A stretch of 64,000 bases of DNA, from assembly GCF_009389715.1 (NCBI RefSeq), contig NC_052397.1, positions 14,084,129-14,148,128 of the forward strand, in the 5' to 3' direction. Positions 1 through 64,000 of this stretch are shown one piece after another; position 1 is the first letter of the stretch; the number at the start of each line of letters is the position of its first letter. Source of the stretch: Phoenix dactylifera (lineage: Eukaryota > Streptophyta > Magnoliopsida > Arecales > Arecaceae). Below the pieces are notes generated by a model. The model worked only from the letters and a program-made list of their open reading frames with translations, did no database searches and was not told where the DNA came from. Position numbers and translations under genes: made by a program.

Positions 1-300
1 TAAAGCACCCAAATCCGACAGCGAGCCGAGCTCGGAAGGCTGCCGAGCACAGCAGGCTGCCGAGCTCAGAAGGCTGACGAGGCCGAGCTCAGAAGGCTGC
101 CGAGGCCGAGCTCCGAAGGCTGCCGAGCACAGAAGGCCGAGCTCATAGGCCGAGCCGAGCTCAGAAGGCTGCCGAGCACAGAGGCTGCCTAGCTCAGAAG
201 GCTGCCGAGCTCAGAAGGCTGCCGAGGCCGAGCTCAGAAGGCTGCCGAGCTCAGAAGGCCGAGCACAGAAGGTCGAGCTGACCTCAGAAGGCCGACCTCG
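1..300. repeat. Tandem repeat of an ~18-20 bp GC-rich motif
   Basis: The stretch is built from imperfect copies of GAGCTCAGAAGGCTGCCGAG with shorter variants such as GAGCACAGAAGGCCGAGC. Unit length drifts, so it is a degenerate minisatellite. It runs directly into the LTR-like sequence that follows and is probably its U3 part. The array continues beyond the left edge of the window. Confidence 0.8.
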
Positions 301-595
301 TCATCTGTATGCTGCGGCCATGCCCTGCAGCAGCCTCACCGCACCATGCTTTGCTTGCCAGCCACGCCACGACATATCAATCAGGAACCATACCCTGCTA
401 CGACTGTCAACGCCTCACCATTCCCAAGAATGTACTGCACTGCGCGCCACAAGCAAGCTCTGGCTACGCGCCATCTCCTCCCATGATGGGAACGGGCCAT
501 CCACGGCAACTCATTACTTCACACGCCCACGTCCAATCGTGACGGTAACCCATTAATTCGCCCAGTCACATCACAGGTAACCCTGCCACCCTCCC

Positions 596-604
596 TATAA
601 AAAG
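596..604 (+). promoter_or_regulatory. TATA box of the left LTR
   Basis: TATAAAAAG follows CCCTCC and precedes a GC-rich leader, the normal place for the U3/R promoter of a plant LTR. The start site would be about 30 bp downstream. Confidence 0.5.
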
Positions 605-913
605 GGAGGCTTCTTCCTCCCGAGGGGGACGCACCGTTTACCTCTACTCTACACGATTTGCCCCCTCCCTGACTTGAGCGTCGGAGGGCCGGCGCCGGGA
701 GACCCGGCCACCGGCTCGTGTGCAGGCACCCAGACGGAGGACGCCGCCCACTGTCGGATCGTCGCCCAGCCGCGGGAATCAGCCGCTCCTTCTCGCCGAT
801 CGCCCCAGACGGAGGACGCCGCCCGTCGACGAACCACCGCCCCGCCGTGAGTAACCACCTCCCGCTCCCTCTCCTCGACCGAAGATTGCCCCCGGGTCCA
901 ATTTCCAGCAACA

Positions 914-1441
914 GGTACGTAGCTTGACGTGGCATGGTGTGAACCGAATGCCCCGGCTCCTCCACCCGGCTCAAGTGTCCCAACCTGCAGCCACAAACCC
1001 ACCGCGTAGGCGGCACGAGCCACGTAGCCGAAGTCACGAGACCTCTCCTCAGTCCCCAGCCCTTGGTTTATACTTAATACTGGAAAATGCTTGACTGTTT
1101 ATGTTACTCAACATGGTAACTAAAAAGTTACTCATCTGGCGCGGTTCATTCTCATTGTTCCCCTTGAATGGTTCAAGCAGTGTTCCATGAAATGAAGCGA
1201 AGTGATTGGTGCAAGGCACCTGGGTGACTTTTTTGCGTGTGTTTCTGAGTTACCGTAGAATTGCTCGTAAATTCCTCTTTTTTGGGTACGTGGCATCTAT
1301 CTTCTAAATCAAGAAGACAGAAACCAACGACGACGCCAAACTTATATCCACTCATCCTCTCCTGTGGCCGGGGTTCACCACCTTTATATCACCCGGACTC
1401 CCAAACTCCAAACGAAGCCTTCTCCTCCGCAAGCCCAAAAG
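914..1441. other. Non-coding spacer with no recognised gene
   Basis: The first ~140 bp are GC-rich and the rest is AT-richer. It lies immediately upstream of the gene remnant at 1442 and may contain its promoter and 5' leader, but no clear TATA box decides this. Confidence 0.4.
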
Positions 1442-2984
1442 ATGGACGACGTGTGGTCGTGGCTCACTCTTCTCCCAGCCCTTCCGACTGGCCCTCCACC
1501 CCTCCCTCCCTACTCCTCGCAGCCTCCGCCGACCGCTCCATCCTCCTCTCCGCCGACCGCACCGCCGGCTCCAACTGAGGCCCTTGCCACCTTCTCCATC
1601 ACCCTCCATGGCTTTCCCCACCCCTCCAACCCCGTCCACACCCTCTGGGTCTCCGATCCCTTCCCCTCTCCTCTCCTCCTCCTCCCGCCTCCTCTTCCTC
1701 CTCCAACTCCTCCACGAGTCATGTCCCTCTCCCCCCACCTCCTCCCTCCACTTCGACAACTCCGCTATAAAGCTAGACATGGAGCGCATCTCCGACGCCC
1801 TCGACGGCGCCGAAGCGAGGCGGCGGTCTTCTTCGCCCTTGCGCTCCTCCTCCGGCTATTCTGGCTCTGCGCCTGCGACGCCCCGGCCGATGCGGCTTCC
1901 TCTTCTTCCGGGCCCTCGGCCCGGTCCTCGAGCGCGCGCTCGACTGCCGCCGGGCCCTCCGCAAGTTCCTCCTCGCCGCCGGGCCAGACGCCGAGGAGCG
2001 CTTCATGCGCTCACTCGGCTATATGCTCGCCAAGTGGTCCTCCTCCGCGAGCTCCAGCCCGCCGCCGGCCACCGCCTCCCCGCCGCCTGCTGCCCTCCTA
2101 TGCGGCGGAAGCCCACGGTCTCTGGGTCCTCAAGGGCTTCGCCCCGTCCCCGCCATGGCCCGGGTTGGCACCGGTTCTTCTAGCACCCATCTCGAGCCGA
2201 AGGGGTCGGTCCTCCGATATGCGTTGGCCCACCAGCAACTGGAAGCTGTGGTCCAGCTAGAATACACGGTCTGCATGCGGGACCCACGTTTTATCAAGAT
2301 TGGAGTACGTGTCGATAATATAAGGCTCCACGTGGTGAGGCTCCGGTTCGGAGGAAGGACGAAGAGGATGAAAGCGCTGACGTGGAGGACGAGAGGCACT
2401 TTCCGTCGAGGGTCCGGCTTTGGGTCGGACCGGAGGCCGGTTCGGCCTACGCGACCGGTCCCAGCCTGGCCGGTCGAGCGGGAACCCGGGCGGGAGTGGA
2501 GACGTCCGGACCGTTGTAGGCGGCTCGTGGCGGTGGGTCGAAGCGCCGGGAATTAACGCCAAGGCGCGGGCTTCGGTGAGGTCTCGGGGCGGAGCTGGCG
2601 GTGGGAGCAGGAGGTGGAGGGGGAGCCGGGGTGTTCGATGGGTGCTGTGCGACTTGTCGACAGGGGCGGAGGTGGCGGCGTGGAGGCCGGCGGGCGGCGG
2701 CGGAGGAGGAGGGATCCGAGAGGGGGATGCGGAGGAGGTACAGCGGGGCGGGAGAGCGTTTAGTAAGGCCGGCGGTGTGTGGTGGCCGCGACGAGCTGGC
2801 GGAGGGGGTGAGTTGGAGAGTGGGAGGGAGATGGAGGGGAGGGTGTGAGGTGGAGGATTGGGGGAGGGTGTGGGTGAGCTATTTTCCCATGAGGTGAGAC
2901 GAGTTACTATGAGACTAGATATGTCGAGTGGGGGAGGAGGTGGAGTTGCCTCTGGTTGCCGGAGGTGAAAGTACCCGGACGTGA
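1442..2984 (+). pseudogene. Frameshifted copy of a plant protein of unknown function
   Basis: The reading starts at ATG 1442 (MDDVWSWL) and can be followed through all three frames to a TGA at 2982-2984. Protein-like blocks appear in turn: TLHGFPHPSNPVHTLWVSDP, NSAIKLDMERISDALDGAEA, then ALDCRRALRKFLLAAGPDAE and SLGYMLAKW, then VVQLEYTVCMRDPRFIKIGV, and near the end a block with WRIGG, VSYFP and YYETRYVEW. These read like one globular protein of about 500 residues. I believe it belongs to a conserved plant family but cannot name it. At least five frame changes are needed, mostly in C or G runs. It is either a young pseudogene or a real single-exon gene damaged by assembly indels. Confidence 0.55.
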
Positions 2985-4764
2985 GCTCATAGTATTATAA
3001 GACATCATACATATTTGTCATGATACTCTCTTTTCTTTTTGTTTCCACTGTGGGCCACCTTTTGTTTGGAATATTCGGACCTGATGTGGCCTTTCATGCC
3101 CCAAGTATGTATTCAGCCAATGGAGCCATAGATTAGATGATATCTAATGTAAAGTATTTGTGAGTTGAAAAGGGGGAGTTGCTTAAGCTTTCGAATCTTT
3201 TATTTTTTGACTTTGTTAGATTATGTATATCATATATGTATAGAAAAAAAAAAAAAAAAAAAGAAGGCAAGCGTTCACCAAATTTGGCTCATAAGAAACT
3301 TAAACAAGGACATGCATATAGTTTTTTTTTAATTTCACACTCTTGTACTTGAGGAAAAAAAAGAAAAGAAAAGAAACCTGAACTCATTATCAATCACACG
3401 ATGAAATGATATTGTTAGTTGGATTCTAAAAGTACATTGCTATGTAATTTTACATTTCTTAGCTCTCAGTCTTGACGTATATGTAATGTTCTGCTGGAGT
3501 TTGATGGTGCAAATTTGCTGGGACAGTGGACTATAGATTTCAACCTTTACAGTCATCTGAAGTCACTCATCCTCAAACCTTTCTTGTAAAGCATTGCATG
3601 GAATTAGATAATGATACTTTTAGGATGCACGTACAGAAACTACTATTATGGCAATAAATCTACTACCTGCGCTGCCTCTCAGAAGTCAGAACCATCTAGG
3701 TAGCCTCCTTCCATATGCTTAATTAGGTGTCACATTTCTTATGGCAGCACACTATACACTAACCAATAGTTTGAAGCAGAAGACAACACTATGATAGATC
3801 ATAGACCACATTCGTGGGTTTGATGTCTAAAAATACCTATTTATGTGTTATGGGGAGTCCGATGTACTTGAAATTACACTACTGATCTCTATAATTGATC
3901 ATGTTAAATTAGTAGAACATTTGAACTTGATGAATTTGTAAGCTTTAAAGCGGCTTTGGATTAGCACCATACGCCTATATAATTTCATCCAATCCTTCCA
4001 AAGCTCTTGAATCTACAGAATTGGACGCTCCCCAAGTCAACCTACTCGTAGGCCGGTATCTCCTAGCCTACTGCCCTGCCAATGTGATAGAGTTGATAGA
4101 TTCCTGGTGAAATCTATTACCAGGAGCCTCGGACCAGGCCATTCTTGGGAGTACTGCAAAGAATCCATTGGGTAGTCTTGCGAACGCTGATCCAGAGTAC
4201 ATACTTCTGATCTTCTCTTTTACTTTCTTTTAGCAGGTCGGGCTCTGGTTCCTAGCTCAGCATCCCGAGTTATTCCCTGCCTCTCTTTTTCTCTTTGCTA
4301 CGTGCTCTGGTTCCGCTCATTGTTCTCTTCTTTTGCTACTACTGGTGAGAGGAAAACAGAGCATTCACAGAAGACACTGGCGCTAATTCCAGTGAAAGGA
4401 GTCTCTTTAGAGTGAGAAGAAGAAGAATGCAACGTCTTTTGCTGTTCAAAGTACTCGAAAAGGGAAGGGATGGAAAGAAAAAAAGGAATAGGTGCTATAT
4501 ACGCCTTTTTTTTCATGCTGCACTTCCTGCTGCAAAGCGCCACCACCCCTGCCCCTGGTTTGCGATAAAACGAGGACTGAGAAAGAGTGGCTAGCTTGTT
4601 ATCCATGGTGCAGCCTATAACGACTCAATTTTAAAAGCAATGCTGCAACTTCTAGTATTAATACTACCTATCCAGGAGGACCAGGGCAATTAACAACCCA
4701 AGGAAGATCCTAGTGGCCAGCCACTCTGCTAATAAGCATTTTGTCTACTTTGAATAATAATTGA
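2985..4764. other. AT-rich intergenic DNA with an organelle-like stretch
   Basis: No gene is recognised. It contains an A19 run near 3244 and scattered short A/T runs. About 3960-4600 has a different texture, with balanced composition and short non-repetitive words, which could be a fragment of organellar DNA. That is only an impression. Confidence 0.3.
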
Positions 4765-4895
4765 AAAAAAAACTCATCCAGTACTTTTCGGAGGGTCATT
4801 CATCTTAGTATTGGTTCATATTTTCAGAAGGTCATTCATCTTAGTATTGGTTCGTATTTCAGAAGGTCACCCACCTATCCTAGTACTGCTTCACA
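4765..4895 (-). repeat. Three tandem 5S rRNA-like fragments with a T-run
   Basis: Read on the minus strand, AGTACTAGGATAGGTGGGTG resembles the 3' half of plant 5S rRNA (consensus AGTACTAGGATGGGTGACC). Two more diverged copies follow at ~37-bp spacing (AATACTAAGATGAATGACC twice), and the last is followed by a T9 run that resembles a Pol III terminator. The 5' half of 5S RNA is not visible. A 5S-derived short element or decayed 5S copy fits best; chance similarity of a short motif is the alternative. Confidence 0.4.
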
Positions 4896-6894
4896 CCCAA
4901 GTGAATGATGTATGCCCATGTCCATACATAACATTCCATAGAGAAAATGTATACCTGTGACATGAGTCTTACACTACACTCATCCATAGTGGGCTTCGAA
5001 TCATACAGGCAAAGATATATATATCTTTTCCAGGAAGGAAGAAGACTTATTTGTAGCTACATGGAGCTTCGTTCCTAGTGTTGATTGCTGCAGCCTACTT
5101 CAACTAATGGTTTGGTTACAATCCTTTCAGTCATAGACCGGGAGACGGTAACATTTCAAAATATTTCCTGCAAATCATAGAAACTACAGTATTTACTTGC
5201 GCAGGATGGAGGAGATGCAAGCAATACAATTATATAAATTTCAATGATCAGATACATGATGCGTCGATTTAGGCGCATGGGTAACTTGGCATGTGCCCAT
5301 TGCATGTGGAGATAGAGGAAGAAATGTGAAGCTATGCAAAGGAAGACGTATTATTCAATTTTCATTCTCTCTCTCTCTATCTCTAGCAATACCTGATCTA
5401 GTGTATGAGTCAGAGGCTATAGAACTCCCAAAAATTTGCTGTGACATTCAGAGATCTTATAAGCGGCACCAGAAAGATTTAGAAATACAGCATATACCTC
5501 AGTAACCCAACGTAGCACTAAATAGTTCTAAGATTTATGTTACAAGATGTCACATATACAACTTAGTTTATAATAGTCGCCGGACAAGAAGAAACAAGAG
5601 AAGTTAGCGATTGTGGAGGGGGTCGGAGGTGTGAGGAACTGTCCTCTCGCTATTCCGGAGCAGAGCCCAACAGAGAACGGAGGCTGCCGCCTTGGACCCG
5701 GATCAAACACCCGTTCGAGCCCCTCCTCGCGTCCCCCGGCCGCCGCCTTCTCGCCCCCTTCTCTCCAGAAGCCGAAACCAACAAGAAGAAGAGACGAGAA
5801 GAAGGGAGAGGAGAAGCTTCGGCTTCCAAACTCCATCTCGTAAAGGCTCTGGAAGGATGAAAGAATTACTACCATCTGGCCGTAGGCGCGCGGGGTTAAG
5901 CTGGTTGGTGGGTGGAGCTGGGAATTGATTGGTGCGATGGGTGCGAGGTGGTGCAGACGGAGAAGGGGTAGGGAGGTGGCCTGCAAACAAGGGACGCAGG
6001 TTCCCAGGAGGGGAAAAGGGGTTCTCCGTATTATTTGCTGCCGTTCTCTCTTGCTTTAGGCTCCGTTCTTCCCTGAAACAGGGGCCCTGTACTGGGTACG
6101 TGGCATATGGCCTTGGGTTGGGAGCCTCCTGTCTCATATTCTCATGGACATGGTTGCGTCGGCCAGCCAATGAGCTGGGAGTGGGCAGAGTAACACTTTT
6201 AGACATTAAAGAGTCGCACTAAATTTAACCAAGAAAGAAAAAGGTTGCACTAAAGAAAAACCGTGCACAAGAGTGCAGCCAGGGCATGTTCATGGGAGAG
6301 GGAATAGCTAAGTTAAATAGGCAGAAGTTTAGGCAGGCTAACCTATTGCCTACACAGCATGCATGCACGGGCATCATCATGCATGCATGCAGCAATCATG
6401 ACCGCTGGCTACTAATGATACTGCACTGAGATAAACACTTGGTGTTGGGGCTTGTAGAACTGGAGGCAGTTATTGGTTGCATCAGCATAATATGATGCGC
6501 ATAATGTGGCAATAGTTTCTATGTCATGCTGCTACTGAGAGATTGCTTTAGTTAAGCATTGATAGCTAAGTACTGTCATCAGAGGGTCGTTGATGGCAAT
6601 CAAGTTATGTCCTTGAGCTCTTGGGTTTGGCTTCGTGCGGTTATTTCATTTGAACTTTCAAATGATCAGGTGGTGTTGCGATTTTTCTACGTCTGTTTGC
6701 TGTGTGTTGGCCCTTGCTTGTGCTATTATTTCTGTGCAGGCTAATTTATTATGCTATTATTTCTATGTAGGCTAGCACATTCTTCTTTCTTCTTCTTCTT
6801 TTTGGGTACACGGCTGTCATGTAACCCTAACGTAGGTGCAACTAGCAGAATCAAGAACAAAAGATGACACAACCCTAGAAGAATGGCCTCCTAG
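4896..6894. other. Intergenic DNA with a GC-rich gene-like island but no identifiable gene
   Basis: The 5590-6180 segment is GC-rich and open on both strands (for example 5540-5986 minus, 5613-5843 plus), but none of the translations resembles a known domain. It could be a 5' leader or an old gene fragment. Two CATGCATGC (RY-type) motifs occur at 6358-6391. The rest is AT-rich with nothing recognised. Confidence 0.3.
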
Positions 6895-6990
6895 TTTGTC
6901 CAAAGAGCCTCTCCTGAATGCTTGGCAGCATAGGCGGTGATCCAGTCGGCAACTTTGTTCTTCTTCTGGTTCATGTGCATGCCCAGAAGG
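6895..6990 (-). pseudogene. Relic of an RNase H (RVT_3-type) domain
   Basis: The minus-strand translation reads HMNQKKNKVADWITAYAAKH SGEALW, the typical C-terminal end of the RNase H domain found in plant LINE-type and orphan reverse-transcriptase-like ORFs (family pattern N..ADW.A..A). It has no start and no upstream catalytic residues, and stops follow at once. It is only a fragment. The RNase H relic at 16352-16702 has the same ending (ADWVAFFVAHH). Confidence 0.5.
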
Positions 6991-9069
6991 TGCCGCAGTC
7001 CTCCACCATCGACGAAGATCGCGGAGCAGGAGGTTTCCATCCCCCCTCCTCCTCTTCTCCAAAATCTAATCGATCACCATCATTGAGTTCTTCTTGAGGA
7101 ATCAAATCCTCCTTCATATCTGAGCTGCCCGTGGGCAGCATTAAGGCATGACTATGGATTCCTCCATATTAGCGCATCTATCACAGTTTGGAGTATTCTA
7201 ACACTCCTCTCTGCTAAATGCTTCTGTCGGTAAGCATCTTCAGGCCACATTTCATAAGAGAAGACCAACCAGGGATGAAACGCATATGCTAAATTCATTT
7301 ACCCTCCATCTGCCGAGTACTCTTCTTCCACCACTCATGTAAGTCCGTAGTTCAGAATTTTTATAGTGCACTTTTTGCACTATAAAATGCTGTGGAGCAC
7401 TTAATAGTCATCATCAGAAATCGGCCATTATTAAACAAGATAAGGCCATCTTGTTTGATGGTCATCTATTACTAATGACGGCCATAAATGTTGCACAACA
7501 CTCAATGGTCCAACCGCGCACGGCAGGGAAACTTGCACTGATGATGGCTATGATGCGCTCCTTCCTTTGATTTTGTTCTTGAAAGGCAACTACAAATTTC
7601 CTTTCTCCTTGCTGACGTTGGGTTGTGCCCATCTATTCCTTTTCCTTTCCTTCCATTTTTTTACCTCGTTTTTCCTTGTTCTGTCTTTTGCTTTCATTTT
7701 TATTTCTAATAAACAGAAGGAGAGTAAAGAAGTCAGTCCTCCTAAAGAAGCTGCCAAATTGAATGGGATAATTTGTTAGCCCTCCAACCTGGTCAGGCTA
7801 CAGTGACCTCACAAGTCAATGACTTGGATTTGGATTAAATTCCTATATGTATAGGATTGGGCAATAAATTAATGAGCTTATCTTAAGTAAGCCTAGATTT
7901 GGAGCGTCATCGGGAATTCAGACTATGAATCAGTATGATTCCTATTAGTGTTTTTTCGTTCTTTCTTGATAGGTATGGAAGCAAACTATATATTCCCATA
8001 GGGCATGGTCCTCTAACTAGAAGCACAAAAGATGTAATTTTCCCATCTAGTCCATATTTCCAGTCTTGGCTTGCCTAAAGTTCCAATTTTTAGTTTATTA
8101 TACTGGATCGTAAGAAATTTTAAATTTCTTGTATTATTTAAGTGTAATTTGAGTATAATGATGAGCCAAACATCTTATATTTGATGGCATATAGTTTTTA
8201 CTTTATTCTTCCAATTGTATTACGAGCGGAGTATCTCATATTTTAGAATGTCATAAAGTTAATCAAATATAGAGCCCAATATGTACAAGATTGTATGGCA
8301 TCAAAATTGCATATGAGTTTAGATGTAGTAGCCTCCTAGAAGGGAAGCATATGTTTATAAACTTTCTTGAAGAACTGGAATAGTCTATTATAAGGTCTTG
8401 TTGCTCAAAGAATAGCTTCATCATAGTGCAGTAGCCTATGATTTAGTAAAAGGGTTGCATTAGTATGCCTATGTGTTCACCAAGTTAACCGATTTGGTCA
8501 GTAATTTGGATTTGGTTTGTGTGGCTTATAGCATGTATATTAATTATAAGCAAATATATTTTGCACCTTGTTTCCTAGTGTTGTTTCTCTTCTGGATGGC
8601 ATATCCTCTATTAATTATTGAATGGATCAAATTTTAAAATGGAAGTTAAAATTATTTTCACATTAGAGTTCACGGATTTAAACTTGACATTTATCAGGAC
8701 GGTCCTTTTAATTAACTCGAAGATTATGTATTAATTTTAAATGCAGCAGAGGAGTAGTTCTTATCTATGACAGCATTGGCAAGCACCCTAATATCCGAAC
8801 TCTCATCCATAAGATATGGTGGTCTACTGATGCACATGAGCACGTAAGACCTAAAAAAATTATTGGATGCTAAATGTCTACATCTGATAGATTCGGTGAT
8901 TAGTGCTGGTATGATCGACCAACCGACATGTTCTTATTCACTTCATGCCCAATTTTGTGCATGCTACATATGAACCATCCAAAACTCACCATGGTGTTGA
9001 AGAAAAATAGTCCATAAATCAACTTCTAATCATGCATGTGTAAGACAGACGAAATACAAGTCATATTAC
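6991..9069. other. AT-rich intergenic DNA with two short hairpins
   Basis: No coding region is recognised. Two perfect small inverted repeats lie at 7362-7384 and 7433-7456 (described separately). The rest consists of A/T-rich unique sequence. Confidence 0.4.
7362..7456. repeat. Pair of perfect small hairpins
   Basis: TATAGTGC and GCACTATA are separated by 7 bases at 7362-7384. AAACAAGAT and ATCTTGTTT flank the loop AAGGCC at 7433-7456. Both may be the remains of a small foldback element. No transcript signal is visible. Confidence 0.5.
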
Positions 9070-9212
9070 AGGAAAAATTATATCCTACAGTGAGTGCACC
9101 AGTACAGCGTGCACTGTGTTTATGAGCATGCCTCTTCTACGGGCCGATCACCATAACGATTGGAATGGTGCACAACCATAGTGCATACGGTGCAGAATAT
9201 AATATCACCTAT
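9070..9212. mobile_element. Small foldback (MITE-like) element
   Basis: The left side has AATTATATCCTACAG followed by GTGCACC. The right side has GGTGCAGAATATAATAT. These form imperfect terminal inverted repeats. The ends share the word order of the foldback at 26628-26834 (ATTATACCCTACACTG ... GTAGAATATA), which suggests two members of one family. The exact ends and target duplication are not resolved. Confidence 0.4.
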
Positions 9213-10348
9213 AGGGCTTGGTCCAGTGACCAACAAGCATGAAAGCCTATGATTTTCTTACTAAGTTTTGGTCTCCATAAGTTTTCTATTGTGATTCAGT
9301 TCTTCTTTGAAGTATGGATCCCATGACATATATAACAAGATCTATCATAATCATAAGATGCGGCCCTTAAGAATATTTTCAATTATTCTTGCAAGTGTTC
9401 TCTTAGTGGTGAATAAGAAAATTACTATATGTAGCATTCAAGAATTTTGGATTGTACTATATTAAACTCTAAAAGAAAAGGTACTTGTATATTCGTGCAG
9501 CCTGTTTGAATTCTGTTTAGAACTTGGTGATCCAACTCAGAATCGATCGATCTAATAGGATTCCTAGTTGGATCGAGGGAACAATCCAATCCAATATTTG
9601 GTGATCCAGCTTAGTAATTGGAAATTATTAAGCTGGATAAAAAATCATTTTAGCATGTTCCGCCAACAATTCTTGCCTTCATACATTGTGAGCAATGAGT
9701 GCTCGGATTACATAAAAAGAAAAAGGAAAAGAATGAACACCAACAATTAGATTCTTTAATCTAGAAAATTAATCAATCCCTAACCTATCCAATGCTTGGA
9801 CTTTTTAATTAGATCCTTCATTCATCTCACATCTTTTGATCCATCTCACAGCAAAAACGAGGATGTACAGAATTATCATGTACTTTTGTTCCCCTCTCTC
9901 CTTATAGTCAAATCATGCACACTTTTGAACGAAGAGCTGTGCCTTGGAGAGAGTGACACGGTGGCACCAGACGTGGGGTGTAATAGTGGGTCTGCGGATG
10001 CCGGTGATTGTGAAACTCCCCTTTAATTTATAAAATTTCAATTAACACGCAATTACTCCCGCTAATTAAGTGTATAATTGTTTATTCCTTCCTAATTGAT
10101 CGCATGCTATAATTTCCCGCTTGGCGGTGGAATAGGGGATGCAACCCGGAGAAACAACCTTGCAATATTCCGACACCCACCAATACAAACCCATGACTGA
10201 AACCAAACGCAATCGTGGGGCCCAGAACTAAATAAAGCTGTTTGCGGGCCTAAAGTTGCGACACGTTGCTTCGGTTAGAAGTTAAATAAAAGCCAAGAAA
10301 TACGGAGAGGGTTTTAAATCGGACCATCAGAGAAGAAGGTTCGCGGCC
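9213..10348. other. Spacer and likely promoter region of the WPP-domain gene
   Basis: The DNA is AT-rich up to about 10100 and then GC-richer. TTAAATAAAAG near 10282 lies some 65 bp upstream of the ATG at 10349 and could serve as a TATA-type element. Nothing else is recognised. Confidence 0.35.
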
Positions 10349-10856
10349 ATGGCGGAAGAGGCGAAGAGCGAAGGCCCAAGTTGGCGGAGAGCCCTTCCAA
10401 GGCGGCGGAGGAGAGCTCCGGCGAGGCCAAGGCGGCGGCGGGGGGTGTCTTCCCCTCCATCTCCCTCAACATCTGGCCCCCTCGCAGCGGACCCGGGAGG
10501 CGGTGATCCAGCGCCTCGTCCAGACCCTCTCCCACCGAATCTGTCCTCTCTAAGCGCTACGGCGTCCTGTCCGCCTCCGACGCCTCCGACGCTGCTCGCC
10601 GCATCGAGGAGGAGGGCTTCGCTACCGCCTCCGCCGCGGCGGCAGCGCCGCGTCCGTGGACGACGGGATCGAAATTCTCCAGATCTACTCCAAGGAGATC
10701 AGCAAGCGGATGCTCGAGACCGTCAAGGGGAAGGCGTCGTCGGCCTCCGGGTCCGCCCCGGAGGTCTCTCCTCCTTCCTCCGATGGCGGCGCCGCCGTGG
10801 ATATTGCTCCCTCGACCGCGCCCGGTGAGGAAAGATCCGACTCTTCGCCTGCTTGA
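10349..10856 (+). pseudogene. WPP-domain protein (MFP1 attachment factor 1-like), frameshifted
   Basis: The family comprises small plant proteins that associate with the nuclear envelope through the WPP domain and interact with RanGAP and the coiled-coil protein MFP1. From ATG 10349 (MAEEAKSEGP), the pieces add up to a single-exon protein of about 165 residues, the usual family size. Visible blocks are SISLNIWPP with the WPP signature near 10460, REAVIQRLVQTL, ESVLSKRYGVLSASDASDAA, RRIEEEGF, and DDGIEILQIYSKEISKRMLE, followed by a Ser/Pro-rich tail ending at TGA 10854-10856. About four single-base frame changes are needed near 10378, 10475, 10530 and 10650, mostly in C/G runs. No internal stop appears in the composite frame, so these may be assembly errors in a functional gene rather than decay. 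Confidence 0.75.
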
Positions 10857-13800
10857 CTGCACTTCGATTTAAAATAATGTGATGGTATCGCCCTTGTTCT
10901 GCTTACTGGAATCTTGATCTGGATGAAATGGATTTGGTTATCTGCTAGGTGTTCTTGCAGAGGGATCGGTCTTTCCATATATCTCTAGGTTTTAAAGATT
11001 GAATCAGATAGTTTGTTGTCGTTGTTGGTGTATGATGATCTGTGGGATATGGTACCTGGTATATTATATTTTCAGCACTCTGGAATACTGGAGTAATTGC
11101 TTTGTATTATACTTAACTCTCTGATTCCAGTAGAAATCTCAACATTACTTTGGAGGATTGGTTTCTTGGAATGCACGAGATTTTTATTATATGGATCTTT
11201 ACCTCTCTGATTACAGTAGAAATCTCAAAATACTTCGGAGGATTTAGTTTCTCGAAATGCACATTTTGTGATATAGCTTTCTGCAGCACAGATGCATATT
11301 ATCCTATGGGTAATGTAGTCTGGACTTGTTGCAGCGATGCTATTCTGCGTTCATCAGATATGCGGTGTGGAGTTGTTTACTGTTGGAACTATTTCCATAG
11401 GAGAGGTACAGTGTGAGCTGTTGTGAAGTCATGTAAGAAGTTGGTGAACAGAACGCAGGTCACTTCTTAAAAGTGTTTCCAGGCTAGGAGAATATTTTTT
11501 TAATTATTTGTAGTAAATTGAACTGGCCCCCGTTTCTCTCTATTGTGAAACTGAATTGAAGGGGTTCCATGTGAACATATGACTAAGTCAATATTTATGT
11601 TCATCGAGAAGGAGAATTGGTCGGATTTTTATGTTTTCTGGTATGCTGAAGCTTCTGTTTTAGTGTACCTATCATTGTTGTGTCAGGCTTACCTCCTCAA
11701 ATGATAACTTGATTTGGTGAAAAAAGTTTAGAGTTTGTTTAATAGTACTTCTGTCACAATCTGTTTGGCATTGAACAATAACAGGGTTGTGATTATGGAC
11801 ATTATTTGTAGGGGTTAGGGAGTCATTTGATGATACGATCCACATTCCTACTCCGCGTCATATCACGAGGGCATTGTGATTTTTGAACAGTTTTATCGGC
11901 ATGCTCCTACCAACTTCTAAGCGAAGACCTTGATGCCCTAGATCCAGAGGGATTTCATGGTTAAACATATCTGAAAGATTTTATTTTTGTCCATAAAAGA
12001 GATGTGCAATATAGGTTAATGTAACATTGAAAAAGAAAATTTTGAAGAATCAAGGTTTTAGGAAATTTGCACGTAATTGCATCAGGATTTTAACTCATAC
12101 TACAGTGAGGGTTAGTGGAGATTTAGTTTTTTATGGAGTAAAAGAGCGATCAATGATCTGTCATCAGACCTTGGATATGAGTCTGAGGAAAATGAAGCCA
12201 AGAAGGTTGCATGTTGGAGGTTTAAAATGAATTTTTTGATGGTTGATGTTTTGCTTTATATCATGTTTTGGTGATACATCCTTATGTTTCTGGGGAATTA
12301 ATAATTGAAATACCATTCTAACTTTTGATGAGGAACATTGGGGGAAATGGTATGTAATATGTATCTTGATGGAGTATATGATTGTGAGAATCTTGCAATT
12401 TTTGGTTTCTTGTTCAAAGGTCTAAATGGTTCTTTCGGATTTTATCTCTTCTTGAATGAAATAAATATTGTTGATGGCGGAGAGGATGCACCTCATTCAC
12501 CTATGTAGTAGATGAGCCTATCGAGATGGTTTGTTAACTTGCTCCAAACATTAAAATAAAAGATGTATATGTGGGGCCTATTTGACCAAGTTGAACCCTT
12601 GTTTTTTTAGCGACCTGATATTCCGACTTTGCATAATAACTTAGGACCATGTTCGGTAAAGCACGCATTATGGAATGCCATACTTACAAAGAATAGTTTT
12701 AATTTTTATATTGTATTATGACGTCGAAGCAAGGATGTTTAGAAATTGTTTTGGCTATTAGTTTTTCAAATGAAGGGCATTGGGCTATGGGAGTAGTTTG
12801 ATGGTAAAGTCGAAACATTGCTAGCTTTAATAGTGTACTCAAGCTTGCTACTACATCACCAATTTATGTTTAGATAACTATCAGATCAATAGTTTATCAT
12901 TTAAGAATGTACATTGATGTTTTAATAGTGTGGATTTGAAGTCTGAATAGGAATTATGCATTTAGTTTCGAGAAGTATATCGAATGCAATTATTGTTGGA
13001 GTATTGATTTGATGTTTTAGTGCCTTGACTGTGTAACTTAAGGCTTAAGTGAGATGATTATTTTTTTAGCTGGGATATGAGCATAATGTATCAAGTGGAA
13101 ATGTGCTACTTAAGGGTTGTGAAGTCATTGCATCATATGCGACATAAAGGAAATCTTCCTTGCAGATCATTTTACAGATGAACATCAGGTTCCATGGAGA
13201 CTTTATGTGCACAAATGAGGATGACGGAAGCTTGATGTTTAATTCAGATATTTGATTGAAAAAGGAAATCTATATTCATCCAAGATAATCCATGTGTAGT
13301 CTGATAAGTGAAACTGTTCAGGGATTGAAGTTTTGAGCAAGCAGCGAAAAGACAAGACTAGTCTGACTCAAAAGGTGTTTAAGCTGGGTAAAGGAAAGCA
13401 AGGAGGTGATGGCTTCCTGTGCATGTTGGTAATTATGGTTGTATTTGCAAGATGATTACATCTGGCTGTAATTTGATTTCCAGTGGAACTTCTTCAATCA
13501 CAAAAGAAATTTACATTTGGAGAAAAGATGATAAATATTCGAATGTACAAATTAAAGGGAGTGAATCCTTAGCTCAAAGCAAGATTTATTGAAGAAGTAT
13601 GACGGTGGAAAAATAAACTGTACAAGCTAGAGTTCTCAATTAACTCTGCAAAATGCAGAAACTTCCCATAGTCGAGTCTCCATCAAAATTATATCTGAAT
13701 TTACAAAACCTAATTCCTTTTTATCCTTAATAGCTAAATGTACATCTTCTTTTATTAATTTTCTCAATTTCTTGTGTCCTTCTGTAACTCTTTTTATTCT

Positions 13801-14099
13801 TTATCTTGGGATCGTCAACTGAATTCTCGACTTGTGCATAATACAATAAGTGACATCTGACCCTAGCAGTCCATGAAATGGGTAGACTTGGTTCTCAAGT
13901 TCTTCTTGCACATAACAGTAGTTGTTCTCTATCCTTAGGACCAAAGAATTATTCCTACTTTGGGTCTATTTATATTTATTGTAGAGACTGTTGCTCTAGA
14001 CTAGACTGGAAAATAACCCGATGAAACTGACCTGCTTTTCTTTTCTTCATCGGCTCTATCTAATCCAATATATTTTGTGAATGGGTCTCGAAGGGGTAT
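10857..14099. other. AT-rich region downstream of the WPP gene, no gene recognised
   Basis: The first few hundred bases may be the 3' UTR. An ~87-bp tandem duplication occurs at 11118-11262. The remaining ~2.8 kb is AT-rich unique sequence with no domain-bearing translation on either strand. Confidence 0.4.
11118..11262. repeat. Two-copy tandem duplication (~87 bp period)
   Basis: CTCTGATTCCAGTAGAAATC with its following ~40 bases (11118-11174) recurs as CTCTGATTACAGTAGAAATC (11205-11262). The copies differ at several positions, so the duplication is not recent. Confidence 0.65.
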
Positions 14100-14440
14100 G
14101 AAACCTTACCCCAAGGCACGAAGTACTCTAAAATGGGTACCTGAGCACAATACTGAATAGGAAAGACTTCCCGGATGTACCGAAAGATGGAGATGCTGCA
14201 AAGTAGTATGTGGCGGTAAATCGAGCAAATCAACTCAAGGGCTTCTGTTGGCTCATGATGTATGTACCCACGAGAGGTTTCTAAAACCTCAATACGATAA
14301 AGTACCTCAAGTCACCAAGATCTTTCATTCTGAACTGTTTCTGAAGGTGTGACTTAAGAGATGAAATTCCCAAGATATCATCTCCTGGTTTCATAATGTT
14401 ATCAACATAGACCAGCAGTTATTCGAATCGGGGGCTTTGA
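14100..14440 (-). pseudogene. Ty1/copia reverse transcriptase relic
   Basis: On the minus strand, LLVYVDNIMKPGDDILGISS is followed by LQKQFRMKDLGDLRYFIV. This matches the copia RT arrangement of YVDD box then KDLG..RYFLG. The catalytic box is degraded to YVDN and stops interrupt the downstream part. No LTRs are seen nearby, so this is an old, truncated insertion. Confidence 0.6.
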
Positions 14441-14485
14441 ATGTAGGGGCTGTTCTTATTTTATCCGAGGGGTTCGAATCACCCC

Positions 14486-14516
<31 letters not shown>

Positions 14517-16193
14517 AATCGTATTTCTCCCGCGCTTCGCCTTAATTAAAAAAAGTCAAAGCGCGAAAATATGTTTTGCAGCGAGGGTCTTGACATAGCT
14601 ACCTGAAGAGTGAGTTCATGAATTGGATATGGCTGGATTGGAATGAATATTGTAACATGACTGATAAAGCTGACTCTGTTTATCCTATTTCAAGTTCTGA
14701 TTGAACCCGTGCTCATAAATCTGCTATAACTAGAATTTCCATCTTGTAATAGATGATGGCATCCGTTCTAATTAAATGCTCGTGTATTTGATTGAAATCC
14801 AAAAAAAAAAAGAACTTTGCAATCATGGAAGCAAGCTTCAGTATAATTCACTCAACACGCTATTACAAGCATCACGAGGTCGTACAATGTTATATAGAGT
14901 AAAGTTTGAGAACTTTCAGGGGTCATATCTAGATACAGCTATTTTCCTTAAAGGACTTGTATTGGAGTGTAGTAGATACAATACTGATAATTATCTCAGA
15001 TTGTTGTGCTGCTTTCCTAGAAAGCTGTGGTCTTTTTGAGCTGTTTCCATTAGTTAGGGTGCTTCTCAAGTTGCGAGGTTGATCTGTTGATTCTTGTCAT
15101 AGCTGAGTCCGCATAAACATGGATATTAGTCGGGAATGTCTAGCTATAGACTTCTTAACATCTTTGACATGATATAACTGGAGTAGCAGAGTCTGCAAGG
15201 TTCAGCATTCTTGGATTTTGAAAGTATTACTTTTTTAATTTGAAAGTATTACTTGTTTAAATGAGGTTGAAACGCTGAAACTGCAATGGAAACACCAGAC
15301 CTGGAATTATGCATTTGATCATTGTCCAGAATATCTTTTGGTGCATGTTTTGGCTTGAAGTATGTGGGAGAAGTTATCCAGTTCAGCCGGTTGCTGCAAC
15401 CAAGGCATCAGCTTAAAAAATATGTCAGGTAGTCCGGAGCCTTATACATTTGAAGGGGACGTTGCTACTGTTTTTGTTTGATAAGTTCAAGACATTCTCC
15501 TATCCAAAGGTTCACACCCCAGTTCAGAATAACTTCTCTCCAGATCCATCTTATTAGGTTCATAGGGATTACTTTCTTAGTTCAGAAGACCACAGAACTC
15601 TCCAGATTTATGATGACCTTTTAGGGAGACCGCATCATTTTTGGACAGCCCATAGGAGATGTCCCACATCCTTACAAGGTCTGAAAGCTTTGTATTCCTT
15701 CACGAGTGGTGATCGAAGTTGGGTCACACTGTTTCAGGTCGTCGTCATGGTTTGATGTGTCGCCTAGTGTGTCCGGGATAACTTTGACTATCTTGTTTTC
15801 TTCGAAAGTGAGGCTGCTATCGCCTCTGCAACCCTGCCTCATAGCTCTTGTGAAGTGACTGATAGGCACCGAGGAACCAAGGCGTACGTGGACCCTCTTT
15901 TATCCTTGAGAAACCCAGTAACAGTTAGAAACATTCTGGGAATTGGCACGCCCTGGTCCGGTGCGTTGGATGGAATTGGCTGTTGGTTTGGTTTTGGCAT
16001 CGGAGAAATCAGGTTTATGCAAGAGATATGACGCATCTTAATTCCATTGCGGAGAGGATCAAACGTTTTGAGAAGTCTTGGGAGATCTAGGGTGCTTCGC
16101 TTGGAAGGAAAGGATTTAGTAGTGAGCTTTTAAGTCAGTCGAGTCCATTTGACTAGGCTCGGAAATGTACACAAACCAAGAATGCAAGGAGAC

Positions 16194-16195
<2 letters not shown>
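14441..16195. other. AT-rich intergenic DNA with a long C/A homopolymer junction
   Basis: A run of 25 C followed by 12 A lies at 14482-14518. Two minus-strand open stretches at 15672-16036 look faintly protein-like but match no family I recognise. No gene is called. Confidence 0.4.
14482..14518. repeat. C25-A12 homopolymer junction
   Basis: Twenty-five C followed directly by twelve A. The lengths in the assembly are unreliable for runs of this size. Confidence 0.8.

Positions 16196-16196
<1 letters not shown>

Positions 16197-16227
<31 letters not shown>
16197..16227. repeat. (CT)n microsatellite
   Basis: About 15 uninterrupted CT dinucleotides, followed by a (TTTTA)n-like stretch at 16235-16258. 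Confidence 0.9.
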
Positions 16228-16229
<2 letters not shown>

Positions 16230-16351
16230 ATTTATTTATTTTATTTTATTTTATTTTTTACAACGGCAGCTCGCATGATGGATGTGGGTGAAGTAAGCAA
16301 AATCAAAAAGAGAAGATATTACAAAGGATAAGGCATTGACACATAGTCTTC

Positions 16352-16702
16352 TCAGGTAAAGCCTCTATAATGGTGAGCTACAAAGAAGGCTACCCAGTCA
16401 GCAGTACTATTTACCTCCATATAGACATGTGTGGCTCGGTAAAGACCACACTCATCCAAGAGTATGCGGATGTCGTGGAGTAGCGGTATAAAGCCAGCGC
16501 TGCATTTCCGACCCCAAATCCACTCGATCACCATGGTCGAGTCTTTTTCGAGAAGGATGCAGTCCACATCCAGCACACGTCTTGCATAGATGATCCTCTT
16601 GCATACAGTTCTGAGCTCGGCACTGACTACAGACATGTCAAATATCCGTCGACTTTCGGTCGCTATCAGTCTAGCATCATGGTCTTTAATGACGAATCCC
16701 AC
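16352..16702 (-). pseudogene. RNase H (RVT_3-type) fragment of a LINE-like or orphan RT-like ORF
   Basis: The 116-residue translation begins MGFVIKDHDARLIAT and continues through SAELRTV, CILLEKDSTMVIEWI and STADWVAFFVAHH. This is the order seen in plant RVT_3 RNase H domains: strand with GFVIRD, AEL, LE.DS, then A.ADW...A. The first catalytic Asp strand upstream of GFVI is missing, so the piece is truncated at its N-terminus. No upstream RT or endonuclease is found, and it is most likely a dead 3' fragment of a non-LTR element. Confidence 0.6.
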
Positions 16703-17530
16703 ACATCCGGTGAATAAAACTTGGATAGAGTTAAATTAGCTATTCCTGCCGGAATACTTGAAGGAAGACCGGCGAGCTAAAACATACCAGCCTCTTTTAT
16801 TGCCAAGCAAGTAGGAGGCTCAAGCCAAATACTGGTTTTTGTTTAAGCTAATCCAAGTTTTCCCCGTTTGTGTTATAATAATAACTACTTAAAAACAAAG
16901 CGCTGGTTCCATCTAGATCCCGATTGTAATTCTATGCAAGCACCCTCCAGGGACATTCCCTACTTCGGCTGTCACCTCTTATATACACTCGTTTTTTTTT
17001 TTTTATTCGAGCAAGACGAGTAAAAATTACATTAACCAAAAACAAAAAAAAGGAAAATGAATCTGTATCAGATGGAGCGATAGCTATCCATTTCATGAAA
17101 GGTTGCATAACAGCAACCTTCTATAAAATACTTAAGACTGAGGCATGTTTGTTGCATGTTACAAAATCCATGAGAGCGGAAGATTGCTAGCTCAATGCTA
17201 ATCTCCTAAATATTACAAATTGACGATATTAAAACCTTCCATTAAGCACTCTTAGTCTCGATCACCTGCTGAAAGCTAGTGGTGTGTACATTATCATGAA
17301 CACATGGAAGTCTGTAAATAATGTCTCCGAGTTCACCAAAATGTACATATTTCTAGGCCTACACTTTTCCTATTCCTGGATAGCTCTTGCCTCTGGGAAC
17401 TTTCAATCTGACCAAAACAAGGACACAAGGAAGCAGCAGCCCAAGCAAGAGGCTATGGAGCCAAAACAAACAAAACAAAAAGCAGAGACAGAACAATGCC
17501 CGAGGAGGAGGAGGAGCAACGCGCGAGAGA

Positions 17531-17570
<40 letters not shown>
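16703..17570. other. Spacer downstream of the bHLH gene
   Basis: AT-rich, with a T-run near 16991 and the (GA)n tract that abuts the bHLH stop codon at its right edge. It presumably includes the bHLH 3' UTR. No gene is recognised. Confidence 0.4.
17534..17569. repeat. (GA)n microsatellite at the 3' end of the bHLH gene
   Basis: About 17 GA units directly beside the minus-strand stop at 17571-17573, and so within the predicted 3' UTR. Confidence 0.9.
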
Positions 17571-17571
<1 letters not shown>

Positions 17572-17997
17572 TAATAAAGGAGACCTAGTGCTTGGAGCTG
17601 GGAGGAGGAGGAGGTTTTGTTGTTCCCCATGGGATGCGACCAGATATCGGCGCCGTTGCTGCCGGCCACGTCCTCCGTGCATGACACGGGGACCAGACAC
17701 AGCCCTCGGCTTCTAAGTTCGTCGTCTCTCGACTCCTCTTCATCCCCACCATTCTCCTACAAATTTATTATTAACTCTTAAACATGATTAATGGCAGCAC
17801 AAAATCTAATCTTAAACAAAAAAAAAAAGAAGGGGAGAGAGAGAGAGAGATATTGTCATTACAAGCTGGCGTTTGGACGTTGTCAGGCGTTGAAGGTACG
17901 GGGAGCTCAACACCTAATTAAAACAGGTATGATTAGCCTGCCATGGTAATTCTAAGAAACCATTGGAAAATTGGCTGGGCTCTTTCTCTCAGAGGAC

Positions 17998-18060
<63 letters not shown>

Positions 18061-19020
18061 CTGAACTTGGTCGTGAAGGAACCTGATATATCCCACGGCT
18101 TCGTCAAGAACAGAGGCCGTATCTGACTGCCTCCAGTCCAAAGCCAAACAGTTCCAGAAGGACACATGCACTGCTAATGAGTGAGATTCTAATATTCTCA
18201 TACGCACACACAGATAGCGAAAGAGGCTAAGAGAGAGAGACCTTGCCAAAGGGAGAGACCAGCTGCTGTAGTGCGCTGATACGCTCTCCTAGCTTCTCCT
18301 TCTTAACCTGATCATTCCTCTCCATCACAAGCCAACATGTAATTAATTAACACACAATATTAACGTTCTATATAAAATTTACAATAAAAATAACGACATG
18401 TATTATTAGATAAATATAGAAATTGTAAGACCCCTAAGAAGAGCTTACGTTGATCCTGCTCGGAGGACTCCTACATGCTGTCTTGGTCTTCTTGCTCGAG
18501 GTGGCGGTTCCTCTCCTTCCTCCTCCTCCACTAGCTGTCTTTTCTTTCTTCACAGTTTTATAAACAGCCATTAACCAATAATCCTCCCACCAAAAATAAA
18601 ACTAGAGAGAGAGAGAGAGAGAAGCATACCCTTGACCCCTTAGACTTGGTGCATTTGGTAGTGGAAGGAGAAGAGAGAGTGGATAATGAGGAACCACAGG
18701 TTATATAAGCAAGCTCATTTAGAAGGGGGTCCTCTTCAGCTCGACCAAAGCAAAGCATTCGGGGTACTTGTAGAACAAGTGGAGGAGGAGCAGGAGGAGG
18801 AGTTAGTGGCGGCGGCGGCGGCGGCGGCGCCAATGGATGAGAGAGAATAAGGTAGGCAGAGGACGAAGCCCTCCTTTGGTTTGACTACCTCATCCTTCTT
18901 TATCTTAGGAAGAGCACCATCCCCTGCTCCCAGTAGCTCCAAAAAACTCTTCCCTTTTAGTTGCTCCAAATCTTCCTCCTCATCTTCTTCCTCCTCCTCC
19001 TCATTCCTCCTCGACTCCAT
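17571..19020 (-). CDS. Atypical bHLH transcription factor (bHLH112/123-like), six exons
   Basis: A nuclear transcription factor with a helix-loop-helix dimerisation region. Predicted exons are 19020-18630, ~18547-18449, 18307-18242, 18126-18061, 17913-17863 and 17756-17571, all with GT donors and AG acceptors; exons 3-5 are in phase 0 (22, 22 and 17 codons). Exon 3 gives [20 protein letters not shown], exon 4 [20 protein letters not shown], exon 5 VLSSPYLQ and exon 6 [15 protein letters not shown], which is the known order of this clade. The basic region lacks the His-Glu-Arg E-box contacts, as is normal for it. ATG 19020 ([12 protein letters not shown]) opens an acidic N-terminus. A frame change in exon 1 near the GCC repeat (~18815) is needed to reach [12 protein letters not shown] and the exon end. 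The exon 1/2 acceptor is the least certain junction. Confidence 0.75.
18005..18054. repeat. (GA)n microsatellite in a bHLH intron
   Basis: About 24 GA units end six bases before the donor of exon 4. Shorter GA tracts occur in two other introns (17837-17850 and 18605-18622). Confidence 0.9.
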
Positions 19021-19303
19021 CCTATGATCGCCGGAGACAGCCAAAGAAAACAGCTTAGATGGTTGGAACACAGCAGGGTTCCAACCTAGAGCTCTCCTCT
19101 CTCTTAACCGTGGTTAGAGTAGAACGTTGATGGTCAGAAGGGTGGAAGTAATTAAAGCTCCCTCACTTCCAAAAAAGTAGACGGGATTGATTCCAGTCCT
19201 CCGTCTGTTCGGCTGATCGTTCTCATGGCATCGCCTCGTCTTTGATGGACGAATCGACGGTGGCGATGCGTTGCATGCGGCCGAGGGGACGCGGTTGGCT
19301 TTG
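19021..19303 (-). promoter_or_regulatory. Upstream region of the bHLH gene, cut by the Mutator-like insertion
   Basis: Only about 280 bp separate the bHLH start codon from the left TIR of the Mutator-like element. No clear TATA box is seen on the minus strand. The native promoter is therefore split, and its distal part now lies beyond 25799. Confidence 0.5.
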
Positions 19304-19365
19304 GGGTAGTTCTATATACACCCCCCCAATTGCTCAGGACACCCCCCAAAAACCAAAAAAAAATA
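19304..19365 (+). repeat. Left terminal inverted repeat of the MULE
   Basis: GGGTAGTTCTATATACACC followed by C-runs around AATTGCTCAGGACACC and an A-rich stretch. It matches the right end in inverse orientation with few differences. Confidence 0.85.
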
Positions 19366-19548
19366 CCCAAACTAACCTTTAGTGTAATTACCATATTGCC
19401 CTTGAGATTTTCTCATACACCCCCCTTCCTCCTCCTCCGTTTCGTTTTGAAAAGAAAAAAAAACCCCCCCTCAAACCCCCCTTAAACCCCTCGATTCATT
19501 TACATCGTTTAGGCGATCTTTGAAGGAGATTTAAGCCCCATTCGAAGC

Positions 19549-22500
19549 ATGGACAAGCAACTAGTGATTTGGAACGAAGAATCGGCCGCAAAGGTACGTG
19601 TTCCACCTTGTTTCGAAATTTTTTTTTTCACGGTTCGTGCTCCGTTCGGCACTGGATCGCCGAACAAAAGGCTTCTGTTCGGCTGAACAGTGCCGAACAG
19701 AAGCCTTCTGTTCGGCAACCCTCAACCCGAACAGAAGGGTTCTGTTCGGCTGCACGGTGCCGAATAGAAGCCTTCTGTTCGGCACTGTGCAGCCCGAACA
19801 GAAGGCTTCTGGTGCCAAATCGCGTGCCGTGCTGAATTTTGTGCCGAACAGATCCTCTGATTCATTAATTCTTGGTGATAAATTATTTTATATGTAGGGC
19901 TATGCTACAACCGAATCGAGTATAATTGGATCAGAATTTGTACTGGATTACACAAGCGAATTTACAACTTACGAGGTATTATAATGTATTGTGCAATTTT
20001 GTATTAGTTTAGCGAGCTATTTTTACAACTGTGTACTTACATAAATTGTTTAATGTATAGATCTTCAAGAGTAGAGAGGACTTGTGTAATTGGTGTCGTG
20101 AAGCTGGGAGACGAAATGGTTTTGTTGTTGTAATCAAATCATCTGATGCAGGTACCATTTCTAAGAAACCCAGAATTACGTTAGGTTGTGAGAGGGGTGG
20201 GACGTACCGAACCAAAAAGAAAAGCGAATAAAGACTGCATGTGGGACAAAGAAGTGTGGATGCCCTTTTGCATTAAGAGGAAAGAAATTGGATACTGCGG
20301 ATGATTGGATATTACTGGTCGTATGTGGAGTGCACAATCATCCCGCTGCAGAGAATCTGGAGGGGCACTCATATGCAGGGAGATTATCTGAGCAGGAGAC
20401 GGAATTGTTAGTAGATATGTCGAAGAGTTTGGTTCGTCCAAAGGACATATTATCCACATTGAAGGAAAGAGATGCCCTCAATGTTACGACTATCAAGACT
20501 ATCTACAATGTACGTCAACGGTTTAAGGTTGCAGAGAAAGCCGGGAGGTCTGAAATGCAACATCTATTAGGTAAATTATCAGAGGCTAAATATATTGAGT
20601 GGCATAGGAATTGTACTAATACGGATGTTGTGCATGACTTATTTTGGGCACACCCTGGCAGCATTGATTTGTTCCGTGCATTTCCCCGTGTGTTGATAAT
20701 GGATTGCACGTACAAGACGAATAGGTTTCGTCTTCCGCTCTTAGAGATTGTGGGGGTGACATCTACTGACATGACATTTTCAGTTGCTTTTGTATACTTA
20801 AATTCTGAGGGGGAAGAAAGCTATACTTGGGCATTAGAGAGATTGCGCAGTGTCATAGCTGATGATGTTTTGCCTGAGTTGATTGTTACAGATAGAGACT
20901 TGGCTTTGATGAATGCAATTCATAGAGTATTTCCTACTGCTAGACATTTATTATGTAGATGGCATATTAGTAGGAATGTTTTGGCCAAGTGCAAAAAATT
21001 TTTTCGAATTGAAGGAGAAATGGGATAAATTTATTATGAGTTGGAATGTACTAGTGCTGTCCTCCACGGAAGACGAGTATAATGATCGCTGGGAGTGCAC
21101 TGCAGAGAGAGTTCGGTACCTATCCAGATGCACTACAGTATGTGTCAGATACTTGGCTGAGCAAATACAAGGAAAGATTTGTTGCGGCGTGGACGGATAC
21201 ATGCAGGCACTACGGAAATGTGACGACAAATAGGTATCACAAATAAAGACTCACTTAATTTTAATTTGCCTCAGTTCTTATATCTAACTTTCATTTGTTT
21301 ACTAGGGTCGAGAGTGCACATGCAAAGCTCAAAAAGCAGCTTGGATCAAGCCAAGGAAGTTTCGAGTCATCTTGGACTAGAATACATGGATTGATTGAGT
21401 TGCAGCACAGCTCCGTTAAAGCCTCATTGGAGAAGAGTTTATTGGTAGTGCAGCACAACTTCAAGCCAGCTGAATTCAAAGAGTTGCGAGGTTTCATATC
21501 TATAAGTGCGTTAAATCATGTCCTCGCCCAATCGAAACGAGCCAATTCAGTTGGGTTTGATGATTCAAATTGTGGGTGCGCTATTCGACGCACACATGGT
21601 ATACCATGTGCTCACCAGATTGCGCGGTACAGGGTGGAAGGTCGGCCCATTCCTCTCGACTGCATAGATCCTCATTGGAGGAAACTTGATATTCTGCCTA
21701 CCCCCCCCCCCCGTGCAGCCAATTCAGTTGAGTTGTGATGCAGAGTTAGATTTGATTGCGCTACGATTCAAGAAGTTAGATGGGGCTTCTCAATTGCAGA
21801 TGATCAAGAAGTTACGAGAGATTGCAAGTCCAGATAGTACACCTCTTTTAGAGCCTGCAAAACGGAAGACCGGTTCACGTGGGCGCGCTTCAATGAAGGT
21901 TGATACGTCTACTCGACGTGACCCGTCTGCGTTTGAGTTGGTTCTATCTGGACAGGATAGTTATTCACCTGGTGTTGAGAAAGTTACCATCCGCAATCCA
22001 TCTACTCAGATTCAAAAGAGGCGGCCCAAGCAAAAGGTAAGTACCAAATATTTATTTCCTTACAATAGGTATCACAACGTCTACGGGACGGTCCGTGCCG
22101 TGCCGGTATGTCATGTGCCGATACGGGACATGTCGGGACGTGCCGTGCCGAGATGTGCCGATACGGGACATGTAGGGACGTGCCGTGCCGAGATGTGCCG
22201 ATACGGGATGTGCCGTGCCGAGATGTGCCGATACGGGATGTGCCGTGCCGAGATGTGCCGATACGGGACATGTTCTGCCATTGTTACATATTTTCTATCA
22301 TTTGATATTATTTGCAGGTTTTTCGTACTAGAGCCCAGTCACATACGCCCATTATCTATATTGATGCTATTCCTTCTGCCTTGAGACCATACATCCAGCA
22401 TATCAAGGATGTAAAAGCTGATGGGAATTGCGGATTTAGGGCAATAGCTGACTTACTGGGATTTGGAGAAGATGACTGGGTGCGTGTTAGGAAGGATTTA

Positions 22501-23061
22501 TTGCAAGAGTTGCAATGTCATTCGGACCACTATCGCACATTATATGGTGTGGAAGGGACGATTGCTGAGATCACTCATGCATTATCATATTATGATGATT
22601 GTCCACCATATGACAGATGGATGACTATGCCGGACATGGGTCATCTTATAGCATCCTGCTATAATGTTGTCCTATACCATCTCTCGTTGCAACAATGTCT
22701 GACCTTCCTACCTCTCCGTTCTGTGCCAGTACCTCTTCTATCCCGCAAAGATATCGCTATCGGATTCGTAAATGGAAATCATTTTGTTGAGGTACTACGT
22801 TCACAACACTTGCGAATATTTAATTTTGCTTATTTAATTTTGCTTATTTATAATTTTGTAGCTATTAATATTTTCTTATTTCTAATTTTGAAGGTGTTCT
22901 TGTTGCCGGGACATCCCGTTCCGCCAGTAGCGACCAACTGGCGAAAATATCATTTTCCTTGTGCTACTGGATGGGAAAATTCATATGAAGCACGGATTCA
23001 ACAGTTCAAAGAGAGCATCTCACCTAATGTTATAATTAGCGAGACAGTAGAGTTAGATTGA
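19549..23061 (+). CDS. MULE transposase fused to an OTU-family cysteine protease
   Basis: It catalyses cut-and-paste transposition; the C-terminal OTU fold belongs to a deubiquitinase-type cysteine protease family. Predicted exons are 19549-19593, 19898-19975, 20061-21233, 21306-22036, 22318-22791 and 22894-23061, all with GT..AG introns. A FAR1-like N-terminal zinc-binding region (NWCREAGRRNGF, then CGTKKCGCPF, then HNH) leads into the MULE domain. Visible there are the first Asp (MDCTYKTN), the second Asp (VTDRD), CRWH and the likely catalytic Glu in VESAHAKLK. A SWIM zinc finger follows (CGCAIRRTHGIPCAH). The OTU part shows DGNCGFRA with the nucleophile Cys and GNHFVEV with the His. Frame changes at ~20215, ~21000, ~21110 and in the C-run at ~21705 prevent a single open frame. 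All catalytic residues I looked for remain. Confidence 0.8.
19594..19897 (+). other. Transposase intron 1 carrying the left palindrome array
   Basis: The donor is AAG|GTACGTG and the acceptor TATGTAG|GG. Nearly the whole intron is the repeat array described separately, so splicing would remove it from the transposase message. Confidence 0.6.
19631..19851 (+). repeat. Left subterminal array of 33-bp palindromic repeats
   Basis: The core is a near-palindrome of TTCTGTTCGGC, a short spacer such as TGCACGGT, and GCCGAACAGAA, repeated about five times. The array is bordered by CTCCGTTCGGCACTGGATCG on the left and CAAATCGCGTGCCGTGCTGA on the right. The same borders in inverted order enclose the right array (24945-25290). 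Every unit can fold into a hairpin on either strand. Confidence 0.85.
22085..22270 (+). repeat. Tandem 30-42 bp repeat in a transposase intron
   Basis: The unit TGCCGTGCCGAGATGTGCCG followed by ATACGGGA occurs about four to five times. Some copies carry an extra CATGTCGGGACG. It fills most of the intron between the SWIM exon and the OTU exon (22037-22317). Its GTGCCG words resemble, but are not the same as, those of the subterminal arrays. Confidence 0.8.
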
Positions 23062-23279
23062 TTATTTATATATGTACAATTTTTGAAAGTTGTAAATTTT
23101 TTTGGGCTCTTAGAGTCATGTACTGTGAAACTCCATCATCAGCTGGGAATACATATGACGACTGTTGTTTCCGTTGAGATTTCAGATGTAAACAGAAACA
23201 TACTTAAGAGCTGGTGGGAGCAAACAAATCAAACAGGGGAACTAATAGACCTTTCTGATGTACAAGAACTTAACGGTGT

Positions 23280-24880
23280 GATACGGAGATACCACTCCAT
23301 GTATCCCGGTACGCTGTCTGGATGGCCGGGTAACTGGGTGGCTCCTGCTAGCCTGGCTCAGCACGTGGTCCTCCCACCGCTCCCAAAGCTGATCCATATA
23401 GGAGTAATGTATCCGGTACGAGCCTGCTGTGGAACCTCTGTTGGCTCGCGTAGGGGCTAGTGGCGCTCGAGGGATGGTCTGAATACGACCAAACTGTCTA
23501 AGAACCCTTTCTGGATGATAGGGTTCTACGATATCAAGGCACTTGATGGAGCCACTAAAAAATGCGACGGGTATATATGGGCGATCTCCCCGAAGCCGAT
23601 GATGGGGATCCCAAATAACCTGTAAAACAAAAGGTCCATTTCAGTTTTATACTATATCGCATATTAAAAGTACTGACAAACACAAGCAAATGGTAATATG
23701 ATACGTACCTCATCGATGCTCAAAAGGTCCAATGACTCACGTAGAACCACTAAATGGTCCATCGTGGTACGGGATGGAGTACCGGGCATCCAGCGGTGCA
23801 CGCGGGGACTGGCATCAGTATACTCGAGCGACGGGTGAGGACTGAGTGCTGGAATATGCTCATAAATCCATGCCTGCAGAAGCGTCATATAACCACTGAT
23901 CTGTCTCACTGATGACCTCGACGCAATCCCCAACTGCCGATACAAATATGCTAAGGCAGCTGTACCCCAGGCATATGTGCTCACCCTATCCAGATCCCGC
24001 AGTAAACACAAATACGCTATAGGCACCCTGGTCCCACTCTTATCAGCAAAGAGTGTGCAGCCTAACAAAAATAACAAATAGGCTCGTGCTGCACACTCTA
24101 TCCTCTGCTGCCTGTCTCTATCAGATACAGAGTGAAACTGAGTCCTCAGCCACTCCATCCTCACAGACTGACCGCGCGATGACAGTACCTCCTGACGCGC
24201 GTCTCCAGCTGACACCCCCAACAACTCCACAAGTAGCTCCTCAGCATCCCGATCACTCATCCTCTCAGGAGAAACTGATACTGAGGAACCTGCGACAGGA
24301 ATCCCTAAAATGGCGGATACATCATCCAACGTGATAGTGATCTCGCCAAATGGTATATGGAAGGTGTTCGTCTCGGGCTGCCATCTCTCTACGAAGCCCG
24401 AAATCAGAATCTTATCGATGAATCGATAAGAGCACTGTACTAACTCTACGAGGCCCGACTGCCTCAATAGTGCTCTGAACCTGGTATTTGGTTGGTTTGA
24501 AGACCACCACTTCCATTCACCAACCTTGGCAGTATGGTTCATGCACTTTAGTGGAGCTCGTTCCTGTAATATAAATGTATAATTACTACTATTTTATAAA
24601 ACATCAATAAACAAAATATAATGCTATAACAAATAAACAATACCTGTTGCCTCCAGATGGAAGCTGCTATATGCGTCCTGAAACTGATCAGGACGGACTC
24701 ATCCTCTGGACCTCCTGGACATGGTCCAACGGACTCATCGTCTTCGCCCCTAGCGGGCATATCATCATGCTCTGACTCAGGAGAGTCCGATGGCATATGA
24801 GCAGGCTCGGGAGAAGCAATCCTAGCACGACGTCTCCTAGCTGACGCCGTAGGTCTAACTCTGGCGGGACGGGGATCCAT
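23280..24880 (-). CDS. Plant mobile domain (PMD, MAIN/MAIL1-like) protein carried by the MULE
   Basis: PMD proteins occur both as host nuclear factors (MAIN, MAIL1 type) and as transposon-borne genes; their biochemical activity is not settled. Predicted exons are 24880-24644 (MDPRPARVRPTASARRRR, basic then acidic), 24563-23709 and 23619 to about 23280. Exon 2 carries the PMD signature: WKWWSSNQPNTRFRALLRQS, FVERWQPETNTFHIPFGEIT, TLDDVSAILGIPV, then YLLFLLGCTLFADKSG and WGTAALAYLYRQL. Exon 3 has PYHPERVLRQFG, YSYMDQLWERWEDHV and, one frame over, YMEWYLRIT. One frameshift near 23290 precedes a stop at 23229-23231. An acceptor-like TTTTCAG lies directly before the ATG, so a 5' non-coding exon beyond the right palindrome array is likely. 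It converges on the transposase gene. Confidence 0.8.
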
Positions 24881-24944
24881 GTCTGAAAATATAGAAATTC
24901 AATGTTAGGCTATATCAAAGAAAATAATTCAATTGCATACATAA

Positions 24945-25290
24945 ATGTTCGGCACAAAATTCAGCACGGCACGCGATTTGGCACCAGAAGCCTTCTGTTC
25001 GGCTGCACAGTGCCGAACAGAAGGCTTCTGTTCGGCTGCACAGAGCCGAACAGAAGGCTTCTGTTCGGCTGCACGGTGCCGAACAGAACCCTTTTGTTCG
25101 GCACTGTGCAGCCGAACAGAAGCCTTCTGTTCGGCACCGTGCAGCCGAACAGAAGCCTTCTGTTCGGCACCGTGCAGCCGAACAGAAGCCTTCTGTTCGG
25201 TTGAGGGTTGCCGAACAGAGGGCTTCTGTTCGGCACTGTTCAGCCGACAGAAGGGTTCTGTTCGGCGATCCAGTGCCGAACGGAGCACTG
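24945..25290 (-). repeat. Right subterminal array of 33-bp palindromic repeats
   Basis: An inverted copy of the left array with about ten units instead of five. It starts TTCGGCACAAAATTCAGCAC and ends GATCCAGTGCCGAACGGAG. It lies in the predicted 5' intron of the PMD gene, as the left array lies in transposase intron 1. A 21-base G run follows at 25296-25316. Confidence 0.85.
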
Positions 25291-25316
25291 GAGGCGGGGG
25301 GGGGGGGGGGGGGGGG

Positions 25317-25734
25317 AGCTACCTCGAGGTGGTCGTGGAGGCGCCGGCGAGGTGCTCGTTGCTCGGGAGATGGCCGGGGAGGTGGTTCCGGGAGAAGCCG
25401 GCGAGGTGGTCGGAGATCGGGAGAATGCCGGCGACGAGAGGGAGAAGGGGGAACGGGGGGGTTTTGGGCGTTGGCGAGGTGCACTGCACCGACCGGCGAC
25501 GAGAGGGAGAAGGGGGAGACGGAGGGGGTTTGGCCGCCGGCGAGGTTTTTTGGGCGGAAGGGTTACGGTGTTTTGGAGGGGAAGAGCGGGGTGGGGGGGG
25601 GGGGTTTGGGGGTGTAGAGAGCAATTTAGGTGAGGGGGTGGGGAGGGTGGGGGGTAATTTAGGTATTTTTAATTTTTTAGGGGTGTCCTTAGCAAATGGG
25701 GGGGGGGGGGGGGGGGGGGGGGTGTAGAGAGTAT
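25317..25734. other. GC-rich subterminal segment and inner TIR-like copy of the MULE
   Basis: GAGAGGGAGAAGGGGG-type words repeat twice (25435 and 25500), perhaps a 5' leader of the PMD gene. At 25680-25697 GGGTGTCCTTAGCAAATGGG mimics the inverted form of the TIR word GCTCAGGACACC, so an inner diverged TIR copy lies about 70 bp inside the true end. A 25-base G run follows. Confidence 0.5.
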
Positions 25735-25798
25735 TTAATTTTTTTTTAATTTTTGGGGGGTGTCCTGAGCAATAGGGGGGGTGTATATAGAACCACCC
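25735..25798 (-). repeat. Right terminal inverted repeat of the MULE
   Basis: Read on the minus strand: GGGTGGTTCTATATACACC, then a C run, ATTGCTCAGGACACC and an A/T-rich stretch, matching the left TIR. The 9-bp duplication TTGGCTTTG follows on the plus strand. Confidence 0.85.
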
Positions 25799-25807
25799 TT
25801 GGCTTTG

Positions 25808-27355
25808 GGATGCTCCTGGGGGTTCCATTACTTCGTGTCTGCTGTCCCGTCAATTCATTGATGTCTTGAAGCAAAGCCTAACGCACCAAAAGCGGGGAAA
25901 ACACAAGAAATATCCCTCGATCCTTTGAACTCACCGCAAGAAAATCTTATGCTGCATGAGAGACGATCTAATGTATGTAAGACCCGACCTTTCCCAAGAG
26001 ACAGAAACAGCATCGTAGGGGAATTAATGATACCTGGTTTGGCTGTGCTTCAATTCTTAACACACATAATTAGTATTTTATGTTTACTGCAATACATGAT
26101 TAGGCCAGTGTTTTTCCACAGAGTGGTGCTTTCTCTACATAATTAAATCTTTTTTTTATGTAATTGTATGTAATTATGTAGGTAATCAGGGAAGAAACAT
26201 AAAATGGTTATTCAAATTAGATGACAGGAATAAAATTTGTAGTCAACATGGATAGAATATTACATGCAGTAAATCTCAAGAAAGATATCAAATAAAAATG
26301 TGTACAGCTTATAGCTGTTAATGAATATCTAATTGCGTAGGTGCTGATTTATCGAGCAAGTTCTAATTGATATGGGATCGTATCTCGCCTCGACCTTAGC
26401 GGTATTTTGAGCTTAGCGGACGAAGGTCCTTCTACCAAAATGAATCCCATTAATCACATGAGATTTCACTGTGTAGCTATTTTCAGAGGTATGGATACAG
26501 GTATTTTCGGAGCACCACATGGAGGTACCATGTAGTTATTTTAAGTTGGTTGCCTGAAAATGCCTACGCAAACTTGTTTGTCAATAGACCATAGTCATTT
26601 ACAGGGGAGTAGGTTAATCAATTTTGACTAGGGCTACAATACTATAATTGGAGAAATTATACCCTACACTGCATGCGCCGACATCGCTATGCACCATGCC
26701 AATCACTGCTTCTCCTTGCTATAGGCCAATCATCGGGACGAGCGCATGATGAATAGGGCCCATAGAAGGAGATAGAGTAATTGGCATGGTGCATGGCCAT
26801 GTGGCGCACACAGTGTAGAATATATTTGCCCTAGAATTGCTTATCTAGGTGCATCCAAATGTGGTCCAGGTCAATCAAGTCTGAAACGATCGATTCTGTA
26901 TCCCCAAGTTCTATAAATTTCGTGCATGGCCATAAGAAAATGCAGCCCTGCGGAACTTGAAAACAATTGAACCTAGAATAGATCCACCATGAATGCTCAA
27001 AACTATATTGTCCCAAAGCCAACTACAACTTAAAACAGTTTCATTCTTTGTATCAAGATACATCAGCAACCCACATAACACATGAAGCATTTTGAGCTCT
27101 GGAAGTAGTCCTCAAAAATATCGGCAGAGCTTTTAATTCTTATAATTATTTTCAAATGCTTTACATAAAAAAAGAAGCATCTAGATTTTTTTTGTGATAA
27201 CATAAATATGCCCTCTCTTAAGAACATATATAAGCATAGAAGTGTCATGAATGTAAATTACAAATATTCTCATTGAGACTGAATAGTGCAGCATCAGATC
27301 ATTAAAATGCATTACGGTTGCCCTAAGCTGCTGTCAAGATTGCAAACAGATGAGG
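25808..27355. other. AT-rich spacer between the MULE and the membrane-protein gene
   Basis: It contains the continuation of the sequence interrupted by the MULE and the foldback element at 26628-26834. No coding region is recognised. Confidence 0.4.
26628..26834. mobile_element. Foldback MITE-like element
   Basis: The ends are CTAGGGC and GCCCTAG. Arms such as ATGCACCATGCCAAT with TCTCCTT pair with AGGAGA and ATTGGCATGGTGCAT on the other side, so almost the whole 207 bp is an imperfect palindrome. The outer words ATTATACCCTACACTG and CAGTGTAGAATATA relate it to 9070-9212. No target duplication is obvious. Confidence 0.6.
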
Positions 27356-30300
27356 TCAGAGCCTCCGCAGTATGGTAACCCGGTGACGTTGGGCTAGAAT
27401 TTCGTTCATTAGTGCAATTTGATGCAGCAGTTGGTTTATCCTCTGCACAAGACAAAGATCATATTAGTCTTTTGACACTGCTAGGTTGTTAAAGCAAAAT
27501 GCATCACAAGCAAGCGTAGATGTCCACAAGCCACAAGGAATGGCCATGCTGTGCCTCAAAGAACAAAACAGGGGGAGAAAAAGCAGAAATGCTTAGCAAC
27601 ATGAAGCAGCAGTAATCAAGGCATTCTTCCAGAAATTCCTAGCAACAACCACAAAGAACCATGACTAGAACATAGAGCCATGTCAACCTGGATAGATGAC
27701 TTATTGCTTGTTGACCTCATCAAACATTGATGAAGGTAAACTCACAGGTGATCGCATATGTATTGTAGATCAGATCTTCCAGAAAAAGGCTCAAACATGA
27801 AAAGAAAATTCTAGATTGGAGTAAACATAAAAGATGTCGAAACTACAACAGAGGATACTAGTCCTCAAGCTAAAATCTTCACAAAGAAGAGTTGTGAAAG
27901 GGAAATTGATTTCCATCAAATTCTTGCCTCATATACACAGGGGCGGCCCAATACATCTGGGGGCCTAAGGCGAATTCAGTAAATGGGGCCTCTTTTTTTT
28001 AAATAATATTTTTTTAATAAATATAAAATACTTAAAAAAATGTTATGGAAATAGATTGCTGTCAAGTACACTATTTCAACAAAGATGCATGAATCTAATA
28101 AAGGTAGACAAAAAGCCTCTTCAGTTTAATATAATTCTTGAATGAAAATATTAAAAAAAAAATACTTCAAAAAAAAGGGCCCATGAAACTGTTCTTGGCA
28201 ATACTGCTTACCATGTGAAGCAAGAGCAGAATAGGAAAAGGTCATCCCATGGCGCTTCACGGTCAAAGAATTTGTCCAGAAAGGGACCTCTCTATAAGAG
28301 AAAGTAGGGTCATTATGGAAAATTCACTCCATCTAATTAATAAAAGTCCCATCCCACCATCTCCCCTTCAAGTGAGTACCCAAGCAGCCACTGCAACATC
28401 ACGGCACAGCAGCCATTCAACACCCCCCCCCCTCCCTCCTTCTCTTTCTCTACCCTCCTTTTCTTTTGTTAAAGACCATCTCCCCCTTCAAGTGAGCACC
28501 GAAGCTGCAACTGCAACATCACGGCACAGCAGCCATTCAACCCCCTCCTTCCTTTTCTCTCTCTACCACCCAAGAGGGGAGAAGAAACCGAGAGGAGAAA
28601 ATTAAAAGAATCTCCACCCTCCAAGAAGTCCTATCTCCAATCCCCCTATCTTTTTTCCTGATGGCCCAGCTGGATCAGGAGTAATGACTTGTGAGGGAAG
28701 GAAAACCAAGACCAAAACCAAAAAGAGAAGGGATGAAAGATAAGAGTGGCTTCAGGCGTGTATCAAGCCAACCAAATCCCTCCTCTCTCTCTCTCTCTCT
28801 CCACCCAAAACAAAACTACTGTCCCCAACTTCCCCAATTGCCCCTCTGCAGGCCAAGAAACCCTCCACCTCCCTTCCATCAAGGGGGAAGACTCGTAGCC
28901 AGCTTCTGCTCCCGGAGGCCTTCCATTGGCCCGAGGCCTTAGGCGACCGCCTCGGTCGCCTAGGGCTCGGGCCGGCCCTGCATATACAGCAATCTTCTCC
29001 TCATTGTACGACTAGAGACCAGCCAAACACCCTTACTTTTCAAAAAAATTTAATCGAAATGATATATCTCTACCTAACATTTATAAAGAAATGCAGTTCA
29101 CATTTTTTTAATTATGTTTGATCTATCAGTTAATTGAAGGAAATGGAAAAGAAAAGAAAGTAATGAAACAACTAATTTAACACTATGGCGAGTTGACCCT
29201 TAAGAGGTGCCTACCTAACTAGAAATCAGCCTGCTTATTTAACTAAGAGCAACGCTAGGTCATGACCTACTCAGTCATATGAAAATTCTTCCTGCCACAT
29301 AGCATGACAGGATTAGTGTTATTTGTGAGAATTGGTACAATAGACAAGGCATTGATCAAATAATAAGTTGCCATGATATCATCACACAGGCCCAAGGAAA
29401 CCTTTGTCTCTGACTGCTACCCCCCACAGCATTCGAGTGCAGTTTAGGTCCACCGTGAAGTGGATACATTAGTTACCACTGTGAACCTGCCTGCCATATA
29501 CAGTGGACTTTGACGTTGAAAGACGGTTCCATGATATTTTTTTTTGGGTAATGCTTAACATTTGATGACAAACATGCATCTCAAACTCTGGTGTGCATGG
29601 TAGGCAGGCTCATAGTAGAAACTAAATCTTCACTTGGACGTGGACAAGCATTTTCCTTTATTTAAATCCTTCTGCATGGGATCTTACATTTTCACCTAAA
29701 TATGTGAAGAAATACAAAAGAAGATGCAAAATTTGATACCTGGTCTAATAAAGTAATATCTAAAAACCTAAATTCTTCTCTTCACAAGCAAGTACCAAGC
29801 TTCTATTTTTCATCCAAATTAGCATTCCTGTAAGTGCTCACTTGAGTGGGCTCACTTTATTACTAGAACCTCTCCTCTTATAGTGGATCCCCAATTGACC
29901 ATAAAAAACCCAAAATCTATACCATATTATTAAAGAGAAAGAATATACCATTTTAGATTTTATCTATCCAATTTTGGGACTTAAATAGCCTCACTTCCTC
30001 TTTTCACCAATATCTACAAAAAAAAAAAAAAAGATTAAGTAGTTAGTCCACGTGCGCCTTTATTTATTCCTCTATTTCTCATCTACATGGTTCCTCCTAA
30101 CATCCCAAATCAAATGGATTTTATTTTTTTTAAAAAAATCTCTATCCATTTCCACATCTGGAACTGATTGGACTCTTTTTAAAATTAAAAAGAAACAAAA
30201 ATACCCAATTTTTTGAACTCTTTTTTTATTAGTTTATTTTTTAACATGCATTTGCACATGTTCCTTGCTAGTTTTATCCTAAAGTACCAGCAATCACAGG

Positions 30301-33300
30301 AAAAATAGTTTCATAAATTTTTAGAAAAATTGCCAGACTAAATTCTAGTTCACCACCTAAAGCTTCAATTACACAAAGTTGTCATGACTATTTTTCTGAT
30401 AAAATTAAATTTAGCACTTCTCATGATACCCCATTAATTTTATAAAACATTATAAAGCAACATCACATCATCTACAAATTGAATAGACCTGAAGTTCCAG
30501 TAGACACTTCATCCCCATAAGAACCCCTTCCCTCCTTTACACATGCTTCAATACTTCGTTCATGTAATAGGAAATATTACCAAGAATCCTTTACTCTATT
30601 CCCTCTTGCATTTCCAAAGTATCCATTGAAAGACTTGCTAATAAGAATGAAACCAGGTCCATGTACATCATACAGCAGATTCTCCTAAACATATTACTGG
30701 ATTATCTCATCAAAGTCAATTCATATCTTTTCCAGAAGTCCAGAAAACTTCAGAAAAGCATAAAAGAAAAAGAGAAAAAAATTGAGTAGGTGTCAAAGGT
30801 TATGTCTAAGTAAGGCTCATAGTAGCAAACATTAGGAAGAAAAAAAAAACCCTCACGAATAGCAAACTACAGAAACAATTTTGCTTTCCAAAAAGGACAG
30901 GCCACTACTGTTTCCCATGGCCCAGACATCCTCATTCGTCAACTGATCATTATTTAAAATTTTAAAACAAATCCAATCAGATATAAGAGATCCTAACACA
31001 CACAAAAAAAACTGATTGCTAAATACAGTTATTCATTCAGAGAGATCTGCATGCCACAACCCCCTGCACCACACCCAAACAAAAAAAAAAGGAGCACACA
31101 ATCTTACAACTCATACATGGCACTCCCATATGCTCCTCTTCTATGGCAACTTCACCCACCCCACCTCCCAGACCCATGGCAATGCCTGCTTTATCTCTTT
31201 TTGTTTGAGCTAATCAATTTTTTCTCTCTCTTACAAAACAAGTTGTATTTATCCACAGTTAATTTGTCTTCCAATATCTTGGCTCCGAACTTGCGGCACA
31301 TACATGTTTTGAGTGGGTCATCCAAATGATTGCTTTACTTGAGTGGGCTTTCTTGTAAAATTTGGGACTGACATTGCAGGAGTTTCTAAAATGAATTTTT
31401 AGGACTGTAGGTTTAGTTTTTTTTTTTCTTGGACCTATGGTGCTGATTGAATGCATATTGTTGCAATGGTCAGTGTCTAACACTCAACACAAACTTTAGG
31501 ACTAGTTTGCACAGACATTATAAACATTTCAATCCATCTTAGAGATCACCTCTTAATCAGATCAGTCCAATTCCTAGTATTTTAAAATAATTTCAAAAAT
31601 ATTTAAAATACTTTGAAGAACCATGCTCATGCATCTATGCCAATATTTTTCAATGTTTATCACTTTAATACACGGAAGTTTTATAAACAGGACCAAAATT
31701 GAAAAAATTAATATTGCATTGTCTGGAAAAAATTGAGAGGATTTGGCAATGAAATTATTCCTTGAGAATAGCTAGAAATGGACCACATAATCCTTAAAGA
31801 AAAGCCTTTCACATGAAGGTTGCTGCTATGGGTAGAGTATGTGCATTAGATAGTAATGGTTGCATAAGATCTGTGTAATAATATCAGCTAAAAGCTCCTC
31901 TTTCATTTTCGAGATGAATACTTGATGTATGGATGTTCTAATAGGTTTGTAACAGATAACATGCTAAATAAATCAAAGAACACACCAAAGAAAAAATAGG
32001 CATACTTTGTGCATCGTAAGTGGATTAGAGCATATTTTATCATGAGCATGATTCTATAAACATACAAGAATCCTCTGGTTTAAATGTTATCATGACATCA
32101 TCTCTTACGTAAAATGGAGAGCTCCCCCTTTCATTTCTTGTGAGATAATCAAGATGGAAAATCCATCAGAAAATTACAAGAAGTTCTGTTATTAAAAAAA
32201 AACATTTGTGTAACATCCTTTGTAAAATACCACTGAACTTTAGTTCAGTTGGTACCACCTCTTGTCACTTGGGCAAGAGGTCGAGGGTCTGATTCTGGTT
32301 GGGGTGACCCTCAAGGGGTGGGCTGGAATAAGGATCATGAAAAAGGAATAATAAGATAAGGAATCCAGGTGAATTCACCAGACCCTACCTACAAGATTCC
32401 TCTGTTCGCTCGCTATGTAAAAGGAAACTAGCATTTTCCTTAACTGCCTAACTTACAATCTAACAGAAGAAAACGGGGAAACCACTAAACATAATGATCG
32501 CTAAATTTTTGTCATCCAAGAACGAAAAAAATTATCCATCCACAACATGTTCCTCCTTAATTTCTCCACAAAATCCAATCTTTTTCCTGAAATCCAATCT
32601 ATTCACAACATGGGATGAAAGGATATTGCATTCACAACATGGGATCAATACTGAAATAGAATCATAAACGACAATACTAAATTACAAGCCAGCCAATAAT
32701 TACTGGATCAAAGACGGATAGAAATGGAATCAGGCAAAGCATGGTACCTGGTCCTTCTCTTGAACAAGGAGCAGAAGGAGCTCGTTCTCTCTCCGATACC
32801 TTCGCCTGAGGTACAGCAAAGCCCCCACAAACCCAGCCAGCGCGGCGACCGACCAAACACCCCCTCCAATCACACAATCCAATCCCCCTCCTCTCCAGAG
32901 ACAAATCTTCGAATGGATCACCTCCAACCCCGAACCGAGCAAACGCCTGGCCGAATCCGACATCCGCCGTCGCATCGCCGTCGTCTCCTCCCCCTCCCCT
33001 CCTCTTCGTGCCTCGGCTGCCGAGATGAGGACTCGCCGAGACCTCCGACCGGTTCGCCGTGGTGGTGGGGAGGTATTAGGGTTGGATTGAGGTCGAGATC
33101 GGGTCGGAGGTGGAGGCCTTCGTGGAGGCTGGGGGGGAAGATGGAGCAGTCGTCGTTGGCGGCGGCACCGACGGCGACCACTTCCCAACCCCTGCCGTTC
33201 TCCTCCGCCGCAGGCGGCGGCAAGGGGGGACCCACCGGCTCCCACCCATCACCATCGACGGCGGCGCCGACGAAAGAGAACGGCGACGCCCCCTCGTCCT

Positions 33301-33307
33301 CCTCCAT
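27356..33307 (-). CDS. Small plant membrane protein of unknown function, two exons
   Basis: Exon 1 is 33307-32748 and exon 2 is 27442-27356; both junctions are GT..AG in phase 0. The N-terminus (MEEDEGASPFSFVGAA) leads to SIFPPSLHEGLHL, a block I associate with a conserved but unnamed plant family. The middle is basic (RRRMSDSARRLLGSG). A single membrane segment, VWSVAALAGFVGALLYL, follows, then RRRYRRENELLLLLVQEKD. Exon 2 adds RINQLLHQIALMNEILAQRH and ends VTILRRL-stop, a heptad-like helix matching the usual C-terminus. One frame change in exon 1 (about 33080-33120) is needed to join the two halves. The topology suggests a single-pass protein with a cytosolic coiled-coil tail. Confidence 0.65.
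27938..28980. mobile_element. Non-autonomous hAT-type DNA transposon
   Basis: The left end is CAGGGGCGGCCC and the right end, inverted, is CAGGGCCGGCCC. The perfect 8-bp duplication CATATACA flanks it (27930-27937 and 28981-28988), the hAT hallmark. The 1043-bp interior encodes no transposase. It includes an imperfect ~120-bp tandem duplication (28358-28440 and 28478-28560, sharing GCAACATCACGGCACAGCAG) and a GCCTTAGGCGACCGCCTCGG hairpin near the right end. Confidence 0.85.
32228..32420 (+). repeat. tRNA-derived SINE-like repeat
   Basis: TTAGTTCAGTTGG at 32240-32252 fits a Pol III box A, and GGTCGAGGGTCTGATTC at 32279-32295 fits box B at tRNA-like spacing. No cloverleaf or CCA-ready acceptor stem is apparent, so it is not a functional tRNA gene. 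The 3' limit is a guess because no clear tail or target duplication is seen. Confidence 0.5.
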
Positions 33308-34243
33308 TGCCCGCCGGCGGCACCGAGATGATGCGGCTAACGAGACTTTGTCGCGTCTAACGAGACTTTGTCGCGGCGGTTACGATTTGGTCGCCGTTTT
33401 GGCGAGGCTTTTAGTCGCGTAAAGCTTGGCGCCGGTCATCTTCTGGAATGGATGGGGGATTAAAATGGGTGAAGGGGGACCTGGTTTGGGAGGTAGATAT
33501 TTTGTGGATTAGATGATGAAGTGGATTTTGTTTTGCCACTCATGGGATCTCGCTGGCTCCAATGGCTTTTTCGAAGATATTTTCTCCTGCTGCTTGGATA
33601 TTTCTTGATTTCTTTCAATGAAGATTTTGATATGGTCTCCTTATACTTGGGTGACCTTAAAGATTGCTAAATCAAGGTGTGGAGTATGGATTGGTTGTTA
33701 TTTTGTTAAATGTGAAATGTGATTTTTTCTTTTTTTAGTACACCGGCTCCTCATATAAGTACAGCTAATAACTTAAAAAAAAAAAAACTGACGAAGAGAT
33801 AAAGAACATCCGTCTGATTCACCCATATGATCTTGACAAGAGAAAAAGTGAGCATGTACAGTGATATTGATATGTATATATTTGAAAGTATCTACACAAA
33901 GTGGAGGTTAGGAAGTTGTTATGGCCATGTTCTTGTGACCAAATTCAAATTAATAAAGAGCAAAAGGCCTTAAGCTACATTTGCTAAATTCTTGATGTTA
34001 CAAGATGAAACCTATAGTTAAATGTGATAGCAAAGATAGCCAACAACTAAGGTGATGACTATTAAGAGGCGCAGTTGGTTAATTTATGTGAATTATAATT
34101 GATGTTAGGTGAGATTCACTATCAAGGGTGGTGTTTTATTGATAAAATTGGAGAGAAATTTTTTTTGAGGATGTCATACTAATAAAAGCCTTTTGCTACT
34201 TTTGCTGATGAATTATTAATTTTGTTTCTGTCTCGAAGGTTTG
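33308..34243. other. Spacer with the promoter side of the membrane-protein gene
   Basis: A GC-rich leader includes a 19-bp tandem duplication (CTAACGAGACTTTGTCGCG, 33338-33376). AT-rich DNA follows up to the Tat LTR. Nothing else is recognised. Confidence 0.4.
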
Positions 34244-34921
34244 TGTTACGGGGGAACTTAGCCACCATGCCCCACGTGACCGGCACGCGCGCCCAGGAAG
34301 ACTACGGCAGTCCCTTGATCCAGCAATCCGACCCCGAGTCGGATATCTTCGGCTCCGCAGCCCGACCCCGAGTCGGCTGCCCCCTGATCCAGTCATCCGA
34401 CCCCGAGTCGGCAATCTCCCGACAACGACAGGCTGTTCCCCTGAGGCACGCCGCGGCCCCCTGCTCCACTACTCCCTGCAACGGTCGCATCCGGCGCTGC
34501 TCCACGATCCCCTGTAACAGCCGTACAAAGCGGAGCCCCACTACGCCCTGTCATGGCCGTACCCAGCGCTGCCCCCACGACGCCCTGTAACGGCCATGCC
34601 AGTGGCAACTCCATCGTTGCCCCACGATGACGAACCCCCCTGAAAGACCCCCCAGCCTGGTATATATGCGGCTGGGGGGAGGAGGGGGGGAAGCGAGAAC
34701 TTCCAGAGCATTCTCTTACTTGCTACTATTATCTCTCCTTCTCCTCCAATCTCCTCTGACTTGATCGTCGGAGGGCCCCCACTACCCCAGTGGTGGTGCG
34801 AGGCTTGCTTGCAGGTTTCCCGGTGGAAGGTGGAGCGCAATCAACACCAACCAAGGCAACTCAAACGGAACCCCGTTCACACCGCTGTGCCAATCGTTCT
34901 CGGTTTGGACCACCAGCAACA
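34244..34921 (+). repeat. 5' LTR of the Tat-lineage element
   Basis: It begins TGTTACGGGGGAAC and ends CACCAGCAACA, followed by the PBS. A TATATAT box lies at 34661-34667. U3 holds three hairpin motifs CCGAC-cccga-GTCGG (34328, 34362, 34397) and about four copies of a ~42-bp unit around CCCTGTAACGGCC (34460-34600). Without the 3' LTR the start could be 34242 instead. Confidence 0.7.
34661..34667 (+). promoter_or_regulatory. TATA box of the Tat 5' LTR
   Basis: GGTATATATGCGG sits about 95 bp upstream of the TTGATCGTCGGAGGG block that marks the R/U5 side, a usual LTR arrangement. Confidence 0.5.
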
Positions 34922-34922
34922 G

Positions 34923-34940
34923 TTGGCGCTAGAGGAAGGG
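34923..34940 (+). promoter_or_regulatory. Primer-binding site of the Tat element
   Basis: TTGGCGCTAGAGGAAGGG follows the LTR end after one base. TGGCGCTAGA-type sites are typical of Tat-like gypsy elements. I have not identified the primer tRNA. Confidence 0.65.
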
Positions 34941-34961
34941 CCGAATCTCAGAGCGATCGTG

Positions 34962-36548
34962 ATGGCACGGCGAGGTGGTCGTGGAGCTTCCAATGCCTCC
35001 GGTCGCGGGGCCTCTCGCGCCTCCGGCCGGGAGGCCGCTGCGTCTCCAACACATTCTCAGCAACACTCCACCGCTCCACCTCCCATTCAGATGGTCGAAG
35101 CCGCTCAGTTCGACCAGTTAGCCCAGCAGGTTCGCACCCTCGCGGAGGCAGTGCAGAACCTGCAGGGTGTGATGTCTCGGGCGCCGCAGCGGGCCCAGGA
35201 GCCGCTGTTCCCTGAGCGCTCACCTGTCCTCCTCAACCCGCGCTCCTTCCTCTCCCATGGGGAGGAGCGCCGGCGCGAGGAAGATTCTCGAGCACGGTCC
35301 ATTCTGCCGGGACCTTCCCATCGGAGCTACGCGGGGTACGAGAGGCGGGCCCGGGCGCGTTCCCAGACCCCCCAGTCCTCAAGGAACCCGCGCTCCAGTC
35401 GGTCCCCCTCTCGGTGCTCCTTGTCTCCCACCCATCGGTCGCGCTCCCTGGACCGGCGGGTGGACGATCTCCACCGACAACTCCAGGTCCTGAAGGGCCA
35501 CTCCAAAGATCCCTTCGCCGACTTGGAGATCTCCTCCCAGCCGGCGCTTGCCTCGAGGATCCTGCGGACCCCGAATCCGCCGGGGTTTAAAATGCCGGCG
35601 ATCGAGCCCTATGACGGGGCGGCGGACCCGCGGGATCACGTCGAGAGTTTCAGGACCCTTATGCTCCTCCACGGAGCATCAGATCCTCTCCTCTGCAAGG
35701 CCTTTCCCGGCGACCCTCCGTGGCCCGGCAAGGGCGTGGTTCGCCGGCTTGGAGGCTAACTCAATCCAGTCCTTCGACCAGTTTACTCGCCTCTTCATCA
35801 CCCATTTCGCCGTCAGTAGCCGGCGGCGACTGGTCTCCGACTCCCTCTTTGATGTCCGGCAAAACGAGGGAGAAAGCTTGCGGGATTATCTTACCCGCTT
35901 CAACAAGGCTACGCTGGAAGTCCGGAACCTGAGCCAGGAGGTGGCTCTTTCAGCCCTGAAGCGTGGCTTCCGAAAGGGCAGACTCACCTTCTCCCTGGAC
36001 AAACGCCTGCCGCGGAGCTTCCCGGAGCTGTTGTCCCGGGCGAACCAGTATGCGGACGCCGAGGAGGCGGCCGCCCACCGGAGCAAGGAGGCCGCCGAGA
36101 TCCCTCCAAAGCTCGGAAAGAAAAGGCGAAAAGAGGCACGCCAGAGGAGGAGCCCGACGCCTCAACGTCGGCGCAGAAGCCTGTCGCCGGCGAGGAACCA
36201 CGGCGCCCTACGCCCTCGTTCTCCGCCCCGACGTTTCAACCGGTACACTCCTCTCCTGACTCCCCGGGCCCAGATCCTCATGGAAATCAAGGGGCGGGAG
36301 GACCTCCCGGGTCCCGAGACAGATGAAGGAAGATTCCTGGGAGGAGGCACTCTCGGGCGTACTGTGAGTACCACCGGGACCACGGCCACGACACCGAAGA
36401 CTGCTTCCAGCTTCGGGACGAGATCGAGGGCTCTCATCCGCCGAGGGCGTCTCGGTCGATATGTGAACGACCGACGTCCCCCCGCAGACCCGCGTCGGCC
36501 GACCCGGCCCCTCAGGAGCCTCGGGAGCGGAATCGACCCGTCGCGGGC
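34962..36548 (+). pseudogene. Tat element gag (capsid/nucleocapsid), frameshifted
   Basis: Gag forms the virus-like particle. The start ATG 34962 (MARRGGRGASNAS) opens a Ser/Arg-rich N-terminus. The retrotransposon gag domain runs from about MPAIEPYDGAADPRDHVESF (35591) through ARAWFAGLEANSIQSFDQFT, HFAVSSRRRLVSDSLF, GESLRDYLTRFN and SRANQYADAEEAA. A zinc-knuckle-like block, CEYHRDHGHDTEDC, lies at 36363-36404. Extra bases in C and G runs near 35709 and 36436 shift the frame. The residue pattern on either side is intact, so the breaks are recent or artefactual. Confidence 0.75.
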
Positions 36549-39388
36549 GTGATCCACACTATCACTGGGGGCTGCCCCCGGCCCGAGAGGAGCGCAGGGG
36601 GCTCGACTGAAGCGTCAGGGGCAGCCGTCGCAAAGAGGCAAAGGGTCGGTAATGTAATCACTTTTGTTGATGAAGATGTAAAGGGGGTTCAGACCCCCCA
36701 CGATGACGCCATGGTGATCTCCCTCACTATGGCAAACTATGATGTAAGGCGTTGTTCTTGTGGATAGTGGAAGCTCAGCTGATATTTTGTTTTACGAGGC
36801 CTTCCAAAAGATGAGCTTGTCCAGGACAATTGTTGCACCAAAACATCCACCCCCCTCATAGGATTCACTGGTGACGCTATCTCGGCCGAAGGTGTCGTTG
36901 AGCTGCCTGTGACTGCGGGCGTTGCACCCGCAGAAGCCACGGTGCGGCTCGGGTTCTTGATCGTCCGTATTCCCTCGGCCTACAACGCTATCCTCGGACG
37001 ACCCGGACTGAACGCCCTTCGCGCGGTGGTCTCTACGTACCACTTGCTCATGCGGTTCCCCACGGCGGCCGGGATTGGAGAGGTCCGAGGTGACCAACCG
37101 ACCGCAAGGCAATGTTTCCTAGCAACTCTCAAAGGGAAGAAGCCCGTAGAAGCCTTAAGCGTCGAGTCCCTCGACGCCAGAGACGAGGTGGCCTTGCGGC
37201 ACGGGGAGCCGGCCGAGGGTGTGATCGAAGTTCCCCTCGAGGAAGGTCGCCCGGACAGGACGATCCGGGTCGGCGCCAATCTCGACCCGGGAGCTCGGGC
37301 CCGGTTGGTGGAATTTCTCCGAGCCAATGTCGATGTGTTTGCCTGGTCGGCGGCCGATGTACCTGGGATCGACCCGGAGGTCATTTCTCACGCCCTCAAC
37401 GTCGACCCGACCCACCGACCGGTAAAACAGAAGAAGAGACACTGTGCCCCGGATCGGATCCGAGTGGTCGACCAGGAGGTAGACAAGCTCTTGGAGGCAG
37501 GATTCATAAGGGAGGTCAGCTACTCCGAATGGCTGGCAAATGTCGTACTTGTCCGGAAGGCGAGCGGAAAGTGGAGGGATGTGCGTCGACTACACCGACC
37601 TGAACAAGGCATGCCCCAAGGATAGCTTTCCGCTTCCGCGGATAGACCAACTGGGTCGACGCGACTTCCGAATATCAGCTGCTGTCTTTCATGGACGCCT
37701 TCTCCGGCTACAACCAGATAATGATGGCTCCACAGGACGAGGAGAAAACTTCCTTTATAACAGACCGGGGGCTGTACTGTTACAAGGTAATGCCCTTCGG
37801 TCTGAAGAATGCTGGCGCCACTTACCAGCGCCTCGTCAACAAAATCTTCAAAGAGCAAATCGGCCGGAACATGGAGGTGTACGTGGACGATATGCTGGTG
37901 AAGAGCCGCCATGCAGACCAGCACATCGCGGATCTGGAGGAGACTTTCGCCACCTTGCGGAAGTTTCGCATGAAGCTGAACCCAGCGAAGTGCGCCTTTG
38001 GCGCTTCGGCCGGGAGGTTCCTCGGTTTCATTGTCAACCAGCGGGGGATCGAAGCCAACCCGGACAAAATCAAGGCCATCCAAGATATGTCCCCTCCGAC
38101 CAAAGTGAAGGAGGTTCAGGAGCTCGCTGGGAGGGTCGCCGCGCTCGGACGATTTGTGGCAAAATCGGCCGAACGCTGCCAACCTTTCTTCAAGGTGTTG
38201 AAACGCCCGAAAGACTTCCTCTGGACGGCCGAATGTCAAGCAGCATTCGACCAGCTCAAGGAATACTTGGCGTCTCCTCCCCTGCTGTCCAAGCCGCAAG
38301 AAGGGGAGATGCTCTACCTCTATCTGGCGGTCTCCCCAACCGCAGTCAGTGCGGTACTGGTTCGGAAAGAGGCAAAGCTCCAGAAGCCTGTGTACTACAT
38401 CAGCCGGGTCCTACGGGATGCCGAGACGCGGTATACGAAGGCTGAAAAGATCGCCTTCGCGCTGCTGACCGCGACCAGGAGGCTTCGCCCCTATTTCCAG
38501 GCCCATTCTGTCACCTTCTTGACCGATCAACCGCTGCGGCAGATCCTCAGCAATCCTGAGAATGCGGGACGGCTGGTGAAGTGGGCAGTAGAACTTGGTG
38601 AGTTCGACATCCGCTACCAGCCCCGACCCGCCATCAAGGCCCAGGCGCTCGCGGATTTCCTCGCTGAGTGCACGGTGCAGGAGGCGGAACCTAGGTCGCC
38701 GGAAACACCCAGCCTCGACCTCCCGATTTGGACGCTTCACATCGATGGGTCGTCGAACCCCGAAGGTGGAGGGGCCGGGCTGGTCCTTACCAGTCCTGAT
38801 GGAGTAATAGCCGAGTATGCCTTGAGGTTCGGATTTCCAGTGACCAACAACGAGGCGGAGTACGAGGCCCTAGTCACGGGACTCAAACTCACCAAGAAGC
38901 TCGGCATCCGGCGCCTGAAGGTCTTCACCGACTCCCAGCTGGTGGTCGGGCAGGTCCGTGGGGAGTTCGAGGCCCGGAACCCGACCATGCAGAATTACGT
39001 CCGGAAGGTGCAAGCACTCATTCCCGACCTCGGCAGTGTCGACATCCAGCAGGTCCCAAGAAGTGAAAATGCCAGGGCCGACAGGTTGTCCCGCTTAGTG
39101 GGCGCAGACGCGCACAACTTGTCGAGGGCGATCTACCTGGAGACCCTGGATGCCTCGAGCATCGGCGAGGCTGGAGCGATGATGGCGATTGATCCGGAGC
39201 CGTCTTGGATGGACCCGCTTGTCGCCTACCTCGCCGAAGGGATCCTCCCTGAAGACGAAGATCAAGCTCGGCGACTTGTTATGAAGTCCGCCCACTACGT
39301 ACTCTATGAAGGGAGGCTGTATCGGACCTCGTTCACCGCCCCCCTCTTAAAGTGCCTCCGCCCCTCGGAAGCGGCCTACGTCCTTGGC
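36549..39388 (+). pseudogene. Tat element protease, reverse transcriptase, RNase H and archaeal RNase H
   Basis: The protease motif LVDSGSSADILF lies near 36757-36790 and NAILGRPGLNAL near 36985. RT follows with PVKQKKRHCAPDRIRVV, ASGKWR, CVDYTDLNKACPKDSFPLPR, MDAFSGYNQIMM and YVDDMLVKS (37880-37906, active site intact). The first RNase H runs to about 38660 (AVSAVLVRKE, YYISRVLRDAETRYTKAEK). The second RNase H spans about 38725-39115, with LHIDGSSNPEGGGAGLVL, NNEAEYEALVTGLKL and VFTDSQLVVGQVRGEF, a Tat-lineage hallmark. Extra bases near 36752, 37580 and 37653, and a further shift near 36850, break the frame. The chromovirus interrupts the polyprotein at 39394. Confidence 0.8.
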
Positions 39389-39393
39389 GAAGT
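39389..39393. repeat. Target duplication of the chromovirus, left copy
   Basis: GAAGT here and at 47718-47722, directly outside the TG...CA ends of the chromovirus. Confidence 0.9.
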
Positions 39394-39789
39394 TGATGGG
39401 GGCTCACGGTCCAAAGCCCCTCACCAAGCCTCTTTTCCTTGCGCTCCTCGCGTGCGCCTCCAAAATCCTTTGATGGTGGACCGATTGTAGGTAACGCCGG
39501 TGGATTAACTCAATGAAAGAGATCAACAATGAAGAAAACTTGATTTGTATTCCACTAACTTGAAGAACGAAGAACAATAGAAAAGAAAGCAAAGGAAATC
39601 TAGAAAGAGATTGAAGAGATCTCTTCCTAGCCCAATCTAGTGGAGATTGATGTATCTACCACTAGCCCAAGTCCTAGAACACAAGATCTAAGACCGAACT
39701 CGGCACAAACGCCGCCCAAGCCTTACGGCCGACATAACCATGACTCTCAAAAGAACTCTTGATGGCCTCCAATGGCCCCTTTACATCTC

Positions 39790-39797
39790 TTTTTATA
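39790..39797 (-). promoter_or_regulatory. TATA box of the chromovirus LTR
   Basis: TATAAAAA on the minus strand, preceded by CTTAGGG. The identical box is at 46656-46663 in the 5' LTR, where it would drive the element. Confidence 0.55.
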
Positions 39798-39806
39798 CCC
39801 TAAGCC

Positions 39807-42800
39807 CTAGACAAAACATGGCACTATGGATCCAAGGCTTCTCCTCCGTTGATTGGCATGATATGGATGGCTAAAGATCACCCAAGAAGGGCCCTCCCAC
39901 GGCTGAACTTTGGCTTGCTTCTTGGCCCTTGGATGGAGAGGGATGGAGGGTGGATATGCTTGAGTTCCGCGGACCGGACGCACGGGACGCGAGTCCCGGT
40001 TGACCGGGTCGCGCGTCCCGGCTGGGCGTGTCCCAGTCCGGGCGGGACTGGGACTGGGCGCGCGCCAGGCGGGCGGGCGCGCACGGGCGCGCGCGTGGGC
40101 GCTGGCGCACGGGCGGGCGCGGTCGGCTGGCGCTGGCGCACGGGCGGGCGCAGGCGGGCGGGCGCGGGCGCGCGGGCGGGCGCGCGGGCGGGCGCGGGCG
40201 CGCGGGCGGGCGCGCGGGCGGGCGCGGGCGCGCGGGCGGGCGCGCGGGCGGGCGCGCGGGCGGGCGCGCTGGCGGGCGCGCGGGCGGGCGCGGGCGCGCT
40301 GGCTGGCGCGCGGGCGGGCGCGGGCGGTCGGCCTGCTGGGCGCACGGGCGGGCAGGCGCGCGGGCGGGGCTGGGCGCGGGCCTGGGCGCGCGGGCGGGGC
40401 TGGGCGCGGGCCTGGGCGCGCGGGCGGGGCTGGGCACGGGCACTGTAGCACTGTAGCATGCGAGGTTCTTGGCCAAGAACCTCGCTGCACTGTAGCAATG
40501 GCAGGATTGGGCTGTGGCTTGGCTTCGGCGGGGCGGTGCGCGCGGCGGGTTCGGCCAAGGTTGGGCATGCTTGGCCATGGCTTGGGCATGCATGGGCACA
40601 TGTTTGGCTTGGCCGAGGTTGGGCGTGCTCGGCCGTATGAAGGTGGTTGGCCAAGGCTTTCCAAGCAAAGTAGTTGGCCTTGGCTTGACCCTCCGTTGGC
40701 CTCCTTGTGGTCCGATGGCCCTCTTTGGTTGGCATGGCTACTTTGGCCTTCAGTTGGTGTGCGACTGTTGCTCCTCTTGCGGCGTGGCTTGCGGGGGTCC
40801 TCAACATTCCTCCTCCCTTGAAGAACATCCTTGCCCTCAAGGATGAAGTTAGGGTACCTCTGAGAGACCTCGTCATAGTCCTCCCACGTAGCATCTTCCT
40901 TGGGCAAGCCGCCCCACTGAATCAAGACTTGCCAGATTTTGCGTCGTTCTCGGCCTCGTCTCCATATGCGGTACTTGAGAGCTTCAACTGGTTGTAGAAG
41001 TAGTCGACCCTCTTCGTTGAATATGGGAAGGTCTGGTGCAACTAATGTCGGGTCACCAACCTTCTCTTTGAGCAACGACACATGGAAGACTGGATGCAGA
41101 TGAGATGAGGCGGGTAACTCCAGTCGGTAGGCAACCTCTCCGATGCGTTCTATGATTCTGAACGGTCCATAAAATTTTTGAGATAGCTTGCGGCTGAACT
41201 TGTCTTTTAATGATTTCTGTTGGTAGGGCTTCAGCTTTAAGTAGACATACTGGCCAGGGTTGAAGACAACTTCTCGGCGACCTTGGTCATAGTACCTCTT
41301 CATTCTTTCTTGTGCCTTCTGAAGCTCTCTTTTTGCATTTGCTAGGACTTCGCCTCTTGTCATTAATTCTTGTTCAACTTCCTCACTTCGGGCCGTGCCT
41401 CTCTCATATGTAGTCAGTAGTGGAGGGGGCCTCCCATACACAAGTTCAAAAGGACTCAATTTAATGGATGAGTGGTAGGAAGTATTATACCAGAATTCAG
41501 CCCAGGGTATGAAAGCTTCCCATCGTGATTGTTGCTCATGGCAGAAGCAGCGCAAGTATTGCCCCAAGGTCCTGTTGACTATCTCTGTTTGTCCGTCCGT
41601 CTGCGGGTGGTAAGAGGAACTGGCTTTCAGTTTGCTTCCTTGCAAGGTGAACAGCTCCTTCCAGAAAGTACTCATGAAGACTCGATCTCGGTCGGTGACG
41701 ATGCTCCTTGGTACTCCATGGAGTCGAACAATGGTCTCCACGAATGCATGTGCAACTGACTTGGCTGTGTAAGGATGTTTAAGAGGTATGAAGTGTGCAT
41801 ACTTACTTAGCCGATCAACCACCACTAGGATCACTTCGTAGCCTTTGCTTGCTGGTAGACCCTCGATGAAGTCCATGGTCAGATCCTCCCATATCATGTT
41901 CGGAATGGGAAGTGGTTGCAGCAGTCCGGTGGGTGCCCGTGGATCATATTTGGTCTTCTGGCATGTCTCGCACTCGGCCACCAAGATTTTGACGTCGCGC
42001 TTCAATCCTTCCCAATAGAAAAAGTGCTTCACACGAAGATAGGTGCGAAGCCATCCTGAATGGCCACCTTCCTTGCTGTTGTGGAAGTGGTCTAAGATGT
42101 TTCTTCTCAAGTCGGGGACGTCGGGGACATAGATATTTCCCTTGTAAAAAATCAGACCATCACGCACCTTAAATTCTGCAACACCCGTAGCCGCTGCATC
42201 AAGTTTCTCTTGGATTTCTTGTGCTCGTGCGTCAAGCTTTGATGCTTCACGAACTCGGTCCCAAATCCTCCAATCAACGCCGCTGATTGCTGCAAAATTC
42301 TGCGGCTCATCCATGTCTTCAGCCACCCACAACATCTGGTCGTTCTCCCTTCGCGACAATGCGTCAGCCACTTTGTTTTCTTTGCCGGGTTGATAGATGA
42401 TGTCGTACTCGAATCCCAGCAACTTGACAAGAAATTTTTGCTGCTCGGGAGTCACTATCTTCTGTTGAAGTAGATGGCGGAGGGCTTGCTGGTCTGTGAT
42501 GATGGTGAAGCGCCGGCCGAGAAGGTATGGCCTCCAAATCTTCACCGCATGTACAACCGCCAACAATTCTCTTGCGTAGGTGCTCCAAGCCTTCTTTCTT
42601 GGCCCTAATGCTTTGGAAATAAAGGCCAAGGGTCGTCGTTCCTGCACCAAAACAGCACCTATACCTTCGCCACTAGCGTCGGTGTAGACCTCGAACGGTT
42701 TGGAAAAGTCGGGCAAGGCAAGTACCGGTGTTTGTGTCATAGCTTCCTTGAGGTCTTCAAATGCCTTGCGTGCTTGAATGGTCCACATGAAACCTCCTTT

Positions 42801-45635
42801 CTTCAGCATGGTGGTTAGTGGCTTTGCAATCAGCCCATAATCCTTTACGAATCGTCGGTAGTAGCCTGTTAGCCCCAAAAATCCTCTTAGGGCTGTGATA
42901 TCCTTCGGCCATGGCCAATCGAGCATGGCCTGAATTTTTCGCTGATCCACACGAACTCCTTCGGCTGAAATTATGTGGCCCAAGTACTCGAGCTCCGCTT
43001 GTGCGAATGCACACTTTGAAGGCTTGATGTGAAAGTGGTGCTCCTCCAAGGTGCGTAGAACAATCTCCAAGTGCTCAAGGTGCTCGTCCATGGATCTGGA
43101 ATATATCAAGATGTCATCAAAAAATACTAAGACAAACCTTCGCAAGTGGGGTCTGAAAATTTCGTTCATGGCCGCTTGGAATGTTGATGGCGCATTGCAT
43201 AGACCGAATGGCATCACCAAGTACTCGTAGTGGCCGGAATGTGTCCTGAAGGCCGTCTTGTGCACATCCTCCTCTTTCATTCTGATTTGATGGTAGCCGG
43301 CTCGTAAGTCCAATTTGGTGAAGAACTTGGCACCATGCAATTCATCGAGCATCTCGTCCACCGTAGGGATCGGAAAACGGTCTTTGATGGTTGCTTCATT
43401 AAGAGCTCGGTAGTCGGTGCAGAACCTCCATGAGCCATCCTTCTTTCTCACCAATAGGACGGGTGAGGAGAAGGGACTCGAGCTATGTCGGATCAGCCCC
43501 TGGCTAAGCATTTCATCAACTTGACGCTCAATTTCTCCCTTTTGAAAGTGTGCGTACCTGTATGGTGGAACATTGACTGCAGCAGCCTCATCTTTCATCC
43601 GAATTGGATGATCAAAGTCTCGTTGTGGCGGGAGGGAAGTAGGCTTCTGGAGGACACTTTGATGAGCCTCTAACACCCTCCGGATTGGTGGTGGCAGCCC
43701 CTCAAGTGCTTGCTGCTGCTGCTGAATTTCTGCATCATCTTGGAGAGGACCTTCTTGGTTCGGGCTAGCCATAACAACGGCAAAGCAGCTAGCCCCTCCT
43801 TTGCATAGTTTTTCTATCATGTTGGCCTCGCAAGGCCGTACTTCCTTGCTGCTCAAGGCCGTCCATGTCCTCTTTCGGCCACCAAGTTTAAACTCCATGG
43901 TCATCGCGTCGAAGTCGGTCACCACCCGGCCTAGACTGCGTAACCATGCATTTCCCAATACAATGTCTAAGCCGACTAACTGAAGTACATGTAGATCGGC
44001 TTTAACTCTCACCCCTTGTACATTCATCTTTACATTATTAACAATTTCAGCACATAGTAATTTTTCACCACTAGCAATTTTGACGTCAAACGGTGAAACC
44101 GGTGTACCTTTGAGTCCAACCTTGCGTACGATTGCTGAGTTGATGAAATTGTGAGAAGAGCCGCTGTCCACTAACAAGGAGACTTCATGCTTGCCGATCC
44201 AAGCCATGAGCCTCATTGTCGAGGGTTTGGGTGCGCCGCAAAGTGCATTGAGTGACAATTCGGCTTGCTGATTTTCTGCACATGGTTCGGTCTCTTCGGG
44301 GTGATCTTCCTCCTCACTACTGCTATCTGAATTTTCAGATGCAGCGGGCTCTTCGTCGCTGCTTGCATCAAGGACGTAGACTTGGCCGGTCTTACAACGA
44401 TGCTCCCGGCTCCACTTTTCACCGCACTTGAAACATAGACCCTTTTTTATGTAGTCTTGCAGCTCATCACGTGACAACTTCTTTACCTCCCTTTGCTGAT
44501 TTTTGGAACCTGTTGAAGTTATCTCTTTGGATCTGAAATTTACCTTGGATGGTTGTGGTTTGGTGAACTTGCTGATGGCACCATCCTTGGTTGGACGTCG
44601 TTCCGGGTTGTAGCTTTGGTCTAGGATCTCCGCCATGCGCATTGCCTCTTGTAGCCGTGTTGGTTGTTTGAGTTTGATCTCCTTGGCTAGCCATGGTTTG
44701 AGGCCGTCGATGAAGGTACCAAGCAAGGCTTCGTCGGACCATCCGCTGACCATAGTTTGTAATTGCCGGAACTCATCGATGTAGGTCTGGACTTTGCCTT
44801 CCTGTTTAAGTTTTGCAAGTTGACCATGGTGATTGACAACGGGAGATGGTCCCCATTGTTTCATGAATTCATCCATAAAGGCCGTCCACCCCAACCTTCT
44901 CCCTTCTTTCTCATACAAGGCCCGGATCCACCTCCACCATCGGCTAGCCCTACCCTCTAAGTGAAAACTGGCTAAGGTCACCCGATCAGCCCGTGGGATG
45001 TCATAAACGTCAAAGTACTGATCCGCCTTGTCAAGCCACTCATACGGGTCTCCTCCACCAAACTTTGGGAAGTCAATTTTGGGTTTCCTAAGCCCTTCTC
45101 CTCTAGGCCGTGGACCCCTATAGTCATCATCTCCAAAGTCATTACCTCGCATGTTTCTTCCTCTCCTTGCCATGGGTTCTCTCCGGCCATAAGGCCTTTG
45201 AGCATGGAAGGGGCGTTCTTCGGGTTCACTATCGGCCTCATCATGATTGTTATGGCCATTACTAACCCGCTCATCATCAAGCCACCTCTCAAACACTAAG
45301 CCTTCGGCTTCAATCCTTCCTCCCATTCGCCCATGGTGCCTAATGTCATGATCTACATGGTGTGTACCCTGAACACTAATGGCATCGCTCTCATACCTTG
45401 CCCGGCCCTGCCGTGCGGCATGCGACCTAGGCACTTCTTCTTGCACCCTCTTATGTTCCCTCTCTAGCATCCTCCTTTCCAACCTCTCCATGTTGGCATT
45501 GTTTTCTCTCCTTATTTCAGCCATATTTGCAGCCATAGTATTGGACAAGGTTTCCAAGGCGCGGTTAAGGTTGGCTGAACTAACTTCCAGGGCTTCTAAC
45601 CTCCTATCTTGGTTGCTATAACGGGGGGACTCCAT
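39807..45635 (-). CDS. Chromovirus gag-pol polyprotein with chromodomain
   Basis: A single open frame of 1942 codons starts at ATG 45635 (MESPRYSNQDRRLEALEVSS). In order: coiled-coil N-terminus; gag domain around residues 185-350 (FPKFGGGDPYEWLDKADQYF); zinc knuckle near 400-413 (CFKCGEKWSREHRC, with Ser where the classical His sits, a common variant here); protease DSGSSHNFIN near 490; RT with FFDDILIYS near 838; RNase H TDASGEGIGAVL near 982; integrase HHCC near 1185-1230, D1 in MDFIEG near 1255, then TDRD and the E region (QTDGQTEIVNRTL); chromodomain near 1548-1595 (WQVLIQWGGLPKEDATWEDY). The chromodomain should direct integration to marked chromatin. Residues after about 1610 come from the LTR and are low-complexity Pro/Ala/Arg. 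Confidence 0.92.
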   Translation of the reverse strand: MESPRYSNQDRRLEALEVSSANLNRALETLSNTMAANMAEIRRENNANMERLERRMLEREHKRVQEEVPRSHAARQGRARYESDAISVQGTHHVDHDIRHHGRMGGRIEAEGLVFERWLDDERVSNGHNNHDEADSEPEERPFHAQRPYGRREPMARRGRNMRGNDFGDDDYRGPRPRGEGLRKPKIDFPKFGGGDPYEWLDKADQYFDVYDIPRADRVTLASFHLEGRASRWWRWIRALYEKEGRRLGWTAFMDEFMKQWGPSPVVNHHGQLAKLKQEGKVQTYIDEFRQLQTMVSGWSDEALLGTFIDGLKPWLAKEIKLKQPTRLQEAMRMAEILDQSYNPERRPTKDGAISKFTKPQPSKVNFRSKEITSTGSKNQQREVKKLSRDELQDYIKKGLCFKCGEKWSREHRCKTGQVYVLDASSDEEPAASENSDSSSEEEDHPEETEPCAENQQAELSLNALCGAPKPSTMRLMAWIGKHEVSLLVDSGSSHNFINSAIVRKVGLKGTPVSPFDVKIASGEKLLCAEIVNNVKMNVQGVRVKADLHVLQLVGLDIVLGNAWLRSLGRVVTDFDAMTMEFKLGGRKRTWTALSSKEVRPCEANMIEKLCKGGASCFAVVMASPNQEGPLQDDAEIQQQQQALEGLPPPIRRVLEAHQSVLQKPTSLPPQRDFDHPIRMKDEAAAVNVPPYRYAHFQKGEIERQVDEMLSQGLIRHSSSPFSSPVLLVRKKDGSWRFCTDYRALNEATIKDRFPIPTVDEMLDELHGAKFFTKLDLRAGYHQIRMKEEDVHKTAFRTHSGHYEYLVMPFGLCNAPSTFQAAMNEIFRPHLRRFVLVFFDDILIYSRSMDEHLEHLEIVLRTLEEHHFHIKPSKCAFAQAELEYLGHIISAEGVRVDQRKIQAMLDWPWPKDITALRGFLGLTGYYRRFVKDYGLIAKPLTTMLKKGGFMWTIQARKAFEDLKEAMTQTPVLALPDFSKPFEVYTDASGEGIGAVLVQERRPLAFISKALGPRKKAWSTYARELLAVVHAVKIWRPYLLGRRFTIITDQQALRHLLQQKIVTPEQQKFLVKLLGFEYDIIYQPGKENKVADALSRRENDQMLWVAEDMDEPQNFAAISGVDWRIWDRVREASKLDARAQEIQEKLDAAATGVAEFKVRDGLIFYKGNIYVPDVPDLRRNILDHFHNSKEGGHSGWLRTYLRVKHFFYWEGLKRDVKILVAECETCQKTKYDPRAPTGLLQPLPIPNMIWEDLTMDFIEGLPASKGYEVILVVVDRLSKYAHFIPLKHPYTAKSVAHAFVETIVRLHGVPRSIVTDRDRVFMSTFWKELFTLQGSKLKASSSYHPQTDGQTEIVNRTLGQYLRCFCHEQQSRWEAFIPWAEFWYNTSYHSSIKLSPFELVYGRPPPLLTTYERGTARSEEVEQELMTRGEVLANAKRELQKAQERMKRYYDQGRREVVFNPGQYVYLKLKPYQQKSLKDKFSRKLSQKFYGPFRIIERIGEVAYRLELPASSHLHPVFHVSLLKEKVGDPTLVAPDLPIFNEEGRLLLQPVEALKYRIWRRGRERRKIWQVLIQWGGLPKEDATWEDYDEVSQRYPNFILEGKDVLQGRRNVEDPRKPRRKRSNSRTPTEGQSSHANQRGPSDHKEANGGSSQGQLLCLESLGQPPSYGRARPTSAKPNMCPCMPKPWPSMPNLGRTRRAHRPAEAKPQPNPAIATVQRGSWPRTSHATVLQCPCPAPPARPGPRPAPPARPGPRPAPPARLPARAPSRPTARARPRASQRARARPRARQRARPRARPRARPRARARPRARPRARARPRARPRARARPPAPARAPAPADRARPCASAHARARARPPAWRAPSPSPARTGTRPAGTRDPVNRDSRPVRPVRGTQAYPPSIPLHPRAKKQAKVQPWEGPSWVIFSHPYHANQRRRSLGSIVPCFV
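40025..40440. repeat. GC minisatellite in the 3' LTR
   Basis: Repeats of GGGCGGGCGCGCGGGCGGGC-type words, nearly pure G+C, with a second 33-bp unit (GGGGCTGGGCGCGGGCC) at 40370-40435. All frames stay open because the motif has no A/T for stops. Confidence 0.85.
40807..40819 (-). promoter_or_regulatory. Polypurine tract of the chromovirus
   Basis: AAGGGAGGAGGAA on the minus strand directly precedes the 3' LTR, the priming site for plus-strand synthesis. Confidence 0.8.
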
Positions 45636-46259
45636 CTCCTTTTAACCCTCTGTTTTAGGACTCTAAATCCTTGAGACAACAGCCCCTCAAACTCCCAAAA
45701 ACCAAACCACTCAAGCCCCAAAGACTTGCTGCAGAAAATTTCTGGGCTGCAGAAAATTTCTGCGGCAGTCCACAAACTTCAGCAGCCAAGATCTCCCTCA
45801 AAACAGAACCAAATCAACACGTGGGGATGCCTATTACAGTGAATAATAAGCTCTGAAACTCTCCACCAAAACTCAAAATCAAAGCTTCAGAACCCTGTTC
45901 TTAACACCCAAAGCAAGCACCTAGTTGCAGAATTTTTCTGCAACAAAGGAACTTCACAAACCAGCCCCCAATCCTCCTGCGGTTGTCACCCAATGGATGA
46001 ACCAACCCACCTCACGTGTACACCACTCAATCAGCCTCCGACAGGGGTTTTACAATAATAAAAACAGAAATTAAACATCCCCCAATCGTATACAAATTCG
46101 AGCCAAATATAGGATGCAGAATTTTTATGAACTTCCCCAAAATCTATGATCTGAATTTTAACTTTAGATCAAACAGAATATGCAACGAAAATTCAGATCT
46201 GGAAGATTGGGATTCAAGCGTTACCTCCTTGAGAGGACCTCTCAATGAAAGCACCAAAT
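45636..46259 (-). other. Chromovirus 5' leader with primer-binding site
   Basis: About 620 bp lie between the 5' LTR and the gag ATG. Directly after the LTR the minus strand reads ATTTGGTGCTTTCATTGAG; TGGTGCTTTCATTGAGAG is the likely PBS. The primer tRNA is not one I recognise. A TTCTGCAG-rich direct repeat is present at 45730-45765. Confidence 0.65.
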
Positions 46260-47717
46260 TGATGGGGGCTCACGGTCCAAAGCCCCTCACCAAGCCTCTT
46301 TTCCTTGCGCTCCTCGCGTGCGCCTCCAAAATCCTTTGATGGTGGACCGATTGTAGGTAACGCCGGTGGATTAACTCAATGAAAGAGATCAACAATGAAG
46401 AAAACTTGATTTGTATTCCACTAACTTGAAGAACGAAGAACAATAGAAAAGAAAGCAAAGGAAATCTAGAAAGAGATTGAAGAGATCTCTTCCTAGCCCA
46501 ATCTAGTGGAGATTGATGTATCTACCACTAGCCCAAGTCCTAGAACACAAGATCTAAGACCGAACTCGGCACAAACGCCGCCCAAGCCTTACGGCCGACA
46601 TAACCATGACTCTCAAAAGAACTCTTGATGGCCTCCAATGGCCCCTTTACATCTCTTTTTATACCCTAAGCCCTAGACAAAACATGGCACTATGGATCCA
46701 AGGCTTCTCCTCCGTTGATTGGCATGATATGGATGGCTAAAGATCACCCAAGAAGGGCCCTCCCACGGCTGAACTTTGGCTTGCTTCTTGGCCCTTGGAT
46801 GGAGAGGGATGGAGGGTGGATATGCTTGAGTTCCGCGGACCGGACGCACGGGACGCGAGTCCCGGTTGACCGGGTCGCGCGTCCCGGCTGGGCGTGTCCC
46901 AGTCCGGGCGGGACTGGGACTGGGCGCGCGCCAGGCGGGCGGGCGCGCACGGGCGCGCGCGTGGGCGCTGGCGCACGGGCGGGCGCGGTCGGCTGGCGCT
47001 GGCGCACGGGCGGGCGCAGGCGGGCGGGCGCAGGCGCGCGGGCGGGCGCGCGGGCGGGCGCGGGCGCGCGGGCGGGCGCGCGGGCGGGCGCGGGCGCGCG
47101 GGCGGGCGCGGGCGCGCGGGCGGGCGCGCGGGCGGGCGCGCGGGCGGGCGCGCGGGCGGGCGCGCGGGCGGGCGCGGGCGCGCTGGCTGGCGCGCGGGCG
47201 GGCGCGGGCGGTCGGCCTGCTGGGCGCACGGGCGGGCAGGCGCGCGGGCGGGGCTGGGCGCGGGCCTGGGCGCGCGGGCGGGGCTGGGCGCGGGCCTGGG
47301 CGCGCGGGCGGGGCTGGGCGCGGGCCTGGGCGCGCAGGGGCCTGGGCACGGGCACTGTAGCACTGTAGCATGCGAGGTTCTTGCCAAGAACCTCGCTGCA
47401 CTGTAGCAATGGCAGGATTGGGCTGTGGCTTGGCTTCGGCGGGGCGGTGCGCGCGGCGGTTCGGCCAAGGTTGGGCATGCTTGGCCATGGCTTGGGCATG
47501 CATGGGCACATGTTTGGCTTGGCCGAGGTTTGGGCGTGCTCGGCCGTATGAAGGTGGTTGGCCAAGGCTTTCCAAGCAAAGTAGTTGGCCTTGGCTTGAC
47601 CCCCCGTTGGCCTCCTTGTGGTCCGATGGCCCTCTTTGGTTGGCATGGCTACTTTGGCCTTCAGTTGGTGTGCGACTGTTGCTCCTCTTGCGGCGTGGCT
47701 TGCGGGGGTCCTCAACA
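46260..47717 (-). repeat. 5' LTR of the chromovirus
   Basis: It is nearly identical to the other LTR outside the GC minisatellite (46890-47340). It is 45 bp longer, with extra GGGCGGGCGCG units and a changed tail (GCGCAGGGGCC). A TATA box lies at 46656-46663. Confidence 0.9.
46890..47340. repeat. GC minisatellite in the 5' LTR
   Basis: Same motif as 40025-40440 but with a different number and order of units. It accounts for most of the sequence difference between the two LTRs. Confidence 0.85.
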
Positions 47718-48709
47718 GAAGTCCACGAAGGCGTTTGCGGATCACACTTGGGGGCTAGGTCCTTGGCGCACAAGATCATGAGGCAAGGCTATTATTGGCC
47801 TACCTTGTTGGAGGACTCAAAGGATCATGTACGGAAATGCGACGCCTGCCAGCGCCACGCCAATGTCCAAAGAGTCCCTTCTGTCCCCTTGGCACTAATC
47901 ACTACACCCTGGCCCTTCGCCCAGTGGGGAATGGATATCCTCGGACCATTCCCCGTCGCTTCAGCTCAGCGGAAATTTTTGATTGTTGCAATCGACTACT
48001 TCACCAAGTGGGTGGAGGCAGAGCCGCTGGCCACTATCACGGAGGCGCAAGTCCGGAAGTTCGTGAAGAAGAACATCATTGTCCGATTTGGGGTACCTCG
48101 GGTCCTCATCTCGGATAATGGTCGACAGTTCGACAACAAGCATTTCCGTGACTTCTGCGAGGAGTTCGGGATCGAGCATCGGTTCACATCTGTGTCGCAT
48201 CCCCAAACCAACGGCGAGGCCGAGGTCACAAATCGGACAATCCTCCAAGGAATCAAAGCGCGAATCGGTCGGACGGGGCAAGCTTGGGTCGAAGAACTCG
48301 AGAATGTCCTTTGGGCGTATCGGACCACGCATCGGACCCCTACCGGGGAGACGCCTTTCAGCCTAACCTATGGCACGGAAGCCGTTGTCCTCGTGGAGCT
48401 CGGACTCCCCTCACCTCGGGTGGCCGCGCACCGACCCGCGGGGCCAATCGGAGCAACTCCGAGGGAAACCTGGATCTCTTGGAAGACAAGCGAGGGAAAT
48501 GGCGCAGCCGTCCCGGAGTGGGCGATGTACAGCGGAGGGGGGGCACCGACTATTACAAACTCCAAGGTCCGACCGAAAGCTGTTCAGAATCGGAAGATCT
48601 GGTGCTAAGGCGAGCTAAAGCATCTACAAACCTGCGGAGAGCGTGGGAAAGGCTAGCGGCCAAATGGGGAAGGGAACCGGCGATCTATAGGGTTCGTGGG
48701 TAAACCGAC
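47718..48709 (+). pseudogene. Tat element integrase (3' part of the interrupted gag-pol)
   Basis: The frame resumes at the target duplication. The HHCC zinc finger is whole on this side (HEGVCGSHLGARSLAH ... KCDACQRHA). The catalytic core shows D1 in GMDILGPFP, D2 in LISDNGRQF and E in NGEAEVTNRTI. WAYRTTHRTPTGETPFSLTYG follows, then PLGL-type LGLPSPR. After about 48420 several frame changes scatter the C-terminal part (NSKVRPKAV in one frame, EDLVLRRAKAS and LAAKWGREPAIYRV in another). The insertion of the chromovirus falls immediately before the zinc finger. Confidence 0.8.
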
Positions 48710-49879
48710 CTAGCTCCTACCAGTGGAGGGCCCTAGGCATCGGTCGAGAAATTCCAAGGAGCTGGAATTCCGCTAACCTGCGGATGTATTACCAGTTAGA
48801 ACGACAATGCCAGAAAGACAGTTCAAAAATGTATAACACTTTCATTTCAATAATTTCTGGTTACAATGGCGTGCTCGTGTGATTACAAGGAATTCCCAGA
48901 GGGGAATTAGGGTGTAAAGAAAGTAAAGAAGAGGTGGAGACTCCGAGGAGCTGAAGATCTGGGATCCCGAAACCTCTATCCGAAGCAGCTGCAATCCCAT
49001 CGGAAGTGGGTGCTTCCAACCGGAGGCGCCATCGACGTCTCACGAAAAAGACGAAGAGCCAGCGCGGATGAAGAGAAGTGGACGAAGGAGAAGTCCACAC
49101 TGCTCCTACCCAGAGGCGCCATCCACGCCTCACGAAAAGACGAGGAGCCGCCGCAGAAGAAGCTCCCACTGCCTCCAGGGGAACGCCACCTCCAAGGGAT
49201 ATTCCGGTCTTCCCCAGTGTTAGGGGAGAGAAGGAATACAAGGGAGAAGAGCATATGGAGCGCGGTCCCGGATCAAGCGTCTGGCGCGGAGCTCAATCGG
49301 GAGGCTGAACTTCAAGGAGGGGAGACGTGATCCCGGATGAAACGCCTAGAGCGGGAGTTCCGCCGGGGAGAACCTCCTTGTTGATCCCAGATGAAACGGC
49401 TAGGTTGCGGAAGTCGCGAAGGGCGCGCCTCCCGTTCCTTCGGTAGGGGTCTCTCAACCATGCGCCGGAGAGGAGGCCCACGATCCATGGCAACCTGAAC
49501 AGCTCCAGCTTGGCAGGCTCCATCGCACCTGCACCAATATTTATAGCCAAACTGCGGCCCCCCGGTCGTTCCGATGCGGGTGGCTCCAATAAATGCGGGC
49601 GCATTGAATCCGGAGCCGATCCGGCTCTCGAGGCGTATCTTCCCGCGATTTCCTAAGCGTTATTCTCCTTAATCGCATTCTTTGTGCAGGACACTCCGGG
49701 TGGCCTGTACCCCTAGGTCTACATATCTCCGCTCGCGCCCAGGCCGCATCCGCCTCGAAGAACGCGCGTATCGCGGCCGCTTAACTGACACTCGTCGCAA
49801 GCAGCAACTGGCGATCCGATTTTCCAGGTAACCCCTCAATTAGCATTTAATGCCCATCTGGTGTTCCCCAGGCGACGCT
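48710..49879. other. Tat 3' region with a minus-strand promoter-like segment
   Basis: No conserved coding sequence is seen. CTATAAATATTGG on the minus strand (about 49540) is a good TATA box and faces a stretch open for about 100 codons (49604-49293). GGCGCCATC.ACG.CTCACG words repeat at 49025 and 49110. It may be a decayed promoter or an embedded LTR relic. Confidence 0.35.
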
Positions 49880-51807
49880 TGGAGAGGAGGAGAAACACGA
49901 TCGCAGCTGGCCACGGAGAAATCCCGTCGGGCGGCAAGCGACAGGCGCACGACCAGCGAGCGGAATTTCCCGAGGCTCGGCCCTCGGATGCCAGGCTAAC
50001 CCGATGATCATCCCGGGAGCAGACTAGCCTGAAGCCCCGACCGGTCGCCTCGGCTTGCGCCAGCCTTGGCCGACCAACGAGCGGAATTCCCGAGGCTCGG
50101 CCCTCGGATGCCAGGCTAACCCGATGATCATCCCGGGAGCAGACTAGCCTGAAGCCCCGACCGGTCGCTTCGGCTTGCGCCAGCCTTGGCCGACCAACGA
50201 GCGGAATTTTCCGAGGCTCGGCCCTCGGATGCCAGGCTAACCCGATGATCATCCCGGGAGCAGAATAGCCTGAAGCCCCGACCGGTCGCCTCGGCTTGCG
50301 CCAGCCTTGGCCGACCAACGAGCGGAATTTCCCGAGGCTCGGCCCTCGGATGCCAGGCTAACCCGATGATCATTCCGGGAGCAGACTAGCCTGGAAGCCC
50401 GACCGGTCGCCTCGGCTTGCGCCAGCCTTGGCCGACCAACGAGCGGAATTTCCTGAGGCCTGACAACCCTCAGATGCCAGGCTAACCCGATGATCATCCC
50501 GGGAGCAGACTAGCCTGAAGCCCCGACCGGTCGCCTCGGCTTGCGCCAGCCTTGGCCGACAACGAGCGGAATTTTCCGAGGCTCGGCCCTCGGATGCCAG
50601 GCTAACCCGATGATCATCCCGGGAGCAGACTAGCCTGAAGCTCCGACCGGTCGCCTCGGCTTGCGCCAGCCTTGGCCGACCAACGAGCGGAATTTCCCGA
50701 GGCTCGGCCCTCGGATGCCAGGCTAACCCGATGATCATCCCGGGAGCAGACTAGCCTGAAGCCCCGACCGGTCGCCTCGGCTTGCGCCAGCCTTGGCCGA
50801 CCAACGAGCGGAATTTCCTGAGGCCTGACAACCCTCAGATGCCAGGCTAACCCGATGATCATCCCGGGAGCAGACTAGCCTGAAGCCCCGACCGGTCGCT
50901 CGGCTTGCGCCAGCCTTGGGCCGACCAACGAGCGGAATTTCCTGAGGCCTGACAACCCTCAGATGCCAGGCTAACCTATGATCATCCGGTAGCAGACTAG
51001 CCTGAAGCCCGCGACCGGTCGCCTCGGCTTGCGCCAGCCTTGGCCCGACCAACGAGCGGAATTTTCCGAGGCTCGGCCCTCGGAGCCAGGCTAACCCGAT
51101 GATCATCCCGGGAGCAGGACTAGCCTGAAGCCACCGACCGGTCGCCTCGGCTTGCCGCCAGCCTTGGCCGACCAACGAGCGGAATTTTCTGAGGCCTGAC
51201 AACCCTCAGATGCCAGACTAACCCGATGATCATCCCGGGAGTAGACTAGCCTGAAGCCCCGACGGTCGCCTCGGCTTGCGCCAGCCTTGGCCGACCAACG
51301 AGCGGAATCTCCCGAGGCTCGGCCCTCGGATGCCAGGCTAACCCGATGGTCATCCCGGGAGCAGACTAGCCTGAAGCCCCGACCGGTCGCTTCGGCTTGC
51401 GCCAGCCTTGGCCGACCAACGAGCGGGAATTTCCTGAGGCCTGACAACCCTCAGATGCCAGGCTAACCCGATGATCATCCCGGGAGCAGACTAGCCTGAA
51501 GCCCCGACCGGTCGCCTCGGCTTGCGCCAGCCTTGGCCGACCAACGAGCGGAATCTCCCGAGGCTCGGCCCTCGGATGCCAGGCAACCCGATGGTCATCC
51601 CGGGAGCAGACTAGCCTGAAGCCCCGACCGGTCGCCTCGGCTTGCGCCAGCCTTGGCCCGACCAACGAGCGGAATCTCCCGAGGCTTGGCCCTCGGATGC
51701 CAGGCTAACCCGATGATCATCCCGGGAGCAAACTAGCCTGAAGCCCCGACCGGTCGCCTCGGCTTGCGCCAGCCTTGGCCGACCAACGAGCGGAATTTCC
51801 TGAGGCC
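49880..51807. repeat. Tandem array of a ~121-bp monomer (about 15 copies)
   Basis: GATGATCATCCCGGGAGCAG recurs at about 50003, 50123, 50244, 50365, 50488, 50609, 50729, 50851 and onward to 51713. Each monomer also has GACCGGTCGCCTCGGCTTGC and GACCAACGAGCGGAATTT. Two variants alternate, one with CCGAGGCTCGGCCCTCGG and one with GAGGCCTGACAACCCTCAG. It occupies the hypervariable 3' region typical of Tat elements. Confidence 0.9.
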
Positions 51808-52440
51808 TAACCCTCGGATGCCTGGCCTAGCGCCGGAAGAAGTTCCTGAGGCCTAACCCTCGGATGCCTGGCTTAGCGCCGGAAGAAATTCCTGGAGGCC
51901 TAACCCTCGGATGCCTGGCCTAGCGCCGGAAGAATTCCCTTAGGCCTAACCCTCGGATGCCTGGCTAGCGCCAGAAGAATTTCCTGAGGCCTAACCCTCG
52001 GATGCCTGGCTTAGCGCCGAAAGAAGTTCCTGAGGCCTAACCCTCGATGCCTGGCGTTAGCGCCGGAAGAAGTTCCTGAGGCCTAACCCTCGGATGCCTG
52101 GCCTAGCGCCGGAAGAAGTTCCTGAGGCCTAACCCTCGGATGCCTGCTTAGCGCCGGAAGAAGTTCCTGAGGCCTAACCCTCGGATGCCTGGTTAGCGCC
52201 GGAAGAATTTCCCTGAGGCCTAACCCTCGGATGCCTGGCCTAGCGCCAGAAGAATTTCCTGAGGCCTAACCCTCGGATGCCTGGCTTTAGCGCCGGAAGA
52301 AGTTCCTGAGGCCTAACCCTCGGATGCCTGGCTTAGCGCCAGAAGAAGTTTCTGAGGCCTAACCCTCGGATGCCTAGCTAGCGCCGGAAGAATTTCCCTG
52401 AGGCCTAACCCTCAGATACCTGCTAGCGCCAGAAGAATTT
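51808..52440. repeat. Tandem array of a ~46-bp monomer (about 14 copies)
   Basis: The unit is GAGGCCTAACCCTCGGATGC followed by CTGGCTTAGCGCCGGAAGAA. It adjoins the 121-bp array, and its first half matches the variant segment of the 121-bp monomer (GAGGCCTGACAACCCTCAG then ATGCC). Copies differ by single-base indels. Confidence 0.85.
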
Positions 52441-52526
52441 CAAGAGTCGGGAGTCAGCGAGACGCTACCAAGAGTTAAAAAGAAGAAGGACGAAAGTAAA
52501 ATGAAGAAACTCTATTTGCATTAACT

Positions 52527-53611
52527 TCATTGTTCAGGCCGAGACCCATACAACTTGGCAAAACGCCAACACACAAAGAAAAGAACAAAAATACAGAAGG
52601 TCAGCTTGGAGAACCCCCGGGTCGGAACGCCGGGCACGTCCGCAGGGGGTAGGGAGGCGGTTGGAGAATCAGCAGGCAATGGCGCCGGAGAGGAGTCTAG
52701 AAGAGAGACCCCACTCAGGTCAATCCCGGGGTATTTGGCCGACACCCTTGCCAAGCCTTCATCGAAGCCTAAGACAAAGGAGTCGGACCCCGCATCCGAC
52801 ATGCACGGCACGAACTCATCGGACCGACGATAGGCCTGTACCGCCTCCGACATGTCGACGAATGAACTCGGCGGACTGACGATAGGCCTGTACCGCCAGA
52901 CGCCCGATTTCCGCGCTCTTCTCGGCCAGCGCCGCCTCTGCTCGCTCCGCGTAATCTGAGCTTTTGCCTCCATGACCTTCGCCACAATTCCAGTCGTCCG
53001 CCTCGGAGGAGACCCTCAGCAGATCAGCCCGAGCCTCCTTGTGCTTCGGCCATCGGCAGCAATGCGAGCAGCCTCGGCCTCCTCCAAGCGCGAACGAAGC
53101 TCCTGGTCGCTCGCGCGGGACTCCTCCAAGACCGACTCCAATTCGCCCAGCTTGGCTTCAAGAGACCGGGTTCGGTTGCGGGGCGTTGTCGGCTGACTGC
53201 CGGGCCTTCTCCCACCTCTCCCGAAAGTCGGCAGCCTTCCGGGACTGCTGTTCGGCCCGCTCCTCGCCTTCCTGATCTCGCTTTCGAGACCCGAGGCAAC
53301 CTTAGTTGCTCCTGAGCCTCAACAGTTGGCCTCTCGAGGGCGACGAAGCCGAGTGCCCGCTCTTCGGCACCTGGAGCCTCGTCTCGAGGTCCCTGGTCGT
53401 CCTCCCCGCGCAGGCCTGGCCTCCCTCCTCTACTGCTTTCAGTCGGCTCTCGGCCCTCGCCAGGAGCCTCGCCTGTTTCCTCGTGGCTCTCCTCCAGACG
53501 AATCATGTACTGGGCGAGCTAAAGATAGGAAAAATGAGAGCGTCAGACGGGGAATCAATAGAACTTATAAGTGGCAGAAGCGACCAAAAGAACACTCACC
53601 GACATAAGACA
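52527..53611 (-). pseudogene. Antisense gene of the Tat element, 3' part (decayed)
   Basis: Minus-strand exons run from a donor next to the copia insertion (exon end at about 53598) through an intron (acceptor at 53519-53520, CTTTAG) into LAQYMIRLEESHEE. A coiled-coil-like region with many charged residues follows, then YRRSDEFVPCMSDAGSDSFV, LGFDEGLARVSAKYPGIDLS and a proline-rich end at 52527. The last block is, to my knowledge, a recurring feature of the antisense ORF of Tat elements. Several frameshifts and a 40-bp tandem duplication (GACGATAGGCCTGTACCGCC at 52828 and 52872) disturb it. The function of this protein is unknown. Confidence 0.6.
53607..53611. repeat. Target duplication of the copia element, left copy
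   Basis: AGACA here and at 63073-63077, immediately outside the TG...CA ends of the element. Confidence 0.85.
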
Positions 53612-56419
53612 TGAAAGTGGGGAGTCTCCACTCCTACATGAGTTCGGGTCCTATTAAAATAGGGTGACACCATGTATAACCTATCAGAGCACGCATCTCT
53701 ATACGCCCCCGGTGGAGAGCCACGCTTCGTCACACGATCACGCGTGAGAGTTCCCGGAAATTGGATAGTCTCCACTAATCCTTTGCTCTGATACCACTGA
53801 AAGTGAATCCTAGTTCTTCGGGTGTAAGCATGCGGATTTTTTTTTTTTTTTTAAACCATGGCTGAACCTGATCGGGTTGCCTACGTACCCCTTCAATAAG
53901 GGGGATCAAGCCATACGTAGTTCTTTTTAAGTTTTTAAAACGCAGCGGAAAAATCGAATCAAACAATTTAATTCATGCATGCTTACAAGATCAATCTAGA
54001 AATCAGCACCTTAAGAACACATAGGATTATGCCGGAATCGTTAAACATTATGCTAAAACTTTCATGCATGATTAACTATCAGATCTGAAACTTAAGAACT
54101 CTATTCCGATTAATCTCTGAAAATCCATTGAATGGATTCTGGAGATATCTCCGTGAGGAGCCCCAAAAGAGGGTAAAACCTCGGAGAATCAGACCTAGAT
54201 CTTGACACCATAGTAAAAGATTAATGTAGGATTAATACCTTTTATGATGGATGAAACTTGTGGAATCTGATCCTTGACTTCGCAGCCACGCACACGAATG
54301 GCCTCTACGAGAAGTCCACGCGAAGTTCCTGAAGAGATCCATCCTGCGGAAGTGCTAGCTTGCGCAGAATTTCTTGAGGCTGAAATTTGATCTTCCAAAC
54401 ACTATCAACTTTTGATCCGCCTTCTTGGAAGAACTTGGAGGAAAGGTTTAAAGGGGATTGAAGAGGACTTAGATCTGATCTAAAGACTCTTATCAGGGAC
54501 CCCTAACACTAATGGCGCGATGGACTTAGAGAAGGAAGAAGTCAGCTAGATTGAATGCAGAATTTTTCCATGCATGAACTAGGGTTCCTCTCTTTTCTTT
54601 TCCCTTTTTTTCTTCTTTTTCTCTCTTTTTTCCTTGAATTCGACCACCAGATGATGGAGGTCCTTTTAATGTTGCTCTCCTACCTAACTTCATGCCAACC
54701 ATCCCATATTTGTGGAGGATTTTGTGGGGTTTTGAATTTTGAATTCAAAATTCAAGTTCATGTGCCATTACATGATGAAGCTTGATCTAATCTAAACCAT
54801 TCATCATGTTGCCACTTCCCTCTTTCCAATTTCGAAATTTCCATGCCCCTAATCAGATTAGAGGGTCACGTGGTGATTTTGTGGTGATTAAATTCGAAAT
54901 TCAACCTTAATTAGAAGTGAGATAAAGATAAGGATGGCATATGTCATGAAGAGAGAGAATTTGATCTTATCCAATTCTTTTCATGAATTTATCTCTCCAT
55001 TTCGACCCATCTAATGATGAAAGAGGTCCCTGATGTTGCCAAGTGTCCCATGGCACCATTAAATAAATTAAATTAATTTTTAATCATATTAAAAATCAAT
55101 TTATGGCGCCATGCATGGATATGTGACAAGTGGATTTCAAGATCCGAATAGTTTCAGATCAAACCCATTTAATTTAATTAAATCCTAACAATTAGAATGA
55201 TTCAATTACCATGGGTTGAACCTAATCCAATTAGGTCAATCCCTAATTAAGCACAAATTTAATCTAATTTAATTTGGTCAGCCTAAGTCCTCTTGATTCA
55301 GACCTAATCCAATCAGGTCAAAACCCTGATTGAGCCCAGAATTGAATCTAATTCAATTTGGCTCATCCTTAGTCTAATTACTCAATCCAATTGAGTTCAT
55401 TAGCAATCTAATTACTAATTAATCCTCCGATAATTACTTTAATTATTTTATAAGATAATTTGTCCATCGAATTGACCAAATTACCCCTGAATGATTCTTA
55501 ATCATTCATCAGCCTTCTTGATCAATCAGGAATCTTCTATGCGTGTGACCTCATAGGTTCGAACTAAGCCGGTAGTATAGGAACGACTTCTACACTAATC
55601 GATGTGACCATCTAGCAATGGTACCCGACGTCCAAATAGGCCGAATATATGCGAAGCAAATATTCTGGAACCCTGAACTATGGTTACTGTATAATTCAAT
55701 CCCTTTGACTCTTAATGCCAGGATGACTTAGAGCTCACTGTCAACCCTATAATTAGTACATCCATTATGTGATTAACTTTAGATATCCCGTGACTCCTCA
55801 CTGAGATTACCCTGGCCAAGGTTTTGCTAAATTAGTCACAAGACATTATCTCCTGTTTGCAGGAGGGGTCAATTCCATCTTGACTCACAACTGACTACGC
55901 AAGTTACTTGACTGCACCCAGTGACCTTCCGTCACTGAATTAGAAATTCATGTAGTCCGGTACCAAGTACAGTGAGTTGCTTGCTAGTCACAGGTTGCGG
56001 TCTCAGGTCAGAGGGCCAAACTTATACCCATATCCACTCGGAACATCTCTCGACAGTAGAGCGTTCCGGAATTGGTCACGCTCAGTGAAATGTACTCCTA
56101 CACTTCACCTGTATGGCATACCAGTGTCTCCACACTCCTTGGTTAAGAGGACAACCAACGTATATGTCACACAACGACCTAATCTCGATAATGTTGTCGT
56201 CCTAGTAACAACATATCATTTGGTCGCGAACAAGTTTAAGGACTCAAAGATAAATCCTCCTTTATCATAACATAAGTCCTAAGGACTTCATCATATAAGA
56301 GTTCATTTGAAGATGAAATGATGAATAATGCCAAATAATACTTTATTAATTTGTCAATTTATTTACAATATTCATCATCAATATGCTGACGATTGACATT
56401 TAGGATACAATTCCCAACA
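53612..56419 (-). repeat. 3' LTR of the copia element (2808 bp)
   Basis: It begins TGAAAGTGGGGAGTCTCC (plus strand) and ends ATACAATTCCCAACA. The first 186 bp end with an internal PBS-like GCTCTGATACCA (53785-53796), followed by a second LTR-like start TGAAAGTG at 53798. The segment 53814-55070 is absent from the other LTR. Confidence 0.85.
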
Positions 56420-56429
56420 ACTCCCACTT
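56420..56429 (-). promoter_or_regulatory. Polypurine tract of the copia element
   Basis: AAGTGGGAGT on the minus strand directly before the 3' LTR, as is typical for copia elements. Confidence 0.75.
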
Positions 56430-56432
56430 AGC

Positions 56433-59400
56433 CTAAAGCCAATCGGCACAGTATCTAATACCCATCTTCGACTTGTGTTCGTTGAACTCTTTGATGCCGA
56501 GGACTTTGGTAAATGGGTCAGCCAGATTTTCTTTTGTGTCAATCTTCTGAAGATCAATATCACCTCGTTCTATAATCTCTCGAACCAGGTGATAACGTCG
56601 CAGAATATGCTTGGTCCGCTGATGTGCTTTAGGTTCCTTTGCCTGAGCTATGGCTCCAGTGTTATCACAAAATATAGGAACTGGACCATCAATGGAAGGT
56701 GCCACTCCCAGCTCGGTGATGAACTTGCGCAACCATACGGCTTCCTTGGCTGCATCAGATGCTGCAATGTATTCTGCTTCACATGTAGAATCTGCCACTG
56801 TATGCTGCTTGGAACTCTTCCAGCAGATGGCCCCACCCTTAAGAGTGAAAGATATATCCCGACACGCTCTTGCTATCATCTTGATCTGACTGAAAACTTG
56901 AATCGGTATATCCCTCAAGTTTTAAGTCAGAATCACCATAGACAAGCCACTGATCTTTAGTATTTCTCAAATACTTAAGGATGGTTTTGACAACCTTCCA
57001 GTGGTTGCTACCTGGATCAGACTGGTATCTACTCCACTACTCCTAGTGAGTATGCCACGTCTGGTCTAGTACATCTCATGGCATACATTATAGATCCCAC
57101 TGCCGAAGCATATGGAATTCTATCCATAGTCTCTCTTTCTTGAGAGGTTGTCGGACAATCCCTTTTAGAGAGGTTAATTCCATGGCCCATTGGAAGATAG
57201 CCTTTCTTGGAATTAATCATACTGAACCTTTTCAGTATAGTATCAATGTATGTGGATTGGGATAATCCAAGCAATCTTCTAGATCTATCTCTATAGATCT
57301 TCATCCCTAGGATGTAAGATGCTTCTTCCAAATCCTTCATGGCAAATTGAGATGATAGCCAAACCTTTATTCCTTGTAATGCAGGAATGTCATTCCCGAT
57401 TAAAAGAATGTCATCCACATACAAAACAAGAAATATAATAACTGAACCATTTGCCCATTTATAAATGCAAGGTTCCTCTTCATTCTTAATGAAGCCATAT
57501 GATTTGATCACCTTATCAAATCGTATGTTCCAACTCCGTGAAGCTTGCTTTAATCCATAAATGGATTTTTGAAGCTTGCACACCTTAGACTCATCTGCAG
57601 ATATAAAACCTTCAGGTTGCATCATATACACCTCTTCTTCTAAATCTCCATTTAGAAAAGCGGTTTTAACATCCATCTGCCAGATTTCATAATCTAAGTG
57701 TGCTGCTATCGCAAGCATAATCCGAATGGATTTGAGCATTGCCACAGGAGAAAACGTCTCGTCATAGTCAATACCATAACGTTGACGATATCCCTTGGCA
57801 ACCAGACGGGCTTTATAGGTCTCTACTTTTCCGTCTGCGCCCCGTTTTCTTTTGAAAATCCACTTACACCCTATGGGTTTAATCCCTTCGGGTGGGTCAA
57901 CTAATGTCCATACATCATTGACCTTCATGGATTCCATTTCGGATTGCATGGCTCCAAGCCATGCATCAGAGTCATGCCTCTGCATAGCATCCATATAGGT
58001 GATCGGATCCTCATTGTTTTCATCAAGTTCGACAGGATCCCCGTCCTGGACCAAGAAACCGTAGTATCTGTCCGGCTGACGTGGTACTCTACCTGATCGC
58101 CTTAATGGTGCATCTAAGATGGGTTCTGGATCTGATCTAATCAAATCTGACTCAACTAGTTCAGTAGATGGTGTCGGATCTTCTACATGTTGAACTTCCC
58201 TAAGCTCAACATTAGAGCTTTTAGTTCCTTCACTAAGGAATTCTTTCTCTAAGAAAACAGCTCTATTGCTTACGAATAACTTTTGTTCTTCAGCAAAGTA
58301 GAAGTAATATCCTTTAGTTTCTTTAGGATAACCAACAAAGAAACATTTGTCAGACTTGGGTTCAAGTTTGTCTGTCTTCAAACGTTTGACATATGCTGGA
58401 CACCCCCAAACCCTAAGGTGAGACAGCATTGGCTTACGTCCAGTCCACATCTCATGTGGTGTTTTATTTACAGACTTACTTGGAACCTTATTTAGAATGT
58501 AGCAGGCTGACTCAAGTGCATATCCCCAAAAGGATATGGGCAGACTTGCAAACCCCATCATGGATCGAACCATGTCTAACAGAGTTCGATTTCTTCTTTC
58601 TGATACACCGTTATACTGTGGTGTACCAGGAGGAGTCCATTGGGAGAGAATCCCATTCTCTCCTAAATATGTCAAAAACTCATTGGAAAGGTATTCGCCT
58701 CCTCGATCTGATCGAAGAGTTTTAATACTCTTTCCAGTTTGTTTTTCTACTTCATTACGATACAATTTGAACATTTCAAATGCTTCAGATTTATGTCTCA
58801 TTAAATAGACATAACCATACCTAGAAAGGTCGTCTGTAAACGTAATGAAATATGAATACCCACCTCTAGCATCTGTGCTTATTGGCCCACATACATCAGA
58901 ATGTACAAGGGTCAATAAATCACTGGCTCGTTCACCTTTTCCGGTAAAAGGTGATTTGGTCATCTTACCAAGAAGACATGACTCACAGGTTGTCAATGAT
59001 TCACAATCATTAACATTGAGGATTCCCTCTTTACTTAACCTGTTCATCCTGTTCTTGTTAATATGACCTAGCCTATGATGCCAAAGGTAGACATCCGTGA
59101 CATTATCTATTCTAGGACGCTTACTTGACGTGTACATTACATTAACAGGTTGTGATAACAAGTAGATGCCATTGCTCAATTGTCCATTCATTACAGTAAC
59201 ACCATTCATAATGATATCACAAGAATATTTCTTTATTGAAATTTCATAACCGTTCATGGCCAAAAGGCCTACGGAAATTATATTCAATAAGAATGCAGGA
59301 CAATAGTGACAATCACTCAAGACAACTACATGAGAATTGAAAACAAGTTTGAGATTTCCTAAAGCTAGAACTGGAACAGATCTTCCATCTCCAACATTCA

Positions 59401-59791
59401 GGAATCTCTCGCTGTTTTCAAATCTCTCATTGACCTGAAGTCCTTGCAATGAATTGCATATATTAAACGGACTTCCAGTATCTAATACCCAGGTTGAATT
59501 ATCACATATAGAGAAATTACAAGGTGTTATCATATAAATACCTTGATCAGCAACTGATTGCCCTTTTCTCTTGCTTAGCCTGTTCGGGTCAAGTGAGGTA
59601 AGGTACTGAGGACAATTCCTCTTCCAATGCCCCTGCTTCTTACAATAGAAGCATTCTGCCTGACTTTGGTCATCCTTAATCCTTTTGGTCTGACTATGCT
59701 GAGTTTTCAGCTTTCTATACCAATTATTGAAGTTGGGACTAGTCAACTTGTCATTATCCAATAATGAGCGAAGTGACAAACTTGTGGTCAT
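56433..59791 (-). pseudogene. Copia gag-pol with truncated gag and two frameshifts
   Basis: From ATG 59791 (MTTSLSLRSLLDNDKLTSPN) the gag N-terminus runs only to about FNNWYRKLK. It then jumps to a linker and the zinc knuckle CFYCKKQGHWKRNC, so most of the gag domain is missing. Pol follows: protease WVLDTGSPFNIC; integrase HHCC (HHRLGH ... CESCLLGK), D in HSDVCGP, D in LRSDRGGEY and E in GVSERRNRTLLD; RT with KWIFKRKRGADGKVETYKAR, DVKTAFLNG, KSIYGLKQASRSWN and YVDDILLIGND. RNase H continues after a frameshift at about 57030 (extra G) and another near 56850, with ICWKSSKQHTVADSTCEAEY and TKHILRRYHLVRE, to the stop at 56433. All catalytic residues I looked for are present. Confidence 0.85.
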
Positions 59792-61496
59792 TTCTACATA
59801 AAAGAAAATTTGGCTATTAGTATATGAATTGACTAAACACAGTAGACTTGGACTTTAGTCTAAAGATACTCCCACTATTTTATACAAATTGGTAGCCTCT
59901 ACCTCCAATTCGAAAAATTACTCCTAATTCTTTAGTGGGCACTAGAACCCAATAGATCGCATATAGGCCCGAGTGTGGCTCGGCTAACCCATATGCACCT
60001 ATTGGTAGGTTCTAAACCAGTTGCTTCACCAAGCAACTTCTAGTGATAATTTTGCCCTAGGTTCTTCGGCAGGCGTGTGGCGCCTCCACCGAATACCCTA
60101 GTCAGGTCCAACCATTAAATGATAGGGTTAAGTCTAATCAACTAATAGACGACCAAGCCCGAGTGTGGCTCGGCTCACCTGACCGCCTATTGAAGGTACA
60201 CTTAACTCATCATATATTGAATGACAATTCCAATGCTTGATAAGTACCAGGCGTGTCGCGCCTCCAATAATTATCAAAACATTGGACCCATTATCACCCA
60301 ACTTAATGGGAGGCTATGACCTAGTTATCCCCATAACCATTTCATTTTAAGGACCTAATAATTTTAGAGGATTTCATAATTAGGATAGATGAGAAGATCC
60401 GGTTAGTCTAATTTCTCCCACTGACTTCACCAAATCAGATTAGACTCAAACCGGTTAAGGAGACACCTAAATCAGTCAAACTGATTTTCCTTATAGGCAT
60501 GGGCTAACTCGAATCATTAAGTGATCCAATCAAAATGTGATTGACCATGTCGGCCAGGTAAGTGAGATCGGTGGAAGGGATATGCCATTAACTCGGCAAA
60601 GACGAATCAGTGCGAGTAGCTCCCAATTAAAAACCACCGGTCAAAACTGCCAAACTTACCTTAGACACCGACTGGTTAATCAATTTCGATTTGATTACTC
60701 AAATGACTCGGGCTACACCTCTGAGCCTAAATCAAGTTCCATCTTGGTCTAATCAAAGACATGGACTTGATCCATCTACAACTATTGTAAATTGATCTAG
60801 AATTTTCTTGACCTAATCTAGTTACTACTTAATTAGATTTGATCAATTAATTCTATTTGTCCATGTATGATTCTAACCTTAGGTCTAACCCAATCCTAGG
60901 AACTTGATTCAAGCTAACCCATATGCCCAAAGAATTATGCAATGTCAATTAATTGAGTTACAATTCTATTTCATAACACTTAATTCTCAATTAAGTTTAG
61001 ACTTATGAAAGTTTTGATCATTGCATATTTCTTTTTAATTACATATTAATTACAATCTTTCAGTTCTTAAAACATATTTTCAGATCTGAGTTTTTGTAAT
61101 TAATCACATGTAATCAGATTAAATTCATGTTTAAGTCATTATATTTAATGTTCATGCATCACATATACATAACAACATGAATTAATACAAACAACATACA
61201 TCTTATGTATTTGTTTTTTCACTTTTATTTTCAGATCTGATTTGTTCATTAAAATCAGAGATCATATGAATCATAAATTTTATTTAGATCTAATCTAAAC
61301 AATATTATGATTTCAGATTTATTTATGTTACAAATCTTAACACAAACATGCATCATATGCATTCAAAATTTCAGATCTAGTTAATCATGCATAATCAGCA
61401 ATTAAATCAATCATAAAAAATACTTTAGATCTAATCTAAGCATGCTCATGATTTCAGATTTAATTACAAGAATTAAAACATAAAAGTTTAAACATG
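59792..61496 (-). other. Long copia leader with four hairpin motifs
   Basis: A 1.7-kb non-coding leader between PBS and gag. Stem-loops with five-base stems occur at 59969-59983, 60071-60085, 60159-60173 and 60249-60263; in element sense the loop is CCACA in three and CGACA in the fourth. The rest is AT-rich and has no ORF of note. Confidence 0.65.
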
Positions 61497-61514
61497 AACC
61501 TGGCTCTGATACTA
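61497..61514 (-). promoter_or_regulatory. Primer-binding site of the copia element
   Basis: The minus strand reads TAGTATCAGAGCCAGGTT, one base off the complement of the plant initiator-Met tRNA 3' end (TGGTATCAGAGCCAGGTT). It lies one base from the 5' LTR. Confidence 0.8.
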
Positions 61515-61515
61515 C

Positions 61516-63072
61516 TGAAAGTGGGGAGTCTCCACTCCTACATGAGTTCGGTCCTATTAAAAATAGGGTGACACCCATGTATACCTATCAGAGCACGCAT
61601 CTCTATACGCCCCCGGGTGGAGAGCCACGCTTCGTCACACGATCACGCGTGAGAGTTCCCGGAAATCGGATAGTCTCCACTAATCCTTTGCTCTGATACC
61701 ACTGAAAGTGGGGAGTCTAAATTAATTTTTAATCATATTAAAAATCAATTTATGGCGCCATGCATGGATATGTGACAAGTGGATTTCAAGATCCGAATAG
61801 TTTCAGATCAAACCCATTTAATTTAATTAAATCCTAACAATTAGAATGATTCAATTACCATGGGTTGAACCTAATCCAATTAGGTCAATCCCTAATTAAA
61901 CACAAATTTAATCTAATTTAATTTGGTCAACCTAAGTCCTCTTGATTCAGACCTAATCCAATCATGTCAAAAACCCTGATTGAGCCCAGAATTGAGTCTA
62001 ATTCAATTTGGCTCATCCTTAGTTTAATTACTCAATCCAATTGAGTTCATTAGCAATCTAATTACTAATTAATCCTCCGATAATTACTTTAATTATTTTA
62101 TAAGATAATTTGTCAATCGAATTGACCAAATTACCCCTGAATGATTCTTAATCATTCATCAGCCTTCTTGATCAATCAGGAATCTTCTATGCGTGTGACC
62201 TCATAGGTTCGAACCTAAGCCGGTAGTATAGGAACGACTTCCTACACTAATCGATGTGACCATCTAGCAATGGTACCCGACGTCCGAATAGGCCGAATAT
62301 ATGCGAAGCAAATATTCTGGAACCCTGAACTATGGTTACTGTATAATTCAATCCCTTTGACTCTTAATGCCAGGATGACTTAGAGCTCACTGTCAACCCT
62401 ATAATTAGTACATCCATTATGTGATTAACTTTAGATATCCCGTGACTCCTCACTGAGATTACCCTGGCCAAGGTTTTGCTAAATTAGTCACAAGACATTA
62501 TCTCCTGTTTGCAGGAGGGGTCAATTCCATCTTGACTCACAACTGACTACGCAAGTACTTGACTGCACCCAGTGACCTTCCGTCACTGAATTAGAAATTC
62601 AGGTAGTCCGGTACCAAAGTACAGTGAGTTGCTTGCTAGTCACAGGTTGCGGTCTCAGGTCAGAGGGCCAAATTTATACCCATATCCACTCGGAACATCT
62701 CTCGACAGTAGAGCGTTCCGGAATTGGTCACGCTCAGTGAAATGTACTCCTACACTTCACCTGTATGGCATACCAGTGTCTCCACACTCCTTGGTTAAGA
62801 GGACAACCAACGTATATGTCACACAACGACCTAATCTCGATAATGTTGTCGTCCTAGTAACAACATATCATTTGGTCGCGAACAAGTTTAAGGACTCAAA
62901 GATAAATCCTCCTTTATCATAACATAAGTCCTAAGGACTTCATCATATAAGAGTTCATTTGAAGATGAAATGATGAATAATGCCAAATAATACTTTATTA
63001 ATTTGTCAATTTATTTACAATATTCAATCATCAATATGCTGACGATTGACATTTAGGATACAATTCCCAACA
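61516..63072 (-). repeat. 5' LTR of the copia element (1557 bp, internally deleted)
   Basis: It shares the first 187 bp and the last ~1350 bp with the 3' LTR. Between them is only a 16-bp copy of the LTR start (TGAAAGTGGGGAGTCT, 61703-61718), joined directly to AAATTAATTTTTAATC. The 1.26-kb middle of the other LTR is missing. Confidence 0.85.
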
Positions 63073-64000
63073 AGACAGACGCAGCTGGCAGCCCCGACGT
63101 CAGAGATCCTCATCTGCCGGACCTGCCTACGGTCCTTCTCCAGCAGCACCGTCTCGATGAGGTTTCGGGCGCCGGCGAAAGTGAAGGCCGACCCCGACTT
63201 CGCCCCGGAGCCGGACGGTGGTTCTACAGCCTTACCCTTACCCATCGCTTGGGGAAGAGTCATGCTGACCGTGCTCGGGGCGGGGGCCGCTCCAGGAATC
63301 GACAGGGTCCCGCTTGGCCGGGGCCTCGGCGCGCCCCTCCTTCTCGTGTCATCCGAAGCCGACCGAGTCGAAGGTCGGGTTGGGGACCGATCGCGTCCAA
63401 CCCGGCCGTCTCGGGCACGCTCGGATGACACCTCCGGAATAACGGTAGTCTCATCACCGGAGGGCTGATACAGCGCCAACTGTCGGTCCGATCCCGCGGC
63501 GTCCCCCTGATCGGTGGGTCCGGACCCGTCTGTCGGCGTCGGAGTCGCCTGCTGGCGGGACTTCTTCGCCGGTGGGACCCCGCTCGGAGGAGTCCGTTTC
63601 TTCCTCCGGACCGCTTCCAGTAGGGACGTCCTACCAACAGCCATCGCCTTGTCCGACCGCATGACGTCGTCGATTTCTGCAAAAAGGACGAGATGGTCGA
63701 AGACTGAGAAGCTGATGGAAAGAAGAAACGAAAGAGGAGAAAAAAGCTAAAAAAGAAGTGGTGGCGGGCTCACGGTCAGCGGGGACCGAGCTCAGGCCGA
63801 CGTTCACCAAGGTGTCCTCAGAAATAAGGCGAGACACCGGGGGGAGCCGGCCCTCGGCAACCAACCCCTTCAAGACGGCGACGCCTTCGGATTCCTCCCT
63901 CGACAACCTCGATAGGCCGATCGGGGACTTCATCGGCGTCTCCCAGGTTGCCCTGATTCCCCAAGAGGGATCTACGTCAATGAAAAAGAAACGCTCCTTC
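63073..64000 (-). pseudogene. Antisense gene of the Tat element, 5' part
   Basis: An upstream exon (64000-63774) encodes SREESEGVAVLKGLVAEGRL, PPVSRLISEDTLVNVGL and SSVPADR. An intron with donor GTGAGC and acceptor TTTTTGCAG spans 63773-63677. The next exon (63676-63073) begins EIDDVMRSDKAMAVGRT, has a basic KKRTPPSGVPPAKKSRQ segment and a disordered Ser/Pro-rich middle, and ends ETVLLEKDRRQVRQMRISDV then GAASCV, where the copia element cuts it. The rest of this exon and the downstream part are at 53611-52527. The start codon lies outside the window. Function unknown. Confidence 0.6.

Follow-up and report, generated by a model that had tools for sequence, protein, structure and literature searches.

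The locus raises the question of whether one plant Mutator-like element (MULE) can combine a transposase bearing an OTU domain with a plant mobile domain (PMD) gene, and what the PMD protein would then do for the element. In the 64,000-nt window, the whole stretch of DNA analysed here, a single pair of terminal inverted repeats (TIRs) and a single target site duplication (TSD) enclose both genes, in agreement with the original prediction; this two-gene MULE architecture is almost certain. The best explanation of the locus, with a probability of roughly 0.55, is a broken copy of such a MULE whose PMD protein would be a VANC-like anti-silencing factor that binds the element's own arrays.

Ends and extent of the element

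The element extends from 19304 to 25798 and is Mutator-like, as confirmed from its sequence: a DDE transposase domain, TIRs and a 9-bp TSD, all features of the Mutator superfamily, are present. The following features delimit it:

19295..19303, no strand: left TSD TTGGCTTTG, read from the sequence
19304..19364, + strand: left TIR, 61 bp, 57/61 identical with the right end
25629..25704, − strand: incomplete duplicate of the right-hand terminal region, a 76% direct repeat with 25706-25781
25738..25798, − strand: right TIR, 61 bp, 57/61 identical with the left end
25799..25807, no strand: right TSD TTGGCTTTG, read from the sequence

The matching TIRs and the perfect 9-bp duplication on both flanks, which had been claimed beforehand, were borne out. 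The transposase-OTU gene (plus strand) and the PMD gene (minus strand) are convergent. MuDR of maize likewise has two convergent genes reading inward from its TIRs; to our knowledge mudrB, the second of these, has no relation to PMD, and the MuDR transposase is not of the FAR1 type.

No second copy of the element was detected elsewhere in the window by BLAST, the two matches outside the element both lying in one C run near 14.5 kb. Between 19000 and 26200 no Rfam family matched at gathering scores. A tRNA search found none, and the left 357 bp had no match in a plasmid collection. Viral contigs scanned with the transposase-OTU alignment yielded 48 pattern matches and no relative.

A predicted FAR1-type transposase with a C-terminal OTU domain

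The left gene would encode a DDE transposase of the FAR1 type that carries an OTU domain (deubiquitinase fold) at its C-terminus:

19549..23061, + strand: transposase-OTU gene, six exons (19549-19593, 19898-19975, 20061-21233, 21306-22036, 22318-22791, 22894-23061), from tblastn of relatives and GT/AG sites
20061..20345, + strand: FAR1/AFT-type DNA-binding region, approximate (PF03101, E 2.2e-5; PF08731, E 2.5e-4; read-through protein)
20690..20977, + strand: MULE DDE transposase domain (PF10551, E 8e-27)
21571..21615, + strand: SWIM-like motif CxC...CxH (sequence pattern)
22318..22791, + strand: OTU core exon, with Cys at 22429-22431 and His at 22780-22782

Exon ends were set by homology together with GT/AG sites, exon 1 being predicted with no tblastn match. 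In the read-through protein the FAR1 match scored 25.5 bits, under the cut-off of 28.1, and the AFT match 21.7 bits, barely over its cut-off of 21.6; among the 30 rows formed by the window protein and its relatives, FAR1 matched 23 at E ≤ 0.1 (best 3.6e-7). The MuDR N-terminal DNA-binding domain, which we take to be PF03108, was absent at this threshold from all 30 rows and from the read-through protein. A pattern of the CxC...CxH type, presumably the SWIM motif, is present in 17 of the 29 relatives, and the Pfam SWIM family matched none of the 30 rows.

The C-terminal domain adopts an OTU fold in the predicted model. The Pfam OTU family gave no match and otubain alone appeared, at E 0.026-0.035, while a profile built from the relatives retrieved OTUD5 from the PDB (E 0.00096). 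The catalytic Cys and His, and an Asp three before the Cys, are all present in the window copy. Cys and His are conserved in 26 of the 30 rows, with Ser replacing Cys in two, Gln replacing His in one and a gap in one. Domain searches of both protein sets and of the read-through protein did not find a Ulp1 protease domain. To the MULE transposase with SWIM and OTU domains that had been proposed, the analysis adds a DDE domain match and a modelled OTU fold; its SWIM part is a SWIM-like motif that the Pfam SWIM family did not match.

Such a transposase would attach to the ends and mobilise the element, duplicating 9 bp of target sequence on insertion. If active, its OTU domain would most likely deubiquitinate either the transposase that carries it or the chromatin at the element ends, and the fusion would add ubiquitin as a possible second point of attack.

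The first 17 database matches to the transposase-OTU protein cover 94-99% of it at 52-62% identity and come mostly from named flowering plants; judged by these homologues, the fusion is widespread in plants. Many relatives are annotated as FAR1-RELATED SEQUENCE, and 25 of the 120 matches listed carry the name ‘PKS-NRPS hybrid synthetase’, which suggests that many plant genes with these labels are relatives of this transposase-OTU. The FAR1-related annotations would also suit a domesticated, no longer mobile FAR1-like host gene, a reading that the TIRs, the perfect TSD and the broken reading frame make extremely improbable for this copy; some of its relatives may be domesticated.

Frame changes in both genes

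In an alignment of five relatives, the transposase shows four frame changes, located in exons 3 and 4, with homology continuous on either side; three were seen with all five relatives and the last with four of the five. The PMD gene has one frame change near its C-terminus, after which the C-terminal part continues in a different frame. Either the copy has decayed or small assembly errors are present. One frame change coincides with a run of 12 C, where an assembly error is possible; against the assembly-error reading stands the neighbouring Gypsy ORF of 1944 aa, which is open. The element had been described as intact-ended, which is true of its ends; the broken state of the copy had not been noticed. 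Because both genes carry frame changes, this copy is unable to demonstrate activity itself. An intact autonomous element was rejected on the same grounds.

The predicted PMD fold resembles that of VANC21

The second gene is a PMD gene on the minus strand, as had been proposed:

23242..24880, − strand: PMD gene, three exons (24880-24644, 24563-23709, 23619-23242), from PF10536 (E 2.7e-57 and 1.2e-8), homologues, tblastn, splice sites and the VANC21 fold

PF10536 matched all 28 PMD rows. The closest database match among those listed, P0121 (99% over 57%), comes from short contigs, and many named relatives are annotated MAIN-LIKE.

The predicted PMD structure closely matches, over the whole domain, VANC21 in complex with DNA (9lnj), so that the model places the PMD protein within the VANC fold. 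VANC21 belongs to a VANDAL transposon and acts as its sequence-specific anti-silencing factor. We consider this match the most valuable result of the analysis, since it provides a concrete function to test and makes the anti-silencing hypothesis testable. At the sequence level, PMD searches of the PDB did not retrieve VANC21 and gave unrelated weak matches (E 0.07, 0.6) or none. DUF1985 was matched at E 0.0012 with 19.3 bits, below the curated cut-off of 35.1, and in 18 of the 28 rows at E ≤ 0.1. Unlike VANC, in which DUF287 is also drawn, none of the 28 PMD rows contained this domain. A shared fold by itself shows no function. On balance, a VANC-like DNA-binding role of the PMD protein appears somewhat favoured, and through such binding the protein could act against silencing.

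PMD has been called a domain of unknown function (PMC8616336), and a meeting report mentions a VANC21 crystal structure that was unpublished at the time (PMC8756742). Among the entries listed, our open-access literature search found no report of a structural link between PMD and VANC. PMD proteins encoded by transposable elements have already been suggested in print as counter-silencing devices (PMC5418596, PMC8616336), and Ikeda et al. went no further than speculation that the PMD of MULEs acts against silencing (PMC5418596). MAIN and MAIL1, known PMD proteins of the host, are described there and elsewhere as required for silencing, which is the opposite effect (PMC7156037, PMC5418596); the match to VANC21 would link host silencing proteins to transposon counter-defence. 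The original prediction had protease and PMD helping transposition or countering silencing, and it is counter-silencing that gains support from the modelled fold.

Inverted blocks and tandem arrays

If the PMD protein binds DNA, its sites might be sought in repeats of the element itself:

19637..19850, + strand: left-hand inner inverted block; it contains the palindromic array 19659-19811 and falls within the first intron predicted for the transposase gene (RNA fold z −12.8)
22082..22269, + strand: third tandem array, with periods of 15-40 bp; it lies within the intron preceding the OTU exons
24946..25288, − strand: right-hand inner inverted block; it contains the palindromic array 24985-25266 and lies upstream of the PMD gene (RNA fold z −27.0)

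The palindromes are 25 nt long and spaced 33-34 bp; the pattern used picks out four in the left block and seven in the right. The repeat unit of the third array differs from theirs. All 11 tandem-repeat rows checked in the element, smaller ones included, lie outside exons. A 7-mer common to both kinds of array was marginal in shuffles of the repeat unit (P 0.07 dinucleotide, 0.02 mononucleotide) and was matched in 0 of 5000 shuffles of whole arrays, a weaker control. The PMD protein would most likely bind these arrays, of which one lies in the first predicted intron, one in the intron preceding the OTU exons and one upstream of the PMD gene, and would most likely counteract host silencing there. 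We name the arrays as candidate binding sites, an assignment we offer tentatively and at less than even odds.

The palindromic arrays could instead be sites at which the transposase binds or the DNA folds, in the manner of subterminal repeats or Foldback-like ends, in which case PMD would have another site of action and might, for instance, serve as a decoy for the MAIN/MAIL1 silencing complex of the host. The arrays form an inverted pair, one at each end, and over 57 nt the left and right blocks are 100% identical, which exceeds the identity of the outer TIRs; in the region between outer and inner blocks, left/right similarity was not above 200 shuffles. As RNA, the blocks fold 12.8 (left) and 27.0 (right) standard deviations more stably than shuffles. 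A decoy would also suit the part of MAIN/MAIL1 in silencing and the published suggestion that transposon-borne PMD counters it (PMC5418596, PMC8616336). Yet the third, different array lies mid-element before the OTU exons, not where a transposase needs a site, and the predicted VANC21 fold points to direct DNA binding by PMD. We regard this alternative as rather unlikely, at odds well short of those for the VANC-like, array-binding PMD protein.

Relation to described elements

PMD genes, often antisense, are listed for MUDR, MUDRAVI2, MDR, MULE-Monocots and MULE-Solanaceae_1 in Table 1 of Dupeyron et al. 2019 (PMC6446971), and antisense PMD genes in MULEs are hence not new. As far as the entries of that table go, the present element resembles these groups in a MULE transposase (theirs with a SWIM or related finger, here with a SWIM-like motif), in a 9-bp TSD where one is given and in a PMD gene often on the opposite strand; most of them also have TIRs, none being listed for MULE-Solanaceae_1. 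It differs in the OTU domain, a term with no occurrence in the main text of that paper. In the table rows consulted, FAR1 stands with TvMULE and with one sub-group each of Hop, Jittery and Phytophthora, never alongside PMD, whereas the present element has a FAR1-type region as well as PMD. The distinct MULE family was not supported in the form proposed: because PMD-bearing MULEs are on record and the transposase-OTU fusion appears widespread in plants, we speak of a lineage rather than of one odd family. Among the entries listed, an open-access literature search found no report of OTU in plant MULEs, and as far as searched the transposase-OTU lineage is undescribed.

VANDAL elements with VANC, and KIU (PMC5735166, PMC10398659, PMC13317346), resemble the present element in a second gene with a VANC fold, here a predicted one, and in tandem repeats in noncoding parts. 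KIU, whose VANC comes with Ulp1, also brings a protease domain (PMC13317346); in the present element that domain is an OTU instead of a Ulp1 and forms part of the transposase. The VANDAL row of the table gives PMD and/or a DUF in half of the members (PMC6446971). TIRs make no clear difference from VANDAL, which one account calls non-TIR (PMC13317346) and the table credits with 46-174 bp (PMC6446971). Ginger1 and animal or fungal Helentrons carry an OTU or Ulp1 domain in the transposase or another element protein (PMC2836005, PMC6431247), in Ginger1 as an OTU fused to the transposase (PMC2836005); their transposase families are unrelated, their hosts mainly animal or fungal, and the excerpts of both papers do not mention PMD.

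A broader proposal, which we put forward as speculation, is that PMD and VANC might belong to a single family of DNA-binding proteins that are sequence-specific and carried by transposons. A plant MULE lineage, widespread and unnamed, would then pair a FAR1-type transposase-OTU deubiquitinase with a PMD protein that targets the tandem palindromes of its own element and relieves silencing, and MAIN and MAIL1 would be relatives of an anti-silencing family.

Co-occurrence of both genes in Camellia sinensis

Whether both genes travel together was assessed on scaffold-level entries of Camellia sinensis, drawn from the best 120 of 488-506 matches per search. The scaffold was taken from the longest contig of each protein cluster, not from coordinates. 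All other species were omitted before the count, as were chromosome-level C. sinensis entries for the transposase (P0048, P0246, P0257, P0260, P0261, P0266) and for PMD (P0143, P0147, P0158, P0173, P0179, P0182, P0216).

Among the matches listed, transposase-OTU relatives lay on 51 scaffolds (28 from a first list and 23 from a second) and PMD relatives on 44. Six scaffolds were shared, with 1.18 expected (P 0.0014) for an assembly size that we assume to be 3.1 Gb; with 2.5 Gb, P was 0.004. The first list alone shared three of its 28 scaffolds with PMD (0.64 expected, P 0.027), the second having come from query P0043, itself among the first shared entries. Within-family controls gave no excess (0 against 0.68 expected, and 1 against 0.54).

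On the six shared scaffolds, transposase similarity predicted PMD similarity (r 0.89, 1/720 permutations). With an alternative PMD on one scaffold this became 20/720 (Pearson) or 28/720 (Spearman), and with the scaffold offering two PMD choices dropped 3/120, the exact P varying between 0.001 and 0.04 with the choices made. Because sharing exceeds chance and the similarities track each other, transposase-OTU and PMD probably travel together; the scaffold assignments, being without coordinates, back joint travel and not adjacency.

This tracking bears on the passenger idea, in which a MULE took up PMD from the host by transduplication and the gene contributes nothing to transposition. Ikeda et al. 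assign the PMD encoded by MULEs to the PMD-C clade and infer that genic PMD-C was captured twice (PMC5418596), and the MAIN-LIKE names of many relatives fit such an origin. The correlated similarities, together with a PMD gene that is nearly complete, has introns and is convergent with the transposase, leave a passenger improbable. Less probable still is a later separate insertion of PMD into a transposase-OTU element, for which nothing was found beyond the opposite strand: none of the 25 listed inverted pairs (of 82) brackets PMD alone, the two genes co-occur in Camellia, and Table 1 of Dupeyron et al. records PMD in antisense orientation for several groups of plant MULEs (PMC6446971).

Three of the six transposase models on the shared scaffolds retain both OTU motifs; P0043 and P0253 have the Cys motif without the His motif, and P0264 has neither.

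Domain fusions and names among the relatives of the transposase-OTU protein

Among the database relatives of the transposase-OTU protein encoded on the plus strand of the MULE, a SET/AWS histone-methyltransferase domain is joined to a transposase-OTU protein within one gene model in P0005–P0008, P0053 and P0057, which come from Rosaceae and Phlomoides. The SET domain is located near the N-terminus in all six. These models retain the D, D and E positions and, in five of six cases, the SWIM-like motif (CxC...CxH). P0053 lacks the OTU motif. The six models could represent elements that have undergone fusion, genes that have been domesticated, or neighbouring genes merged during annotation. An FHA domain is joined to a transposase-OTU protein in the gene models of two further relatives, P0001 and P0003 from Actinidia; in both, E takes the place of the second D.

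The name “PKS-NRPS hybrid synthetase” is attached to 25 of the 120 transposase-OTU relatives among the protein database matches listed, apparently through an annotation mistake that has spread from entry to entry.

Other repetitive elements in the window

At the left edge of the window, GCCGAGCTCAGAAGGCT-like units form a tandem array (positions 25–290; five units by pattern count). Compared by eye, this unit resembles the terminal unit of the MULE, GCCGAACAGAAGGCT, except for a 2-base gap. The array may be the terminal part of a related element truncated by the window edge.

Between 34644 and 48608, ORFs resembling a Gypsy-type polyprotein were recognized by eye from the ORF list. This polyprotein appears to be split by a second Gypsy element. 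Its ORF and further features are:

39807–45641, minus strand: ORF of the second Gypsy element, 1944 aa, with RT, integrase and a weak chromodomain match
49950–52441: two adjacent tandem arrays, a 121-bp unit (15.4 copies) and a 46-bp unit (14.2 copies)
57029–59854, minus strand: Copia-type polyprotein ORF, 941 aa

A 1464-bp direct repeat of 96% identity (39390–40806 and 46256–47717), which looks like the LTR pair of the second Gypsy element, contains a GC-rich minisatellite.
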